64,000 nt of DNA from Diacronema lutheri (Eukaryota; Haptophyta; Pavlovophyceae; Pavlovales; Pavlovaceae), in the NCBI GenBank assembly GCA_019448385.1, contig JAGTXO010000001.1:2108001-2172000 (forward strand), written 5' to 3'. Position numbers and translations under genes: made by a program. Positions 1-64,000 of this stretch are shown in pieces (position 1 is the stretch's first letter; each line of letters starts with the position of its first letter). The notes beneath the pieces are model-generated. The model did not search any database. It saw only the letters and a program-made list of their open reading frames with translations, and was not told where the DNA came from.

Positions 1-1416
1 CATCGCCTCGAAGGCGATCGAGAGGACGACGAGCGGGAAGGAGAGCGCGACGGGCAAGAGCAGCTGCCCAATGAGCGAAGCTATCTCCGCGTCGCGCGTG
101 AAGGCCGTCACTAGGAACGGGCCCGCCGCCAGGACCGCGCCCGTCGCGAGCGCGCCAAGGCAGACGGCGATCGTCGCGAGCTCGCGCAGCAGCAGCCCGG
201 CGTACGCGCGCCGGCCGGTCGCGACGGCGCGCGCGGAGAGCACCTGCGCGGCGACGCCGGGCGCCTCGGCGGAGAGGACGAAGATGAGCCACAGGTTGAT
301 CATCGTGAAGTGCGCGGCGGCGGACGCCGGCCCGAGGCGCGTCGCGAGCGCGGAGCAGAAGACCCAGAAGGAAAGGATCGAGACGGTGCGCACGAGGAGC
401 ACGCCGTTCGACGCAACGACGTGCCGCGCCTCGGCCACGACGGAGCGCACGCGGCGCAGCTGCTCGAGCACGCGCATCGGCACGCCAAGCTCCACTGTCC
501 GCCGGTGCAGCGCAAGAGCGTAGACACCCGCGGAGGCGCATTGCGCGACCGCCGTCGCGGCGGCGGCGCCCGCCATGCCGAGCCCGACCGGGCCAAACAT
601 GAGGAGCGGATCGAGCACGAGATTGACGAGCGCCGCCGTCGCAGACGCGCGCAGCGGCGTCCGCGTGTCGCCCAGCCCGCGGAACGCCCCCTCGGCCGCG
701 GTGCCGAACAGGACGCACGGGAGGGCGCACGCGCGCACGCGCACGTAGGTGAGCGCGGGCGCGTGGAGCGGCGAGGACGCGGGCGCGCCGAGAACAGCGA
801 GCGCCGAGCGCGCGGAGAGCTGCACGAGCGCGGCGAGCGCCACGCCGAGCATGATCGCGAGCGCGACTGTCACCTCCAAGTAGCGCACGGCGCCGCGCGT
901 GTCGCCGAGCGCGTGCAGCCGCGCGACTGACGTGGCCGTCGAATCCTTGATGGCCCACATGAGCGCGGCGGCAAGCGTGAAGATCTCGCTTGCGGGGCCG
1001 ATGGCGCCGTGGCATACGGCGCCGAGGCCGCGCCCGATGAAGGTCATGTCGATCAGCGAGAGCAGCGGCTCGATCAGGGTGCCGACGACGGCGGGCAGCG
1101 CGAGGTCCGCAATCTCGCGCCGGACGAGCGCGGGCGTGGCGGACGTACCGACGGGCGAGCTCGCGTCCGCCGCCGCGCCGATGGCGCTGGCGCTCATGCG
1201 AGGCGCGCGGCGCCCCCCGCCACGCCAGGCCAGTCGCGGCGCGGCGCGCGCGGACGCGGCGGCGAGCGACGCGCGCAGCAGTGCCGGCAGCGCGGCGTGC
1301 GGCGGCAGCGCGTGCGCGTGCAGCGCGCTCGCCGGCGCGCCGTGCATCAGGCTTGGCGCGCGCACCGCGCATGCGCGACGCGCGAAGAGCAGGAAGGCGA
1401 GCGCCGACGTCCGCAT
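1..1416 (-). CDS. MATE-family transporter, probably plastid-targeted; C-terminus outside window
   Basis: The frame is open from an ATG at 1416 down to base 1, giving 472 codons with the C-terminus missing. The core starts near residue 100 with REIADLALPAVVGTLIEPLL and a following LIDMTFIGRGLG, the typical first helix of multidrug and toxic compound extrusion (MATE) transporters. Later stretches such as FTMINLWLIF and LSAEAPGVAAQVLSARAVA match the second half of the family. MATE proteins export organic cations, organic acids or drugs in exchange for H+ or Na+. The first 20 residues (MRTSALAFLLFARRACAV) resemble an ER signal peptide. They are followed by about 55 Ala/Arg-rich residues lacking acids, so a two-part plastid-targeting leader is likely. 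Met24 and Met74 are alternative starts that would remove the leader. The family call is secure; substrate and location are inferred. Confidence 0.85.
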   Translation of the reverse strand, partial: MRTSALAFLLFARRACAVRAPSLMHGAPASALHAHALPPHAALPALLRASLAAASARAAPRLAWRGGGRRAPRMSASAIGAAADASSPVGTSATPALVRREIADLALPAVVGTLIEPLLSLIDMTFIGRGLGAVCHGAIGPASEIFTLAAALMWAIKDSTATSVARLHALGDTRGAVRYLEVTVALAIMLGVALAALVQLSARSALAVLGAPASSPLHAPALTYVRVRACALPCVLFGTAAEGAFRGLGDTRTPLRASATAALVNLVLDPLLMFGPVGLGMAGAAAATAVAQCASAGVYALALHRRTVELGVPMRVLEQLRRVRSVVAEARHVVASNGVLLVRTVSILSFWVFCSALATRLGPASAAAHFTMINLWLIFVLSAEAPGVAAQVLSARAVATGRRAYAGLLLRELATIAVCLGALATGAVLAAGPFLVTAFTRDAEIASLIGQLLLPVALSFPLVVLSIAFEAM

Positions 1417-1444
1417 TTCGGACCTGACACGCGCGCACCGATCA
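1417..1444. promoter_or_regulatory. 28-bp bidirectional start-to-start interval
   Basis: Only 28 bases separate the ATG of the MATE gene (minus strand) from the ATG of RPP30 (plus strand). Both core promoters and both 5' leaders must therefore overlap each other or extend into the opposite coding sequence. No TATA-like motif is visible here. If the MATE protein starts at Met24 or Met74 instead, the interval grows to about 97 or 247 bases. Confidence 0.5.
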
Positions 1445-2176
1445 ATGGCTGTCGACCTCGCCCTCGATGCGTCCGCCAAGCCAGACGTGCTGCAGCAGCT
1501 GCGGGAGGCGGCCACGTCGCTCGGGTACGAGACCGTCGCGTGGGAGCGGCAAGTGCACGGCCGCGTGGGCAAGCAGCACGCCTGTCCTGCGCCGGCGCGC
1601 CTCCGGCCCGCCGCCGCGCCCGAGGCCGGTGCGGCTCAGCCACGCCCGCAGCTCACGCGCATCACGCTCGTCATCGAGCGGCTGGACCAGCTGCAGGACG
1701 TGGGCGCGGCCAACGTTGTGCTCGCGGGCTACGACCTCGTTGCTGTCGTGCCGCAGACGGAGGAGGTTCTCGCGCGCTGCTGCGCGCAGCCGGTCATGAG
1801 CGCCATCGACGTGATCTCGCTCCCGATGGAGCACCGGCTACCGTACGCGCTCAGCCCCTCATTGCTGCGCAAGGCCGCGCGGGCGGGCATACACTTTGAG
1901 ATACGCTATTCGCACGTCCTGCGCGACTCGAACACCCGCCGCCACCTGATTGCAAACGCGCTCGGCCTCGTGCGCGCAGCGCCATTGCGCAGCCTGATCA
2001 TCACGTCCGGCGCCGAGGGCGACGCCAAACTGCGTGCGGTGGAGGACGTTGCGCACCTGGCTACGCTCTTCCATTTGAGCGTACGCCAGGCGCGTCGCTG
2101 CTTCACGGTCCACGCGCGCGCGACCATCGAGCGTGCCGCCGCGAGAAGGGCCCGGCAAGGGGGCCCCAACGCGTGA
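1445..2176 (+). CDS. RPP30: Ribonuclease P/MRP protein subunit Rpp30 (Rpp1)
   Basis: A 243-residue protein. It carries the family hallmarks in order: a start MAVDLALDA, then GYDLVAVVPQTEEVLARCC, the segment IDVISLPMEHRLPYALSP, GIHFEIRYSHVLRDSNTRRH, and SLIITSGAEGDAKLRAVEDV, ending with a helix like that of archaeal and eukaryotic Rpp30. These cover the whole TIM-barrel-like fold. Rpp30 is a core protein of nuclear RNase P, which trims tRNA 5' leaders, and of RNase MRP, which acts in rRNA processing. The in-frame sequence reaches further upstream without a stop, but the ATG at 1445 gives the expected N-terminus and length, and upstream codons would run through the MATE gene. The gene is intronless and divergent from the MATE gene. 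Confidence 0.95.
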   Translation: MAVDLALDASAKPDVLQQLREAATSLGYETVAWERQVHGRVGKQHACPAPARLRPAAAPEAGAAQPRPQLTRITLVIERLDQLQDVGAANVVLAGYDLVAVVPQTEEVLARCCAQPVMSAIDVISLPMEHRLPYALSPSLLRKAARAGIHFEIRYSHVLRDSNTRRHLIANALGLVRAAPLRSLIITSGAEGDAKLRAVEDVAHLATLFHLSVRQARRCFTVHARATIERAAARRARQGGPNA

Positions 2177-2241
2177 TGTCTGTCAGTTGTCTGACAAACT
2201 CTCTGACGACTCCGCTCGTGCAGGCAAGGTTGCCGAGGTTT

Positions 2242-2497
2242 GCTCTGGTGTTCAACGGGAGGTGGATGTGCATCATGGCGGGCACAGAGAGAAGGGACTT
2301 GCAGCGGTGGAACGTGAGATCGATCGACCGGGCGGCGCGTTGGGGGTTGCGCTGGTGTTCAACAGGAGGTGTGAAAGGCACATGGCGGGCACAGGGGCTG
2401 GCAGCGGTGGAAGGAGAGATCGATCGACCGGGCGGCGCGTCGGGGGTTGCGCTGGTGTTCAACAAAAGGTGTGCACATGGCGGGCACACAGGCTGGC
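2242..2497 (+). repeat. Tandem repeat, about 100-107 bp unit, 2.5 copies
   Basis: Copies begin near 2242, 2349 and 2449, each starting with a form of GCKCTGGTGTTCAAC. They share the blocks CATGGCGGGCACA and GATCGATCGACCGGGCGGCG; the third copy is partial. The repeat lies between the convergent 3' ends of RPP30 and the MFS gene, so it probably makes up much of their 3' untranslated regions. Bases 2177-2241 hold no recognised feature. Confidence 0.85.
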
Positions 2498-2557
2498 GCG
2501 GTGCAAGCGCACGCCTCGCGGCGGCCGCCGCATGCGCGGCGAAGGCGCGCGAGTCGC

Positions 2558-4294
2558 CTAGAGACAGGGCGCGGCGGCGGGCGCCTCCTGCTCCGACTCG
2601 GTGCCGTGAAGCGCGAGGGCGATCTCAGAGGTCGCCGTCCGGCTGAGCGGGGCGGGCGCGCGCGGAGTCGAGACCTGGGGGTCGGGCGGGTCATCCGCCG
2701 GCGCTGGCTCGGGCGCGTCGGCCGGCCGCATCGGCGCCGCGCGCTCGTGCTCGTCTGCAGAGAAGCCGAGCTCGCGCCAGCTCGCGCCGGCTCTGCGGCG
2801 GTAGCGCGCCTTGTCGAGCTCGACGCGCAGCTCGTCGACGCTGGTGAACATGGGCTTGCCGAGCGTCTCAACTTCGAGCGTGAACGCGATCAGCCCGAGG
2901 CTGACGGCCACGGCCGCGTACACGTAGAGCGCCGTGCTCGGCGAGGTGCGCGTGAGCACCTGCGCGACGAAGGGCGTGGTCATGCCGCCGAGGCGTGAGA
3001 AGGAGGAGCACCAACCGAGGCCGAGCCCGCGGATCGAGCTCGGGTACACCTCGGATGTGTACACAAACGCCGCCTGGAAGAGCCCGTCCGCCGCCCCGCG
3101 CATCACGAAGAGCGCGCCCGTCTGGAAGGGGAGCGAGAAGCACGGGATGACGAGCAGCATCGCCGCAGCCATCACCAGCGACTCGCATCCGATCGTCCGG
3201 CGCCGGCCGATCCTATCGATCACGAAGAAGGTGATGATGATCCCGGGCAGCTCGCCCGCCGTCGCCACGACGTTTTCCGTGTAGTCGTCCGCGGTCAGCA
3301 GCGTGCACTGGCCAGCAGCGGGCCCGCCGCCCCCGCCGTCCGCCGCGCGAAAGCCGCAGCTGTCCGCCGCGAGCAGCTCGGTCGTGATGAGCACCGAGCC
3401 GTAGTAGGTGAACGCGGCGGCGAACCACAGCCCCCACTGCGACGCGGTCAGCCTGCGCAGCTCGCGTGTGAAGAGATCGCCGAGCTTGCCGCCGCCGGCG
3501 TCGTCGTTGAGCGGCGCCGCACCGCGCACGAGGGTGCCCGCCGGCAGCGTGCCGCCGCACTGGTGCGCGGCGCGCCGGAGGCTCGCCTCGGCCTCGGCTA
3601 GGCGACCCTGCGCAACGTAGAAGCGCGGCGACTCGGGCATCCACGGCGAGGCGAGGAGCAGCAGCAGCGCGGGCGCGGCCGAGAGGAGCAGGAGGTAGCG
3701 CCAGCCGAGCGTCGGCATGATCAGCCGTGCAAACGCCGCCTCCATCACCGCGCCGAGCGACCACCACATGCTGAGCGCGACGCCGGCGCGCCCGCGCACG
3801 CGCGGCGGCATCCACTCGACGAGCAGGCTGAACGCGACGTGCGCGCCGGACACGCCGACGCCCGAGACGGTCCGGAGCGCGAGGAGCATCGCAAACGACG
3901 TCGCGAGCGTGCATGACGCACCGGCGGCGAGGATGAGCGCCGTCGACACGAGCAGCGAGACCCTACGGCCGTACCTGTCGGCGAGTGCACCCCAGCATAC
4001 CGCGCCGACAGACATGCCCGCGAACACGAACGTCGTCATGCTCGCCGCCCAAAAGTCCGACACGCCCCACTCGCACCGGATCGACGGGCCGATGAACGCG
4101 AGCAGCAGCACCTCGATCCCGTCAACCATCCACGCGACGCCGCACATGCAGAAGACCTTGAGATGCACCCAGCCGAGCGGCATCGCCTCGAGCGCCGCAT
4201 CCACAGTGTAAGTCGGCCCGTCTACCTCCTCGTCAGGATAGACGGGCACCTCGTCGGGATAGACATCTCCCCTAGGTACCTGTTCGGGCGGCAT
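2558..4294 (-). CDS. Major facilitator superfamily transporter, SV2/SVOP-like
   Basis: A 578-residue membrane protein with about 12 hydrophobic helices. After helix 2 it has GALADRYGRR, the MFS loop 2-3 signature. Helix 4-5 carries LRTVSGVGVSGAHVAFSLL, and after helix 6 comes WMPESPRFYVAQGR, typical of the sugar-porter/SVOP branch. The second half repeats the pattern with VIDRIGRRRTIG and TSEVYPSSIRGLGLGWCSS. Members move organic ions, nicotinate or sugars; the substrate here cannot be read from sequence. A large non-membrane loop of about 100 residues lies between helices 6 and 7, and the C-terminal 80 residues are polar and Pro/Ala-rich. The ATG at 4294 was chosen because the frame extends upstream only into a poly-G tract with a non-ATG codon. 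It is divergent from the pseudouridine gene, 95 bp away. Confidence 0.9.
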   Translation of the reverse strand: MPPEQVPRGDVYPDEVPVYPDEEVDGPTYTVDAALEAMPLGWVHLKVFCMCGVAWMVDGIEVLLLAFIGPSIRCEWGVSDFWAASMTTFVFAGMSVGAVCWGALADRYGRRVSLLVSTALILAAGASCTLATSFAMLLALRTVSGVGVSGAHVAFSLLVEWMPPRVRGRAGVALSMWWSLGAVMEAAFARLIMPTLGWRYLLLLSAAPALLLLLASPWMPESPRFYVAQGRLAEAEASLRRAAHQCGGTLPAGTLVRGAAPLNDDAGGGKLGDLFTRELRRLTASQWGLWFAAAFTYYGSVLITTELLAADSCGFRAADGGGGGPAAGQCTLLTADDYTENVVATAGELPGIIITFFVIDRIGRRRTIGCESLVMAAAMLLVIPCFSLPFQTGALFVMRGAADGLFQAAFVYTSEVYPSSIRGLGLGWCSSFSRLGGMTTPFVAQVLTRTSPSTALYVYAAVAVSLGLIAFTLEVETLGKPMFTSVDELRVELDKARYRRRAGASWRELGFSADEHERAAPMRPADAPEPAPADDPPDPQVSTPRAPAPLSRTATSEIALALHGTESEQEAPAAAPCL

Positions 4295-4296
4295 CG

Positions 4297-4307
4297 CCCC
4301 CCCCCCC

Positions 4308-4360
<53 letters not shown>
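4297..4360. repeat. C11-AA-C51 homopolymer tract in a bidirectional promoter
   Basis: Eleven C (4297-4307), two A, then 51 uninterrupted C (4310-4360). The tract fills most of the 95-bp gap between the start codons of the MFS gene and the pseudouridine glycosidase/kinase gene. Exact length in the living genome is uncertain because homopolymers are hard to sequence. Confidence 0.9.
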
Positions 4361-4361
<1 letters not shown>

Positions 4362-4389
4362 CCGGGCCACCAATATTCAAGATCGTGCC

Positions 4390-6483
4390 ATGCAACGCCT
4401 TCGCGCGCTCGATCGGCAGGTGCGGCCGGCGCTGCTGCAGCTCCCCCAGGCGCCGTCGGACGAGCCGGGCGAGCACATGATCGTCAGCGCACACGTGCGC
4501 GACGCACTGCGCGACGGTGCCGCTGTCGTTGCGCTCGAGTCGACGATCATCTCGCACGGCATGCCGTGGCCGCAAAACCTCGAGACGGCGCGCGCCGTCG
4601 AGGCGGAAGTGCGCGCGCAGGGCGCGGTGCCTGCGACGATCGCGGTGCTCGACGGGCGGTGCATCATTGGCCTCGATGACAGCCAGCTCGAGCGCCTCGC
4701 GCGCCTTGGCCGCGAGCGCGTGCGCAAAGTGTCGCGGCGCGACCTCGCCGCGGTCGTCGCGTCCGGCGGGCACGGCGCGACAACGGTAAGCGCGACGATG
4801 CTGCTCGCGCACGCGGCGGGGATTCGGGTGTTTGTGACGGGCGGAGTCGGCGGCGTCCACCGCGGCGGGCAGGACTCGCTCGACATTTCCGCCGACCTCG
4901 TCGAGCTCGCGCGCACGCCGGTCGCGGTCGTGTGCGCCGGCGTGAAGTCGATCCTCGACATCGGCCGGACGCTCGAGGTGCTCGAGACGGCAGGCGTGAC
5001 GGTCGCAACGGTGGGCGAGGCGGAAGCCGAGTTCCCCGCCTTCTTTACCGCCGCCTCCGGCCACGCCTCGCCCCTCGTCTGGCCGAGCGAGGCGGCCGCA
5101 GCTGCGGCGGTGCACGCTGCGCTCGCGCTCCGCCTCCGCTCGGGCCAACTGATCGCCGTGCCCGTGCCGGCCGAGCACGCGGCGGAGGGCGCGCAGATCG
5201 AGGCGTCAATCCAGCGCGCGCTCGGCGAGGCTGACGCGCGCGGCGTGCGTGGGCCCGACGCGACGCCCTTTTTGCTGCAGCGCGTCGCCGAGCTCACCGC
5301 CGGCGCATCTCTGCGCTCCAACGTTGCGCTCATCCGGAACAATGCACGCGTCGGCGCGCGCATCGCGGTCGAGCTCGCGCGCAGGCTACGCACGGCCGCG
5401 CCCGAGCTTGCGCCCGTCGTCACGGCTGCCGCCGCCGCGCCTGCGCCCGTCGGCCCGCTCGTTGTCGGTGGAACTGCCGCAGACCTGACCGCGCGGCCGG
5501 ACGCGGCGGGCGCCGGCCTGCTGTTGCGCACGTCAAGCCCGGGTGCGCTCGAGCTGAGCGCGGGCGGCGTCGCGCGCAACGTGTGCGAAGCACTCGCACG
5601 CCTCGGCTGCCGCCCGCGCCTCGTCTCGCTCGTCGGCGCCGACGCGCTCGGCGATCTTGTGCTGCGTGCGTCCACCGACGCCGGGATTGACGTGACGGCC
5701 GTGTGCGCCGCGCCGCGCGGCGCGCGCACGGCCACGTACACGGCGCTGCACGCGGCCGATGGCGACCTGCTCGCGGCCATTGCCGACATGCAGATTTGCG
5801 CGCAGATGGACGGTGCATGGGTGCGCGCGAGCGTCGCGCCGCTGCTCGCGCACGCGCCGATCGTCGTCGCCGACGCCAATCTCGCGCCCGACGGGCTGCG
5901 CGCGCTCGCCGACGCGTGCGCGGCGGAGCGCGTGCCGCTCTTCGTCGAGCCGGTATCCGTGCCCAAGGCCGCGGCCGCCGCGCGCACGGGCGCGCTCGCC
6001 GCGTGCGCCTTCGTTTCGCCCAACGAGGACGAGCTCATCGCGATCGCGCGCGCGCTCGGGGCGTGCGTGCCGGCGGCCCTGTCGGCCGAGGGCTCGGCCG
6101 CGCGCGAGCGCGAGGTGGAGGCGGCGGCGAGCGCCGTCCTCGCGCACGGCACGCACACGCTCCTCGTCACGCGCGGCGCCGCCGGCGTTCTGCTCGCCTC
6201 GCGCGATGGCGCGCAACCCGGCGGCACCGTCCGCCACGCGCGCTACGCGGCGCACGCGGCGCACGTGCACTCGACGCGCGGCGCGGGCGACAGCTTTGTC
6301 GGCGGGTTCGTGGGCGCGTGGCTGCGCGGCGCGGACGAGGCGGCGTGCGTGCACGCCGCGCTCGCGGCCGCCGCCGCGTCGCTCGAGTGCGACGCGGCCA
6401 TCTCGCCGGCACTGTCGCCAGAGCTGCTGACGACGTGGGTGGCTCATCGCTCCTCTGCCGCTGATGTCTGGCACCCTGAATGA
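4390..6483 (+). CDS. Bifunctional pseudouridine-5'-phosphate glycosidase / pseudouridine kinase
   Basis: A 697-residue fusion. Residues about 30-335 are a PsuG-type glycosidase: VALESTIISHGMPWPQN with the catalytic Glu, KVSRRDL with a ring-opened-ribose-binding Lys, FVTGGVGGVHRGG, and VVCAGVKSILDIGRTLEVLE with the second conserved Lys. Residues about 345-697 are a PfkB-family kinase: AGGVARNVCEALARLG for substrate binding, FVSPNEDE, and STRGAGDSFVGGF with the catalytic Asp634 in the GAGD motif. The kinase phosphorylates pseudouridine and the glycosidase splits the product into uracil and ribose-5-phosphate, so one protein performs pseudouridine salvage. Fused forms are known in several eukaryotes, while bacteria and plants use separate proteins. 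There is no targeting leader, so a cytosolic site is likely. The gene is intronless, and its stop lies 74 bp before the next start. Confidence 0.94.
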   Translation: MQRLRALDRQVRPALLQLPQAPSDEPGEHMIVSAHVRDALRDGAAVVALESTIISHGMPWPQNLETARAVEAEVRAQGAVPATIAVLDGRCIIGLDDSQLERLARLGRERVRKVSRRDLAAVVASGGHGATTVSATMLLAHAAGIRVFVTGGVGGVHRGGQDSLDISADLVELARTPVAVVCAGVKSILDIGRTLEVLETAGVTVATVGEAEAEFPAFFTAASGHASPLVWPSEAAAAAAVHAALALRLRSGQLIAVPVPAEHAAEGAQIEASIQRALGEADARGVRGPDATPFLLQRVAELTAGASLRSNVALIRNNARVGARIAVELARRLRTAAPELAPVVTAAAAAPAPVGPLVVGGTAADLTARPDAAGAGLLLRTSSPGALELSAGGVARNVCEALARLGCRPRLVSLVGADALGDLVLRASTDAGIDVTAVCAAPRGARTATYTALHAADGDLLAAIADMQICAQMDGAWVRASVAPLLAHAPIVVADANLAPDGLRALADACAAERVPLFVEPVSVPKAAAAARTGALAACAFVSPNEDELIAIARALGACVPAALSAEGSAAREREVEAAASAVLAHGTHTLLVTRGAAGVLLASRDGAQPGGTVRHARYAAHAAHVHSTRGAGDSFVGGFVGAWLRGADEAACVHAALAAAAASLECDAAISPALSPELLTTWVAHRSSAADVWHPE

Positions 6484-6557
6484 GCCCCTGCAGACGCCCA
6501 GATGCTGAACCCGTTGTGTTTCTGCACTGTCCGTGTCTCCATGGACAGTCCACCAAA

Positions 6558-9500
6558 ATGGTAGGATTCTGCACGCTTCTGCTCGCGGCGACGGCCGCGC
6601 GCATCTCGATCTCGTCGCTCGAGGCGGGCACGTTCCGCGCGCTCGAGCTGCCGCTCGTCCTCGACGCGCTCGCGGCGCGTGCGCGGACGGACGGCGGCCG
6701 CGCGCGCGCGCTCGCGCTGCACGAGGACCTGGCGTGTGACGCGGATGCGTGCGCGGCGCGCTACCAACCCGTCGCCGACGCGCTGCTGCTGCTCGAGCGC
6801 CGCGCGGCCAAGGGTCTCGCGCTCCCGCCGCTCGCGCGCCCCGAGCGAGACGTGTCGGCGCTGATGCGCGCGCTCGGCATCGGCGTCGCCTCCGACGCGA
6901 GCTTTGCGGCGCCCGTGGCGGCCGAAGGCGCGCCGCTCGACGTGCTGCGCGACCTGAGCGGCTTGCTCGACATGCTCGCGGAGCTCGCGGCGTGGGGCGC
7001 CGACGAGGCCGCGTTGCGCGCTGTCCCACACCTCGCCGCGATGGCTCGCGCGCCCTTTTGTCCCGCGCATCCGCGCGAGGGCGCCGGCACGGGCGATGCA
7101 CGCGAGCTCGCGGCGCTGCGCGTTGCCCTCGACGGCGCCGTCGTGCCGCGCGCGTCCGTCGAAGGATGCGCGCCGGACGGCGCGCTGCCCGACGCGCCCA
7201 ACGCGCTGGCAGGACGCGACGCATCGCCCTCCCACCTCCTCGCCCTCTCGTCGCGCGCGTTCCCGCACATCCGCGCGCTGCGCGGCGCGGTCGCGAGCGC
7301 GCGCGCCGAACGCGACGCATGCGTCTCGCGGCTCCTGCAGAGCCGCGAGTTCACCGAGCGCGTGGGCAGCGGCGGCGGCGGCGGCGGTGGCGGTGGCAGT
7401 GGCGGCGGCTCGAGCGGCGGCGCATCCGCCAAGTCGCCGCCGCCCCGTTTCGTGAGCGTCGACGGCCGCCTGGGCGTCACGATGGCGCCCGTCAACCGCT
7501 CGTCGGTTGGTCGGACGTTGCGCACGTCGCGCACGCGCCGCACGATTGTCGTCGAGCCGCGCGCCCTGCAGGCGGCGACGGACGCGCTCGTTCGCGCGGC
7601 AGAGGCGCTCGCGGCGGAGGAGGCGGCGACTGCCGCGCGGCTGTGCGCGCTCGCGCGCCAATCAGCGCCCGCGCTTGCGCGCGCGAGCGAGCGGCTCGCG
7701 AGGCTGGACGTCGCGCTCGCAACCGCTCGACTCGGCTACGATTGGGGCGGCGCGATCCCGGCGCGCATCGGCGGGCACGGCGTGCTTCAAGTGCCGCGGC
7801 TGCGCAACGCGGCGCTCGCCGCGCTTCAGCTCGGGGGCCGGACGCGCACGCGCGCGCAGCCTCCGGACTATGGCGACGATTCCGACGCGCGCGCGGCGCC
7901 CCGAGACGTGGTGGGGCAAGACGTGCACCTCGGACCGTCGCCGGGCGCGCAAGCGCGTAGAGAGGCCGAGACGGCGTTCGGCGCTCCAGCCGATCGCGCC
8001 GCGAGCATGGACGCCGACGCCGACCTCGACGAGGATGGGGAAGAGGGCTGGCACGGCCCCGCGCGCCGTTCGGCGCTTGTGCTCTCAGGCCCGAACAGCT
8101 CAGGCAAGACCGCGCTCCTCAAGGCGATCGGGCTCGCCGCGATCCTAGTGCGCGCGGGTGTGCCTCTGCCCGTCGATGGCGCGCTGGCGGATGAGCGCAC
8201 CGCCGCGGCGACCGACGCCACCTCGTTCAGCTCGGGCGCGCAGTTCGCGCCCGCCGCGCGTCCGTCCGCCGCCATCGACGTGCTGCGCGGCCGCGCGTTG
8301 CGCGCGTGCGGGCGCGTCGATGTTTTCTCGCGCGTTCTGTGCGACCTCGCGGCAGAGACGTCGATCGAGGCTTCGACGTCGGCGTTCGTCTCGCGCCTCC
8401 TCGCGCACCGCGCAATCCTCGAGCTGTGCGCTCCGCACCTCGGCGCGCCCACCAGCGCGGACGCCGGCGCCGACGCTGCGCCGCGCGCGCGCGACGACGC
8501 CGCCACGCGTGTCGACGACGCAAACGCCGACGAAATTACCGCCGCCGCCGCGGGCGCGTTCGGCGCGCCCGCAGCTCCGCGCGCGTTCGTCGTGCCGAGC
8601 GTCCTCGTGCTCCTCGACGAGTTTGGCTGCGCCGGCTCGGAGCCGGCGACATCCGCCGCGCTCGGCGTGAGCATACTCGAGGCGCTGCTCAACGCGACAA
8701 GCATGGCGGACGCGCGGTCCGCCGAGGCGGAGGGCGGCGCCTCGGCGCGGGCTGACGCGCCGCGCGTGCGCACGCGCATCGTCGCGACGACGCACGCGCA
8801 CGAGCTCAAGGCTTTTGCGCTCGCCGACGAGCGCGCGGCGAGCGGCGCGATGCTCACGCAACCCGGATCGGGCGAGCCCACCTTCCGATGCGTTACGGAC
8901 TGCGACTCGGACGCAAGCGCGGGCGGCGCTTCGCGTGCCGTCGGCCACTCGGACGCGCTCACCGCCGCGGCGCAGTGGGGCCTGCCGCCTGCGCTCGTCG
9001 CGCGCGCGTCGCATATCGCCGGGCCGACCGGCGACTCTCTCCGTCGGCTTAACGGCCTCGTCGACGCGGTCGCGCTCGAGCTCGCGGCTGCGCGCGCGGC
9101 GCGCGAGGCCGCACAGCGAGCGCTCGAGGCCGCGCGGCACGCCGAGGCGCGCGCGGCGAGCGCCGAGGCCGCGGCCGAGGCGGCAGCGGCGCGCGCCGAG
9201 CGCGCGGAAGCGGAGGCGCTCTCGCGCGCGCGCGCCCGCGCGCCCATGCCCGCGCGCGCGGCGGCCTCCGCGCACGCACCCTCGGGCACGGTGGCGGCCA
9301 TGCGCGACGACGTCGACGGGTCCCAAATTGCGCTCGCCTCATCCATGGCGCCAGCGGGCCTGCGCCTGCTCCGCCCGGCCGACCTTGCGCGGCACGCGCT
9401 GTCGGTACAGATCGTCTCGGCAACCTCCGAATGGGACGGCTGGTGTGGCGCGCTGCAGGGCGCGGCGCGCGCCGACGAGCGGAAGGATGCGCTCGCGGCT

Positions 9501-9926
9501 GTGAGCGCGCAGCCGCGCGCCCTCGTCCGACTGTGTGTGATCCCGCCGCCGCCGAGCTCGCGCGCGCGTGACGCACACGCCGACGTGGATCGTGTGATTG
9601 TGGACGACGCCGACGACGGCGGCGTGTATGAGCTGGTCGACTTTGCGTTGGGTGAGCTCGCCACGTGGGACGTGGATGCGCTCGTCGCGGCCGACGACAG
9701 CGGGTTTGGCGCGCGCGCGCGCGAAGAGCGCGCGTCGCTCGGCGAGGACGACGCGCAGCGGCGCGCGGCCGACGCGTGGTCCGCCCTCGTGAGCGAGGCC
9801 AAGACGTCGGCCGCGGCGCGTGCGGCGGAGCAAGGCGCGGCTTCCTCCGCTCTTAGCCGGCGCGCGGCCGCGGCCCGGCTCAAGCGTAACGCCGGCCGGG
9901 CGCACGCGGGCGGCCGCAGCCGGTGA
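6558..9926 (+). CDS. MutS2-like ATPase, probably organelle-targeted
   Basis: A 1,122-residue protein from an ATG in good context (AAAATGG). Residues 1-20 (MVGFCTLLLAATAARIS) resemble a signal peptide, and the family sequence follows at once with LEAGTFRALELPLVLDALA, the usual MutS2 N-terminus. Then come a helical core, a clamp-like region with a Gly-rich insert, and the ATPase. That has Walker A GPNSSGKTALLK at about 511-522, Walker B VLLDEFGCAGSEP with Asp687-Glu688, and ATTHAHELKAFA. MutS2 proteins act on branched DNA or collided ribosomes and lack the MutS mismatch-reading domain; plant versions go to plastids. A C-terminal Smr nuclease domain, common in bacterial MutS2, is not visible here. 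Instead there is an Ala/Glu coiled coil and a basic tail. The frame is open further upstream, but only across the end of the previous gene. Confidence 0.88.
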   Translation: MVGFCTLLLAATAARISISSLEAGTFRALELPLVLDALAARARTDGGRARALALHEDLACDADACAARYQPVADALLLLERRAAKGLALPPLARPERDVSALMRALGIGVASDASFAAPVAAEGAPLDVLRDLSGLLDMLAELAAWGADEAALRAVPHLAAMARAPFCPAHPREGAGTGDARELAALRVALDGAVVPRASVEGCAPDGALPDAPNALAGRDASPSHLLALSSRAFPHIRALRGAVASARAERDACVSRLLQSREFTERVGSGGGGGGGGGSGGGSSGGASAKSPPPRFVSVDGRLGVTMAPVNRSSVGRTLRTSRTRRTIVVEPRALQAATDALVRAAEALAAEEAATAARLCALARQSAPALARASERLARLDVALATARLGYDWGGAIPARIGGHGVLQVPRLRNAALAALQLGGRTRTRAQPPDYGDDSDARAAPRDVVGQDVHLGPSPGAQARREAETAFGAPADRAASMDADADLDEDGEEGWHGPARRSALVLSGPNSSGKTALLKAIGLAAILVRAGVPLPVDGALADERTAAATDATSFSSGAQFAPAARPSAAIDVLRGRALRACGRVDVFSRVLCDLAAETSIEASTSAFVSRLLAHRAILELCAPHLGAPTSADAGADAAPRARDDAATRVDDANADEITAAAAGAFGAPAAPRAFVVPSVLVLLDEFGCAGSEPATSAALGVSILEALLNATSMADARSAEAEGGASARADAPRVRTRIVATTHAHELKAFALADERAASGAMLTQPGSGEPTFRCVTDCDSDASAGGASRAVGHSDALTAAAQWGLPPALVARASHIAGPTGDSLRRLNGLVDAVALELAAARAAREAAQRALEAARHAEARAASAEAAAEAAAARAERAEAEALSRARARAPMPARAAASAHAPSGTVAAMRDDVDGSQIALASSMAPAGLRLLRPADLARHALSVQIVSATSEWDGWCGALQGAARADERKDALAAVSAQPRALVRLCVIPPPPSSRARDAHADVDRVIVDDADDGGVYELVDFALGELATWDVDALVAADDSGFGARAREERASLGEDDAQRRAADAWSALVSEAKTSAAARAAEQGAASSALSRRAAAARLKRNAGRAHAGGRSR

Positions 9927-10112
9927 CGCTTGGCGGTGGCACTGCTATTTCGCTCGGCCAAAAATGGTGCGTGCTTCATCCCAAGAATAGCACGTTCGGG
10001 CTTACCACACACACCACTAAACAGTAAACACTCGTGAGAAAGGCACGTTTGGCTCAAAATAGTACTAGCGGCTCTTACGTCTCAAAATAGTTCAACATTT
10101 CGGGGCAAGAGC
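9927..10112. other. Intergenic, A/T-richer than surroundings
   Basis: This gap follows the MutS2-like stop and is visibly lower in GC than the genes on either side, with stretches such as CACACCACTAAACAGTAAACAC. It probably holds the 3' untranslated region and poly(A) signal of the MutS2-like gene. No gene or RNA is recognised. Confidence 0.5.
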
Positions 10113-10637
10113 ATGCAGAGGCGGAGCCTGTTCGCTGTCCTCCTCGTTGCGCGCCCGGCGCTCGAAATCAGCCTCGTCGATGGCCCCATCGATGAAGCGC
10201 ACGCCTTTGGCATCGAGATCTCACCATTGCCCACGCCCGACTCATTCGTCCTCCGGTGTGGTGACGAGCACGGCGGCGCAGACGAGACACGCACGATGCT
10301 GCTCGCCGTCGCGGCAGCCAAGTTGAGCGCGGCCTCCACACCCCTGGCCGCGTTTCTAAAGCCGGCTGTCGTCATTCCTGCACCTCCGGGCCCCGCGTCT
10401 ACGCCGCGCCCACTGCAGCATCCTTTACGACACGCACCGACGGCCTCACGTGCTGGGCCAACGCAAGCGCGCGCTCGGCGTCCGACCGCGGGGCCGCGCG
10501 CGCACACGCCGCCGCAACAGGTTAAAGTGCGGCTCCGAATCCGCGTGTCGCGCTCGGTGGGAGACGCGAGCGTCGGCACGTGCGGGATGATGGCGGAGAA
10601 GCGATTCGTAAGCCCAGCGCAAGCAAGGCCCTCATAG
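10113..10637 (+). CDS. Hypothetical protein, weak support
   Basis: A 174-codon frame from an ATG. The first 90 residues look protein-like (for example EISLVDGPIDEAHAFGIEIS and TMLLAVAAAKLSAASTPLAA). The second half turns into low-complexity Pro/Arg/Ala, and its codon use is less G/C-biased at third positions than neighbouring genes. No family is recognised. An overlapping minus-strand frame of similar length (10082-10669) is also open, so either or neither may be real. A 5' exon of a spliced gene is another possibility. Confidence 0.25.
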   Translation: MQRRSLFAVLLVARPALEISLVDGPIDEAHAFGIEISPLPTPDSFVLRCGDEHGGADETRTMLLAVAAAKLSAASTPLAAFLKPAVVIPAPPGPASTPRPLQHPLRHAPTASRAGPTQARARRPTAGPRAHTPPQQVKVRLRIRVSRSVGDASVGTCGMMAEKRFVSPAQARPS

Positions 10638-10665
10638 CAAATCACATACGCCCTGCTTCGGCTGC

Positions 10666-12681
10666 TCATCGCAACGCGCCATCAAAGTCGACGGCAGGCG
10701 GGGCCGCATGCTGAGCCAGCTGCGCATTCGCCCTAGCGAGCTCCTCGGCGAGCATCTGTGAGCGCTCGCGCGTCGCCGCGAGGCGCTCGGTCGCCTCGAC
10801 GAGCACGCGCTTGATCACGCGCTGCTCAGAGTTGAGTTGCGCGGCGATCGCGCCGGCGTCGGCGCGGCGCTCGGGGCTGCCGCACGCCGGCCCACGTGCA
10901 GCTGTCTGCAACGCGCCGTGAAGCGATGCGTCCGCCGACGCGGCGGTGGGCAGGTCGCACTGCACTTGCTGGTCCGCCGCGTCGGACGCGAACGCGGCGC
11001 GAAGCGAGTGGACCTCGCGCTCGGCGCGCTCAGCGCACGCCAGCGCCGCTCGCTCGTTCTTGCGCGCGGCGGCGAGCTGGCGAGCATGGAAGCTCTCGGT
11101 GCGTTGCAGCTCGCGGTGCAGGTCGTCGACCACTGCTGCAATCGCCACCTGCCGCCCGTTTGCGGCCGCGAGCTCAGCGCGTAGCCGCTCCGTGCGCTCA
11201 CGCTCGGCAGGCTCGCGCTCGACGGGTGCGCGTGGCGCGCGCGCCGCCACGAGCTCGGCAAGCAGCTCGCGCATGTGCGCCTGCGCCTGTGCGGTCGACC
11301 GTGCATGCTCATCGCTCGAGTGCGCGAGCGCTGCCCGCGCCTCGGCGAGCGCCGCGACAGCCGACGCGTCGCCCGCTCGGCTGGCAAGCGCGTTCCGGTG
11401 GCGCTCGCGCTCGAGAGCGAGATCCGCGTCGCGAGCTTTGAGCTGGGCTTCCACGTCGCGCAGCCGGTCGGCCGTCACGGCAAGCTCGGCTGCCGCCGCC
11501 CGCTCCGTCGCGCTCAGCTCAGCGCGCAGAAGCACGGCGGCGACCAATGCCGAGTCGGCGCGCACGCTCTGCGCGGAGTCGAGCGCGACGCGCAGCTCCG
11601 TGGCAGCGGCCAGCGCGGCCACCTCCCGCTCATGTGCCTCACCAAGCGCCGCGCGAAGCTTGTCTGCCGCCGCGCGCGCACTCGCCTCGCGGCGGGTAGA
11701 CTCAAGCAGTTCGTCGTCTCGCGCGCGCACGGCGACCGCGTGCTGCTCGTGCTGCGCGCGAGCCGTGGCGAGCTCAATGCGTAGCGAATCTGCGGCAGCC
11801 GCAATATCAACGTAACGCCGCTGCGCTTCCTCGAGCGCCGCGCGCAGCTCGGCGGTCGTAGTCGCGAGCCCAGCCGCGCACGCGTTCTCGGCGGCGAGCG
11901 CTGCGCCCGCACCGTCGCGATCGGCAGTCTCGCGCTCGCGCTGCGCGCGCAGCGCCCCCTCGAGCGCGACGTGCAGCTCAGAAGCCGTGGACACGGCGGC
12001 AACGCGCTCAGCCTGCGCGGCCATGAGCTCGGCGCGCGCGCTTTCGAGAGCAAGGAGCGCATCTGCGCGCTCGCGCTGCACGATGGCGAGAGCGGCCGCT
12101 GCCTCGGCCGCGCCCTGGCTGAGCTCCGCCTCGCGCGCGAGGCACGCGTCGAGCTTGGCGCCAAGGTGCGCGGCGGCGGACACCGTGGCGGCGTGCTCAC
12201 GGCGCATGGCGTCGAGATCGAGCTGCAGCGCGTTGGCGCGCGCCGACGACGATTCACAGCTCTCTCGCGCGCGCGCCAGCTGCGCGCGGAGCGCCTCGGC
12301 CGCCGCGTCCGACGCAGAGCAGCTCATCTTCGCGCTCGCGAGCTCGTCGCGAAGCTCGGCGACGGCCCCGGTCAGGATCGTGTGGCGCTCGCGCTCATCA
12401 TCCAGAGTGCCGCGCAGCTCCTCCACGAGCGCGCGCGATTCGGCACGCTGCTGCGCCCCGCCGGCGAGCCTCCGCTCGAGCACCTCGAGTTCAGAGCCGA
12501 GCACTTTGCCGCCGATGCTGCCGGCGCGCGCGCGCGGGCGGCAGCGCGCAACGTCGAGCTCGTGTTTGAGCCCGCGTGCCACGTTGAGAGTCGCGATCGT
12601 CGTCTCGCGTAGGATGAACGCGGCCGTGTCCTCGTGGCCCGCGTCCAACAACTTCCTGTTGGGGAGCATTTCGAGGGCCAT
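10666..12681 (-). CDS. Long coiled-coil protein of unknown function
   Basis: A 671-residue protein. Residues 1-60 are mixed (MALEMLPNRKLLDAGHEDTA). From about residue 70 to 560 it is almost one continuous heptad-type coiled coil rich in Ala, Glu, Arg and Leu, with pieces such as ELRAALEEAQRRYVDIAAAA. A short break follows (TAASADASLHGALQTAARG) and then a last coiled segment (RVLVEATERLAATRERSQML). Such proteins are usually cytoskeletal, centrosomal or tethering factors, but no specific family is recognised. The ATG at 12681 is the first in frame; bases upstream reach only a GTG. It lies 90 bp downstream of, and on the same strand as, the unknown gene at 12772-13773. Confidence 0.7.
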   Translation of the reverse strand: MALEMLPNRKLLDAGHEDTAAFILRETTIATLNVARGLKHELDVARCRPRARAGSIGGKVLGSELEVLERRLAGGAQQRAESRALVEELRGTLDDERERHTILTGAVAELRDELASAKMSCSASDAAAEALRAQLARARESCESSSARANALQLDLDAMRREHAATVSAAAHLGAKLDACLAREAELSQGAAEAAAALAIVQRERADALLALESARAELMAAQAERVAAVSTASELHVALEGALRAQRERETADRDGAGAALAAENACAAGLATTTAELRAALEEAQRRYVDIAAAADSLRIELATARAQHEQHAVAVRARDDELLESTRREASARAAADKLRAALGEAHEREVAALAAATELRVALDSAQSVRADSALVAAVLLRAELSATERAAAAELAVTADRLRDVEAQLKARDADLALERERHRNALASRAGDASAVAALAEARAALAHSSDEHARSTAQAQAHMRELLAELVAARAPRAPVEREPAERERTERLRAELAAANGRQVAIAAVVDDLHRELQRTESFHARQLAAARKNERAALACAERAEREVHSLRAAFASDAADQQVQCDLPTAASADASLHGALQTAARGPACGSPERRADAGAIAAQLNSEQRVIKRVLVEATERLAATRERSQMLAEELARANAQLAQHAAPPAVDFDGALR

Positions 12682-12771
12682 CTTCAAAACTCGTTCGCGC
12701 CCGACTTTCACTCCACTCCGATCAGTGATGCGAGTGATGCGAGCGAGGGGAGTCCGACTCTGAGGACTCGC

Positions 12772-13773
12772 TCAGGTCGGCTGTGCCCCGTGCGCATCTG
12801 CCTCGCAGCCATCCTCCGAGCCGCCCATCGCGCACCTCGGGCCGACGAGGCGATTGGCGCGGCGGCAGGTCGACCCGCCTCCGCCGCGCAGCGCGGCCGC
12901 AAAGCCCGGGCTCGACGCCGGCGATGGCAGCGTGCCGAGCCGGCGCAGATCGACGACGATGAGCTCGCGCAGGTCGGAGGCGCCTTCGGCGTGCGCAGGC
13001 GCGCCGTCCGCCGGATCGAAGCCAAACGCCAAGTGCACCTCGTACAGTTCGCCGCCGCCGCCAGCCGTCGCGCCGCGCCCGCGCAGCAGCGCCGCGTGCA
13101 CCAGCCATGCGGCGAGTTCGGCGCGCCGGAGTACGCGCTCGCCATCGGCACAGCCCCAGCGCGCCTTGCACCACTCCTCGTCGGGCGCGAAGAGGCCGGC
13201 CGGCCCCGGCTCGCGGCTCGCGTACACCTTGCCCAGCTGCCACACGAGCTGCTCGAGAGTTTGCGTGCGCGAGCAGTGCGGATGCGGTCCGTCCACGTCG
13301 GCGGCAGCGGCGGATCGGTCGAGTAGCAGCTGCACATGCCGCGCAACGGCGTGCTCGCGCGACGTGAGCACCTGCACGGCGATGGGCGCGCACCGGTGGA
13401 GCATGAGGCCGATCCTGCCGTTGGCGTGGTCGTCGGAGAGCACGATGTCGCTCGCGCCCCTGCGCACGAGCGCGCGCGCATAGGCAATGACGGGCGCAAT
13501 GTCGGCGGCCACGGCCACGAGGAAGGAGCGCGCGCCTATGCTCGCGTCGCCGCGGTCGCTCTGCAGCCGAATTACGACGGGCGGCGGGCCGAGTGCGCGC
13601 ACGGCCGCGAGCGCGCGCGTCGTCATGTCGCCGTCCGCCGGGCAGAGCCGCGCGCGCGGCGCGTTCACGCCCGAAGCGCGCAGCCACGCCCACAACGCGG
13701 CGCGCGACCCGCGCGACCCGTGCGCATCGAGCCACCTGACCTCGGATGGCCTGGGTGACACCACGACTTCCAT
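12772..13773 (-). CDS. Unrecognised protein, 333 residues
   Basis: Begins MEVVVSPRPSEVRWLDAHGS at the first in-frame ATG. The middle looks like a folded alpha/beta domain: PPPVVIRLQSDRGDASIGAR, FLVAVAADIAPVIAYARALV and SDIVLSDDHANGRIGLMLH. A second region reads QTLEQLVWQLGKVYASREPG and ELYEVHLAFGFDPADGAPAH, followed by DLRELIVVDLRRLG. The last 60 residues are Gly/Ala-rich and probably disordered. Strong G/C third-position bias and regular secondary-structure alternation support a real gene. I do not recognise the family. It is divergent from the HECT ligase, sharing a 93-bp start-to-start interval. Confidence 0.65.
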   Translation of the reverse strand: MEVVVSPRPSEVRWLDAHGSRGSRAALWAWLRASGVNAPRARLCPADGDMTTRALAAVRALGPPPVVIRLQSDRGDASIGARSFLVAVAADIAPVIAYARALVRRGASDIVLSDDHANGRIGLMLHRCAPIAVQVLTSREHAVARHVQLLLDRSAAAADVDGPHPHCSRTQTLEQLVWQLGKVYASREPGPAGLFAPDEEWCKARWGCADGERVLRRAELAAWLVHAALLRGRGATAGGGGELYEVHLAFGFDPADGAPAHAEGASDLRELIVVDLRRLGTLPSPASSPGFAAALRGGGGSTCRRANRLVGPRCAMGGSEDGCEADAHGAQPT

Positions 13774-13866
13774 TGTTGCGACAGGCCCAGCTGCAGCAGG
13801 CCGGTCATCACCGGCCTGGACGCCGCCGGCGAGCAGGCACACCAGCGGGCGACGCGCGCGGGGGCA
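13774..13866. promoter_or_regulatory. 93-bp bidirectional promoter interval
   Basis: The only DNA between the start codon of the unknown minus-strand gene (13773) and that of the HECT ligase (13867), so it must contain both core promoters or their leaders. No TATA-like element is visible. Confidence 0.5.
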
Positions 13867-16800
13867 ATGTTCCCGGCGGGCGTCTCGTCGCTCAAAGAAG
13901 TGGTGCGCGGTTCAAGCGACGAGCTGGCGGCGGAGCAGCAGCTGCTGTGCACGCTTGCCAGCCGGCGCGAGCCGCGCGACGAGCAGCTCCAGCCTGCGCA
14001 GAGGCTTGGCGCGGTGACGTTGCCAGACGGGTGGGAGCAGAGGCTCGACCGGCCGACGCAGCGCGTCTTCTTCATCGACCACGCGACGCGCACCACCCAG
14101 TGGCTCGATCCGCGCATCGAAAGCGCAGAGACCGCCCTCGCGCGCCAGCACTCGGCCCTCGAGCGCGCGTTCCTTCCGCCGGCACACGCCGTGCCTGAGC
14201 TGTCGGCGCTCGCAGGCGATGCGCCGCCCGCGCCGCCGCCCGCGGCGCTGCGGGACGAAGCGACCACCCTGTTTGCGCTCGGCGCGCGGTTCGCCGCGTC
14301 GCCTGCCGAGCTCGACGCGTGGCTTGAGCTGCACGACGCGGCCATGGCCGAGCCGGACGCGCGTGCCGACGCAGCGCTGGCGCAGGCGTGCTTTGCGCGC
14401 CGCACGCGCGCGCTGCAGCTCGCGCACCTCGCGCTCATACGACTGGAGCAGTGGCACTTCCAGGCGGGCAGCCTGCCCCCTGCGCTCGGCTCCGATGGCG
14501 TCTGGCTTGGCTGCGGGCCGCTCAGCGGACGCGCGCACGTGACGCCCGCACTGAGCTCGGTGCTACGGCACGGCGCGGCCGCCGATCTCGTGCGGCCCTA
14601 CCGCCGGCTGCGGCTTGGCGCGTGGTTCGAGCAGAGCTCGCACATCGACAAGCTCTCGCACGCGGCGCACGAGCTGATGCGGCTCTGCGCGCTCGTGCGG
14701 CCTGCGGACAGCTCGCCTACGCCAGCGGCCGCCGCGCCGGCCAAGCCGGGCGGCGCGGTGAGCGCGCCGCCCGGCTTGGCCGGCGCGGCGGGCGGCCGGA
14801 CAGTGCTTCTTGCACTGCATCCCGTGCTGTGGGGCAGGCACGAGGCGCCGCTCGCGCGTGTCGCGCACCGGCTGCTCGGCCTGTTCCAGCAGCCAAGCCC
14901 GCCGTGCGACGCGGCGGCGTGCGCGATCGCCGCGCTCGCGGTCGCGAGTGGCCGCGCATGGCTGTGGCTCGCGCTCGCCGAAAAGCTCGCCGAGGCCGTC
15001 GCGCTGGGCGCGGGCGGCGTGCCTTGGCCAACCGCTGCCGCGCCCATCGCCTTGCTGCCCGCGTGCCGTCAGCTGCTCGCGCTCGCGGGCGAGCCTGCCC
15101 GGCGCGGGTTCCTTCAAGTCGCGGTCGACCCTGTGCGCTCGGACGATAAGGCGGCGGGCGGCGGCGTCTGGACGCACGCACGTGCTGAGCGCGACGGCGT
15201 GCGTGCGTGGTGTACGCCATCGCTCCTCGTCTGCACGCTCGCGGCAGCCGCGGCGAGCGCTCCACACGCGGCGTCGCGCGCGCTCGCCGGGGACGACGTG
15301 ACGCTCGCCGAACTGGGCGCTTGGGCGCGCGCAGGCGGCGGCACGGCGGCGCGCGCCGTGCCGGCGGGCAGCGCCGAAACTTCCGAGCGGGGTCGAGCCG
15401 CGCGGCCGCCTGCGTGGCCGTGGAGCTTGAACCGCCCGGACTGCCAACTCGCAGCGACCCTCATCCAGCTGTGCCGCGCGCACCTCGCCGCTGTCGGGTT
15501 GGCCGTCTCGCGCGAGCGTGAGGCGGGCGGCGCGGCAGGCAGTGGTGCATTCGCGCCCGGGCGAGACGCGGCGGCGCGAGCTGGCACCGTCGATCAGCCC
15601 TTAAGCGCCGACGGCGTCTACGATGGCGCTGCGTACGCGGGCGCGCCCGCCACGGCGCGCGATGCGGCCGTGCAACCCACGCCGAGCAGCCGGGCGAGCG
15701 AGGCGTCATTCGAGGTAGTCAGCGCGGCGCTGGGTGGTACCGAGGCGATCGGCGCGCACGCAGACGACGGCGAGCGCGAGCGCGAGCGCGCCGAGGCGCC
15801 AGTGTGCGCGGCAGGAGGCGCAGACGACGGAGCGCACGAACTCGCGAGTGTGCGGCTGCTTGGGCTGGTCGGCTCGTTGCGGCTGCTGCGGCTGCATTTG
15901 TGCGGAGCGATCAGCTCGGGCGAGCTGCCGTCCGCCGAGCTCACCGCGCCGCTCTCGCCGAGCGCCGCGCGCGCCGACGCGCTGCGCCTCGTCGGGCTGG
16001 CCACACACCACCCGACGCCGGCGCAACCCGCGGCGTCGCCGCGCGTTGGGGTTGCCACGCGCACGCCCCTCGGCCATCTCGCGAGCGAGCTGGTGCGCTT
16101 TGCCACAACAACCACCGGTGGCGCGCGCTGCGGTGCGGACAGCATTTCCGACCGCGGCGCCTGCCGCGCCGACAGCGACAACGATCTCGTCGCCCTCGCG
16201 TACGCGCGTGGCGAGGCGGCGGCCGTGCTCATCACCGGTGCAGATGTGCTCTGGCCGTCGCGCTTTGAGCAGGCCGCCGCGCTGTGCGCGCTGCTCGAGC
16301 CTGCAGCCGCGCAACGCGTGCCGCCGCCCGTCCACCAGCCCACCAGCTCGCGGCAGACGCCCACACTCGCGCAGCCTGCGCCGCCCGCGCCTGCGCCGCC
16401 CGCGCCCGTGCCCGCCGCGCCCGGCGGCGGCGGCGGCGGCGAGAGCGTGCGCGCACGGCTACGCGTCGCGGAAGGCTTGATGTATTGGCTCGCTGCGCAG
16501 CCGGCGCCCCTGCTGCTCGTCGCCAACGGCCTCGACGCGCAGGACAGCGAGCAGTGGTCGGAACGCCTCGCGTGCGCGCGCGCGCTCGCGGCGGGCGGCC
16601 GGTATGACGGACCGCCCGGCGCGCTCGAGCGGACGCAGCGGCATCTGTGCAACGCGCTCGTGCAGCTCGCGGCGGATGGAGCGATGGCCGGCACGGCGAC
16701 CGGCGCGCAGCCGGGAGGCGCTGGGAGCGCGTCGCGCGATTGCACGTCGGACGCCGGCACGGCGCTTGCGGCGAGCGCGCCGTCGCCCGGCGTCACGGCG

Positions 16801-19800
16801 CGCGCGATCGCACACGCCGCCGGGCTGATCGCGGCGGCACGCTCATCTGCGGCAGCCGCCTCCTCGCCCGCGCCACGCGCCGACACGCTCGCCTCCTGTG
16901 CGCCAGCCCGCGCCACATCGCCCCACCCGAGCGATGCTATCGAACCGTCGATGGCGTCGGGGCCACGCACGTCATCGCCGGCGCGATCCGCCGGCGCGGC
17001 GCCCGCAAGTGACGCGGCGTCACGCACGATGGCGCTCAGCAGCGCACCAGCGGCGCCCGCAAGTGACGCGGCGTCACGCACGATGGCGCTCAGCAGCGCA
17101 CCAGCGGCGCCCGCAAGTGACGCGGCGTCACGCACGATGGCGCTCAGCAGCGCACCAGCGGCGCCCGCAAGTGACGCGGCGTCACGCACGATGGCGCTCA
17201 GCAGCGCACCAGCGGCGCCCGCAAGTGACGCGGCGTCACGCACGATGGCGCTCAGCAGCGCACCAGCGGCGCCCGCAAGTGATGCGGCGTCACGCACGAT
17301 GGCGCTCAGCAGCGCACCAGCGGCGCCCGCAAGTGACGCGGCGTCACGCACGATGGCGCTCAGCAGCGCACCAGCGGCGCCCGCAAGTGACGCGGCGTCA
17401 CGCACGATGGCGCTCAGCAGCGCACCAGCGGCGCCCGCAAGTGACGCGGCGTCACGCACGATGGCGCTCAGCAGCGCACCAGCGGCGCCCGCAAGTAACG
17501 CGGCCGGCGGCACGCGGCGCGCGCCGCGCGCGCCGCCGCGCTCGCTGCAGGCCGCCGCCGGTGCGCTGCTGAGCGCCATCGTGCGTGACGCCGCGCACGC
17601 TGTCGCCTTGTGTTCATCCGCCGCGCAGTGGCCGGTCACGTCGCTCTGCTCGCTCGGCGTGCTCCTGCTCGATGCGGCGGCCGAGTCGCTCGAGGCGGCG
17701 GCTGCGGCCGCAGCGCAGCGCGACGATGCGGGCGCGCGGCTTGCGCGGCCGCCGCTACCGCTCCTCGCCGCCACGACGGAGCTCACCATTGCGCTGCGCG
17801 TACTCGCTACCTTCCGCGCGCGCCTCGCGCGCGCCCTGCTCATTCCCCTGCTACGCGTGGCGAGCGCTGCGGCCGCGCTCGGCGTCGCCGGCGACACCGC
17901 GTGCGCAATCGCGCCCTTGGCTGCGTGCGCGCCGGGCGTCGCGTCGCCGCGCGTGGCCGACCCAGCGGCGAGCGCGTGCGTGTTGCTCAGTCAGGCCGCC
18001 GCTGCGCTCGCCGGTGCGTACGGGCGTGCACTCGCAGTCGGGACGAGCGGCGGCGCGGAGCGCGGTGTAGGGCCCGTTGCGGAGGCGCGGTGGGCTGCGC
18101 TCCTCCACCGGCCCGCCGAGCGCGCCGGCGCCGAACGTGGCAGCGGCGATGAGCCCGGCGCGAGCGACGAGAACGCAAGCGACGCGAGCGACACGGACGA
18201 CAGTGTCACGACCGACGACGACAGCGCGTCCTCGTCCGCCGAGCGAGGGCACCGCGCCGCGGAGCTATCGCAGTCCGCGCACGCAGACGCTGCGCCTCGG
18301 CGCGAGCGCGCCGCCGCCGTGGCAGCGCGTGCCGACGGCGACAAGGGCGAGCGCGAGCGCGCGCGCGCAGAGGCGCAGGCCGACTGCGTGCGCGCGCGCG
18401 CCGAGCGTCGTGCGTTCGCGTCGATTGCCACGCAGCTCGTGCACGGGGTTGGCGCGGGTGCATCCGGGCCCCTGTCGCTCGCGTGCTCGCGGCGCGCATC
18501 TGGCGACAGCGTGGCGAGCGTTGGGCAGCTGAGCCGCGCGTCTTCCGACAGCGGCCGAAGGGGGAGCTGGGCGCGCGGTGGCGCGCGCGGTGGGTCGGAC
18601 GCCGACCCGTTTGGTGCGGTGCGCGAGGCGGGCCGGCGCGCGGCGAGCGCGGCCGCGCGCGCCGCGCTCGCCGCGGTGCGCAATGCACTCTCGCGCGATC
18701 CCATGCCCCACTCGTCGGGCGCCGCGTTGGGCGGACGGGGAGCGATGGCGGTCGACGCGGAACGCATGGCCGTGCCGCACCGGCTGGGCAGCGCGGTCGC
18801 TGACGCGGGCACGGACGCGGACGCGCGCGACGCGAGCGCGGGTGGCTGCGCGCGCCCGTCGCGTTCCGAGAGGCGACGTCGACGGCGCGAATCGGCCGGC
18901 GCCTTCGAGCTGACCGCCGACGCCGCGCACTTGATCGCCACGCAGCTCACGCTCGAAGCGGCGCCTCGCGTTGCGCGCGCGCACGGCGCGAGCAGCGACG
19001 GCGCAGCCTCGTCCTCCACGCGCGCGAGCGAGCGCGCGCCGGCCGTCGATGGGTCCGAGCCCGCCGCCGGCAGCCATCGTGCGGATGGCGAGCAACGCAT
19101 GGGCGAGGAGCTGGGCGAGAAAGAGGACGCGGTACGCCCGCGCCCGTCGGGCGAGGCACTGCTCGAGCTGCGCGGCGCGCTGCTGCGCGCAAGCGCTCGC
19201 GTCTTTGGCTCCGAGGCGGGGCTTGCTGCCGCGGCGCGCGCGTGCGCGATGAGCGCCGACCACCGTCAGCTGCGCGCAAACGCGCACGTGCGGCGTGCGT
19301 GGCGCTTTGTCTTGCGCCTCGAGCGCGCGCTCGGCATGCAGCGCGACGTGCGCTGGGCGGACGCGGTCGACGGCGCGCACGCGCTGCTCCGGCTGCGACC
19401 GCCAAGCGTTGCCCACGCGGCGCGCGTGCAGCTGCCACCGCCGCGCACGCCGCCCTCCGCCATCTCGGCGCACGCGCGCGCCTCGGCGGCCGGCGCGCGC
19501 TACGCGGGCGGGCTGTCGCCTGCGCGCGCGGCGTCGTTCGGCTCGGTGCTGTGCGAGATGCCGCCATCGCTCTCACGCGCCTCGAGCTGCTCAGGCCTCA
19601 CCGCGCTCTCAGCAGCCGGTGGCGGCGGCCTCGGTTGGCACGCGCTCGATGTAACGGCCGGCGCAGAGCTTGGCCGTCTCGCTCCGCCCGGCGCCGGCCC
19701 CGGTAGCCCGCGCACCGGCGTGCGCGCCGAGGACGCGCTGCTCGCGTGGCTCCGCCTGAATGAAAATGGGCGCGTGGCGGCGGTATGCGCATGGCGGCGG

Positions 19801-22800
19801 TGGCGGCTCGGGCACGTGCAACGCGCCGCGGCCGTCGGTGTCGCGCTCGCGCTCGCCCGACTTGGCTGCGGCGCGCGCGCCGCGCCGGCAGATGGCGCTC
19901 GCGCATTTGCGCTCGCGCAGGCTGCCGAGACGATGCGCGCGCTCAGCCAGTTTGGCGAGGGCGCGCGTCGCGAGCAGCTGCACGAGCAGCTGGCGCCGGG
20001 CGAGCGCGCGAGCGCGCATGCCTTTCCGCTCGGTGCGCTGTCAGCGGCGGGGCTGCGCGCGCTCGGCGCCACCGTTCGCTCTGCGCTCAGCGCAGCCGTG
20101 ACGGCCGCGCGCGCGCGCTCGGTGGACGACGGACCAGAGCACGCGGCGGCGGGCGGCTGCGCGGCAGCCGAGCTCGCGGCGCTGTGCGCGGCCGTTGCCG
20201 CGCCGCTCTGGTCGTCGACGTGCGCGGCCGACCACCAGCTCGCCACCGAGTGCGCCGCTGAGCTGAGCAAGCTGCACGGCGCGCTCCTCGCGAGCTCGCA
20301 CGCGTGCGCTACCGTCGTCGGCGAGCGCTTCGTGAGCGCCTTTGCGCACGCGCTTGGACGCGCGCCCGCAGCGGCGGTGGGCGCTCCATGCGGTCGCGAC
20401 AGCGGCCACTCGGCGTGGGGCGAGCGCGGCGCTGTTGCAGCGGCCGACGCGAGCGCGCTTGCGAGCCGCGCCGACGACGTGCGGCGCGCGCACGAGCTCA
20501 ACGCGTCCGCCGATGCCGACGGCGACGGCTGCGCGCCCGAGCGCGACGCGTCCGGCCGCCGGCTGCGTGTGCGCACGCCTTCCATCCCGCTCGGCATGAC
20601 GCTCAGCACGACGCGCGGGCCTGCCGAGCAGCTTGCCGCACGCCGCAGCCGGCAGAGCGCAAAAAGCGCAAAGAGCGAGACCCCACTCACCGCCGGCCAG
20701 CCAGCGCTGCGAGCAGGGCGCGCGCCGAGCGCGTTTGCGCCGCCCATCGTTCTTGGCGCGGACGATGCGGCGCCGGGCAGCGCGCCGCGCGGATCGCCGG
20801 GCGCGCGCTCCGGGCGCGCAGACTCCGGGCGTGCGGACTCCGGGCGTGCGGTCGAGGCGGAGGCGTCGGTCGAGGCGGAGTCAGAGGCCGAGTCCGCGGC
20901 GGACGGGGAGGCGGATGCGTGGGTCGAGGCGGAGGCGGCGCGCGCGAGCGGCGCGGATGCGCGCGTGCACGCGACCGTCCGTTCTCCGCACGCTGCGCAC
21001 GTCGCAGCCGACGCAGTGTCCGCAGCCGCGGATCGCGCGCTCGTCGCTCTCGTCGGCACCCACGCGCGGCAAGCACTGCGCGCGCTGCGAGCCGCCGTGG
21101 CAGCGCACAATTCGGCCGCCCGCGTCGAGTGCGCGGCGGATGCGGACGCGGGCGAGCGCGAGCCGGCGCTGCGCGAGCTGGGCGCGCTGCGCGCGCGCGC
21201 GCTCTCGATCGAGGCGCACGTCGAGGCGATTCTCCTCGTCGTCAGCGCGGCGCTCGCCGCGGACGCGCGCGCGTCAGGCCCGTCCGAGAGCGCGAGCGCC
21301 GAGCGGCCGTCCGTTCTCGCCGTTGCGCTGCGCGCGATGGCGCGCCGGTGGGTCTCGTTCGCGTGGCGCGCGGTGGGCGTGCTGGCGAGCGCGCGCGGGT
21401 GCGCGCTCGCCACTCGCCTGCTCGAGACGGCGTTGCCCCTCTGTGCACCAGAGCCGCAGATGAGCGCGCCGCTCGGGCGCCTCGACGGCGCGGCGACGCG
21501 CGGCGTGGCGACGCGCGGGCCCCTCGGCCTTCCGCCGCCGCGCTCGGCGCCCGCGCTCCTCGAGGCGATTGGCGCCCTCGCGCTTTCGGCGCACGTGCCA
21601 CAGGCGGCGGCGCATGGCGCAGGCGCGGCTGCGCGCGCTCCGCACGCGCTCGCCGCCGAGCTGACGGCCATCGCGCGCGCACTTGCGACCGCGCGCGCGA
21701 CCGGCGCGGGCGGCGGTGGCGCAACGCCGCGTGCCGACGCTGGAGCGCACAACACATCCACGCGCAGCTGGCGGCTTTGCTGCAGCTGGGCGGAAGCGCT
21801 CTACGAGACATCGACGCAGGCGCTCGTGGCGGGCGCGCGCGCGTGGGCGAGCACCGCTGGCGCGCCAGGTGGCGGCGCCGTCGAAGCGCGCGACGGCGAC
21901 GACGGCGACGACGGCGAGCGCGCCTTCCACGGCGCACTTGGTGCGCTCTGGCTCTACGGCGGCGACCTGCCCGCGCGCTGGCCGCTCGCCGCGCCGGCGC
22001 GCGTGGGCAAAGCTGGTGACGAGGCGCGTGCGCGCGTGACGGCGCCACCGCCGCCGCCGCCGCTCTCGACGCCGCTCGCGCGAGCACTCGCTGAGCTCGC
22101 GGACGCGCCGGGGCTCGTCGACGGCCGCTGCCCGCTGCCGTTCGTCCGCCCGCCGGGCGGGACGCGCGCGCAGTCGGCCGCGAGCGCGGCTTCGAGCGCA
22201 CACGCGCTGCCCGCCTGCGCGCCGCTGGACGGCGGTGGCGCGATGGCGGTGCGCTGCGCGGTGCTCAAGGCGCTCTCGCGCGCGCTGGAAGGTAGCACCG
22301 CCATCGTGGGGAGCAGCGGACACACCGCCTGCGCGGGCGCGAGCGCGGCAGTGGCCGCGGGCGCGGACGGCGTGCGCGCGGCCGTGGCGGCTGCGCTGCG
22401 CGACCGGCCGAGGTTGCGCGCGACGCTGCTCTCGCGCGCCGCCTCTCCGCTCCTGCAACCCCTCTCGACCAGCGCACTCGAGGTGCAGCTGCTCGAAGCG
22501 CTCGAGCGCGCGCGCGTCCACGCGGCGCTGCGCGAGCTGCTCGTGCAACGCAATCCGCACGATGGCGGCGCGGAGGCGTCCGACGCGGACGGCGACGACG
22601 GTAGCGACGGCGAGGCGCCGCTGGCTCGCGCGCACTTTGCGCGCGCAGCCGTGCGCACCGCGCTCGCGGCGTGCGGCGGCGACGCGTCCGCCGCGTGCGA
22701 ATGGCTGTGGCGGCAGCGCGCGCGCGCGGCGGCAGCGGCGGCTGCGCTCGGCGACGGTGTTGCCGCCGGGCACTCGATCCAGACCGTCGCGTCGGTGCTC

Positions 22801-25800
22801 CCCTCCTTCCCGCCTGGTGCGCTCGCCGAGGCTGCGGCGGAGCATGATGGGAACGCCGACCGCGCGGCGGACACCCTCCTTGACCGCGCGGCGGCCGCGA
22901 CCGAAGCGGCGCGTGGCGCCGCGGGCGTGAGCGCCGAAGGAAGCCTGCGCTGCTTCGAGGCGGCGATGGCGGGCGACCTTGTCGCCGTGCGCGCGTCGCC
23001 CGCCGCTTTACGCCCGCACGCCGCGCACGTGCTCGCGCGGAGCGGCGGGCTCGCGCGCGTGCGCTTCGCCGGCCGGCCAAGCTCGTGGGACACGTGGGTG
23101 GCCGTTGCATCGCTCGAGCCCTTCGCCCTCTACGGCGCGGCGCAGCGCGCGCTCGAGCCCGCGGCGGAGGCGCGGCCGGCGGGTGGAGCGCGCGCGCTCG
23201 CGTCGGAGGAGTCGCCGTGCGCGGTATGCACCGTCTGTGGACAGGTGCTGTGGAGGCCGGTCGTGACGCTCACGCGCGCGTGCGGCGCGTGCGGGCTGCC
23301 GCAGACCGTCATCGGCATGGCAACGCTCAGCGCGGCGATCGCCGCGGCGACGGCAGTGCACATCGCGCTGCCCGGCCGCGGCAGCGTGCGCCGCGCGGGC
23401 ACGGGCGCGTCAACGCCTTCGGCGCTGCCATGCCGACCGGCCGTGCCGCACGATGGCGCAGACGGCGACGGCGGACGGACGCTCCACGCACCCGGCGCCG
23501 TCAGCAGCGACGCAGCGTCGCGGAGTAGCGGCGAGGGCGAGCGCGGCAGCGCCATCGGCGCGTCGGAGGCCGACGGGGCGCGCTCGTCCGAGGCCACGCT
23601 CGAGTCGCAGGTGGCCGACGCAGAGGCGGAGTTATGGGTGCGCGCGCCGCACGAGCTGAGCGTCGCATCGCTCGCGCAGCTCTGTACGATTGGGCGCGAT
23701 GCGGACTGCGCCTTCGTCGGCTGGGTGCAGCCGGAGCTGCTCGTGCTCCCGTCCGGGCTGCCCGGCGCGCCGCCGCGTGGCGGTGGCTCGATCCATGACG
23801 CGTCGGCGCGCGTGGGCGCGCCGGACGGCGCGGGTGCGCTGGCCGGCGGAGGCGCGCCGGCCAGCCGGTCGCGCGAGCGCGGATACAGCTCGGAAAGCGT
23901 AACGTCGGCCGAACTGGGCAGCGCGGCGGATGAGCAGCGGAGAGAAATGGCGGCTATCGGCGCGTCCGCCGCGCCGCGCACCGGCGCCGGCGCCGCGGGC
24001 GGGAGGCGCGCGCGCGTACCGTCGGACGAGGCGCGCGAGGCGAAGTGCGCCGCGTGCGATCTGCGAGCGCCGTGGGCTCCGTGGCGCGGCCAGGCTTTAC
24101 ACTTTGACGCGCCGACGCCGCCCAGTCGCGCATCCGCCGGAGAGGACGGCGGCGCCATCGCTGAGCTGGGCGCTACCGCTGGCGCCGTTTTGCGCTGCGT
24201 CAGCGCCGGCGCGGCGAGCGCACCTGCCACCAATGACGCGGACACGGCGAGCAGGGCGGTGGCGCGCGACGACGCGCCGGCCGCGCTCGCCGTCCTGCTG
24301 GCGCCTACGCATGCGCTCGTCGAGCTGCGGCTGCTCGGCGACATCGAGGGCGGCGTGGCGGCAGCGGCCGCCATGGCGGTCACAGCGGCTGCGGCTGCGC
24401 GCGCAGGTCAGCCCGACGAGGCGTGCTCATTGTTCCTCGACCGGCTCGCGCGTGCGTTCATTCGGCGCGCGGCGCTCACGCTCGCGCTCGAGCCGACGCA
24501 CGTGCCCTTCCAGATCGCAGCGGCCGAGCCCGCCGAGCAGCCGTGGCTCGAGCCCTGCCTTGTTGTGCAGCCACACGCGGCTGGGCGCCAGGGCGATCGC
24601 GCGCCGACGGACGGCGCGCGCTCGCCGCGCGCGCGCCGCAGCCCGGCGCCGAGCCCGGCGCGCGCACCGCAGCCGCCGCGCTCTCCGCTCGCACCGCTCA
24701 CGCCCGTCTCGGCCGCGGCGAGCGCTGCCACGTCGGCGGGGGCGTGGGACGCGCCGCGCGCGCTCGAGCCACTCGCCCTGCCACCCGAGGCGTCGCTCGC
24801 GCCGCACGCCCTGCCACCCGAGGCATCGCTCGCGCCGCACGCCCTGCCACCCGAGGCGTCGCTCGCGCCACTCGCCCTGCCACCCGAGGCGTCGCTCGCG
24901 CCACTCGCCCTGCCACCCGAGGCGTCGCTCGCGCCGCACGCCCGCGCAGGCCCTGCGCGCGAGCACGACGCGTCAACCCGCGACGCGACGGGCGCGGCTC
25001 ACTTTTCGAGCCGCGAGGCCTTGTCTGTTGAGCCGCACGCCGTGCTGCACCTCCTCAAGCTCGTCGGCGCGCAGGCGTGCGCGCGGGCGCCCGATGCGCC
25101 CGCCTTGCCCGCCGGCGCGGATGAAGCGTGCGAGGATCTCAGCGGGCTGCTCCGCCGTGCCGTCCGCTCGTACGCGCTCCGGCCCCTGCTCGTCGCGGAG
25201 CTCGCGCGACACCTTTCGCGCGCGCTCGAGGCGGGCGGCATGCTCGAGTCGGCGCACACGCTCGAGCGCGCGACACCGCCGCTCACCGACGCATCCCGCG
25301 CGTCCACGCTGGCCTTGCTGCGCGCGGGCGGTCCGCCCATCCCGGCTGCAGCAGCAGCGCGCCACGCCGAGGTTGCGCGCGGCGCGGAGGCGCGTGCGCC
25401 GGCGATGAGCGCAGCATCGTCAAGCGACGGCGGCGATGGGGGCGCGCGCGCGCCGCACCGGCTGTCGGCCGCCGGCGCGTCCGGCGCGGTCGACGTGCGC
25501 GGCGCGGCGGCCGTGCACGTCCAATTCGACGCTCGGACGGAGCTGCCGCGCGGGCACACGCTGCTCATCGCCGCGCGCACGGCGGACGGCGGGCGCACCG
25601 GCGCGTACCCGCTGTGCGAGTGCCGCGGCGGGCTGGGCGGCGCGTTCTGGAAGGATGCGTCCGTGCCGCTCCCGCCTGGCACCATCGCCGTCTGCGCCGA
25701 GCTGATGCCCTCGCCGCCGGACGTGGACGCGAGCGGCGCAGGCGCGGCAGGCGGCACGTTTTCGGCAGCGCCGCCGGCGGCTGCCTCGTGGGGCTTTCGC

Positions 25801-26699
25801 GTAGGCATCTCGCCGATCGCATGGTCGCCCGCGTCCGAGCACGAGGCAGTTGAGCTGCCTTTTGCGCATGGCTGGCTCCTCCTGCGCGCGCTGCTCGACG
25901 GCGCGCCCGACGCGCTCGTCGACGGCGCGGTCGTGCGCGCTCTGATTGCCTTCGCCGCGCGCGGCCGCGCGGCCGCGCACCGCACGGCGGCGGCCGCCGC
26001 GCTGCTGCGCGTGCTCACGCTCACGCGCCCTCCGAGCGCGCGCGCGCGACTCGCGCGGATGGGCGCCGAGCTCGGCACCGAGCTGGTCGACGAGCTCTTG
26101 CCACGCGTGAATGCGATGCGTGTCGCGCACGCGCGCGCGGCGGCCGAGGCGGCGGCGAGGGGTGCAGGCATGTCCGCCGCCGAGCTCGCGACGCGCGCGG
26201 GCGCGCAGCGGGTGCGGCAGCGCGCGCGTGCGGCCGCGCGCAGCTCGCCGCTCCCGCACGCGCACCAGCTCATGCTCGACTGCGCGTTGCAAGCCGCGGT
26301 GCTCTGGCCCGCCGCGCGCGCGCGCGTGCAGCGCGCGACGTGGGCGCGCTCGGCCGCCATCGTCGATCGCTTTTCAAAAGCGCTGCTCGGCTCGGAAGGC
26401 GAGGACGGCGGCGTCGCTGACGGCGCGCAGCCGCACGAGGGCCTGCGCTTCTCGCTGCTGCGCGAGCGCGCGCTCAACCGCACGCCGCGCGTGCGGCTGC
26501 GCGGCCTTGCGCGCGGCGGCGCAAACGGCGCAGTCGAGTCGCAGGACGGGAGCGAGCGAGGCAGGCAGGGCGGCGCTGGACCGCGCGCGCACGAGAATGA
26601 GGGCGGAAGCGACGCGATCGTCGAGTCGGAGTTTGGCGCGTGCGCCGCAGCGCGCCGCTCGCGCGGCGACAGCGGCGGCGGCAGCGACGATCGCAGGGG

Positions 26700-26731
<32 letters not shown>

Positions 26732-28656
26732 AAACTGACGCGCCGACACCAAGCTCCTGCTCCGCGAGCGACTCGGACGGCGCGAGCGGCGCCGAAGACG
26801 ACGCCGACGCCGGCGGCGCGCGCGGCCGCGCGCTCGCGCACTGGGCGAGCGGCTGGTGGGCGGGTTGGAACGCAGAAGAAGATGATCAATTGATCGCCTT
26901 TGCAACGGAGGTGCTGCTGCCCGAGGCGGGGATCACTACCTCCGGCCAAGTGTCGCGCTGGTGGCGCGCCGCCGCGGCTGCGCCCGTGCGTGCGCCCGAG
27001 GAGCGCGACGGCGCGCGCGGCTGCTACGCGCGCTTGCGCGAGCGCACCGCCGACGACCTGCGCGCGCGGCTGCGCCTCCTCGGCGATTTCAATCGGCACT
27101 TTGCGCGCGCGCTCGCGCTCACGCACACCGGCCTGGGCGACGCGCAGCCGCCCTTCTCGCTCGGCGCGCGCCTGTCGCGCCTGCGCTCGCGCATCCTCCC
27201 GTCCACCAAGGCGGCCGCGTGGGCGGCAGCGCTCAGCGCGACGGGCTGCACGCTCGAGATCGTCCCCACACTCCTCAATCGCGCGCGCGCCGTGCGGGCG
27301 CGCGCGTCGCGCTCGGCGACGCGGCGTGGCGCGAGCTCTCTGCTCGCGCAGCTCAGCGTGCAGCTCGCGCCGGCGCGCGTCGACGCTCGCCGGCTGTGCC
27401 GTGCCGACCGTGCGTTCAAGGTCAAGCTCGTCGGCGAGGCTTCCGACGACGTGGGCGGGCCGTATCGCGAGGTCGTGAGTGGTGTGTGCGCCGAGTTGAT
27501 GGAGGCGGCGGCCGCGCCGCGCGCGAGCGACGAGGAGGAGGACGCGGACGGCGGCGCCGACGGCGCGGACGGCCGTGCATCCGCGCCCGCCACGTCGGCC
27601 GCGTGCGTCAGCCCATTCGTGCGCTCGCCAAACGGCGCGGCGGGCGTGGGCGACCTGCGCGAGGTGGTCACGCCCGTCTCGGCGCCAAGCGCGGACGAGC
27701 AGGCGCGGCTGCGCACGCTCGGCCTGCTGATCGGCGCCGCGTTGCGCCAGCCGCAGACGTCGCTCGAGCTCAACATTGCGCCCGCCTTCTGGCGAACGCT
27801 GTGCGCACAGGCGCTCGATGGCGGCGTGGGCGCCGGCGCCGGCGCGGCCGGCGCCGAGCGCGCGCTTGCTGAGGTGGACGCAATGGCGGCGCAGTCGCTC
27901 GCGCGGCTGCGGCGCATCGAGGAAGACGGCGTCGACGCCGAGGCGTTCGAGGCGCTCTTCCCGCTCGAGCACACGGCGTGCCTCTCCGACGGACGGCGGG
28001 TGCCGCTCATCCCGGCGGGCGAGCACGTGCCCGTCACCTTTGACGCGCGCGGCCGCTTTGCGGACCTCGTGCTGCGCGCGCGGCTGCTGGAGGGTGTGCC
28101 CGCGGCCGCGGCTGTGCGCGCCGGCCTCGCGGCGAGCGTGCCCGCGCGCCTGCTCGCGCTGTACGGCTGGCGCGAGCTCGAGACGAACGCATGCGGTTGC
28201 ACGAGCGTTGATATAGGCGCACTGCGTGCGCACACCAAGTACGGCGTGACCGCGCACGAGAACATGCCGCACGTGCGCTACATGTGGCGCGCGCTCGAGG
28301 AATTCTCGCAGGCGGAGCGTGAGGCCTTTGTCCGCTTCGTGTGGGGGCGTTCGCGGCTGCCGCTCGAGTGGGGCCTCATGCGCTTCACGGTGCACACCAA
28401 GCTCGTCTCGTCGCGCAGGGCGGCCGGCACTGCCGACGCGTACCTGCCCGTCTCGCACACGTGCTTCTTCTCGATCGAGCTGCCCGCCTACTCGCACTAC
28501 GAGGTGTGCCGCGACAAGCTGCTCTTCGCCGTCACGCACTGCACGTCGATCGACGCGGACACGACGGCCGAGAGCCGGCGGAACCGGAACCTCGCGTGGT
28601 CCGACGGGGACGACGACGACGGCGACGACGACAGCACGGCCGAGCCGGCCCCTTGA
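13867..28656 (+). CDS. Giant WW/UBA/HECT-domain E3 ubiquitin ligase
   Basis: One uninterrupted 14.8-kb frame encoding 4,929 residues. Residues 53-83 are a WW domain (LPDGWEQRLDRPTQRVFFID, then TTQWLDPR) for Pro-rich ligands. UBA-like helices lie near 2921-2950 (ALAACGGDASAACEWLWRQR) and 2969-3010. A four-Cys zinc-ribbon-like segment starts near 3118 (CAVCTVCG, then CGACG). A beta-rich domain around 3875-3995 (AVHVQFDARTEL, WGFRVGISPI) resembles the VQFDPR-type domain of some giant ubiquitin ligases. The HECT domain fills about 4515-4920, with FKVKLVGEASDDVGGPYREV, LGLLIGAALRQPQTSLEL and the catalytic SHTCFFSIELP (Cys4866), which accepts ubiquitin from an E2 and passes it to substrates. The architecture recalls HERC/HECTD4-type ligases; exact orthology is unclear. 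Long Ala/Arg-rich linkers and two minisatellites lie between the domains. Confidence 0.92.
16999..17484 (+). repeat. In-frame 54-bp minisatellite, 9 copies
   Basis: Nine consecutive 54-bp units encode APASDAASRTMALSSAPA inside the HECT ligase; a tenth, diverged partial copy follows. Copies are nearly identical (one has GATGCGG for GACGCGG). A 34-base stretch within each unit is the exact reverse complement of coding sequence at 17561-17594 of the same gene. Confidence 0.97.
24775..24939 (+). repeat. In-frame 33-bp repeat, 5 copies
   Basis: Five 33-bp units encode ALPPEASLAPH or ALPPEASLAPL in a disordered linker of the HECT ligase. Copies differ by a few bases and alternate CAC and CTC at the last codon. 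Confidence 0.95.
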
Positions 28657-29339
28657 AGCCTGCTATATACGGCGCGGTCCGGGCTGGTCCGGCCAGTGTA
28701 AGGCTGAGAGTACGACCCGGGTCGTACAATCAATGGTTAAAAGCCAGCCAATGAGCGCTCGAGGGGTCGGGGCGAGGCTTATGACGAGCCTAGGACCGAG
28801 ACACCCTCCTGACCGGCCGATTTGGAGTAGAATTCGGGGTCGAGCGGGCGCGGCGGACGGAGGGCCCGAGCCGGGCCGACGGAGGGTCCGACCCCGGAAT
28901 GCGGGCGACCGGAAGGGCTTGGGTGATTTACGCCTAGTAGAATAGAATGGCGGATTCCGGGGGGGCTCGCAACTGGCATCGCGCAAGCTGAGGCCCCCTG
29001 ACTGACCGGACCGCGCCGAGTGCGCGTGCACCCCGTGGAGGGCGCGGCCAGTCGGACACTCTTCGCGACTGAGCTCGCCGCGGCATACCGTGCGCTGCGC
29101 CGGCGCGCTACTTGCCGTTGGCCGAGCTGCGGGTGTTGCGCACCGCCGTGTTGCGCAGCCAGCGGCTGGATGCGCCGGTGGCCGGAACCTTGGCGCGCTT
29201 TGGCTAAGCGACCTCGGCCTGCACAGACTCGAACGCGTGCGTAAACTCGAGGCGTTGCAGGTGGCGAGCACGTGAGTTCGCGTAGGAGGTCTTGTACTCG
29301 GTGGCCTGACTGTCGACCGACGAGAGCTTGGGCGAGTTC
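28657..29339. other. Intergenic region with 18-bp perfect palindrome
   Basis: After the HECT stop there is no supported gene. At 28710-28727 lies the perfect palindrome GTACGACCCGGGTCGTAC, shortly after TATATA (about 28664). It could be a dimeric factor site or a hairpin in the 3' untranslated region. The DNA from about 28740 on reads partly open on the minus strand with low-complexity content and is probably decayed. Confidence 0.5.
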
Positions 29340-29381
29340 GGCGGCACGTTGGCTCACTTGGGCTCGGTGCGCGGCTCTGCC

Positions 29382-29414
<33 letters not shown>

Positions 29415-30352
29415 CTTCGGACTCGCTGCCCGGCTCTGCCTGTGCGGGCGCGATGCACTCGGACTCGATGCCCGGCTCTGCCTTCGTGGGCGCGGTCGCG
29501 GGCACGGGCGCGCCCTCGACCCCGTCGCGGTTGAAGACATCGAACTCGACGCACACGCCGTGGTCCTTGAAGTCGGTGGCCTCGCTGTCGTTCGCGTAAG
29601 CCTCGGGCGAACTCGCAACGAGCGACGACATCTCGGCGTGGAGCCAGCACATCTCATGCTGCACCGCGTGTTCAGGTTCTCGAGCGCTCCGTTGAAAGAG
29701 TCACTCTCACCGAGGCGCTCGCTGCACCACACCAGATAGCCATCGAGCTTGTGAGCGTGCTCGTGCGCCCGTGCGAGGTCCTTGGAGAGCGCGTCGGCGC
29801 GCGCGCACATGCCGTCGCATGACTTGGCCGGTGTCATGCTGTGCTTCCAAGGCCTGGTGCTCGGCGTTGAGCGTGTCGTGATCCTCGCGAACGAGCTGCA
29901 ACCAGCTGCAGCAGCCGCGCGACGCCGCTGTCGCCGACGATGCGCTGGAGCATGTGGCCCATGAGGTGTGCGCGGCACGTGGCGAGCGCCACATTTTTGC
30001 GCAGCAGCGCGAGGATCCGGGCGCCGCGGACGAGCCGGCCCATGCACTTGAGCGCGTAGATTCGGCCGCACATGCACGCGCCGACGACCGAGTCGGCGGG
30101 CCCGCCGTCGAGCCAAAAGTTGGCCTCGGCCGCATCGCGGCGGCGGGCGACGCGCTGAAGGATGCGCACGCGGTAGTGCCGGTCGACGAGCAGCTCGTCG
30201 CCGAAGATCTCGTCGGGCAGCAGCTCGGAGACGTTCTGGGGGTACATGCTGTGCGAGCGTGCACGCGACGAGATCTCGTCGGGCGTGCCGTCCGTTCGTT
30301 CAGAGCAGAGCGCGTCGGACCGGCAGACAGACGATGCAGCGCGCGAAGGCAC
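29340..30352 (-). pseudogene. Decayed protein-coding remnant, family unknown
   Basis: Minus-strand pieces look like genuine protein but fall in different frames. Examples are NVSELLPDEIFGDELLVDRH with ACMCGRIYALKCMGRLVRGA, a coiled-coil stretch KDLARAHEHAHKLDGYLVWC, and an acidic Glu/Pro/Ala-rich tail (TKAEPGIESECIAPAQAEPG). No single frame spans them, so the gene appears broken. I do not recognise the family. An old accessory gene next to the repeat cluster on its right is the simplest reading; an unannotated multi-exon gene is the alternative. Confidence 0.4.
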
Positions 30353-30537
30353 CTGCGGCGCGCGGCGTGGCCTCGCGTGCCGTCACGAAGCCGCCTGCGC
30401 GCACTGCGGAGGCGGCGAGCGCGACGAGGGCGGGCGCGGACGAGGTGCTGAGCGGCGTCACGTACGCGCCCTCGCTCGCCGAGCTCGACGCCGCGGCGCT
30501 GACGATGCGCGCGGCGTACCACACCGACCGCCCCTGA
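30334..30537 (+). CDS. Possible 67-residue protein, weak support
   Basis: A small frame from an ATG, ending with a protein-like stretch, VTYAPSLAELDAAALTMRAA. Third positions are G/C-rich as in real genes here. It overlaps the minus-strand remnant at its left end, has no recognised family, and may be a fragment of a larger lost gene. Confidence 0.2.
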   Translation: MQRAKAPAARGVASRAVTKPPARTAEAASATRAGADEVLSGVTYAPSLAELDAAALTMRAAYHTDRP

Positions 30538-30665
30538 GACGATGCGCGGCGCCCGCGGAGGACTGGTCCGTTGGCGCGCAAACCGTGGGCGAAAGGGCGC
30601 GAAGCCAACGGCCGTCCGCGCACGTTCAAACGCGCGCATACGGGTGGCATCCTCCCACCTTCGGC

Positions 30666-30978
30666 GCCGCTTTCTAAAAGGGTGTAGGGTGTAGGGTGTA
30701 GGATGCAAAACAAGCCCTCCCCACATTTGGGCCCGACGTCATTCCTTCTTCGAAGCCGTGACGTTACTCACATACGAGTACCTTTACTTAGTGTAGGATG
30801 TATCTATTCTCTAGGTATTTGCATAGTGTAGGGTGTAGGATACGTACGGTTATGAAAGTCCCATAGGGGGGAGAAGGAATGACGCTGTGACGAAAGAAGG
30901 AATGACGTCGGGCCCAAATGTGGGGAGGGCTTGTTTTGCATCCTACACCCTACACCCTACACCCTTTTAGAAAGCGGC
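30666..30978 (+). mobile_element. MITE copy A, 313 bp, 85-bp terminal inverted repeats
   Basis: The first 85 bases (30666-30750) are the exact reverse complement of the last 85. They begin GCCGCTTTCTAAAAGG, run through three GGTGTA-type units and end ...GACGTCATTCCTTCTT. The centre is about 143 bp, A/T-richer than the genome, with no coding capacity. Size, long terminal repeats and lack of genes fit a non-autonomous DNA transposon (MITE). The superfamily cannot be assigned because no clean target duplication is visible. Confidence 0.85.
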
Positions 30979-31217
30979 GGCGCCTCGGAGCATGGCGGCT
31001 CGACAGCATGGCGCCTCGACAGCATGGCGTCGTCCAGCGTGGCGTCCAGGATGGCGACTGCGCCCGGGCCGTGACGCCGCGACGTCGTTCGGCTGCGTCA
31101 CGGAGGAGCGCCATCCGTGCGCCACGGAGGAGCGGCAGGACCACGACGCGGCGTGACGCTGGACGACGCCATGCTGTATAGGCGCCATGCTGTCGAGCCG
31201 CCATGCTCTGAGGCGCC
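30979..31217. repeat. Inverted-repeat spacer between the two MITE copies
   Basis: The outer ~65 bp on each side are inverted copies of one another at roughly 95% identity. They are built from short units around GCATGGCGNCTCGACA. The middle ~110 bp carries weaker inverted similarity (GACGCCGCGACGTC against GACGCGGCGTGACG). No gene is seen. Confidence 0.8.
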
Positions 31218-31529
31218 GCCGCTTTTCAAAAGGGTGTAGGGTGTAGGGTGTAGGATGCAAAACAAGCCCTCCCCACATCTGGGCCCGACGTCATTCCTTC
31301 TTTCGTCACAGCGTCATTCCTTCACTCCCTGTAGGACTTTCGTAACCGTACGTATCCTACACCCTACACTATGCAAATACTTAGAGAATAGATACATCCT
31401 ACACTAAGTAAAAGTACTCGTATGTGAGTAACGTCACGGCTTCGAAGAAGGAATGACGTCGGGCCCAAATGTGGGGAGGGCTTGTTTTGCATCCTACACC
31501 CTACACCCTACACCCTTTTAGAAAGCGGC
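31218..31529 (-). mobile_element. MITE copy B, 312 bp, inverted relative to copy A
   Basis: Has the same terminal repeats as copy A. The asymmetric centre (CGAAGCCGTGACGTTACTCA and onward) appears on the opposite strand, so B is an inverted copy. The centres differ at a handful of positions, roughly 95% identity by eye. Confidence 0.85.
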
Positions 31530-31629
31530 GGCGCCTCAGAGCATGGCGCCCGCCCGCTCGAGCCGGACCTCCGCGCAGCCGGACTCGCCCCGCCCCGGGC
31601 TGCTCTGGCTGGGCGACGTCGTGCGCGCC

Positions 31630-31893
31630 TCAGAACGCCGCGCTCGCCACGCGCACGTAGCCCTCGTCCGGGTCCGGCTCGGGCGCCGCGTCGCGCACCG
31701 AGCGCGACGCGGCCTCGACGCCCGGCGTTTCGGCACGCGAGGCGACGGATGCCTCGTCCGGCCGGCCCCACGGCAGCTGCAGCTCGAGCTGGCGCTGGAT
31801 GATGCGCGGCGTCGCCACGCGCCCGTGCTGCACCTCGCGACGTCGCGCGCGCACGTAGAGCACGATCGCCACCGAGCCGCTGAGGCCCATCAT
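31630..31893 (-). CDS. C-terminal part of a possible single-pass membrane protein
   Basis: The minus-strand frame is open from 32100 to 31630 but contains no ATG before 31893. It reads a clear transmembrane helix (VLLGAMMGLSGSVAIVLYV), then basic RARRR, then a polar tail ending DEGYVRVASAAF. The stop-transfer pattern suggests a type I membrane protein with a short cytosolic tail. Upstream residues (SVRAQADNETT) could belong to a preceding exon or to a gene cut by the neighbouring insertion. The frame backs directly onto the start of the helicase fusion at 32106. Confidence 0.35.
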   Translation of the reverse strand: MMGLSGSVAIVLYVRARRREVQHGRVATPRIIQRQLELQLPWGRPDEASVASRAETPGVEAASRSVRDAAPEPDPDEGYVRVASAAF

Positions 31894-32105
31894 CGCGCCG
31901 AGCAGCACCGAGATTGTGGTCTCATTGTCTGCTTGGGCGCGAACGGAAAACGCGCGAAGGGTGGCGACGAAGATCGTTGGGTTGGGTTGGGCCACCGGCT
32001 CCCGAGGATTGCTTGTGGCGCTCGACTGACCGTTGGCCCAGCTTTTTTTTTTCTCGAACCTACTGTGGAGCCCGCCTGCAGCGTGATCTCCCGCGCACAA
32101 CGACC

Positions 32106-34490
32106 ATGGCCGCCATCGACCTGCGCGCCTTCGACGCGGCGCTCGTCAACTGCGAGATCGTGAGCACGCGGCCGGTCAAGCCGAGCGAGCAGGCGCGCAC
32201 GGTCGACAAGCTGAGCTACGGGCCGTCGCGCCGCGCGCTCGCCTTCGTCTCGCCGCCCTGCGTCGTCGACTGGCCCGAGCTCACGGGCGACGGCAACTTT
32301 GGCACCATGTACGGGCCGACGGACGTCGACAAGGCGGCGTACACGGCCGGCGTGACCGACAAGGAGCTGCCGATTGAAGGCGCGCCGCTCGCGCAGATGG
32401 ACGCCTACTTTGGCGCCCTGCGCGCCATCGACGATCAGCGCGTCGAGACGGTGCACGCGCGCCAGAAGGAGCTGCTCAACACGCGCGGCCTCTCGAAGGA
32501 GGAGGTGCGCGGCAAGCTCTCGCCCGCCGTCAAGCCCAAGTACGAGGACGACACGCTCGCGCACACGCGGCTGAACATGTCGACGCGCACGTTCACGTGG
32601 GCGGGCTCCGAGCGCGTCGTGCCGCTCGTCGACGCGCGGCGCGAACCGGTCGACGAGATCCGGCACGAGGACGTCTGCGCCATCGCCACGCAGCTCGACC
32701 GCGTCTACACGGGGCTCACGGGCTCGATGTTTGGCACCAAGTGGAACGTGTGCGGGGTCATGCTCCTGAAGCGCGCCGAGCAGCGGCCGCAGCCCGGCTC
32801 GGACGCCTTCGCCTCGTACGGCGTGCCCGCCTGGGCCGACACGTTCGACTCCACGGGGCTGTACGTGCCCGACGAGCGCGAGCGCGCGGCGGCGCTCGCG
32901 GCGGTGGCCGGTCTGCGCACGGCGCGCGCGCCGGCCGGGCCGGGCGGGCGCGAGCTCGCGCGCGCGCAGGGCTACCATCGCGCCGAGCGGGCTGCGAGCG
33001 CGGCGGCGGCGCGCGCGGCGATGGCCGAGGGCGGCCAGCAGTGCGCGCTCCACGGCGCGGTCGTCAAATCGGCGCTGCGCGGCGTGGGCAACCGGCTGCA
33101 TCTTTGCGACGCGCCGGGCGGAACGGGCAAGACGTTCGTCGAGCGCGCCATTATCGCCGCCGTGCGCGCGGATGGGCACGCGGTCGTCGTGGGCGCGTCC
33201 TCGGGCGTCGCCGCCACGCTGCTGCCCGACGGCCGCACCTTCCACTCGACCTTCAAGGTGCCCGGCGGTGCCGACTCCGACGGGCAAGCCGTTCAATGGC
33301 GTGCCGCGCTCCGAGCGCGGGCGCTCCCTGGCCGCCGCGGCGGCTGGTCGTGTGGGACGAGGCGCCGATGCAGACGCGGTGCCACCTCGACTCGCCTGAT
33401 CGGTGTTTGCGCGACGTGACGGGCGTCGACGAGCGCTTCGGCGGCGAGACGCTGCTGCTCGCCGGCGACTTTCGCCAGTGCTTGCCGGTGGTGCGGCGCG
33501 GCTCGCGCGCGCAGATCGTGCGCTCCTGCCTCAAGTACTCGGCGCCGTGGCAGCACGATCGGCAGCACGCCTTGGTCGAGAACGTTCGCGCCTCGAGCGC
33601 GGCGCGCGACACGGGCGACGCGCTCGGCGCGGGCGAGTGGGCGGAGCTGCTGCGCAGCCCCGGCGACGGCGCCGTTCCCGCGGCGGTGCCGGCGGCCGGG
33701 GCCATGCCCGGCGCATTCCCGCTCGATCCCGTGCAGCTGCCCGAGGCCGTCGGCGGCGTCCCCATCCGCGTGGGCTCGGCCTACCCGACGGAGCTCGTGA
33801 CGACTTTGTCCACGGCGCGACGTGTTGGACCGACGACGGCTCGCTGTGCGACCGCGCGGTGCTCTGCGCCAAGCAGACGGACGTGGCGCGGATCAACTGG
33901 CTGGCGATCGGCCGCTTCCCGGGCGCGGCGGCGAGGTGCGCGTCGGCGGACGAGCTGGCGCGACGACGGGGCGGGCAAGCAGATTGCGCGGGCGTCGGTC
34001 GAATTCCTCGACTCGCTCGAGCACGCGCAGATGCCGCACCGCGTCCTCGACCTGAAGCCCGGGATGGTGGTGATGCTGCCGCGCAACCTCTCGCCCGGCG
34101 AGGGGCTGTGCGGCGGCACGCGGCTGATCGTGCGCGGCGTGCGCGCCGGCGGCCGGCTGCTCGAGTGCGCACGCCCCGGCGCGGCCGCCGGGCGCGACAG
34201 CACCGTGCTCGTCGCGCGTGTCGACCACCACTCGCCCGACGACGGCACGTTCGCGCTTGTGCGGATGCGCCGCCAGTTCCCCGGTGCGGCCGGCGTAACG
34301 AGGCGCAGGGGCAAGCGCTCGGGTGCGCGGGCGTGTGGCTCGCCGAGCCGTGCTTCACGCACGGCCAGCTCCACGTGGCCGCTTCGCGCGTCGGGCACAC
34401 GTCGCGCGTCCGCTTTGCGCTCGGCGCGGACCTCGTGACGCGCAGCGTCGTCTTCAAAGAGGTGCTCCGCGCGGTCAGCGGTGGCGAGGC
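32106..34490 (+). pseudogene. ssDNA-binding-like domain fused to Pif1-family helicase, broken
   Basis: Starts at an ATG in ideal context (ACCATGG). The N-terminal ~230 residues resemble single-stranded-DNA-binding proteins of large DNA viruses: LSYGPSRRALAFVSPP, FGALRAIDDQRVETVHARQK, and a closing MFGTKWNVCGVMLLKR. An Ala-rich linker leads into a Pif1-family helicase with Walker A DAPGGTGKTFVERAI, then ASSGVAATLLPDGRTFHSTF, motif II VVWDEAPM, LLLAGDFRQCLPVVRRGSRA, KPGMVVMLPRNLSPGEGLCG, and a final HGQLHVAASRVG. The helicase is closest in style to those of Helitrons and algal DNA viruses. The reading frame is interrupted about two or three times, so it is probably a fossil; assembly error in GC-rich DNA is the alternative. 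The ssDNA-binding assignment is tentative, the helicase assignment strong. Confidence 0.75.
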
Positions 34491-36007
34491 GGCGGCGGCG
34501 GCGCTCGCCGCGGCCGCCGTCGCCGCCGCGCGCGAATGCGCGGCGGCGGCGCGCGGTGGCGGCGGGCGCGGACGGCGCGCGCGGCGCCGGCGGCGGGCGG
34601 CGCGCTGGCGGCGGGCGCGCCGCCGGCGCGCGGTGCTGGCCAGCACCCGCCGGCGCGACGCCCGCCGCGCCGCTCGCGCCGACGCGCAGCCGTCGGGTGC
34701 TCGCCAGCACCGCGCGCCGCGCGACCGGCCCGCGTACCTGCGCGCCCTTCTAGGGCGCGCAGGGCGGCGCCAATGCGGCCGGCGCGCAGGGGCCTCACGC
34801 TGGCGCGCTGCCCGCCGCCGCGTGGGTCGCCGCTGCGCGCGTGCCGTCGGCGCTGCCGCCGCCCGGCGTCGCGCTCGCGCCGCAGCCGCAGCCGCCGCCG
34901 CCGCCGTCGCCGCCGCCTGCCGCCTGCCGGCAAGCTGGGCAAGTGCGCAGCGGCGGCGACGGCGGTGCGCGACCCGGCGAGCAGGCGGCGCGCCGCCGAG
35001 CCGGGGGCGGGCTCCGTGGGCGACGAGGCTCGCCCGCCACTCGCACTACTCGCGCGCCAAGTGCGCACAACGCGCCCCCCCCCCCCCCCCCACCCCACCC
35101 CCCGATGAATTTAATGCTCATACCATGGCGTCGCGCCACGGCAGTACGCCCGTGGCCCCGGCGGCCAGCCTCGCGCCGCTACGCCGTGTCGTCGCGGCCG
35201 GCGCACACAGCGAACTGTGTTTCCGCGGCACATGCCCGGCTGCTCGCGCGCTGCAAGCTTGCCGAACTGCTCGCGCTGGAATGGCGCGTTGCGGGCGTGC
35301 CCGCGCACCGCGCGTGTGCCATGCGCGTTCCGGGAGCGCCGCGCCGCGCGCCAAAGCGGCGCGCGGCGGACGTGCGGCCTCGGGCCGAAGAGGGGCCGGC
35401 GCGACCGGCCGCGAGGCGGGCGCAGACGCTCGGCGTGCCGGTCGATGCGTCGTCCAAATCCGCGTCGGGCGGATGCGCGCCTGGGCCGGCGCTGCGTGCA
35501 GTCGGCGGGGCCCGGCCACGCGCTCGGGCGTAACGTTCGCGCCTGTTCGGCCGAGGCGCACTCGCCGTCCCCTCGCGCCGGCAACGTGCGTGCGGGCCAG
35601 CACGCAGGCAGCGTACGATGCCACGGCAGCGGCGAGCGCGTCCCCGCCGGTGTGCCGCTCGGCGCCCCGTCACGCGCAACGTGCGCGCCGCCCGCTGCAT
35701 GCGCACGCATACGCGCGCTGGCAGCGTGCGCAAAATTGCCCGGGCAAGATCGTCCCGCGCTCGCGCCGCCGACGCATCATTCCATGTGTCCGTTTCGGCA
35801 TCTGCCACCATCCACCAGCCCTCGAAAGCCGGCTTGCGCGTGGGCGCCCGTCCGGTGCGAGAAGCGGCTCGCGTCCTCGCGCGGGGCGCCTCCGCGCCAG
35901 GCGCCCGGCGCGCGCTCGTCTTGCCGCGCCACCACGCTGATCTGCGCCCAACCCTCGCTCGCCAATTCCCCCGTCGTCCCTGCTGCGCAGCCCGCAACAG
36001 CGCGCGC
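34491..36007. other. Low-complexity, gene-poor stretch
   Basis: The first 600 bp are dense GCC/GCG triplets that read as poly-Ala or poly-Arg in every frame. A C17 run with a C-rich tail follows at 35075-35103. Bases 35125-35533 have a plus-strand frame with a protein-like patch (AHTANCVSAAHARLLARCKL and AQTLGVPVDASSKSASGGC) but no recognised domain. It may be a 5' exon of the protease-like gene at 36008 or a remnant. Confidence 0.4.
35075..35103. repeat. C17 homopolymer with C-rich tail
   Basis: Seventeen C (35075-35091), followed by CACCCC-type repeats. Confidence 0.9.
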
Positions 36008-37030
36008 ATGGCGCGTGCACGGCGCGGCGCCTTGAGCAAGTTTTACGTCGTCGGTCGGCAGCCTGTGGAAGACGCGTTTGACGGCCCGATGTGGCCGGTG
36101 AGAGTGCCCGGCGTGCCGCGTGGTGAGCGCCTGCACGGCTTGCCGGGCTCGGCGCGCGCCCAGCCAGCCTCCCTCCATCCCGCCGCAAACCGTGCGTGCG
36201 CACCCCGCACACCCGGCGCTGCGCGGCGCGGCGCAGGCGCGAAAAACGAGGGCAGCGCGTGCTACACGACCGTCCTTATGCAATCGCTCTTCGCCCTGAA
36301 CATGCTCCGTGCGATGCTTCGCTCCGCTTCGCGCCGTGCCAACAGCGTCGAGAGGGCGCGTTTTCGGGACTTTGGCACGCTGATCGAGGACACCAGGGCG
36401 CCGACACGGCTGTGTCTTGTGTCCGTCATCGACGTCATCTCGGGCCGTGGCGCGCGAAGGACGCCGCAGGATGCCGCTGAGTTCTTCCGGTTGCTGCTCG
36501 GCCGAGTGCCCGGGCTCGCTGCGGCCTTTGAAGCCGACACACGCGTCGGGCCAGTGCTCGAGCAGATCGCCGTGCCTTCAGAGGCCGGCGAGGGCATCGC
36601 CGTACTCGTCAGCGTCGGCGGCGATGCGGCGCGCGCGCTTGCACACGCTCTGGGGGGCGCCGCTGGGCCGCCGCGGGATCGCCACACGAACGCCGGCCAC
36701 TCGGGCGTGCTCACGCCAGCCAGCATTGCTGTCGAGGCGCCGCGCACGACGCGCGGCAATGGCTCGCAGTGCAAGAACAACCGCGCGCTCGTGTGCGCGC
36801 CGCGGCTGCTGCTCGGCGGGCGCGACCACCTCCCCGTCGCCGGCGTGGTGCACGTGGGCGAGGGGCCGATGAGCGGGCACCTTGTCGCCATCGTGCTCCG
36901 CAACGAGGCTTGGTTTCCGTGCGACGACTACAACGTGCGGCGGCGCGCACGGTCGCTCGGTGCCGCGACCGGCGGTCGAGCGCAGCCGCGACCGCCCCGT
37001 CCTCCCGCGCGGCACGCGCGCGTGGCCTGA
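36008..37030 (+). CDS. Divergent ubiquitin-specific protease (USP/C19)-like protein
   Basis: A 340-residue frame from an ATG. KNEGSACYTTVLMQSLFALN matches the USP Cys box, with candidate nucleophile Cys85. TPQDAAEFFRLLLGRVPGL matches the QQDA-EF motif. GEGPMSGHLVAIVLRNEAWF followed by CDDYNV matches the His box, with His291 and Asp306/307; the usual Gly-His-Tyr is Gly-His-Leu here. USPs remove ubiquitin or related tags. The fold is short, lacking the zinc-binding fingers insert. A 142-base segment, 36935-37076 (GTGCGG to CCGCGCAG), could be an intron. Removing it would lead from DDYN into IYNVPESDALAWASGASMLV, like the last USP strand, with a frame open to 37664. Only the domain is supported; the ends are uncertain. 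Confidence 0.55.
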   Translation: MARARRGALSKFYVVGRQPVEDAFDGPMWPVRVPGVPRGERLHGLPGSARAQPASLHPAANRACAPRTPGAARRGAGAKNEGSACYTTVLMQSLFALNMLRAMLRSASRRANSVERARFRDFGTLIEDTRAPTRLCLVSVIDVISGRGARRTPQDAAEFFRLLLGRVPGLAAAFEADTRVGPVLEQIAVPSEAGEGIAVLVSVGGDAARALAHALGGAAGPPRDRHTNAGHSGVLTPASIAVEAPRTTRGNGSQCKNNRALVCAPRLLLGGRDHLPVAGVVHVGEGPMSGHLVAIVLRNEAWFPCDDYNVRRRARSLGAATGGRAQPRPPRPPARHARVA

Positions 37031-37431
37031 AAGCTCGCGCGCGCGCCTGCCGCACGCACGCGCGTTGCCCGCGCAGATCTACAACGTGCCTGAGTCCGAC
37101 GCGCTGGCGTGGGCAAGTGGTGCGAGCATGCTCGTTCACAGCCGGCTCGACGTGGAGCCGTTGGACCCGGCGCTGGGCTCAGCGTCACCGCCGTCGGCCG
37201 CATCGCCTGCGTGGCCGAGCTCGGAGCCCGACGCGCCGACCTTGCCGGCAGCCTGGCCGCGGGTGCGGCAGATGGCAGCGGTGCCAACAGATGCGACGAT
37301 CGGCATCGCGGAGACGGCTGCAGACATCTCTACGGCGGCGATCGGCCCAGCTGCGTGCGAGGCCCGCCAAGTTGTCTCCGTGACGCGCGCATTGCCAACA
37401 GCGGTGAGTGCGTCCTCGTCTCCGGCGGCCG

Positions 37432-37436
<5 letters not shown>

Positions 37437-37476
<40 letters not shown>

Positions 37477-37490
37477 ACACACACACACAA
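37437..37490. repeat. C40 homopolymer followed by (CA)n
   Basis: Forty C (37437-37476), then about seven CA dinucleotides. If the protease-like gene continues to 37664, this tract would encode Pro and His/Thr repeats. Confidence 0.9.
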
Positions 37491-38031
37491 CTCTCCCTAC
37501 CTTCTTCCTCCTTTCGCACCTCGCACGCGCACGCCGTCCGCTGTCCGCTGTCCGCGGCCCAAATTGCCTTGCGGAAGCCGAGCAGGCAGAGCCCTGCTTG
37601 GATGGCTCCAGCGCGCATCTTGTGGATGGCGACGCTGTGGGCGAGCACGGACGCTCAAATGTGACCAGTGGCGCGCACGTGCACGTGCGCTAACTGGACG
37701 TCGAGCGTGTGCGCCTTGTCCGCACGTGTGCACTCACGTGCGTCTGCGGCGATCTGCCCGGCGTAGTAGTCCGCGCGCGCGGGAGCCGCGTCGGCAGTAG
37801 GAGCAGGATAACGTACTTGCGCCTAAGGAGGACGGCGAGAAGTGCGGCTTTTCGCTCGGGGTCTACCATGCCGCCGAGGTTGGCGCTGGCGCGCGTGAGG
37901 CAGTCGGAGCGCGCTGGGCCCGGGTTGAAGGCCTCACCCCGGGGGACGGGAGGATTCAAGGCGCCGAGCCGCTGCGGGTGCGGCGGGAGGCCCCGGGCGG
38001 GTGTGCTAATGCGGCTCGATGGCCGCCTGCC

Positions 38032-38080
38032 GGGGGGGGGGGGGGGGGGGGGGGGAGGGGGGGGGGGGGGGGGGGGGGGG
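38032..38080. repeat. G24-A-G24 homopolymer tract
   Basis: Two runs of 24 G separated by a single A. Confidence 0.9.
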
Positions 38081-38482
38081 CGTTGGGCCGCCCGCGGAAA
38101 CGGAGGTGAGCGTGTGGGAGCGGCGCGCGTCGGCGCGCGCGGCTGGCGTGCAGCACGGATAAGTCTTGTGTGGACTTCGCGGGGCGGATCCCGGTGCAGG
38201 GATTGCCGACGTAGGCCGCGAGCGCGAGCAGGGCGGGGATGAAGACGGATGATGGGGTTGGGGCCAAGGCCGCCGCACCCGCAGCTATCACGGTGGCAGC
38301 GACCGCCACGGTCAGTGCGAGGCTCGCGTGGCCGCTGCGCGGGCAGCTCGCCCGCCAGGTCCAGGAGGGCCGGCCTGCGGCCTCAGTGCCCAGCGTTGGG
38401 CATGTCAGCGTCTGCGTCTGCGGGCCCGCCACTGCGATGGCGCATTGAGCCTGGCGCACCAAAACGCAATCGGTCCGCCGAT

Positions 38483-38483
<1 letters not shown>

Positions 38484-38522
<39 letters not shown>
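38484..38522. repeat. G39 homopolymer tract
   Basis: Thirty-nine consecutive G on the plus strand, inside the unannotated region. Confidence 0.9.
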
Positions 38523-39890
38523 CGAGGCGTGCGCGGGGGCTTGGGGTGGGCTCCGGGTGCCGGCGCTGTGCCAGCGGCGGGCTTGGTTGACGCCGTCTCG
38601 CCGGGGCCCTTGCGCCTTGCGGCGCGAGCGTCGCGGAGGGGCGTCGGCTGCGCTGGCTCCGCGTCGGCGGTGGCGTGGGGCAGGCTCTTGTGGAGGGCGG
38701 AGCGCTCGCGCACGAGTCGGTTGCCAAGGCGGGCTGTCTGCGTGCCGTTGGGCTGCGCTTGGGCAGGTAGGACCTGCGGCCTCGGGGGCGGGCGGGTTTT
38801 CGTGTTGGGCCAGGCGGCAACGCGCACCGGCCGTGTTCGCGGCCGGCAGGCGGACGTCCGCAGCGGGGCGGAGAATGCGGGTGAAGCGCTTGCACGGGCG
38901 CGGTTCGCACCTGGCGGCCAGGCGATCACGAACCGTTGGGTCGCCCGGCTGTTTGGTGGAGCCGAGGGCAGCAAGGATAGCGAGCTTGGCCGCCTCATCG
39001 GTGACGAGCGGCACTGTTGCCCAGCTCTGTACCTCGAAGCCCTGGATGTGCAGGCGTCGGGGAAGTTCCCGGCAGCGTCGCCTGCGTCCGTCGAGAGGCG
39101 GACCGAAGTCGCGCCCGTGCCCCCGTTGGCGACACCGAGCTCTCGCTCGTTCACACCGGCCCGCCGACGCGGGCGCGTGGTGCGCGCGCGTTGGGTGCGT
39201 GTCTGCCTCGAGCAGCGTGCCCAGTCGCAGTGTGGGCGCGTGTCCGTCTGCCTCAAAACGCCACGTGGAGGGGAAGGCGCGGGGCGGGCTCGCCGAGGAG
39301 GTGCCGCCGCTCGCTGCCACCCGGCGCGGGCTCGGGGCAGCCGTCTTCGGGTGCCGCGCTCTTCGCGCCATGCACGAACGTTCCGCCGCGCTCGCAGCGC
39401 GCGAGCGCACACACAGAGCGCGCGGCGACCCCGGTGGGGGCAGTGCGTCCCGGTGGCACTCGCGGGCGCGCGCCTGGCCTGGGCGCAGCTGGGCGCGTTG
39501 CCGCCCGCGCAGCGAGCCGCCCGCGCGCCTCGCCGCGCGCGCGCTTCGTCGCACGCGTGCGCCCTGCATGCACGCGCACAGCGCGCGGCGGCTCGGCGCA
39601 GTGCAAGGCAGAGCGTGCTGCAACGGTTGCGAGGGCGCGCACGCGCGGCGCGGCGCGCCCCTGTGTGGTCGCCTGCGCGCGGCGCGTGGTCCGGACGCAG
39701 CTCGGTGGCGTGATGCCGTTCGTGCAACACAGTGCGCGTGAGAGCCGCACGTGCACACCTGCAGTGCAACGCGGCATTGCGCGCGTTGCGTGGGCGGAGC
39801 GCGGCTGGATGTGCTTGAGGTCGCGCAGCATGCCGCGCGCCGCGCGCTGTGCGGCGCAGCGAGTCGGCCATGCCCCTGGTCCTCGTCCCC

Positions 39891-39911
39891 GGGGGGGGGG
39901 GGGGGGGGGGG
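39891..39911. repeat. G21 homopolymer tract
   Basis: Twenty-one G, followed by TGGTGGTGG. Confidence 0.9.
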
Positions 39912-40430
39912 TGGTGGTGGCAACCAGGATCCGCCAGCGCGTGGTGGGCGCCGTCCAACTCCCAGCCAGGATGCGCCCCGTTCTTCCCCGACACTCTCCG
40001 TCCAAACCCGCCGCCCAGCCTGCCGCCGCACCCGCCGCCAACGCCGCCGCGCACCCATCCGCCGAGCTCACCTCGCGCGCGCTCGCGCTCACGCTGCGCG
40101 ACGAGGCTGCGCAGGCCGGCGCGCGGCCGTGCAGAGCAGCGCAGGCCGGCGCGCGGCCGCGCGCGCGCGCTCACGTTGCGGCCGCGCAGCGAGCTTTCGC
40201 CGCGTCGCAGCCCCTCCGAGCAGCCACGATGCACGCCCCCGGAGGACGTTGGCCGCGCTCGGAGGCCGCGCTCGGGCGCGCAAAGAGAGGCGGCGCGGGC
40301 AAACGAGTAGGCTCGGCGCGCTGGCGGGTCCTGGTTGTGGGAGAGCGGGGCATTCTCCAGGGCATCATGTAAATTCTCCCAAGTATCATCCGGGCCGCCA
40401 TCCGGACACTGACGTGCCCACAGTCTGCAG

Positions 40431-43400
40431 ATGGAGGACTCCGTGAAGGACGCTTTGCCCGGCGGGCGGGGCGGCTCGGACAGTTTCTCGCTGGCCCTCA
40501 GCACCATTCTGTCGCCGGGAGATACCCACCCCCACGTGGTCCCATCCACTTGCCTCATCGCCCTGCTGCGTTACGCGGATTTCGGCACGAGCAGGGTTAG
40601 GGTGGGCGACACGGGGTGCTCGCAGCATGCGCTCAAGGTGGCGCTGCGCAACCTGCGCAAAGCATGCGCGGATGCGGACCGGTTTGGGCAGGTGCTCGTG
40701 GTCGTGCTACCGCTCTGCCTCCGCGCGTCCAGCGGCCTCGTGCACTGGACGGCGGCGTACCTGCTCCTCGCGCCGCCCGCGCAGCGCGGCGCGCCGCCCG
40801 GCGCCGCGCTCGCCCTGCTCGCCGATTCGCGCACCTTGGGCAACGGCGAATCGGCGTACGCCACGGCGGCCGGCGTGCTCATCAAGAAGCTTGCGCAGCG
40901 CATCGGCAGAACAGCGCCGCCCATCGATGCCTTCAAGGCGCCCCCGCAGAGTGGGGCCGCGTGTTGCTTCGCCGCGGCAACAGTCGCGGCCGAGGTCGTG
41001 GCGAGCGCATCGACGCTCTACGGCCGCCGCGCGAGTGTCCTTGTCGACATCAAGAAGGCTTTGGACGCGCGCCTCGCGCGCCTCACGACGGCCGCGTACG
41101 AGGAGACCCGCGCGCGCACGCTCCGCGCCGCCATCGGCGCTCTGCTCGGCGACCGCGCCAGGCGCTTCGGCCCGTTCACCCGCGAGGCCGCGCGGCTCGC
41201 CGAGGCCGCGCGGCTCGCCGAGGCGTGCGATGCCAGTGTCGGCGGATCCGCGCCCGACGGGCTGCTGCAGGCCGTCGAGGCGGCGCTGCGCGCGCCCGAC
41301 GACCGCATCGCACGCACGGCCGCGCTCGACGCGCTCACGGGCGCTGCAGGCCGCGCGCTGTCGACGGCGGCCAGGCCGCGCGGCGCGGCGGCGCCAAGGC
41401 CGCCGTCGCGAGCGCCACCGCCGCGTGCGCCGCAGCGGCGCGCCGCCTCGGCGTGGGGGCCCCGACCATTCAGCAGCCTCGGCGGGGGCGAGGGCGACGG
41501 GGACGATGGCGACGCCACCACCGCTGACGACGGGGAGGGCGCGGAGGACGGGGACGACGACCCCGCGGGCGCGGCGGCTGCGGCGGTGGCGACGGGCACG
41601 GCGGCGACGAGCGCGGTGGCGGCGGGCGCGGCGCCAACCTCGCCGGCGGCGGCGGACGGCGGTGGCTCGGCGCCGCTCGAACGCCGCTGCGTCTACACTG
41701 CGCCTGATGAGGGCGACGCGGACGCGCGCGTGTACGACGCCAAGGACCCCGAGCAGCTAAAAGCGGGCAGGGCGCGGCTACGGGCGAACAGCGGGCGCGC
41801 GCCCGCCGTGGTCGACACGCTTTTCGCGCACGCGACGGGCACGATCGTCACGCGGCAGCGCACGGAGGGCGTGACCGGCGCGGGCATGCACCACCTCGCC
41901 GCCCCGACGCAGGGCGCGGGGTACGGTACCGTCGTGCGGGCCGAGCTGGGCGAGCCCGGCTTCGCGGGGACGACATGGCACATGACGTCGGGCGTGGAGA
42001 ACCAGCCGCGCGCGGTACGAGCGGCCGCGCGCGCGTACGCGCACGACGGCTGGGGCGGCGTGTACAATGCGCACGAGGACTTTGCCGCCTTCGAGGGCTT
42101 GCCGCGGCTCGCCGCGCCCGAATCGCTCGCGGCCATCGCCGGCGGGTCGGCGGACGCGGTGTTCTGCTGGCGGTCCGGCCGGTCCGTCATCGGCGAGGTG
42201 ACGACGGTTCACTTCAATGGCGACCGCGCCGCCGCCATCGACCACGCGCGGGCGCTGCGCGTCAGGCCCGATTGGCGCTCGCAGCCCAGGATCTACGAGG
42301 CGGCGTGCGGCGCGGAGGGCACGGTGCTGCTCGTGTGGGTCGTGCCCGACCGTCACAAGAACCCGCGGCTGGACTGGGCGCCGATTCTCGTCGTGATCCA
42401 CCTGCCCGCCGACCCCGACTGGCTCGCGCGCGCCACGCCGGCGATCGCGAAGGCGCGGCGCGAGGTCGAGGACGGACGCGCGCGCGCGGAGGCGCGCGGC
42501 GTGCCGCAGCACCTCGCCTACACGCTGAGCCCACGCTTCCGAGGCACCGCGCCGCGCGGAGCCGCGCGCGTGCCGCCGCGCCTCGGCGCGAGCGACGCGC
42601 GCGAGGCGCGCGCGCTCGCGGCGCTCGAGCCGGCGCTCATGTTCGCGCCGGCCTGGCGGCGCGCGGTGCGCGCGGCGAGCCGCGCCCCCGGCAGTGGCGC
42701 CGCGGCCGTCGAGCGCGCGCTCGCGCGCCTGCACAACGCGCTCGAGCCCGATGACGAGAGCGCGCCCGAGTCGACGCGCGTCGCGCCGCTCGCCGCCGCG
42801 CTCGAGCAGTCGGCGGGCTGGCCGGCGGGCACGGCGCGCATGGCGGCAAGCGTGACCAAGGGCCCCGGCGTCGGAGATGGCGCAGGTGGCGACGAAGTGA
42901 CCAAAGTGGAGGAAACGGCGAAGACGAGCGGCGACGGCTGCACCGGCACGCCTCCTCTGCGCCCGGCCGCGCGCGCGGCCGGCGCGGCGGACGACGGAGG
43001 GGCGGCGGTCGTGGCGGGCGTCGAGGGCGAGCGCGACGCACTCGCCAAGACGGGTGCCGGCGGCTGCGACGACGACGCTCGCGAGCCGCTGTCGGCCGGC
43101 AAGCCCGGCGCACTCGCCGCCGCGGCGACCGTCGGGGGTCTCGGCGAGCTCGTCGGCAGCCTATGCGCGTGGCTGGCGCGCGGCGCGGCTGGCGGCGCCA
43201 TCGCGGCCATCTCCCCCGGGACGGCCGCGCGCGGAGCAAACGGCACGCCGCAGCGCGCCGAGCCGCCGGCCGCCGGCGATCCCGTCGCTCCGCACGCGCG
43301 CGTCGCCGCTGCGGCGCCCTTGGCGGGCAGCGCGGCGGCGCCGTCGTCGGCCGCGCGCGACGCGCAGCGCGGCGTCGCGGGAGTCGACGCGGCCGCGCAC

Positions 43401-46400
43401 GCGCACGCGCGCGACGGCAGGCGGGCGGCACGGCGGATGCGCGAGCACGAGGGGGCGGTGCACAGGGCCTTCCGCATGTCCCTCTGGCGCGACGCGACGT
43501 TTGTCGAGTTCGTTGAGAAGCTGCGCCCCGACGGCGGCGCGCAGCTGCTCGCGCGCGAGCCCACGCGGCGCGCGGCGGCGGTGCTGTGCGAGCTCGCGCG
43601 CGGCCGCGACGGCGCGAGCGGCGCGGCCGGGCTGCTGCACGAGATGAGAGCCGCCGATGCGCGCGCGCGCGAGGCCGCCAAAGCGGCGGAGGCAGCGCGG
43701 CCTGCGCACGGGACGCTGCGCATCGTGGCAACCGTGGCGCTGGGCGGTGCGGTCTTCGCCGGCATGTCAGCGCTGGTCGTTGCTTGCGCGGCGCGCACGG
43801 CGACCGGTGCGCTTTTTGGGGCCCGCCGCCCGCGGGCGGCCGCGCGCGGAGCCGACGACGCGCTCGGCACGCTGCAGCGCGCCGAGCCGCCGCCCGCCGA
43901 CAAGGGCAAGCGCAGGCGCGCCAGAGCCAACGACGACCCCGTCGACGCGGCGCGCAAGGCCGTGGGCAAGGCGGAGGGCAACTGCCGCAAGGCAGCCCGC
44001 CGGCTGCACCTCACTGCACTGGGCGAGGAGGAGGCGCAGCAGCGCGTGCTCGACGCCGAGGCGGCGGAGCAGCTGGCGCGCTCGCGCGAGCCGGCCGGCG
44101 GCTGGGTAGGCAGCGCGCGCGCGCGCGCGCGCGCGCGCCCCGCCGCGCGCGCGCCCGTCGATTGGCGTGCGCGCAGCGCAGAACGGCGCGCCAGCTCCGT
44201 CACCTGCGCGCCGCCGCGCCCGTGCCCCTCGCGCGCAGGGGCGCCCTGCGGACCTGCGGCTGCAACAGGCGCACTTTGGCATGCGCGAAGATGCCGACGC
44301 GGAAGTGCGCCGCGCGCACGAGGCGCTGCGCCGGGCGAGACAGGGTGTGGCGTGCGCCAAGGCCAGCGTGCGGCAGATGGAGGCGGCGTTGCTCAACGCG
44401 ACGCGCTGCGCCACCGCGGTGCTCGCGCCGCGTGGCGTGCCGGAGGGTGACGAGCAGGCCGCGGCGAGAGAGCAGGCGGCGCTGGACCGGGAGGCGCCGC
44501 CGGCCGCGCAACGCGCGGCGCCGACGGCGCGCTCGCCCTCGGAGCCGCCGTCCGAGTGGGGCCCGCCAGCGGTCGGCCGGCGCCCGACGCCGCGTGCACT
44601 GTCGCACGCCGCGGGTCGCGGGGACGACAACCCGTTTGCGCCGCTCGCAACCGTCAGCGGCGATTGGTCGCCCACGCCGAGCTCGCGCTCGCCGTCCTCG
44701 CCGCCGCGGCAGCCGCCGTCCGACCGCCGCAGCGCGCAGCGTCGCAGCGCGCGCGCGCGGCCGCCGAGGCCGACCGTTTCGCCCGAGGACGCGCTCGCAG
44801 CCGAGCGCCAGGCGCGCGCGCTGTCGGAGCAGGCGGAGCAGAGGCGCGCCAAAAAGGCCGCCGCCAAGGCCGCGCGCCGCGCCGCGCGCGCCGCCGACAA
44901 GCGGACGGCGCGCGTCGTCCACGCGTGCGTAAGCGCCGCCTTGCGGCGCGTCTGCACGAGCGTCGCCACGGGCACGCCGCTCGCCGTGCTCCGCGAGCGC
45001 GCCGAGGGGCCGCGCGCGCCGAAGCCCGCGCCCGCGCCGCCACGCCGCGCAGCGGACGGCGGCCGCGCGCTCCGCCACGCGCGCCGTGCGGCCGCCGCGG
45101 CGGCGGAGCGCGAGGCGGCGGTGGCGGCCGACGCCGACGAGCGGTTCGAGCGGCAGCCCTCCGCCGCCCGGTTCGACGGCGGCGATGGCGGCGGAGGCGG
45201 CCACGTCGAGGCGAGCGCGCGACCGCGCGCCGGCGAGGCCGGCGAGGCTGGCGCGCACGGCGCGCCTGGCGCAGCGGGGACCCCGGCGGCGTCGCTCGCG
45301 TCGCGCAGCCCGTGTGATGCGCGCCGCACGGCACGCCTCCCGCACGCACGCGCCGCAGCCACCTGCGCACGCAACGGCGGCTGGGGTGGCAACGTCGGCG
45401 GCGACGTGTGCGGCGGTTGTTTCGGCGGCGGCGGCGTCCGTCGCGACGCCTGCGGCGGCGGCGACGCCACCTGCGGCTGCGGCGATGGCGGCGTCGGTGC
45501 TGGCGCTGGCGAGGCCCCTGCACACGGTGCGCCGGCGCGCGCGACGGCGTCGCGCTTGCTGCGCTTGCTCGGCGCGCCACGCGCCGTGCTCGGTGCGATG
45601 GCGCACGCCGCGGCCGTGTTGGCGCGCGGCGTGGCCGCAGCCGTCGCTGGCGTGCGCGCCGCCGCGCGCGCCGTGCGGCGCGCGCGCCGCCGAGCGCCTC
45701 GCGCGCGCCGCACGGCTGCGCGGCGGGCTCGCGGCCCGCCGATGCGCGACGTCGACGGCGCCCTGCGGCCCTCGCCGTCCTGGTTGCGCACACGCCTCGT
45801 CTGCGGCCGGCGCCTCGCGCCTCTGCGCCGCGCGGGCGCGCGCCCGCCGCCCGCACACGCCGCGCCGAGTTCCCGCGCGCGCGCTGCGCAACCCGACAGC
45901 GACGCGCCGGCGTGCGCGCCGCGGCGCTCGGCGCCTGTCGGTGCGCCGCCGCGCGCGCGTGGCCTGCGCGCGGCGCGCGCACGGCGCTTCCTCGACGTCG
46001 CCGGCCGCGCGGCGCGGAGCGCGCGCCTCGGCGCGCGCATCACGCGCCAGCGCACGCCGGGTTCGCCATCGGAGCCCTGCACGGCCGAGAGCGGCGACGG
46101 CGCGGGCGCCGGCGGCGTCGGCGCGGCGGCGCCTGGCGCGGCGACGATGCGCGCCACCGGCGCGCGCGCAGCGCGCGCTGCGGCGGCGGCGGTCGGTGGC
46201 GCCTCGCGTCTCGCGCGCCGCGCGATGGCAAGCGCCGCCGCCGCTGCCACCTCCATCGCCGGCGCTGCCGCCTCCACCGTCGCCGCCGCCGCCGTTGCCA
46301 TCGGCGCGGCCGTCACGTCACCGGCGTTCGCCGCGGCGCGCGGCATGGCGGCCGCATGCGTCGCTGCCTGCGCCCGCCCCACCGCCGCGCAGGCGGCCGC

Positions 46401-48686
46401 GTCGCGCGCGCTCGGCGCGCTCTTCGTGCTCGTCGACGCGGCCGACGCGGCGGGCGACAGCGACGCCGCGCTCGGCGCGCTCGCGGCCGCGGTCGACGCG
46501 ACGGAGCTGCGCCCGCCGCCGGCCTTTTGGCGCGCGGGCCGCGCCGCGGCGTACGCACCGCGTCCGCCGCCCCTCGACTCGGCGCGGCCGCGCTACAACC
46601 GGCGCGCGCGCGCACCTAGCCCTCCCGTCGCGGCCGCGCGGCGCAATCTCGCGCGCGCGGTGCGCGAGCTCACGCGCGCCGCGCGCGCTGAGCGCGAGCG
46701 CGCGCCGGCGCCGCGCGGCGCGCGCGGCGGCGTGCTCCACGCGCTGCGCGCGTCGCTCCCCGTGCACGCGCGTGCCGCGCTCGGCACGGACGCGGAGCTG
46801 CGCGCGGACATCGCCGCGTTCGCGCGCGCGCGCCGCGAGCTGCACAGCCTCACCGACGCCGAGGTGGCGGCGCTCGCGCGCCCGGACGGGCCGCCGCTGC
46901 CCGTGCGGCTCGCGTGCACGGCGGTCGCGCGCGCGCGCGGCGTGACCGTGCTGCTCGACATCGTGCCGCGCGGCGGCGGCGCGCCCGAGCGGCTCGTGTG
47001 CCGCGCCCGTCGCCGCGGCGCCGCCACGCGCACGCCACGGCCGACAGCCGCCGTTATCGCGCGCGCGCCTTGCATAGCGGCGCGCGTTGGCCACACTGAG
47101 CCGGCGCGCGCGTGCGCGGGCGGATCGATCGGGGTCGCGCGCCTCCGTTCAGCGCGCCGCCGCTCTTGGCGTGGGGCGCGGCTCGACGTGCACACCCGCG
47201 AGCGGCTGGCCACACCGGTGCCAGGCCACGTCGTGGCCTGCGCCGCCGCCTCGGCCATCGGCGCGTGCGTCGCTCGCGCGCGGCTTGGGCTTGCACGGCT
47301 GGCGCGCGCGTGGCCCTGCGCCTCCGCTCCACTGGCCACTGCTGCTGTCGCCTTCGCGCCTGCCGCCGACGGTGTTTTCTGCGCCCCGCTGGGCGCTCCT
47401 GCATCCGCCTTCGCGCCTGCCGCCGACGGTGTTTTCCCCGCCGCACTAGCCGCTGCTGCATCCGCCTTCGCGCCTGCCGCCGATTTTCCCGCCCCACTAG
47501 TTGCTCCTGCACTCGCCTCCGCGCCAGCCACCGACGGCGTTTTCCCCGCCCCGCTAGCCGCTGCCGCTGTCGCGTCCGCGCCTGCCGCCGCGGGCGTGTC
47601 CTCCGCCCCACCAGCCATCGCCGCCGCGCCCGCCGCCAACGTGCGCACCGCCAACGTGCCCGTTGCCAACGAGGCTACCGCCACCGAACCAGCCGCCCTT
47701 GAGCTTCCCCTCCAACCCGCCAACTCGGCGCTGCTTGCGTGGGCGGGCGACGCGGCTGCGCGCCGGCTGGCCTCCGCCGCCGCGAGCGCCGGCCTCCCGC
47801 AGGCAGAGGTGGAGCGCATCGCCAGCGGCGACATGCTCGCCTCAACCGTCGACGCGTGCTGCGAGGTCGTGCTACGCGTGCACGGGCAGGCCGGCGGCGG
47901 GCATGTCTGCCACGTGCCGCTCGCCGCGCAACCCGCGGTGTTCCAGGACGGCGCCGAGCGCGCCGCGCTGCTGCACCGCCTGCGCAGCGAGGCGACGACG
48001 CAGGCTGTCATCGGCGTGTGGAGCCCGTCGGACGAGCGCGGCGGCGCGGGCGGTGACGACGGCGCGCAGCTCGCCTCCGGCCATTTCACCGCGTTGCGCC
48101 TTGTGCGCGTCGCGCGCGCGGGCGAGCGTCGCTACGACGCGGTGCTCGTCGACACGCTCGCGTCGCCCTGCAGGCGGGCGCTCGTGCTCGCCACGGCGAT
48201 AACTGCCACGCTGCACGCGGCGGGTCTCGACATTTCGCGCGTGCGCCGCGCGCGGCTGCTCGACGAGGCGGCGCAGCGTGGCGCGACGTGCGGCCTCGCG
48301 ATAGTGGGCGCGCTCAACGACGCGCTCGCCGCGGCGGGCTGCTCGTCCGCGCCGCGCACGTTCAGCGTGGCGGACATGTACGCTGTCGGCGAGCGCCTCC
48401 GCGTCGCGCTGACCGGCGCGGCCAGCGATCGTGCGCCGGGCGGCGTCTGCGCGGGCACGAGCGCGGTGCGTGGCGGGGGCAGCCCCGATCGCGCCGAAGC
48501 GCCGCCGCAGACGCGCGTCGCCAAGGCCGCCGCTGGCGTCACCGCCGCCGCCACCGCCGCCGCCACGCCGCCGCCGCCCGCGCTGGGCGCCGCCGCCGCC
48601 GCCACCGCCGCCGCCGCCGCTGCTGCCGCCGCCGTGGCCGCGCCGTCACCGCCGCCACCGCCGCCGCCGGCCGGCGACGCGGGCGA

Positions 48687-48759
<73 letters not shown>

Positions 48760-51700
48760 GCCGCGCGCACGTTCTTGAAGCTCGCGCCCAGGGCGCGCGC
48801 GGCCGCCTCGGCGCGTGAGGCGTTGCGCGCCGCGTGTGCGCGCGCGGACGCGGCGGCGTCGTCACACGCGTCGGCGCCGCACGCGCCCGCCGGTGCGCGC
48901 CGCCGGCGGCGCGCGGGCGCAGGCGAGCTGGCGCTCGCGGCTGCGCGCGCGCTCGCCTCGACGGAGCACGGCGATTTGACGGACGACGCGCTCGAGGCCG
49001 CCGTCGAGCAGGAGCTGGGCGACGAGCGCGGCCAACTGCTGCTGTGCACGCGGGGCGCAGCGGCGCAAAGGCCCGCGCTTTGCCGGCTCCTGAAGCACGC
49101 GTGCGCGTCGGCGCGCGCGGCGAAGCGCGCGCAATTCACGGTGTTCGTCGTGCGCGCGCCCACGCGCGGCGAGCGGGGGGGCGCCGCCGCGAGGCGCGTG
49201 GACTCGGTGGTCGAGCTGTCGTGCGCGCTGCACGAGAAGGCGGGCGCGCTCGGCGGCCTCCAGAGCGTCTGTGTGCGTGGCTTTGCCCTCGAGCGCCGCC
49301 GGACACTCGACGGTGGCGCCGAGGCCGGCGCGTCCGCCATCGGCCAGGACGAGCAGGTCGAGGCAGAGGCGGGCGAGGCGTGCGTCGCCGGCGTGACGAT
49401 GGCCAAGCAGCTGCGTCAGTTTGCCGAGCAAGCTGCCCGCGACGACGTGCTCTTCCGCGTCGCCGTGTCCGAGGCCGACGCCCACGCCCGGCTGGCGCGC
49501 GTTGCGGGTGACGATGTCGGCGCGTACAGCGTCGTGCTCGCAGTCGCCGGGCTCGTCTGGCTGGCCAAGGCCGACGAGGTTGCGCCGGCGGCCGCCCAGT
49601 CCGCCGCCGCGCCGCCCGCCGCCCCGCCTGCTGCCGCCACGTCCGCCGACGCCGAGCGCGACGCCTCGCCTTCCGACCGCCTGCGCGCGCTGACGCTCGC
49701 CGTGCGAGTCGCGCTCGCGCGCGGCGTGCTGCGCCACCTCCTCGCCGACGCGTCGCCGGGCGCGTCCGCGACCGCTGGCGGTAGTTGCGCGACGCCCGTC
49801 GAGGCGGCCGCGTCCGACGCCGCGCCGCCCGCCACGGGCGTCGTGACGAGTGGCGTCGCGGCGGGCGCTGTGGCGGCCGCACCGGCTGCTGCGGGCGGTG
49901 CGACGGCGGGTGCATCGCCCATCGCGCGGCCGGCGAAGCGCGCGCGGCGCACGCTCACCGCCGCTCCAGCCGCCTCGGCCGTTGCGGCCGCTGGAGGCGC
50001 ACGCGCTGGCGCACGCGGCGCGGCCGGCGCGCCTCGCGCGCGCGCCGCGCGCGCGCCGGCCGAGTACGTCTGGCTTGCCATCGCGCGCCGGATGCTGGCG
50101 GCGCGACACGCGGCGGCTGCGGGCGGCGACTTTGTCGCGTCGTGCGTCGCCGCGATGCAGGCCGAGTACGGCGACGGCTGTGCCGTCGTCGTCGGCGACG
50201 CGCCTGGTGACGCCTTGGTCGAGGCTGCGGCGGCGGCGCTGCTCGAGGGCAAGCACGCGGCGGTGAGCCTCGGCTGCGTCGACCGGCCGGCGGTGCTCGT
50301 CGTGCAGCGCGCCGTGGATGCGCCCACGTCGCGCGTGCACGGGTGGTGCGCGCACGCGGCGGGCGCCGCCGAGTTTGACGAGGGCGCCGCGCGCGACGTG
50401 TTCAACGCGATCGTCGAGCGCGCGTGGGCGCTGCGTCCGGACCCGGCCGACGGCAGCCCGCCGCCCACGCGCACGTGGGAGGTCGGGCGCATCGCTGGCG
50501 ACGCGCCCGACCAGGCGGGCGTGGCCGCGCTGCGCGTGCTCTACGCGCTCGTCGCGGCGCACGGCCGCTACCGCTCGGCCGCCGCGCTCTTTGGCGCGCT
50601 CGCGCAGCTGCACGCGCCCGACGCCGCCGGCGCGCGCGCGGAGGTCGTCGCGGCGGCGTGCGCGGTGCCGCACGGCGCGCGGCCGGGCGCCGCGCCGGCG
50701 GCCGCGCGGGACGACGCGAGGGAGCGCGCATGGGAGGGCGCTCAGATCGCCGCGCTCGCCGTCGGCGCGGACGCTGCGCGCAGGCGTGTCGCGCCCGTGC
50801 GCGCGCTCGTCGACGCGCTCGGCACGCCGCCGACCTCGGCGATCACGGGCGGGCCGGCGGTGCGGCTCGCGGGCGCGGGCGACGGCGGCCACGGTGCACG
50901 GTGGGTGGGCGGGCAGGCGGCGACGCCCGCCGAGCAGCTGCCGAGGGAGCTGCTGCGCGCCTACCACGAGGCGGTGCTGTGCGTCACGCCCGGCAGCCTC
51001 CAGCTCGGCCCGGCGGCGCTCGACGCGGTCACGCGGCCGCGCGAAAACGACACGCTGGAAGGCCTCCTCGCGCGCGTCAGCTGGCAGTGCGGCGCGAGGG
51101 CGAGCACGTGCGCCATGCTCGCCACGTTTTCCGAGCAGGCGGGCACCGGCTCGCGCGTCGCGCTCAAGGCCCTCCGCACGAGCTCCGACCTGGCCGGGCT
51201 GACGGCGGCTGCGGTCGGGCAGCAGGCGCCGCAGACGCCGCCGCCGCCGCTGCTCGTGATGCTCGGCCGCTGCTCCAGCCCGCTCGTCGGCGGCGGCCTC
51301 TTCCCGCCCGACCGCGCGACGGGCGAGCCGGCGGTGCACGCGGCGACGTCCGAGCTCGCCGTCGAGCTGCTGCGCGACGCGCGCGCGCTGGCCGGCACGG
51401 ACGGGCGGCTCGTCGTGCTGTGCCTCGAGGCGTCCAACCCGCTCTGGTTCTGCCCCAAGGTGCGCGAGCTCGAGCTGCCGCGGACGCGGTCGGACGGCGT
51501 GCGCGCGTCCGGCTGCACCTGCCCCGCGACGTGCAGCGATGCGCGCGGCGCGGCGGGTGGCGCTGCCCGCGGCGCATCGACGCGGCCGGCGGCGCGCGCG
51601 ATCAACAAGGCGGTGCTCGACCACTTCGTCGCGCTTTTCGGCCGCGAGGGCTTCGCGACCTTTGAGTTTGCGGGCGGCGGCGAGGCGAGCTGGCTGTGCG

Positions 51701-54700
51701 ACAGCGCGGCCGGCACGACGACCGTCGCGGCGTGCGCGTCGCTGCCGCCGCGCATGGGCGATGGGCAGCTGGCCATCCGGCGGCACACGCTCGGCACGGG
51801 CGCCGACGCGCCGGCGCACGCCGTCGTCTCGCTCCGCGTCGCGCACGTGAGCCACGCCATCCGCCGCGCGGCGGACGACGGCGGCGCGCGCGCCGAGCGG
51901 ATGGCGCGCGCCGCGCGCGCGTTTTGCGATGTGGCGGCCGCGCTGCGCGTCGACGCGATCCTGGCGGAGGTGCCCGAGGACCGCCCGACGGGCACGCCCT
52001 TCCTTGGCGGGCTGCTCGAGTTTTGGAACAAACGCCACGGGAGCTGGACGGCGCCAGCCACGCTCGCGCTCGGAGACGTGCGCGAGGCGGCCAAGCGGAC
52101 GGCCGACGCAGCGGCCGGCCGAGCGGACGAGGTCCCTGCGGCTGGCCGTCCGCAGGTCGCGGCGCGCGCGTGCGCTGGCGCGATTGGCGGCGGCGCGGGC
52201 GCGGCGGGCGCCTCGGACGCTGCGCCGCGTGCACTGGCGGGCGCGTCGGGTGCGCGCACGGACGGCGGCCCTGCCGACGCACCGCGCCAGCTGGAGAGCC
52301 GCTACGGCGAGGCGAGCAAGCTCGACCTACCCCAAGATTCCACTACGGGCCGCGTCCTCGACGCTCGCGAGGCCCAGGACCGCGCGCGCGTGCCTGCTGC
52401 GCCCGACGGCACAGCGCTGCGCCGCGTGCTCGACGCCGTCGGCGCGGGCGCGCCCGCGCAGCGCAGCCCGCGCTGGCACGACGAGCGATGGGAGGAGGTC
52501 ACGGGCAGCAAGGTTGGCGACGTCGTGAACGACAACGCCGGCGTCGCGCACGAGACGCTCACCGACGAGTACGTGCACCGGCGGCGGCGCGAGGTGCGGA
52601 CCAAGGCGACGACCGCGGGCATCCTCGGCGAGGCCGTCGCGCTGCGCAAGCTGGCGGCCGCGTACGGCATCACCGTCGTGTGCAACCTGCCGATGGTGCG
52701 TGCGGACCCGCACGACAAGAGCGCGCCGTTCGCCTTCTCGCCGGACGGGCTCGCGATCCTCCCCGAAAACAACGAGCAGGTCCTCGTCGAGGTGAAGACG
52801 CTCACCAAGGCGGGCGCCACGGCGCACGAGGACGGGCCGCCGCAGCCGCACCGCGATCAGCTGCAGCTCGGCATGCACGTCCTCGGCGTGAGCAAAGCGC
52901 TCTACGTGCAGTACCTCAGGCACGAGGACCGGATCGTCGTGCACGTCGTGACGCGCGGCGCCGGCTGGCTTGCATTCGCGCAGCCGAGGGTGCAGGCCTT
53001 CTGGGCGCGCGTCGTCGAGCGGCGCGCGCGGCTCGAGCGCGCGCGCGCCGACCACCCGGCTGCGAGCCGGCGGCACCGGCGGCAGCAGACGCCGGCCGGG
53101 CCGCCGCTCGTGCTCGCGCTGGACGGGCGCATCCCCGCCGCGCGCGCCGCCGCGCTGCACGCCGTCGCGCACGGCACCGCGAGCGCGGCGGCGGTGACGG
53201 CGGCGGCGGCGACGGGCGACGCGACGGCGTTGCAAGACGCGATCGCGGCGCTGCGCGCGCCCGTCGGCAATGCGGCGATCGCCAGCGCAGCGCGTGCGGA
53301 GGGCGCGGCCGTCGAGCGGGCGATCGCGTACCTCGGGCAGCCGGCGGGCGACGCCGCCGCCCGCGGCACGGCCGAGGCGGCCGAGGAGGAGAGGACGGTC
53401 GACGCCGACATCTGCGCGTTGCTGCACCAGCTCGGCGCGAGCGTGGCGCACGTGCACGTCGAGGACGCGGATTGCGTCACGCGTGAGCACTGGGGCGAGG
53501 CGGTGCTCGCTGCAGCGGACGACCCGTCGAGCGCCCCCGCCATTTCGAGCGTCATCGTCGCGCACATCGTGCGCCTCGCCGGCTTTGGCGTCGAGCTCCC
53601 GCAGTCGATTCGCGTCGCCCCCAGCACGGCCGACTGGCACGAGGGCTGGCTCGACGTGCAGTGCGTGCTGCTGCGCACGCGCCGGCGCGGGCGGCGCGAC
53701 GACGACTTTGTGGCCGTCGTCAGGCGCGGTGGGCGCTGGTTTGCGTGCGAGCCCGGCCGCGCGCGGCGGCTGCAGTGGCGGTCGGTCCTACGCCGCGCGC
53801 GCGGCGGCGTCGACGGGACCGGCGAGGAGGCGTTCGCGATCGTCTACGTGCGGCGCGGCGACGCGGCCGGCGACGCGGCTGGCGACGCGCAGGCCGCACG
53901 GGCGCGCGGCGGGCGCGCGCGCAGGCGCACGCGCGGCGGCACGCGCAAGCGCAAGCGCGGCGCCTCCGCCGGGCTCGAGGCGGCCGCGCCCGCCGGCGCG
54001 CCGGCTGCCGCGCCCGCCGGCGCGCCGGCGGGCGCTGCTCACCGCCCGCCCGCCATGCGCGCCACGGTCGCCGCGCGCACCACGCGCTCTGTGACCGACG
54101 CGCTGCACTCGGCGCCTGCCGCCACGGTTGCACCTGTCTTCGACTGGCGCGCCGGCCGCCCGCCCCCCGCCGCTCGAGCCCGCCACCCGCGGCCGCGTGG
54201 GCGCGCGCCACCGGGCAAGGCCTGGGACAGCGTCTCGGGTGCGTGGGCGGACAAGCCGACTGGTGCTGCCGTCGCCGCCGCGCCGCCGCCGCTGCCGCCC
54301 GCCGCCGCGCCGCCGCCCACCGCCGCGCCGCCGCCCGCCGCCGCGCCGCCGCCCGCCGTCGCGCCGCCGCCCGCCGCCGCGCCGCCGCCGCCGCCGCCAC
54401 CGGCGGCGCTCGGCCGCCGGCAGCACGTCGGCGCGGGCGGCAGCGCGGCGGGCCGGCGGCTCGCGGCCATCGCACGGCGGCAGCGCGGCGTGCGCGCGCC
54501 GCCGCCCGCCGCGCGCTTCCTCGCCACGCTGCCGCCACCGCCACGCGACGGCCTCGCGCGCACGAGCAAGCAGGCGCGCGCGAGGCGCAACGCGGACGGA
54601 CGGCCGGCGCACGCGCGCGCGGCCAACGCGCGCGCCTTCTACCGCGGCGTGGAGCTCGGCGTGCACGCGACGCGCGCCATCGTCGACGCGCGCCACGCCG

Positions 54701-57700
54701 ACCTGCCGCAGGCCGTCTTCGTGGCGGAGGCGCGGGCGATCGTCGCGCGCTCCGCCGGCGGCGGCGCGCTGCTCGCGCCGGACGACGTGCGCGACCTGTG
54801 CGACGCGCAGACGGACGCCGATCGCGCTGCGATCTGGGCGTCGGTGGGCGCGCACGAGGCGACGCGCATCTTCGCGCTCGTCACGCGCAACGCGAGCTTG
54901 GCGGGCGCGGCGCTGCTCGTGCTGCACACGCCGGCGGGCGCGCCGGCGCGCGCGCTCGGGCTCCTGGCGACGCGCTCGCGCGCGCCGTCGACGGGCGCGC
55001 CGCGCGACGCGCACAGGGCGCTGGTGCAGCGGTTGGACGTGCTGATGGACGCGATCGCCGCGGCGCGAGGCGCGTCGCCGCTCGAGCTCGAGCTCGCGCT
55101 CGCGCCCGAGCCGCAGAGCGCGTGCAACGCGCGTGCGGCCGCGCTGCTCTGCCTGCAGGCCGTCGCGGACGCGAGCGGCCGTCCCGCCGCTGAGGACGCG
55201 CTGGCCGCGCTCGACGACGCGCGCGGCATCGACCGGCACTGCCACGCCGTCCGGCAGCAGATCGAGGCGAAGCTCGCGTGGCGGCGCGCCGACGGCGCCG
55301 TCGGCGTTGACGGCGCCGACGGCGCGCCCGCGCTCGCGCCTGCCGCCGCACCGCCGGCGTGCGCGCCGGCGCACGCTGCCGGCGAGGCGGCGGTCGACCA
55401 GGCGATCGTCACGCGGGTGCGCGACGCGCTGCGCGCGTGGGCGACGACTGGCACCGCGCCCAGCGCGGCGGTGCTCGACGACGCCTGCGCCGCGTACACG
55501 GCCCGCGCACGCGCGCGCAAGGACGCGCGCACGGCGCTGGGCCCGACGCGCGCGGCCGAGCTGCTCGCCGCGGCCGCGCGCGGCGGAGCCGACGGGGCGG
55601 ATGCCGCGCGCGCGCTGCTCGGCGGCACGCCGCGCCTGCTCGTCGTGCTCCTCTGCGTGCCCGTCGCCGCGCCGTCCGGCGAGCCGCCGCGCCCGGTCGG
55701 GCTGCTCGTCGCCGACCGGCCGACGGACGACTCGCGCCCGGCCGCGCTCGTGCGCTACGACTTTGCGCCGCTCGACGCGGACGTGGCCGTCGCGGTCGGC
55801 GCGCATGCCGTCGCGCTGGCCAGTGCGATCTGGCCGCTGCTCGCGGCCGAGGGGGAGCCGCGGCCATCGCCCGTCGTGCGCTCGCAGCCGCGCGGCGGCG
55901 ACGATGGCGCGCGTGCGCTCGCAACGTTCGCGTGCCTCGACGCGCTGATGACCGCCAGCGTCGGCGCGCACGGCCTCGCGGGCGGCGCGGGCATGCTGCC
56001 CGCGCTGGTCGCGCGAGGCGCCGCGGCCGCCCAGCGCGAGCGGCAGCTGCGCGCGGCCGCCGAGAGGCTGGGCGGCACGGTCGCTGGGTGGCCGGACACG
56101 GGCGCGAGCGCGGCGGGCGCGAGCGTCGACGAGGAGGCGCGCACGTACGAGGTCGAGGCGGTCGTCGACGAGCGCCGCAAGGCGGGCAAGAAGGTGACGT
56201 TCCAGTTCCGGATCAGGTGGCGGGGCTACGACGAGAGCGCCGACACGTGGGAGCCTGAGGCCAACGTGAGCAGCGACCTCGTCGCCCAGTTCCGCAAGAC
56301 GCGCGACGAGCAGAAGCGGCGCGCGGGCGTATCGGGCAGCGGCAGCGGCGGCGCGGGCGCGGCGTCGGCATTGGCGTCGGCGCCGCTTCGCGCGCACGGC
56401 GAGTCGGGCGCCGCGGGCAAGCGCGCCGCGGCGGGTGCCGCCGCGAGCGCGCGCGACGCCGCGGGCGCGCGCGCGCCGAGCGTTCCCCGCGCGCGCGGCG
56501 TCGAGCGCGCGCGCGTGGACGAGCCCGCTGCGCCGAGCGCGCGCGCCGCCGGCGGCGCGACGGCGCGCACGCGCGTCAGCGTGCTCCCGGGCTTCGTGGT
56601 CAAGCGCTCGACGCTCAACGCGGGGCCGCAGGCGGTGACGGCGCAGCCCGGTGCGCGGAAGGAGCTGCGGCGCATCGCGGCGGCCGTGCACAGGCTCACG
56701 ACACAGGCGTACCGCGTCATCAACAAGGTGGTGCGCGACGAGGCTGCGGTGGCGAGCGCGCAGGCCGTCGGCGCGGCGTCGGGCGGCCCGTCGACCAGCG
56801 TGCACACGTCGACCACGATGGACAAGGGAACCGTCCGTGCGATCTTCTCGGCCATCGGCTGGCACAAGGACGAGAGCACGTACGGTGCAGCGCCCCGAGG
56901 CAAGCCCGCCGAGCAAGCCGCCGCGCAGACCAAGGCGGCGACGGCGCGCGCCGTCGGCGAGATGGCCGAGGGCGTCCAGCCCGTCTGCGCGGTGGGCCTC
57001 ACGGAGATCCTCGAGGCGGAGGCGACGCAGGTGTCCACCGCGTGCCTGATGCATCCATCGCGCGTCGTGAACGGGCTGCTCCGCGACGTCGTCCGCGCGG
57101 CAGTCGAGCGCGACGAGGCGCTCGTCGCGCTGCCCGAGATGCAGCGAAACGCGCGCGTGCGCGAGCTGTGCGAGCGGCTGCTGCGCGGCGACGTGGAGGG
57201 CGCGCGCGTCGGCTGCCCCGCCGCGCTCGACCGCCACCTGCCCGACATGGTCCTCCACAAGATCGACTACAAGTGCACGCCCACGAAAAGGTGGAACTAC
57301 GACCGGCACACGACGCGCTACTTCCTCGTGCAGATCCGCACCCTGCAGCACGTGGCCGAGGGGCAGGCGCTGCTCTGCCGGCTCGCGCACATCCACACGC
57401 AGCTGACCGGACGGCCGCCGCGGTACAATGTGGCGCCGCTGCGCACGCACAATGTGCGCGCGAGGCGTGGCTGCCGCTGCCGCCGCCGAGCGCCCAAGCG
57501 CGCGCGCCGCCGCCGTGCGCGCCGCCCCGCGGCCAGGTTGGTCACGCGCCCGCGCGCTCGCGCGCCGCGCGCTGCGCGCAGGTGCCGCGCAACGTGCGCC
57601 TCGCCGCGAGCGCCATCTGGGTGACGCTTTCGGATGACGAGCGCAAGGAGCTGCGCGCGCGGCTCAAGGCGCTGGACCTGCGCGACCACGATGGCGAGCC

Positions 57701-59306
57701 GATCAAGTGGACAGGCACAAACGGCAACACCCCGCCGATGTCGGACGTGCGCGTCAGGTACGCGGTCTTTGCGACGCGCTTCGACATCTCCAACCGCGTC
57801 TTCGACTACGCCGGGCGCGAGCGGCCGCCGGCCGATCTGCCGTGGCACGCGCGGCGCTCGTGGGTTGGCCTCGCGCCGCTGCCGCGCGTGCCGCTCCCGG
57901 GCCGGCAGCCCGTCAAGTCGGTGGTGACAGATGGCGTCGCCGTGCACGCCGTCGGGACCGTCCTCGTGCCGAAGGCGCAGGCGCCGGCCGGCGGCTCGGG
58001 CGTCCTGCACCGCTGGCGCCGGCCGGACGGGCGCATCGCCGTCGCGCTCGGCTCCGAGCTGCGGCGGGCGATCGACGTCGAGGCGGCGGTCGTCGTCGCG
58101 GCCGACCCGAACATGGGCAACATCACCACCTACTCTGCGCACGTCGGGCGGGCGGCCGTCTGGCGGCAGTTCACGCAGCGCGCGCGCGCGCGCGCCGCGG
58201 GCTTTGCGCGCGAGACGGCCAAGACCAACGCGGCGCGGCGGCGCGTGCGCACCGACGGGCGCGGCGAGGAGTTCAGCGTGGAGGCGGACGAGGCGCGGCT
58301 TGGCGAGGCGCACAGCGCCAAGGTGCTCGACGCGGGCAAATACATCGCCTTCCACCGCGAGAGCGCGCGGGTGCGCGAGCGCGCCGCCGAGCACGTGTAC
58401 GACGCGCCGGCGCGCCGGAAGGAGCGCTGGCGGCGCGACAGCGGCGGGCGGTCCAACGCGGCGCGCGTCGCCGAGGCGCTCATCGCGGCGCACTGTGTCG
58501 ACGGCGTGACGCGCGACCGGCTGCTCGTGTGCGTGGGCAAGTGGCTGCGCGACCACAAGGGCGCGCAGCCCAAGGGCGCGCCGCCCGCCTTCCAGGTGGG
58601 GCTGCTGCGCGAGCTGCGGCGGCGCGGCGTCGCGGCCGTCTTCGTGCCCGAGCCGTACACGTCGATGCACTGCTCGATGCCGCGGCTCGCCAAGGGCGGC
58701 AGGCTGCAGCGCTGCGGCGCGGAGCTCGCGCAGAACCCGCGCCTGCCCGTGGCAAAGGGCGGCACGCGCACGGTGCACGCGCTCGTCATCTGCCCGGCGT
58801 GCAACGGCGGCAAGAAGCCCGTGCACCGCGACTACAACGCCGCGCGCAACATCTTCTACGACGTGCACGACATGGCGGCGCACGCGGCCGGGCGCGACAC
58901 CACGTCGACGCCTGAGCGCTTTGCCCTCGTGCTCGCCTGGTGGGCGCGCGGCGAGGTGTGGGAGCGTGAGGAGCGCATGGTGCACGGCGAGGGCGACGAC
59001 TGCGACGACGAGTGCGACGGCGACGACGAGGGCGACGACGAGGGCGACGACGACGACGACGACGATGGCAGCGGCGACGGCGGCGGCGGCGAGGGCGACG
59101 GCGACGGCGACGGCGACGGAGGCGGCGGCGGCGACGACGACGATGACGGCGGGGGAGGCGGCGGCGGCGACGGCGGTGGCGACGACGGCGGCGGGCGCGG
59201 CGGCGGTGGCGGCGGCGGCTCTCGCGCCCGCACCCCCGCCCGCGGAGCTGCCAGCGCCAGTGCCGGCGGCGGCAGCGCGCGCGGGCCGAAGCGCGGCCGG
59301 CGTTGA
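40431..59306 (+). CDS. Giant multidomain protein: C48-like proteases, YqaJ nuclease, chromodomain, Fanzor nuclease
   Basis: Three long open stretches in two frames join cleanly if two small GT-AG introns (44106-44238, 57454-57581) are removed, giving about 6,200 residues. From the ATG at 40431 the order is: a C48/Ulp1-like protease domain, an Ala/Gly-rich acidic linker, an unknown globular region (about 41800-42700), a hydrophobic helix (about 43724-43790, IVATVALGGAVFAGMSALVV), a coiled coil crossing intron 1, low-complexity sequence, a second C48-like domain, degenerate C48-like copies, a YqaJ-type nuclease, two more degenerate copies, a chromodomain, and a Fanzor nuclease ending in an acidic Asp/Gly tail and GPKRGRR. 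Codon bias is strong throughout. It may be one polyprotein cut by its own proteases, or several adjacent genes whose boundaries are hidden by scarce stop codons in GC-rich DNA. Domain calls are firmer than the single-gene model. Confidence 0.55.
40700..41000 (+). other. C48/Ulp1-like cysteine protease domain 1
   Basis: Residues about 90-190 of the giant protein. The order His105 (LVHWTAAYLL), Asp132 (LLADSRTLG), Gln173 and Cys178/179 (PPQSGAACCFAAA) reproduces the Ulp1/adenain catalytic set His-Asp-Gln-Cys. Spacing is 27, 41 and 5 residues, close to Ulp1 itself. Such enzymes cut after Gly-Gly in SUMO-like proteins or at polyprotein sites. The assignment rests on motif order and spacing only. 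Confidence 0.6.
44106..44238 (+). other. Candidate intron 1 of the giant gene, 133 bp
   Basis: Starts GTAGGC and ends CTCGCGCGCAG. It falls exactly between codons, and removing it joins two halves of one coiled coil (AEQLARSREPAGGW to GRPADLRLQQAHFG). The inside is mostly CG dinucleotide repeat. The acceptor matches those of the other two candidate introns in this window. Confidence 0.6.
47860..48400 (+). other. C48/Ulp1-like cysteine protease domain 2
   Basis: His (codon 48082, SGHFTALRLV), Asp (48151, AVLVDTLASP), Gln (48274) and Cys (48289, DEAAQRGATCGLAIVGAL). Spacing is 23, 41 and 5 residues; the last two intervals equal those of domain 1. The Cys-Gly-Leu context is typical of the Ulp1 clan. 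This is the better of the two matches. Confidence 0.7.
48688..48756 (+). repeat. (GCC)23 triplet repeat encoding poly-Ala
   Basis: Twenty-three perfect GCC codons within the giant gene, just after protease domain 2. This is a likely disordered hinge and a site prone to length change. Confidence 0.95.
50040..50700 (+). other. Degenerate C48-like domain copy
   Basis: The pattern resembles domains 1 and 2 (AVLVVQRAVDAPTSRVHGWC, then GDAPDQAGVAALRVLYALVA). Val stands where the catalytic Cys would be and no equivalent His is clear. Probably a non-catalytic paralogous module; the call is tentative. Confidence 0.35.
52460..53040 (+). other. YqaJ/lambda-exonuclease-like PD-(D/E)XK nuclease domain
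   Basis: Begins SPRWHDERWEEVTGSKVGDV, continues with an alpha-helical TKATTAGILGEAVALRKLAA, then the active site: Asp at codon 52744 (FAFSPDGLAI) and Glu-Val-Lys at 52789-52797 (QVLVEVKTLT). It ends HRDQLQLGMHVLGVSKALYV. This is the layout of YqaJ-type 5'-3' exonucleases used in viral and phage recombination. All three key residues are present, so it may be active. Confidence 0.8.
54640..56080 (+). other. Two further degenerate C48-like copies in tandem
   Basis: The first copy (about 54640-55230) keeps Gln and Cys (LAPEPQSACNARAAALL) and aligns with domain 1 around LGLLATRS versus ALLADSRT, but lacks His and Asp. The second (about 55410-56070) keeps Asp (GLLVADRP) and Gln (SQPRGGDDGARALATFAC), with Asp in place of Cys. 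Both appear to be inactive modules related to domains 1 and 2. Confidence 0.45.
56143..56310 (+). other. Chromodomain
   Basis: Reads YEVEAVVDERRKAGKKVTFQ, then FRIRWRGYDESADTWEPEAN and LVAQFRKTRDEQKRR. It has the aromatic cage positions Tyr, Trp and Tyr and the WEPE-N signature. Chromodomains bind methylated histone tails, mostly H3K9 or H3K27, and steer some retroelement integrases into heterochromatin. It sits about 550 residues before the Fanzor active site. Confidence 0.92.
56587..59306 (+). other. Fanzor (eukaryotic TnpB-like) RNA-guided nuclease domain
   Basis: Matches the published Fanzor pattern D-X(125-275)-[TS][TS]XX-C4 finger-X(5-50)-RD. The first Asp lies in VVVAADPNMGNITTY (codon 58104). 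Then, 185 residues on, come EPYTSMHCS, RCG and CPAC forming a four-Cys finger, then PVHRDYNAARNIFY with the last Asp at 58830. Upstream, DMVLHKIDYKCTPTKRWNYD and PPRYNVAPLRTHN fit Fanzor N-terminal lobes, and VPRNVRLAAS continues after intron 2. Fanzors are guided by an RNA from the element's own 3' end. The middle RuvC acid is unclear: where many members have Gly-Asp or Gly-Glu the sequence reads CVGKW. Activity is therefore uncertain, while family membership is strong. Confidence 0.9.
57454..57581 (+). other. Candidate intron 2 of the giant gene, 128 bp
   Basis: Starts GTGCGC and ends TGCGCGCAG, between codons. Splicing joins YNVAPLRTHN to VPRNVRLAAS, which matches how Fanzor proteins read across this point. 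An alternative acceptor at 57536 gives an 83-bp intron in the same phase but adds 15 residues of low-complexity sequence. Confidence 0.7.
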
Positions 59307-59775
59307 CGCACGGCCGAGCCGCGCAGCGGTCGACGCTTTGCGGGCTCTGCCCAGGTCGCGCGCGGCTGGCGACGCGTGCCGCGCGCGGCACGACCGTGCA
59401 CGCCGCCACCCGTGGCCGAGCGCGCCGCACCAGCCGGCCCGCTCCAACCGCCGTGCGGATCACGGACGCTCGCTACGGCTCGTCGGCGCGCGTCACCTGC
59501 GCCGGCGGCCACGGCGCCGTCTGCTCCGGCCTCGTCGCGAGCAGCCCGACCGCTGCTCGCCGCCCGCACGCCGCCGCAGCAACGCTGCGCGTCGTGCTCC
59601 CCCGCTCGCCAAACGCGAAGAGCTCCCTCACAAGGACGTCCTTCCGAACGGCCCGCGCTGCACTCGGGGCGCGATCGTGCCCCTGATCGGATTTGGCTTG
59701 ACCATCTATACGGCCGACAGACGACTGACAGAGTTTTCGTGGTTGGCAAATTGGATGGCAGTTGCGCGCACGCGC
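59307..59775. other. Region 3' of the Fanzor gene; possible guide-RNA region
   Basis: No gene is recognised with confidence. A plus-strand frame holds VRITDARYGSSARVTCAGGH, faintly like an SUEL-type lectin repeat, but this is likely chance. The last 100 bp (59690-59760) become A/T-richer, with palindromic bits around CGGCCGACAGACGACTGACAG. In TnpB/Fanzor elements the guide RNA is made from the 3' end of the gene and the flank to the element's right end, so this is where it would lie. Confidence 0.35.
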
Positions 59776-62670
59776 TCACTCATGCATAGCAATGCCGCCG
59801 TCTGCGACGTGCCGGGAGCGCTTGGGCAGGTGCTCGTCGTCCGACATGGCGTCGGGCTGCTGCTTGTGGATCGGCGTGAACGTGAGGCCGACGCCCGCGC
59901 CCCCGCAGTCGATCACGACTGTCGTGTTGTTGGGCAGGTTGCCCGCAAGGATCATCCGGCTGAGGGCGGTGACGACGTGCTTCTCGATGTAGCGCTTGAT
60001 TGGGCGCGCGCCCATTTGCGGGTCGTACGCCTCGTCGAGCACGCGCTTGCACGCCGCATCCGTCGCGCGCAGCTCAACGTTGCGGTCTGCGAGGCGCGCG
60101 CCGACCGCCTCGAGCTGCGTGCGCACGATCGCGGCGAGCTCGGCGAGCTGCAGCGCGTTGAAGAGGATCACGTCGTCGAGGCGGTTGAGCAGCTCGGGGC
60201 GGAAGAAGGCGTGCACCTTGAGCATCACGTTGGTGCGAACGGCCGCCTTCGCGCCAGCTGGCGCGTCCGGCGCGCTCGCGGCGAGGAGGTCGGCCGAGCC
60301 AATGTTGCTCGTCAGGATCACGACCGCGTTCGAAAAGTCGACGGTGCGGCCGTGGCCGTCGGTGAGACGGCCGTCGTCGAGCAGCTGCAGCAGCACGTCG
60401 AGCACGCGCGGGTGCGCCTTCTCGACCTCGTCGAGGAGCACGACGCAGTAGGGCCGCCGCCGCACCGTCTCGGTCAGCTGCCCGCCCTCGTCGTGCCCGA
60501 CGTAACCTGGCGGCGCGCCAATCAGCCGCGCGACGGAGTGCTGCTCCTGGAACTCGGACATGTCGATGCGCACGAGCTGGCGCTCGTCGTCAAAGAGCTC
60601 GGCGCCGATCGCCTTTGCGAGCTCCGTCTTGCCGCAGCCCGTCGGCCCCAGGAAAAGGAAGGAGCCGGCTGGCTGGCCCTGGCGGCCGAGACCGGCGCGC
60701 GCGCGCTGGATCGCGGCGCCGACGGCCTCGACTGCGTCGGGCTGGCCGAGCACACGCGCGCCCAGCCGCTGCGGCAGCGCGAGCAGCCGTTCGCGCGCCG
60801 AGAGCGAGAGGCGCGCGACGGGGATGCCCGTCCAGCGCGCGACGACGCGGTAGATGTGCTCGGCCGTCACCTGCTCGCCAAGCATTTGACTGGAGGCGTC
60901 GCTTGCCTCGAAGGCGCTCAGCTTGTCGTTGAGCTTCTCCTCCAGCTCGGCGATCACGCCAAACTTGATGTCCGCCGCGCGCTGCTGGTCACCCTCGCGC
61001 TCGGCCGCCTTGAGCCGATCGCGCTTCGCGTTGAGCGTCTGCAGTATCTCGCGCGCGGAGGCGTCGCCCGTCGCGCGCTCGTACGCGTCGACGCGGCGGA
61101 GCTCCGACTTTGCGAAGAGACCGGCAATCTTCTGCTCGAGCTCGGGGATCACACAGTAGCGCATGTCGGCGACGATCGCATTGTCGCGCATCCGCTGCGC
61201 CTGCTCGAGCTTGTGCCGCGCGGCCTCGAGCTTGGCCTGCGTCGCCTTGAGCTCGAGCGCGCCGCCGCGTTCATGCTCAAACTGCAAGCGCAGCGGCCGA
61301 AGCTTCTCGCCCAGGTCGGCGAGCGCGCGCTCCACCTCCTTGCGCCGCGCCTTGGACGCGTCGTCGCTCTCCTTGGCGAGCGCCTCGGCCTCGATCTCAA
61401 GCTGCAGCATCGCGCGCTCGAGCGAGTCAATCTCTTCGGGCTTGGAGTCGAGCTGCACGCGCACGCTCGCGCACGCTTCGTCGAGCAGGTCAATAGCCTT
61501 GTCCGGCGCAAACCGCTGCGTCAGGTATCGGTCGGCGAGCTGCGCGGCGGCGACGAGCGCGGCGTCGTGGATGCGCACGCCAAAATGCGCCTCGTACTTC
61601 GCGCGCAGGCCGCGCAGGATGGAGATGGTGGCGCCGACGGAGGGCTCGCCGACGTGCACCGGCTGAAAGCGCCGCTCGAGCGCGCCGTCTTTCTCGATGT
61701 GCTTGCGGTACTCGTCGAGCGTCGTCGCGCCGATGCAGCGCAGCTCGCCGCGCGCGAGAGACGGTTTCAAGAGCTGGGCCGCATCCATCGAGCCCTCCGA
61801 CACGCCTCCCGCACCGACGACGTTGTGCAGCTCGTCGATGAACAGGATCACCTGCCCATCCGCCGCCTTCACCTCGTCAAGTACCGCCTTGAGCCGCTCC
61901 TCAAACTCGCCGCGGTACTTAGCGCCCGCCACCAGTGCACACATGTCGAGCGCCCACAGCTGGCAGCGGAGCGACTCGGGCACGTCCTCAGCGAGGATGC
62001 GCTGCGCGAGGCCCTCGACGATCGCGGTCTTGCCCACGCCCGGCGCGCCCACAAGCACCGGGTTGTTCTTCGAGCGCCGCGAGAGCACCTCGACGCACCG
62101 GCGAATCTCCTCGTCGCGGCCAATGACCGGGTCAAGCTTGCCCGCCGCCGCGCGCTCGATCAAATCGGTGCCGTACTTGGCCAGATTCTCAAACTTGGAG
62201 GCGGGCGAGCCCGTGCCCGGGGGCGCGCGCGCGCCGCCGCTCGCGCTCGTTGTCTTCAGCGCCGCCGCCGCCGTCTGCAGACGGCCCGCGTCAACATGCG
62301 CGTCTGCGAGCGCCTTTGCGACCGAGCGGTCGTCGGCGAGCGCGAGCAGCACGTGCTCGAGCGACGTGTGGCTGGCCTTCTCCGCTCGCTGGCGCGTGCC
62401 GGCGGCACGGAGCACCTTGGAGAGCGCCGTGCTCGCGCGCACCTCGTCGGGCGGCGGCGTCTCGACCGGCAGGCGCGCGCACGCGCCGCGCAGCGCCGCG
62501 ACGACATCGGGCGGCGACGCGCCGATGTGCTCGACGATGCGCTGGCCGAGCGAATCGGCAAAGGCGACGGCGGCAACGTGCAGTGGCTCGAGCTGCGAGT
62601 GCTTGGCCGCTTCGGCGTTGGCGAGCGCCTCGCTCAGGCAGCGCGAGAGTTGGGACGTGTGGTCGCTCAT
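59776..62670 (-). CDS. CLPB: Hsp104/ClpB-type AAA+ disaggregase
   Basis: A 964-residue protein with the full ClpB layout. The N-domain (residues 1-150) carries Clp-repeat sequence ([20 protein letters not shown]). NBD1 has Walker A GAPGVGKT at about 209 and Walker [10 protein letters not shown]. The coiled-coil middle domain spans about 400-540 and contains extra Lys/Glu repeats. NBD2 has Walker A GPTGCGKT at about 674, Walker [12 protein letters not shown], and arginine-finger and sensor motifs ([30 protein letters not shown]). It threads aggregated proteins through its central pore with Hsp70. The start [10 protein letters not shown] was chosen because it matches the family. The frame is open 32 codons further upstream but without a leader-like character, so the protein is probably cytosolic or nuclear. 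The tail ends in about 25 polar residues ([13 protein letters not shown]). Confidence 0.96.
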
Positions 62671-62843
62671 GAGGACGGGGTCGTCGGCCGCGTCTGGAAT
62701 TCCGGGGAAGTGTGTCTGGGGGACTGGACGGACGGGCAAGCCAATTTGTTGACGGGGGTTAAACAATAAAAAGGATGAAAACCTAGAAAACGAACGCCAC
62801 TGGGCCCCAAAAGTCGACGAACGAACCGAGCAAGAATCAAGAA
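62671..62843 (-). promoter_or_regulatory. ClpB promoter region / 3' end of the F-box gene
   Basis: A 173-bp gap between two minus-strand genes, A/T-richer than its surroundings. It holds CCAAT on the plus strand near 62741 and an AT-rich TTAAACAATAAAAAGG stretch near 62760 that could supply a TATA-like signal for the disaggregase gene. No regular heat-shock element (alternating GAA/TTC every five bases) is visible. Confidence 0.4.
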
Positions 62844-63689
62844 TCAGGACTCCTCCCCCGCGCCCGCGCCCGCGTCCGCCGCGTCCGTGTCCGCCTCCTC
62901 GTCTTCGTCGTCCTCGTCGTCCTCGTCGTCCTCATCGTCCTCGTCGTCCTCCTCAGCGAAGCCGAGTGCCGCTGCCCAGCCCGCCGCTTCGTGCGCGCGG
63001 CCGTTGCCTCGCTGGCCAACCGTGGCGAGCGCGCGCTGCGCTGACACAACGTCTCGGAGCACGGCCTCGTTTGGCAGCGGCAAGATCTCGGCAAAGCACC
63101 AGAGCAGCGGTGGGTGGTTTGGCGCGATGCTCTCCGTCGAGTGCGACAAGAGCTGGCACTCGGCGACGGGAAGCGCAATCACGTCCGCTCGCCCGTCCGC
63201 GTAGACCGTCACGTTGTGCAGCTCGCAGACGTACGCGATGCTACCGAGGGTGGGCGCGCTCACGGCGAAGACAAACTTGCGATCGCGTCCCATGGCGATC
63301 TGCACGAGGCGGCGGTACCGCGGCTCGAAGAGATGCAGGCCGTTTGCCGCGCCGAGCTTGAGCCGGCCGCCCATGAGGAAGACCGGGAAGTGCGCGGAGA
63401 TCTCGTGCTCGCGCCGGGCGAAGTGCTCGCGCCAATGGCCATGCTGGGTGTCGCGCGGCGCTGTCTCCCCCGCGCGCGCGAGCCACGCCGCCGCCTCGAG
63501 GCGGTTCAGCCAGCGTCGCCGGCACAGCTCGCGCCACAGAATGTCGGAGCCGCACAGGTGGCGCAGGCGCCTGTTCACCGCGCCCGCGATGGCGACGTGG
63601 TGCGGCGCGTGGATGTGTGAGAGCACCTGCAGCAGCAAGTCCGGATCAAGCTGCTCGACGAGCGAAAACGCGCCGCCGTCCGCGGCCAT
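62844..63689 (-). CDS. F-box protein with LON-type substrate domain and acidic tail
   Basis: A 281-residue protein from the ATG at 63689. Residues 8-55 form an F-box (LVEQLDPDLLLQVLSHIHAP, then DILWRELCRRRW), the SKP1-binding motif of SCF ubiquitin ligases. Residues about 95-185 resemble the LON N-terminal (PUA-like) domain: HFPVFLMGGRLKLGAANGLH, LFEPRYRRLVQIAM, and a beta-strand YVCELHNVTVYADGRADVIA. The last 35 residues are almost all Asp/Glu, coded by a GTCCTC-type repeat. F-box/LON proteins are thought to present substrates to SCF complexes. The frame is open further upstream only to a non-ATG codon. It is in tandem with the disaggregase gene, 173 bp apart. Confidence 0.82.
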   Translation of the reverse strand: MAADGGAFSLVEQLDPDLLLQVLSHIHAPHHVAIAGAVNRRLRHLCGSDILWRELCRRRWLNRLEAAAWLARAGETAPRDTQHGHWREHFARREHEISAHFPVFLMGGRLKLGAANGLHLFEPRYRRLVQIAMGRDRKFVFAVSAPTLGSIAYVCELHNVTVYADGRADVIALPVAECQLLSHSTESIAPNHPPLLWCFAEILPLPNEAVLRDVVSAQRALATVGQRGNGRAHEAAGWAAALGFAEEDDEDDEDDEDDEDDEDEEADTDAADAGAGAGEES

Positions 63690-63766
63690 CGCCTTGCTGA
63701 CGCCCGGCCCGACACGGCAGCAACAACGCCTCTTCGCGAAGATCGTGCCGTTCCTCCCGCGCAACG
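63690..63766. promoter_or_regulatory. 77-bp bidirectional promoter interval
   Basis: The gap between the F-box/LON start codon (63689, minus) and the ATG at 63767 (plus). It is the third very short divergent interval in this window. Confidence 0.5.
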
Positions 63767-64000
63767 ATGGCTGGTGCGATCTCCGCTATCCAAGCTGCGC
63801 TCGTCGGAGCGGTCATCACGGGCCACGCGCCCATCGCCTCCCGGCACCAGGTCCGGGCAGCGTCCGAGTTGGGCGAGCAGCTCGCCGCCTCGCGCCTGCT
63901 GTGCGACGCCTTTTCGAACCGCAGCGGCCCGGCCGCACGCCTTGGACGGCTCTCTGGCCTCCGCCTCCCGGGTCTGCTCGAGGCAAACGTCTTCTTCGCG
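63767..64000 (+). CDS. N-terminus of an unrecognised protein, cut by window end
   Basis: 78 codons from ATGGCTGG. It begins MAGAISAIQAALVGAVITGH, a mildly hydrophobic helix, then ASELGEQLAASRLLCDAFSN and LGRLSGLRLPGLLEANVFFA. G/C third-position bias is strong and no stop occurs before the window edge. No family is recognised from this fragment. Confidence 0.6.
   Translation, partial: MAGAISAIQAALVGAVITGHAPIASRHQVRAASELGEQLAASRLLCDAFSNRSGPAARLGRLSGLRLPGLLEANVFFA

Follow-up and report, generated by a model that had tools for sequence, protein, structure and literature searches.

A high-copy 31-kb mobile element of Diacronema lutheri with a giant reading frame that joins a predicted Fanzor to a chromodomain and a RecE-like exonuclease

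Positions 28663-59712 (plus strand) of the window, i.e. the whole 64-kb stretch of D. lutheri DNA analysed here, are one copy of a mobile element that has about 200 recognisable copies in the genome, very recent ones included. The sole gene found intact in the element is a giant reading frame in which a RecE/YqaJ-type exonuclease, a chromodomain and a Fanzor nuclease are predicted. The element is in our judgement probably best read as a transposon that carries a Fanzor within a multi-nuclease polyprotein. Its features are as follows.

30662..31548, no strand assigned: nested inverted repeats in the element
33042..34132, plus strand: PIF1 helicase remnant, spread over two plus frames, dN/dS about 1.2
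36236..36502, plus strand: ubiquitin carboxyl-terminal hydrolase (UCH) fragment, Pfam match at 5.4e-6
40431..44105, plus strand: exon 1 of the giant frame, from open frame and codon preference
40743..40967, plus strand: C48-like site 1, with H, D, Q and C in order and no profile support
44106..44238, plus strand: proposed intron 1, GT-AG, 133 nt, between codons
44239..57453, plus strand: exon 2 of the giant frame, from open frame and codon preference
48082..48291, plus strand: C48-like site 2, with H, D, Q and C in order and no profile support
52450..53025, plus strand: predicted RecE/YqaJ (lambda-exonuclease type) nuclease, from profiles; E, SPDG, EVK and Q in place
56146..56298, plus strand: chromodomain, from Pfam and PDB matches
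56560..57453, plus strand: probable N-terminal half of the Fanzor, judged by eye, without profile match
57454..57581, plus strand: proposed intron 2, GT-AG, 128 nt, between codons
57582..59306, plus strand: exon 3, the Fanzor RuvC part followed by an acidic Gly-rich tail
59307..59712, plus strand: 3' untranslated end, candidate place for a guide RNA

The first-pass annotation of the window had described a collinear frame of about 18.9 kb, free of stops except across two GT-AG segments, and open frames and codon preference bear this out. Joined across the two gaps, the three exons make 6,204 codons. In-frame stops are absent from 40413-44105, 44110-57621 and 57582-59303, and the longest single frame runs for 4,504 codons without a stop. 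The codon-preference score favours the path of the giant frame in 60 of 63 scoring windows, the exceptions being those at 44560, 48460 and 54160. Preferred frames are plus frame 0 at 40.4-44.0 kb, plus frame 1 at 44.2-57.2 kb and plus frame 0 again at 57.5-59.0 kb; the reading frame thus appears to switch at both proposed introns. That exonuclease, chromodomain and Fanzor share one predicted frame, with the Fanzor divided by one proposed intron, is well supported, while exon 1 with the first C48-like stretch may be part of the same protein as exons 2 and 3.

All three domains had been named in the first-pass annotation, and each was recovered by profile or motif. Assignment of the exonuclease is supported by the PHROG RecE-like profile (3.2e-16), with Pfam YqaJ (0.0029) and NCBIfam lambda-exonuclease (3.2e-6) both below their cut-offs. 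Its residues E, D, ExK and Q lie at 52627-52858, and we take them to be those of the catalytic pattern. A PDB sequence search with the exonuclease piece returned chance matches only. The chromodomain is recognised by Pfam Chromo (6.7e-12, 49.5 bits against a cut-off of 25.1) and by a PDB sequence match (8.3e-9), and is joined in frame about 90 residues upstream of the Fanzor. Landmarks of the latter in exon 3 are the first RuvC D at 58104, the TNB zinc ribbon at 58614-58853 and an HRD from 58824. Pfam Cas12f1-like_TNB matches it just above the cut-off (1.9e-6, 28.4 bits against 26.3), and NCBIfam TnpB falls below its own (0.017). The Fanzor/TnpB motif published as D-X(125,275)-[TS][TS]xx-[C4 zinc finger]-X(5,50)-RD (excerpts of PMC3627910) is found here: exon 3 has the D at residue 175, TSMHC at 360, then four cysteines, and HRD from 415. 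Identification of the exon-3 region as a predicted Fanzor is supported by these matches.

Comparison among variants indicates constraint on the giant frame. No stop was gained in 389 substitutions (204 + 185), where about 5 are expected (p 0.005). Against a 21.5-kb copy, 69 of 185 substitutions are synonymous, an excess (p 0.0002); against a 29.2-kb copy the 59 synonymous changes among 204 are no significant excess (p 0.12), and dN/dS is 0.84. Indel events keep the frame in 11 of 11 cases within the giant frame and in 6 of 25 elsewhere (p 2e-5), five of the eleven sitting in codon-repeat tracts, where length changes in threes are to be expected in any case. Without those five and one shared outside event the counts are 6 of 6 against 6 of 24 (p 0.0016), and when 2 further events near a GCC tract are set aside, 4 of 4 remain frame-keeping (p 0.01). 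A frame of 4,495-4,521 codons is kept in 63 of 132 scored copies; it reaches at least 4,400 codons in 84 and falls below 3,900 in 33. The recognised domains are conserved in two other subfamilies. In the 21.5-kb class, which is without exon 1, a different N-terminus stands in for exon 1 and the beginning of exon 2 and leads into the same frame. The score of this replaced part is positive in frame in 7 of 8 scoring windows and the best of six frames in 4 (one tie), which makes its coding status weakly supported.

The first-pass annotation had also proposed C48-like protease domains with intact catalytic residues, and a possible giant self-cleaving Fanzor polyprotein. The residues are there: the order H-D-Q-C occurs exactly twice. 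The search pattern was chosen with the sequence already in view, and 2 of 500 block shuffles reach that count. At site 2 the H, D, Q and C are identical in all four copies compared, as are 177 of 215 gap-free columns. Neither profile searches nor fold models confirmed a protease domain. Pfam Peptidase_C48 has no match among the polyprotein pieces scanned, and its nine genome-wide matches at E<=10 all lie outside the element. The structure prediction that the annotation had called for, run as AlphaFold2 without alignment on both stretches, gave pLDDT of 41 and 44, models too poor to confirm an Ulp1 fold; Foldseek with the second model returned nothing at E<=0.001, only LOV-domain noise. What stands of the proposal is the Fanzor, chromodomain and exonuclease in one frame, kept in the subfamily copies read; self-cleavage would be drawn solely from the two C48-like residue patterns.

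Extent of the element (31,050 bp) was determined by comparison of copies, which show sharp ends and differing flanks. The 3' end pattern has 227 matches in the genome and the 5' end pattern 203. Copy lengths in 69 end pairs cluster near 31.0, 29.2, 26.2 and 21.5 kb; these pairs total 1.94 Mb of the 43.5-Mb genome, a few of them possibly being chance or nested. Over 2.1 kb at the 3' end, 12 of 13 aligned internal copies lie within 0-13 substitutions of the window, two of these having no substitution at all, and the thirteenth (L031) differs by 45; L019, with no match in that region, was left out of the alignment. Segment 31041-32640 is largely missing from the 21.5- and 29.2-kb copies read. The last 180 nt of the element have a weak RNA fold (z -2.2), and Rfam at gathering thresholds has no match in the 64-kb window. 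The element itself had been overlooked in the first-pass annotation, together with the broken PIF1 gene, the UCH fragment and the subfamily with the exchanged N-terminus.

The element ends, CTATATACGG at 5' and CTATACG at 3', have CTATA in common and no TIR. Furthermore, no TSD was visible: the longest word common to both flanks has a mean length of 3.90 bases over 21 same-copy pairs, and the mean is again 3.90 over 847 cross-paired flanks. Matching all left with all right flanks for a TSD hidden by chimeric assembly gave an unconvincing longest word of 9 bases in 847 pairs. The flank pair L039/L026, outside the 21-pair test, has CGAGGACTATAT in common. The PacBio read N50 given in excerpts of the D. 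lutheri genome study (PMC8379373) is 23.5 kb, shorter than the element; flank pairs may therefore be misjoined in places, which weakens the absence of a TSD.

Two other element classes were considered and rejected. A telomeric element was suspected since some contigs stop exactly at the 3' end of the element. Contigs C32, C49 and C72 start at its 5' end, and one-base indels occur in 5 of 6 contig-end copies read against 0 of 13 internal copies, so that the contig-end copies look like assembly breaks. For an LTR retrotransposon, no repeat of at least 60 bases links the ends, and reverse transcriptase has no match in the frames scanned. As to a Crypton, no tyrosine-recombinase profile matched the frames scanned; the CTATA common to the two ends could be read as a short direct repeat, with no TSD in 21 pairs.

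The PIF1 remnant, which evolves neutrally, is probably a broken helicase and a Helitron relic. Its frame breaks could also be unrecognised introns. Directly relevant to a Helitron link are 128 bp upstream of it (32845-32972), 92% identical to DNA 1.7 kb downstream of the sole Helitron_like_N match in the genome (contig C63, E<=0.01); the link consists of these 128 bp only, and the tblastn score was obtained without low-complexity masking. No match to a transposase, Helitron Rep (HUH, Helitron_like_N), or tyrosine or serine recombinase was obtained in the element frames scanned, and HUH and tyrosine-recombinase patterns gave uninformative matches only in the polyprotein. At 40.4-59.7 kb the Pfam scans covered the coding path, 56259-57581 and 58510-62769 on the plus strand, and 53788-57663 on the minus strand.

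With G+C near 80%, a long frame might be a by-product of composition and not a gene, and both the long frames of the opposite strand (up to 1,291 codons) and the extensive Ala/Arg-rich low-complexity stretches are in line with this. Such an origin is extremely improbable given 4,504 stop-free codons, the codon preference, the absence of gained stops, the in-frame indels and three recognisable domains along the same path. On another reading, possible if on balance doubtful, the stretch would be divided between two neighbouring genes: 40431-44450, read without splicing, would encode a C48-like protein of about 1,340 residues, and a second gene with its ATG near 44278 would encode a protein of about 5,000 residues with exonuclease, chromodomain and Fanzor. 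In favour of it, the first frame, if left unspliced, stays open as far as a stop at 44450, an ATG lies early in exon 2, and the 21.5-kb copy enters the same frame from another N-terminus; against it, the frame-0 signal has dropped to 0.06 by 43.96 kb, frame 1 scores highest at 44.26 kb, next to the proposed splice site, and gap 1 is GT-AG and lies between codons.

A rival reading, somewhat less likely than not, is a non-autonomous Helitron-type passenger, with the giant gene as cargo and a Helitron elsewhere in the genome moving the element by rolling-circle replication. Fanzors have been published in non-autonomous Helitron families of Chlamydomonas (excerpts of PMC3627910), and the helicase remnant, the 128-bp similarity and the lack of TIR and visible TSD would fit. 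However, neither element end is present in the 14 kb read around the Helitron match, no Rep was found in the element frames scanned, and the ends differ from 5'-TC/CTRR-3'. As DNA they fold weakly (z -2.1 at 5'; z -0.3, unremarkable, in the last 80 nt at 3'), whereas Helitron2 has hairpins at both ends. We consider it very unlikely that the element is the degenerating remnant of a virus or other large element, copied by host amplification alone. Exonuclease, helicase, protease-like and UCH parts also occur in large DNA viruses, and the helicase part looks broken, but a remnant is hard to square with ends that are sharp at many unrelated sites and with copies of very recent origin; nor were there capsid or packaging matches in the frames scanned with Pfam, or any relative in IMG/VR for three queries (Fanzor exon 3, the exonuclease and the helicase gene).

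Under the preferred reading as a Fanzor-carrying transposon, the following course may be envisaged. Expression of the frame would yield a polyprotein, at most about 6,200 residues long, or about 5,000 should exon 1 be a gene apart, and C48-like parts or host proteases would cut it into working pieces. A chromo-Fanzor piece, guided by RNA from the right end of the element, would cut matching chromosomal sites, and the RecE-like exonuclease would resect the resulting break, and repair would then copy or retain the element. To insert at new sites, the element would depend on an enzyme acting in trans, most plausibly from a Helitron-like partner, in keeping with the helicase relic and with ends that have neither TIR nor visible TSD; alternatively, a recombinase not recognisable here may reside within the polyprotein. 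It is unlikely, in our estimate, that the element represents a new superfamily without conventional transposase, in which one self-processing polyprotein would supply all that is needed to spread: a chromatin-tethered RNA-guided nuclease and a break-preparing RecE-type exonuclease for recombinational copying of the 31-kb element.

Among known systems, Fanzor1 transposons, especially the non-autonomous Helitron families CRe-1, 2 and 3 (Bao and Jurka 2013, excerpts of PMC3627910), are alike in the Fanzor C-terminal motif, multiple copies, and the lack of TIR and visible TSD. As far as those excerpts go, the CRe families are small compared with 31 kb, whereas here the predicted Fanzor makes up the C-terminal end of a giant frame that also includes a chromodomain, a RecE-type exonuclease and C48-like stretches, and no Helitron Rep was found in the element. 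The RuvC catalytic pattern and zinc ribbon are shared with SpuFz1-type Fanzors (PMC10432273, in part), but the Fanzor predicted here does not stand alone and is in frame with a chromodomain and other domains. An accessory chromodomain as polyprotein part is also described for retroelements (PMC6338049, in part), while reverse transcriptase, integrase and long terminal repeats had no match here. Phage RecE/YqaJ/lambda exonucleases share the profile match and the order E, D, ExK, Q; the present one would lie inside a eukaryotic transposon polyprotein, and no partner annealing protein was recognised.

Available text of the D. lutheri genome paper reports 22.9% repeats, the annotated ones mostly LTR and LINE, and a word count of that main text gives no word beginning with "transpos" (PMC8379373). 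The present domain architecture was not described in any title or abstract found in open-licence PMC literature. If true, it would place a eukaryotic RNA-guided nuclease, together with a chromatin reader and a recombination exonuclease, within one giant multi-enzyme protein encoded by a recently active transposon. Since the host is in culture and many near-identical copies are present, the role of the Fanzor for its element would be directly testable.

The genome searched was the assembly of 43,492,796 bases in 103 contigs, with the window at C9:2108001-2172000. The giant gene travels as the payload of a larger mobile element, 31,050 bp long (28663-59712, + strand), whose coding features are as follows.

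33042-34132, + strand, PIF1 helicase remnant (profile match)
36236-36502, + strand, UCH fragment (profile match)
40413-44450, + strand, stop-to-stop frame of 1,345 codons
44110-57624, + strand, stop-to-stop frame of 4,504 codons
52450-53025, + strand, RecE/YqaJ nuclease (RecE-type match 3.2e-16; 3.2e-6 and 0.0029, both below their own cut-offs)
56146-56298, + strand, chromodomain (profile 6.7e-12; top PDB match 8.3e-9)
56259-59306, + strand, stop-to-stop frame of 1,015 codons

The long reading frame, proposed in the first-pass annotation, is real. Three putative exons joined from the ATG at 40431 (40431-44105, 44239-57453 and 57582-59306, the last being the Fanzor exon) give 6,204 codons with zero stops. 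A codon-preference score trained on the adjoining HECT gene (13759-28656) favoured the succession of + frame 0, + frame 1 and + frame 0 in 60/63 windows of 300 bases across 40.36-59.26 kb. The exceptions were at 44560, 48460 and 54160, where an antisense frame was ahead, and the score was slightly below zero in two more windows. Frame switches fall near both suggested GT-AG gaps, of 133 nt and 128 nt and positioned between codons, which would be removed by splicing. These putative introns differ in the 29.2-kb copy by one and two substitutions, none of them at GT or AG.

The element is multi-copy, very recent copies are among them, and its one giant gene is largely intact. The exonuclease piece has genome matches of 99-100% identity (132 scored out of 238 candidates), and frame length in the scored copies is at least 4,400 codons in 84, 3,900-4,399 in 15, and shorter in 33. 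At the 3′ end, placed at 59712, 18 of 19 aligned loci terminate within 59698-59720, the exception being L018, whose contig runs out at 59701; L019 has no match there. Copy comparison placed the 5′ end at 28663. Among 16 loci fetched there, 12 match the window, and in 11 of them the junction is either visible or forms the start; L037, L040, L042 and L043 have no match at 5′-end distance, and L035 lies entirely within the element. Flanks past both ends vary between the copies compared. End patterns, with up to 2 mismatches, occur at 227 (3′) and 203 (5′) places in the genome, where reversed-pattern controls for both ends gave 0 matches. Pairing the first 100 places listed for each end, on one strand and at spacings of 8-40 kb, gives 69 pairs, of which 31 span 30.95-31.08 kb, 9 span 29.1-29.4 kb, 7 span 26.0-26.9 kb, 12 span 21.4-21.6 kb and 10 have other lengths.

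The element begins with (C/G)TATATA(C/G)GG... and terminates with ...CCATCTATAC(G), without inverted repeats at its ends. The longest word common to flanks averages 3.90 bases in 21 same-copy pairs vs 3.90 in 847 cross pairs, and therefore no TSD is visible among these 21 pairs. Outside this test, the L039/L026 flank pair has 12 bases in common. Some flank pairs may be misjoined in places, since the element is longer than the PacBio read N50, given as 23.5 kb in PMC8379373. The window copy occupies the small space that separates two host genes facing each other tail to tail, starting 6 bases past the stop of a 4,965-codon HECT/WW frame (13759-28656) and stopping ~65 bases short of the 3′ end of an opposite-strand ClpB-type AAA frame (59776-62931). 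The HECT frame contains tandem 54-bp and 33-bp repeats (16888-17612, 24728-24976), both multiples of three.

Two shorter copies were read to compare subfamilies, a 21.5-kb one on C14 and a 29.2-kb one on C30. The latter is 98.6% identical to the window over 35105-59712, and its residue identity in five domain regions is 95-98%. The 21.5-kb copy retains three parts of the window: 28664-31040 (99.7% identity), 32641-37414 (87-96%, gapped) and 47615-59711 (98.1%). Its residue identity in four domain regions is 81-100%. In place of 37.4-47.6 kb it has 2.4 kb running on into the same frame, with a positive frame score in 7/8 windows (best of six frames in 4, with one tie). The resulting 4,190-codon frame comprises C48-like site 2, the exonuclease and the chromodomain, with the Fanzor exon coming after it. 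At the end of C49 lies L098, a rearranged relative in which parts of exons 2 and 3 are retained in open frames at 79-92% residue identity.

Set against the 29.2-kb copy, the frame of the window shows 204 substitutions, 0 stops, indels of 3, 33 and 3, and dN/dS of 0.84, with a synonymous share that by itself is not significant. The 21.5-kb copy differs by 185 substitutions and 0 stops (dN/dS 0.54), with a synonymous excess (p 0.0002) mostly within 47.6-49.6 kb, and by indels of +3, +3 and -30 plus a +5/+1 pair separated by 12 nt. Further copies have in-frame indels of -24, +33, +18 and +3. With the +5/+1 pair taken as a single event, 11/11 indels keep the frame in the giant gene vs 6/25 over 34.1-40.4 kb together with the 3′ end (p 2e-5), a figure that flatters the case because five events are in codon repeats (48686, 48687, 53983, 54180, 54293) and one outside event is common to both copies. 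Without these the counts are 6/6 vs 6/24 (p 0.0016), and 4/4 (p 0.01) without two more near a GCC tract. Not counted among the 11 events are L003, no longer alignable near 53.4 kb, a +1 in L010 (one and the same copy as L016), and the frameshifting indels, 11 in all, that L016-L018, three copies at contig ends, have in their Fanzor exon.

The chromodomain and YqaJ nuclease of the first-pass annotation both hold in frame; in the latter, E, SPDG, EVK and Q follow one another as they do in lambda-type exonucleases. These residues have roles in lambda-type exonucleases. The Fanzor was likewise recovered: a TNB domain match is narrowly above cut-off and the complete motif published in PMC3627910 is present, by which the giant protein is classed as a Fanzor. 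Searched against PDB, the region hits Cas12f1 at the expected place at chance level (E 0.25). Elsewhere in the genome, Fanzors of other families end long frames of 1,680 and 1,411 codons (L096:2141-7180 and L097:1062-5294). As 13 genome matches tie at the top-but-one Fanzor score, a second multi-copy family is suggested.

As for the proposed C48 proteases, residues in the expected catalytic order are present, and profile searches gave no match supporting either site. The order H[WF]-D[STP]-Q-C, a pattern chosen after the sequence had been seen, occurs twice; over 500 block shuffles the mean was 0.066, and 2 shuffles gave a count of two. The H, D, Q and C of site 2 are identical in 4/4 copies, but 177/215 gap-free columns are likewise unchanged. 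C48 identity of both sites is possible but unproven, and self-cleavage is a hypothesis. Near site 1 in exon 1, 41800-42500 is by eye a second stretch like a PD-(D/E)XK nuclease, giving the look of a duplicated protease-nuclease pair, without support from any profile searched. Peptidase_C48 is above cut-off elsewhere in the genome, at L103/L107 (C102:59161-60954) and L101 (C86:177693-178289), in frames of 1,460 and 1,892 codons.

Known Fanzor carriers, according to PMC3627910, include elements of the Helitron, Mariner, Sola, MuDR and IS4 groups. Assignment of the element to Helitrons fails, with no Rep in the frames scanned, as does assignment to Cryptons, with no tyrosine recombinase in them; the element is therefore kept unclassified. 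Its helicase part has dN/dS of 1.2 and frame changes at points across which the protein profile continues, which may be unrecognised introns. The 128 bp directly upstream are 92% identical, with the reading frame in agreement, to C63 DNA that shares its strand with the one Helitron_like_N match in the whole genome and lies 1.7 kb downstream of it. We take the helicase to be a probable Helitron relic. Neither element end was found in 14 kb of the C63 locus, which has ankyrin repeats in one frame and is therefore no intact Helitron. Long C and G runs (37398-37505, 38024-38104, 38471-38565) lie between the helicase and the giant gene, and nested inverted repeats at 30662-31548, 95-99% complementary and with a GTGTAGG-rich motif, are specific in part to the 31-kb form.

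We propose that splicing and translation of the giant gene would yield one very large protein or two, from which protease-like parts or host enzymes would free two products, a chromo-Fanzor nuclease and an exonuclease of RecE-like type. A guide derived from the element's right end would set the sites that the former cuts; the latter would resect the break, and repair from a sister copy would retain or spread the element. New-site insertion is a step beyond what these parts account for. Our first choice for it is a Helitron-like enzyme acting in trans, and the second an unrecognised recombinase in the remaining long stretches of the giant protein. In open-licence PMC literature we found no description of a Fanzor fused with a chromodomain and RecE nuclease, of a protein of such size, or of a 31-kb high-copy element, and there is a real chance that this element represents a new class.
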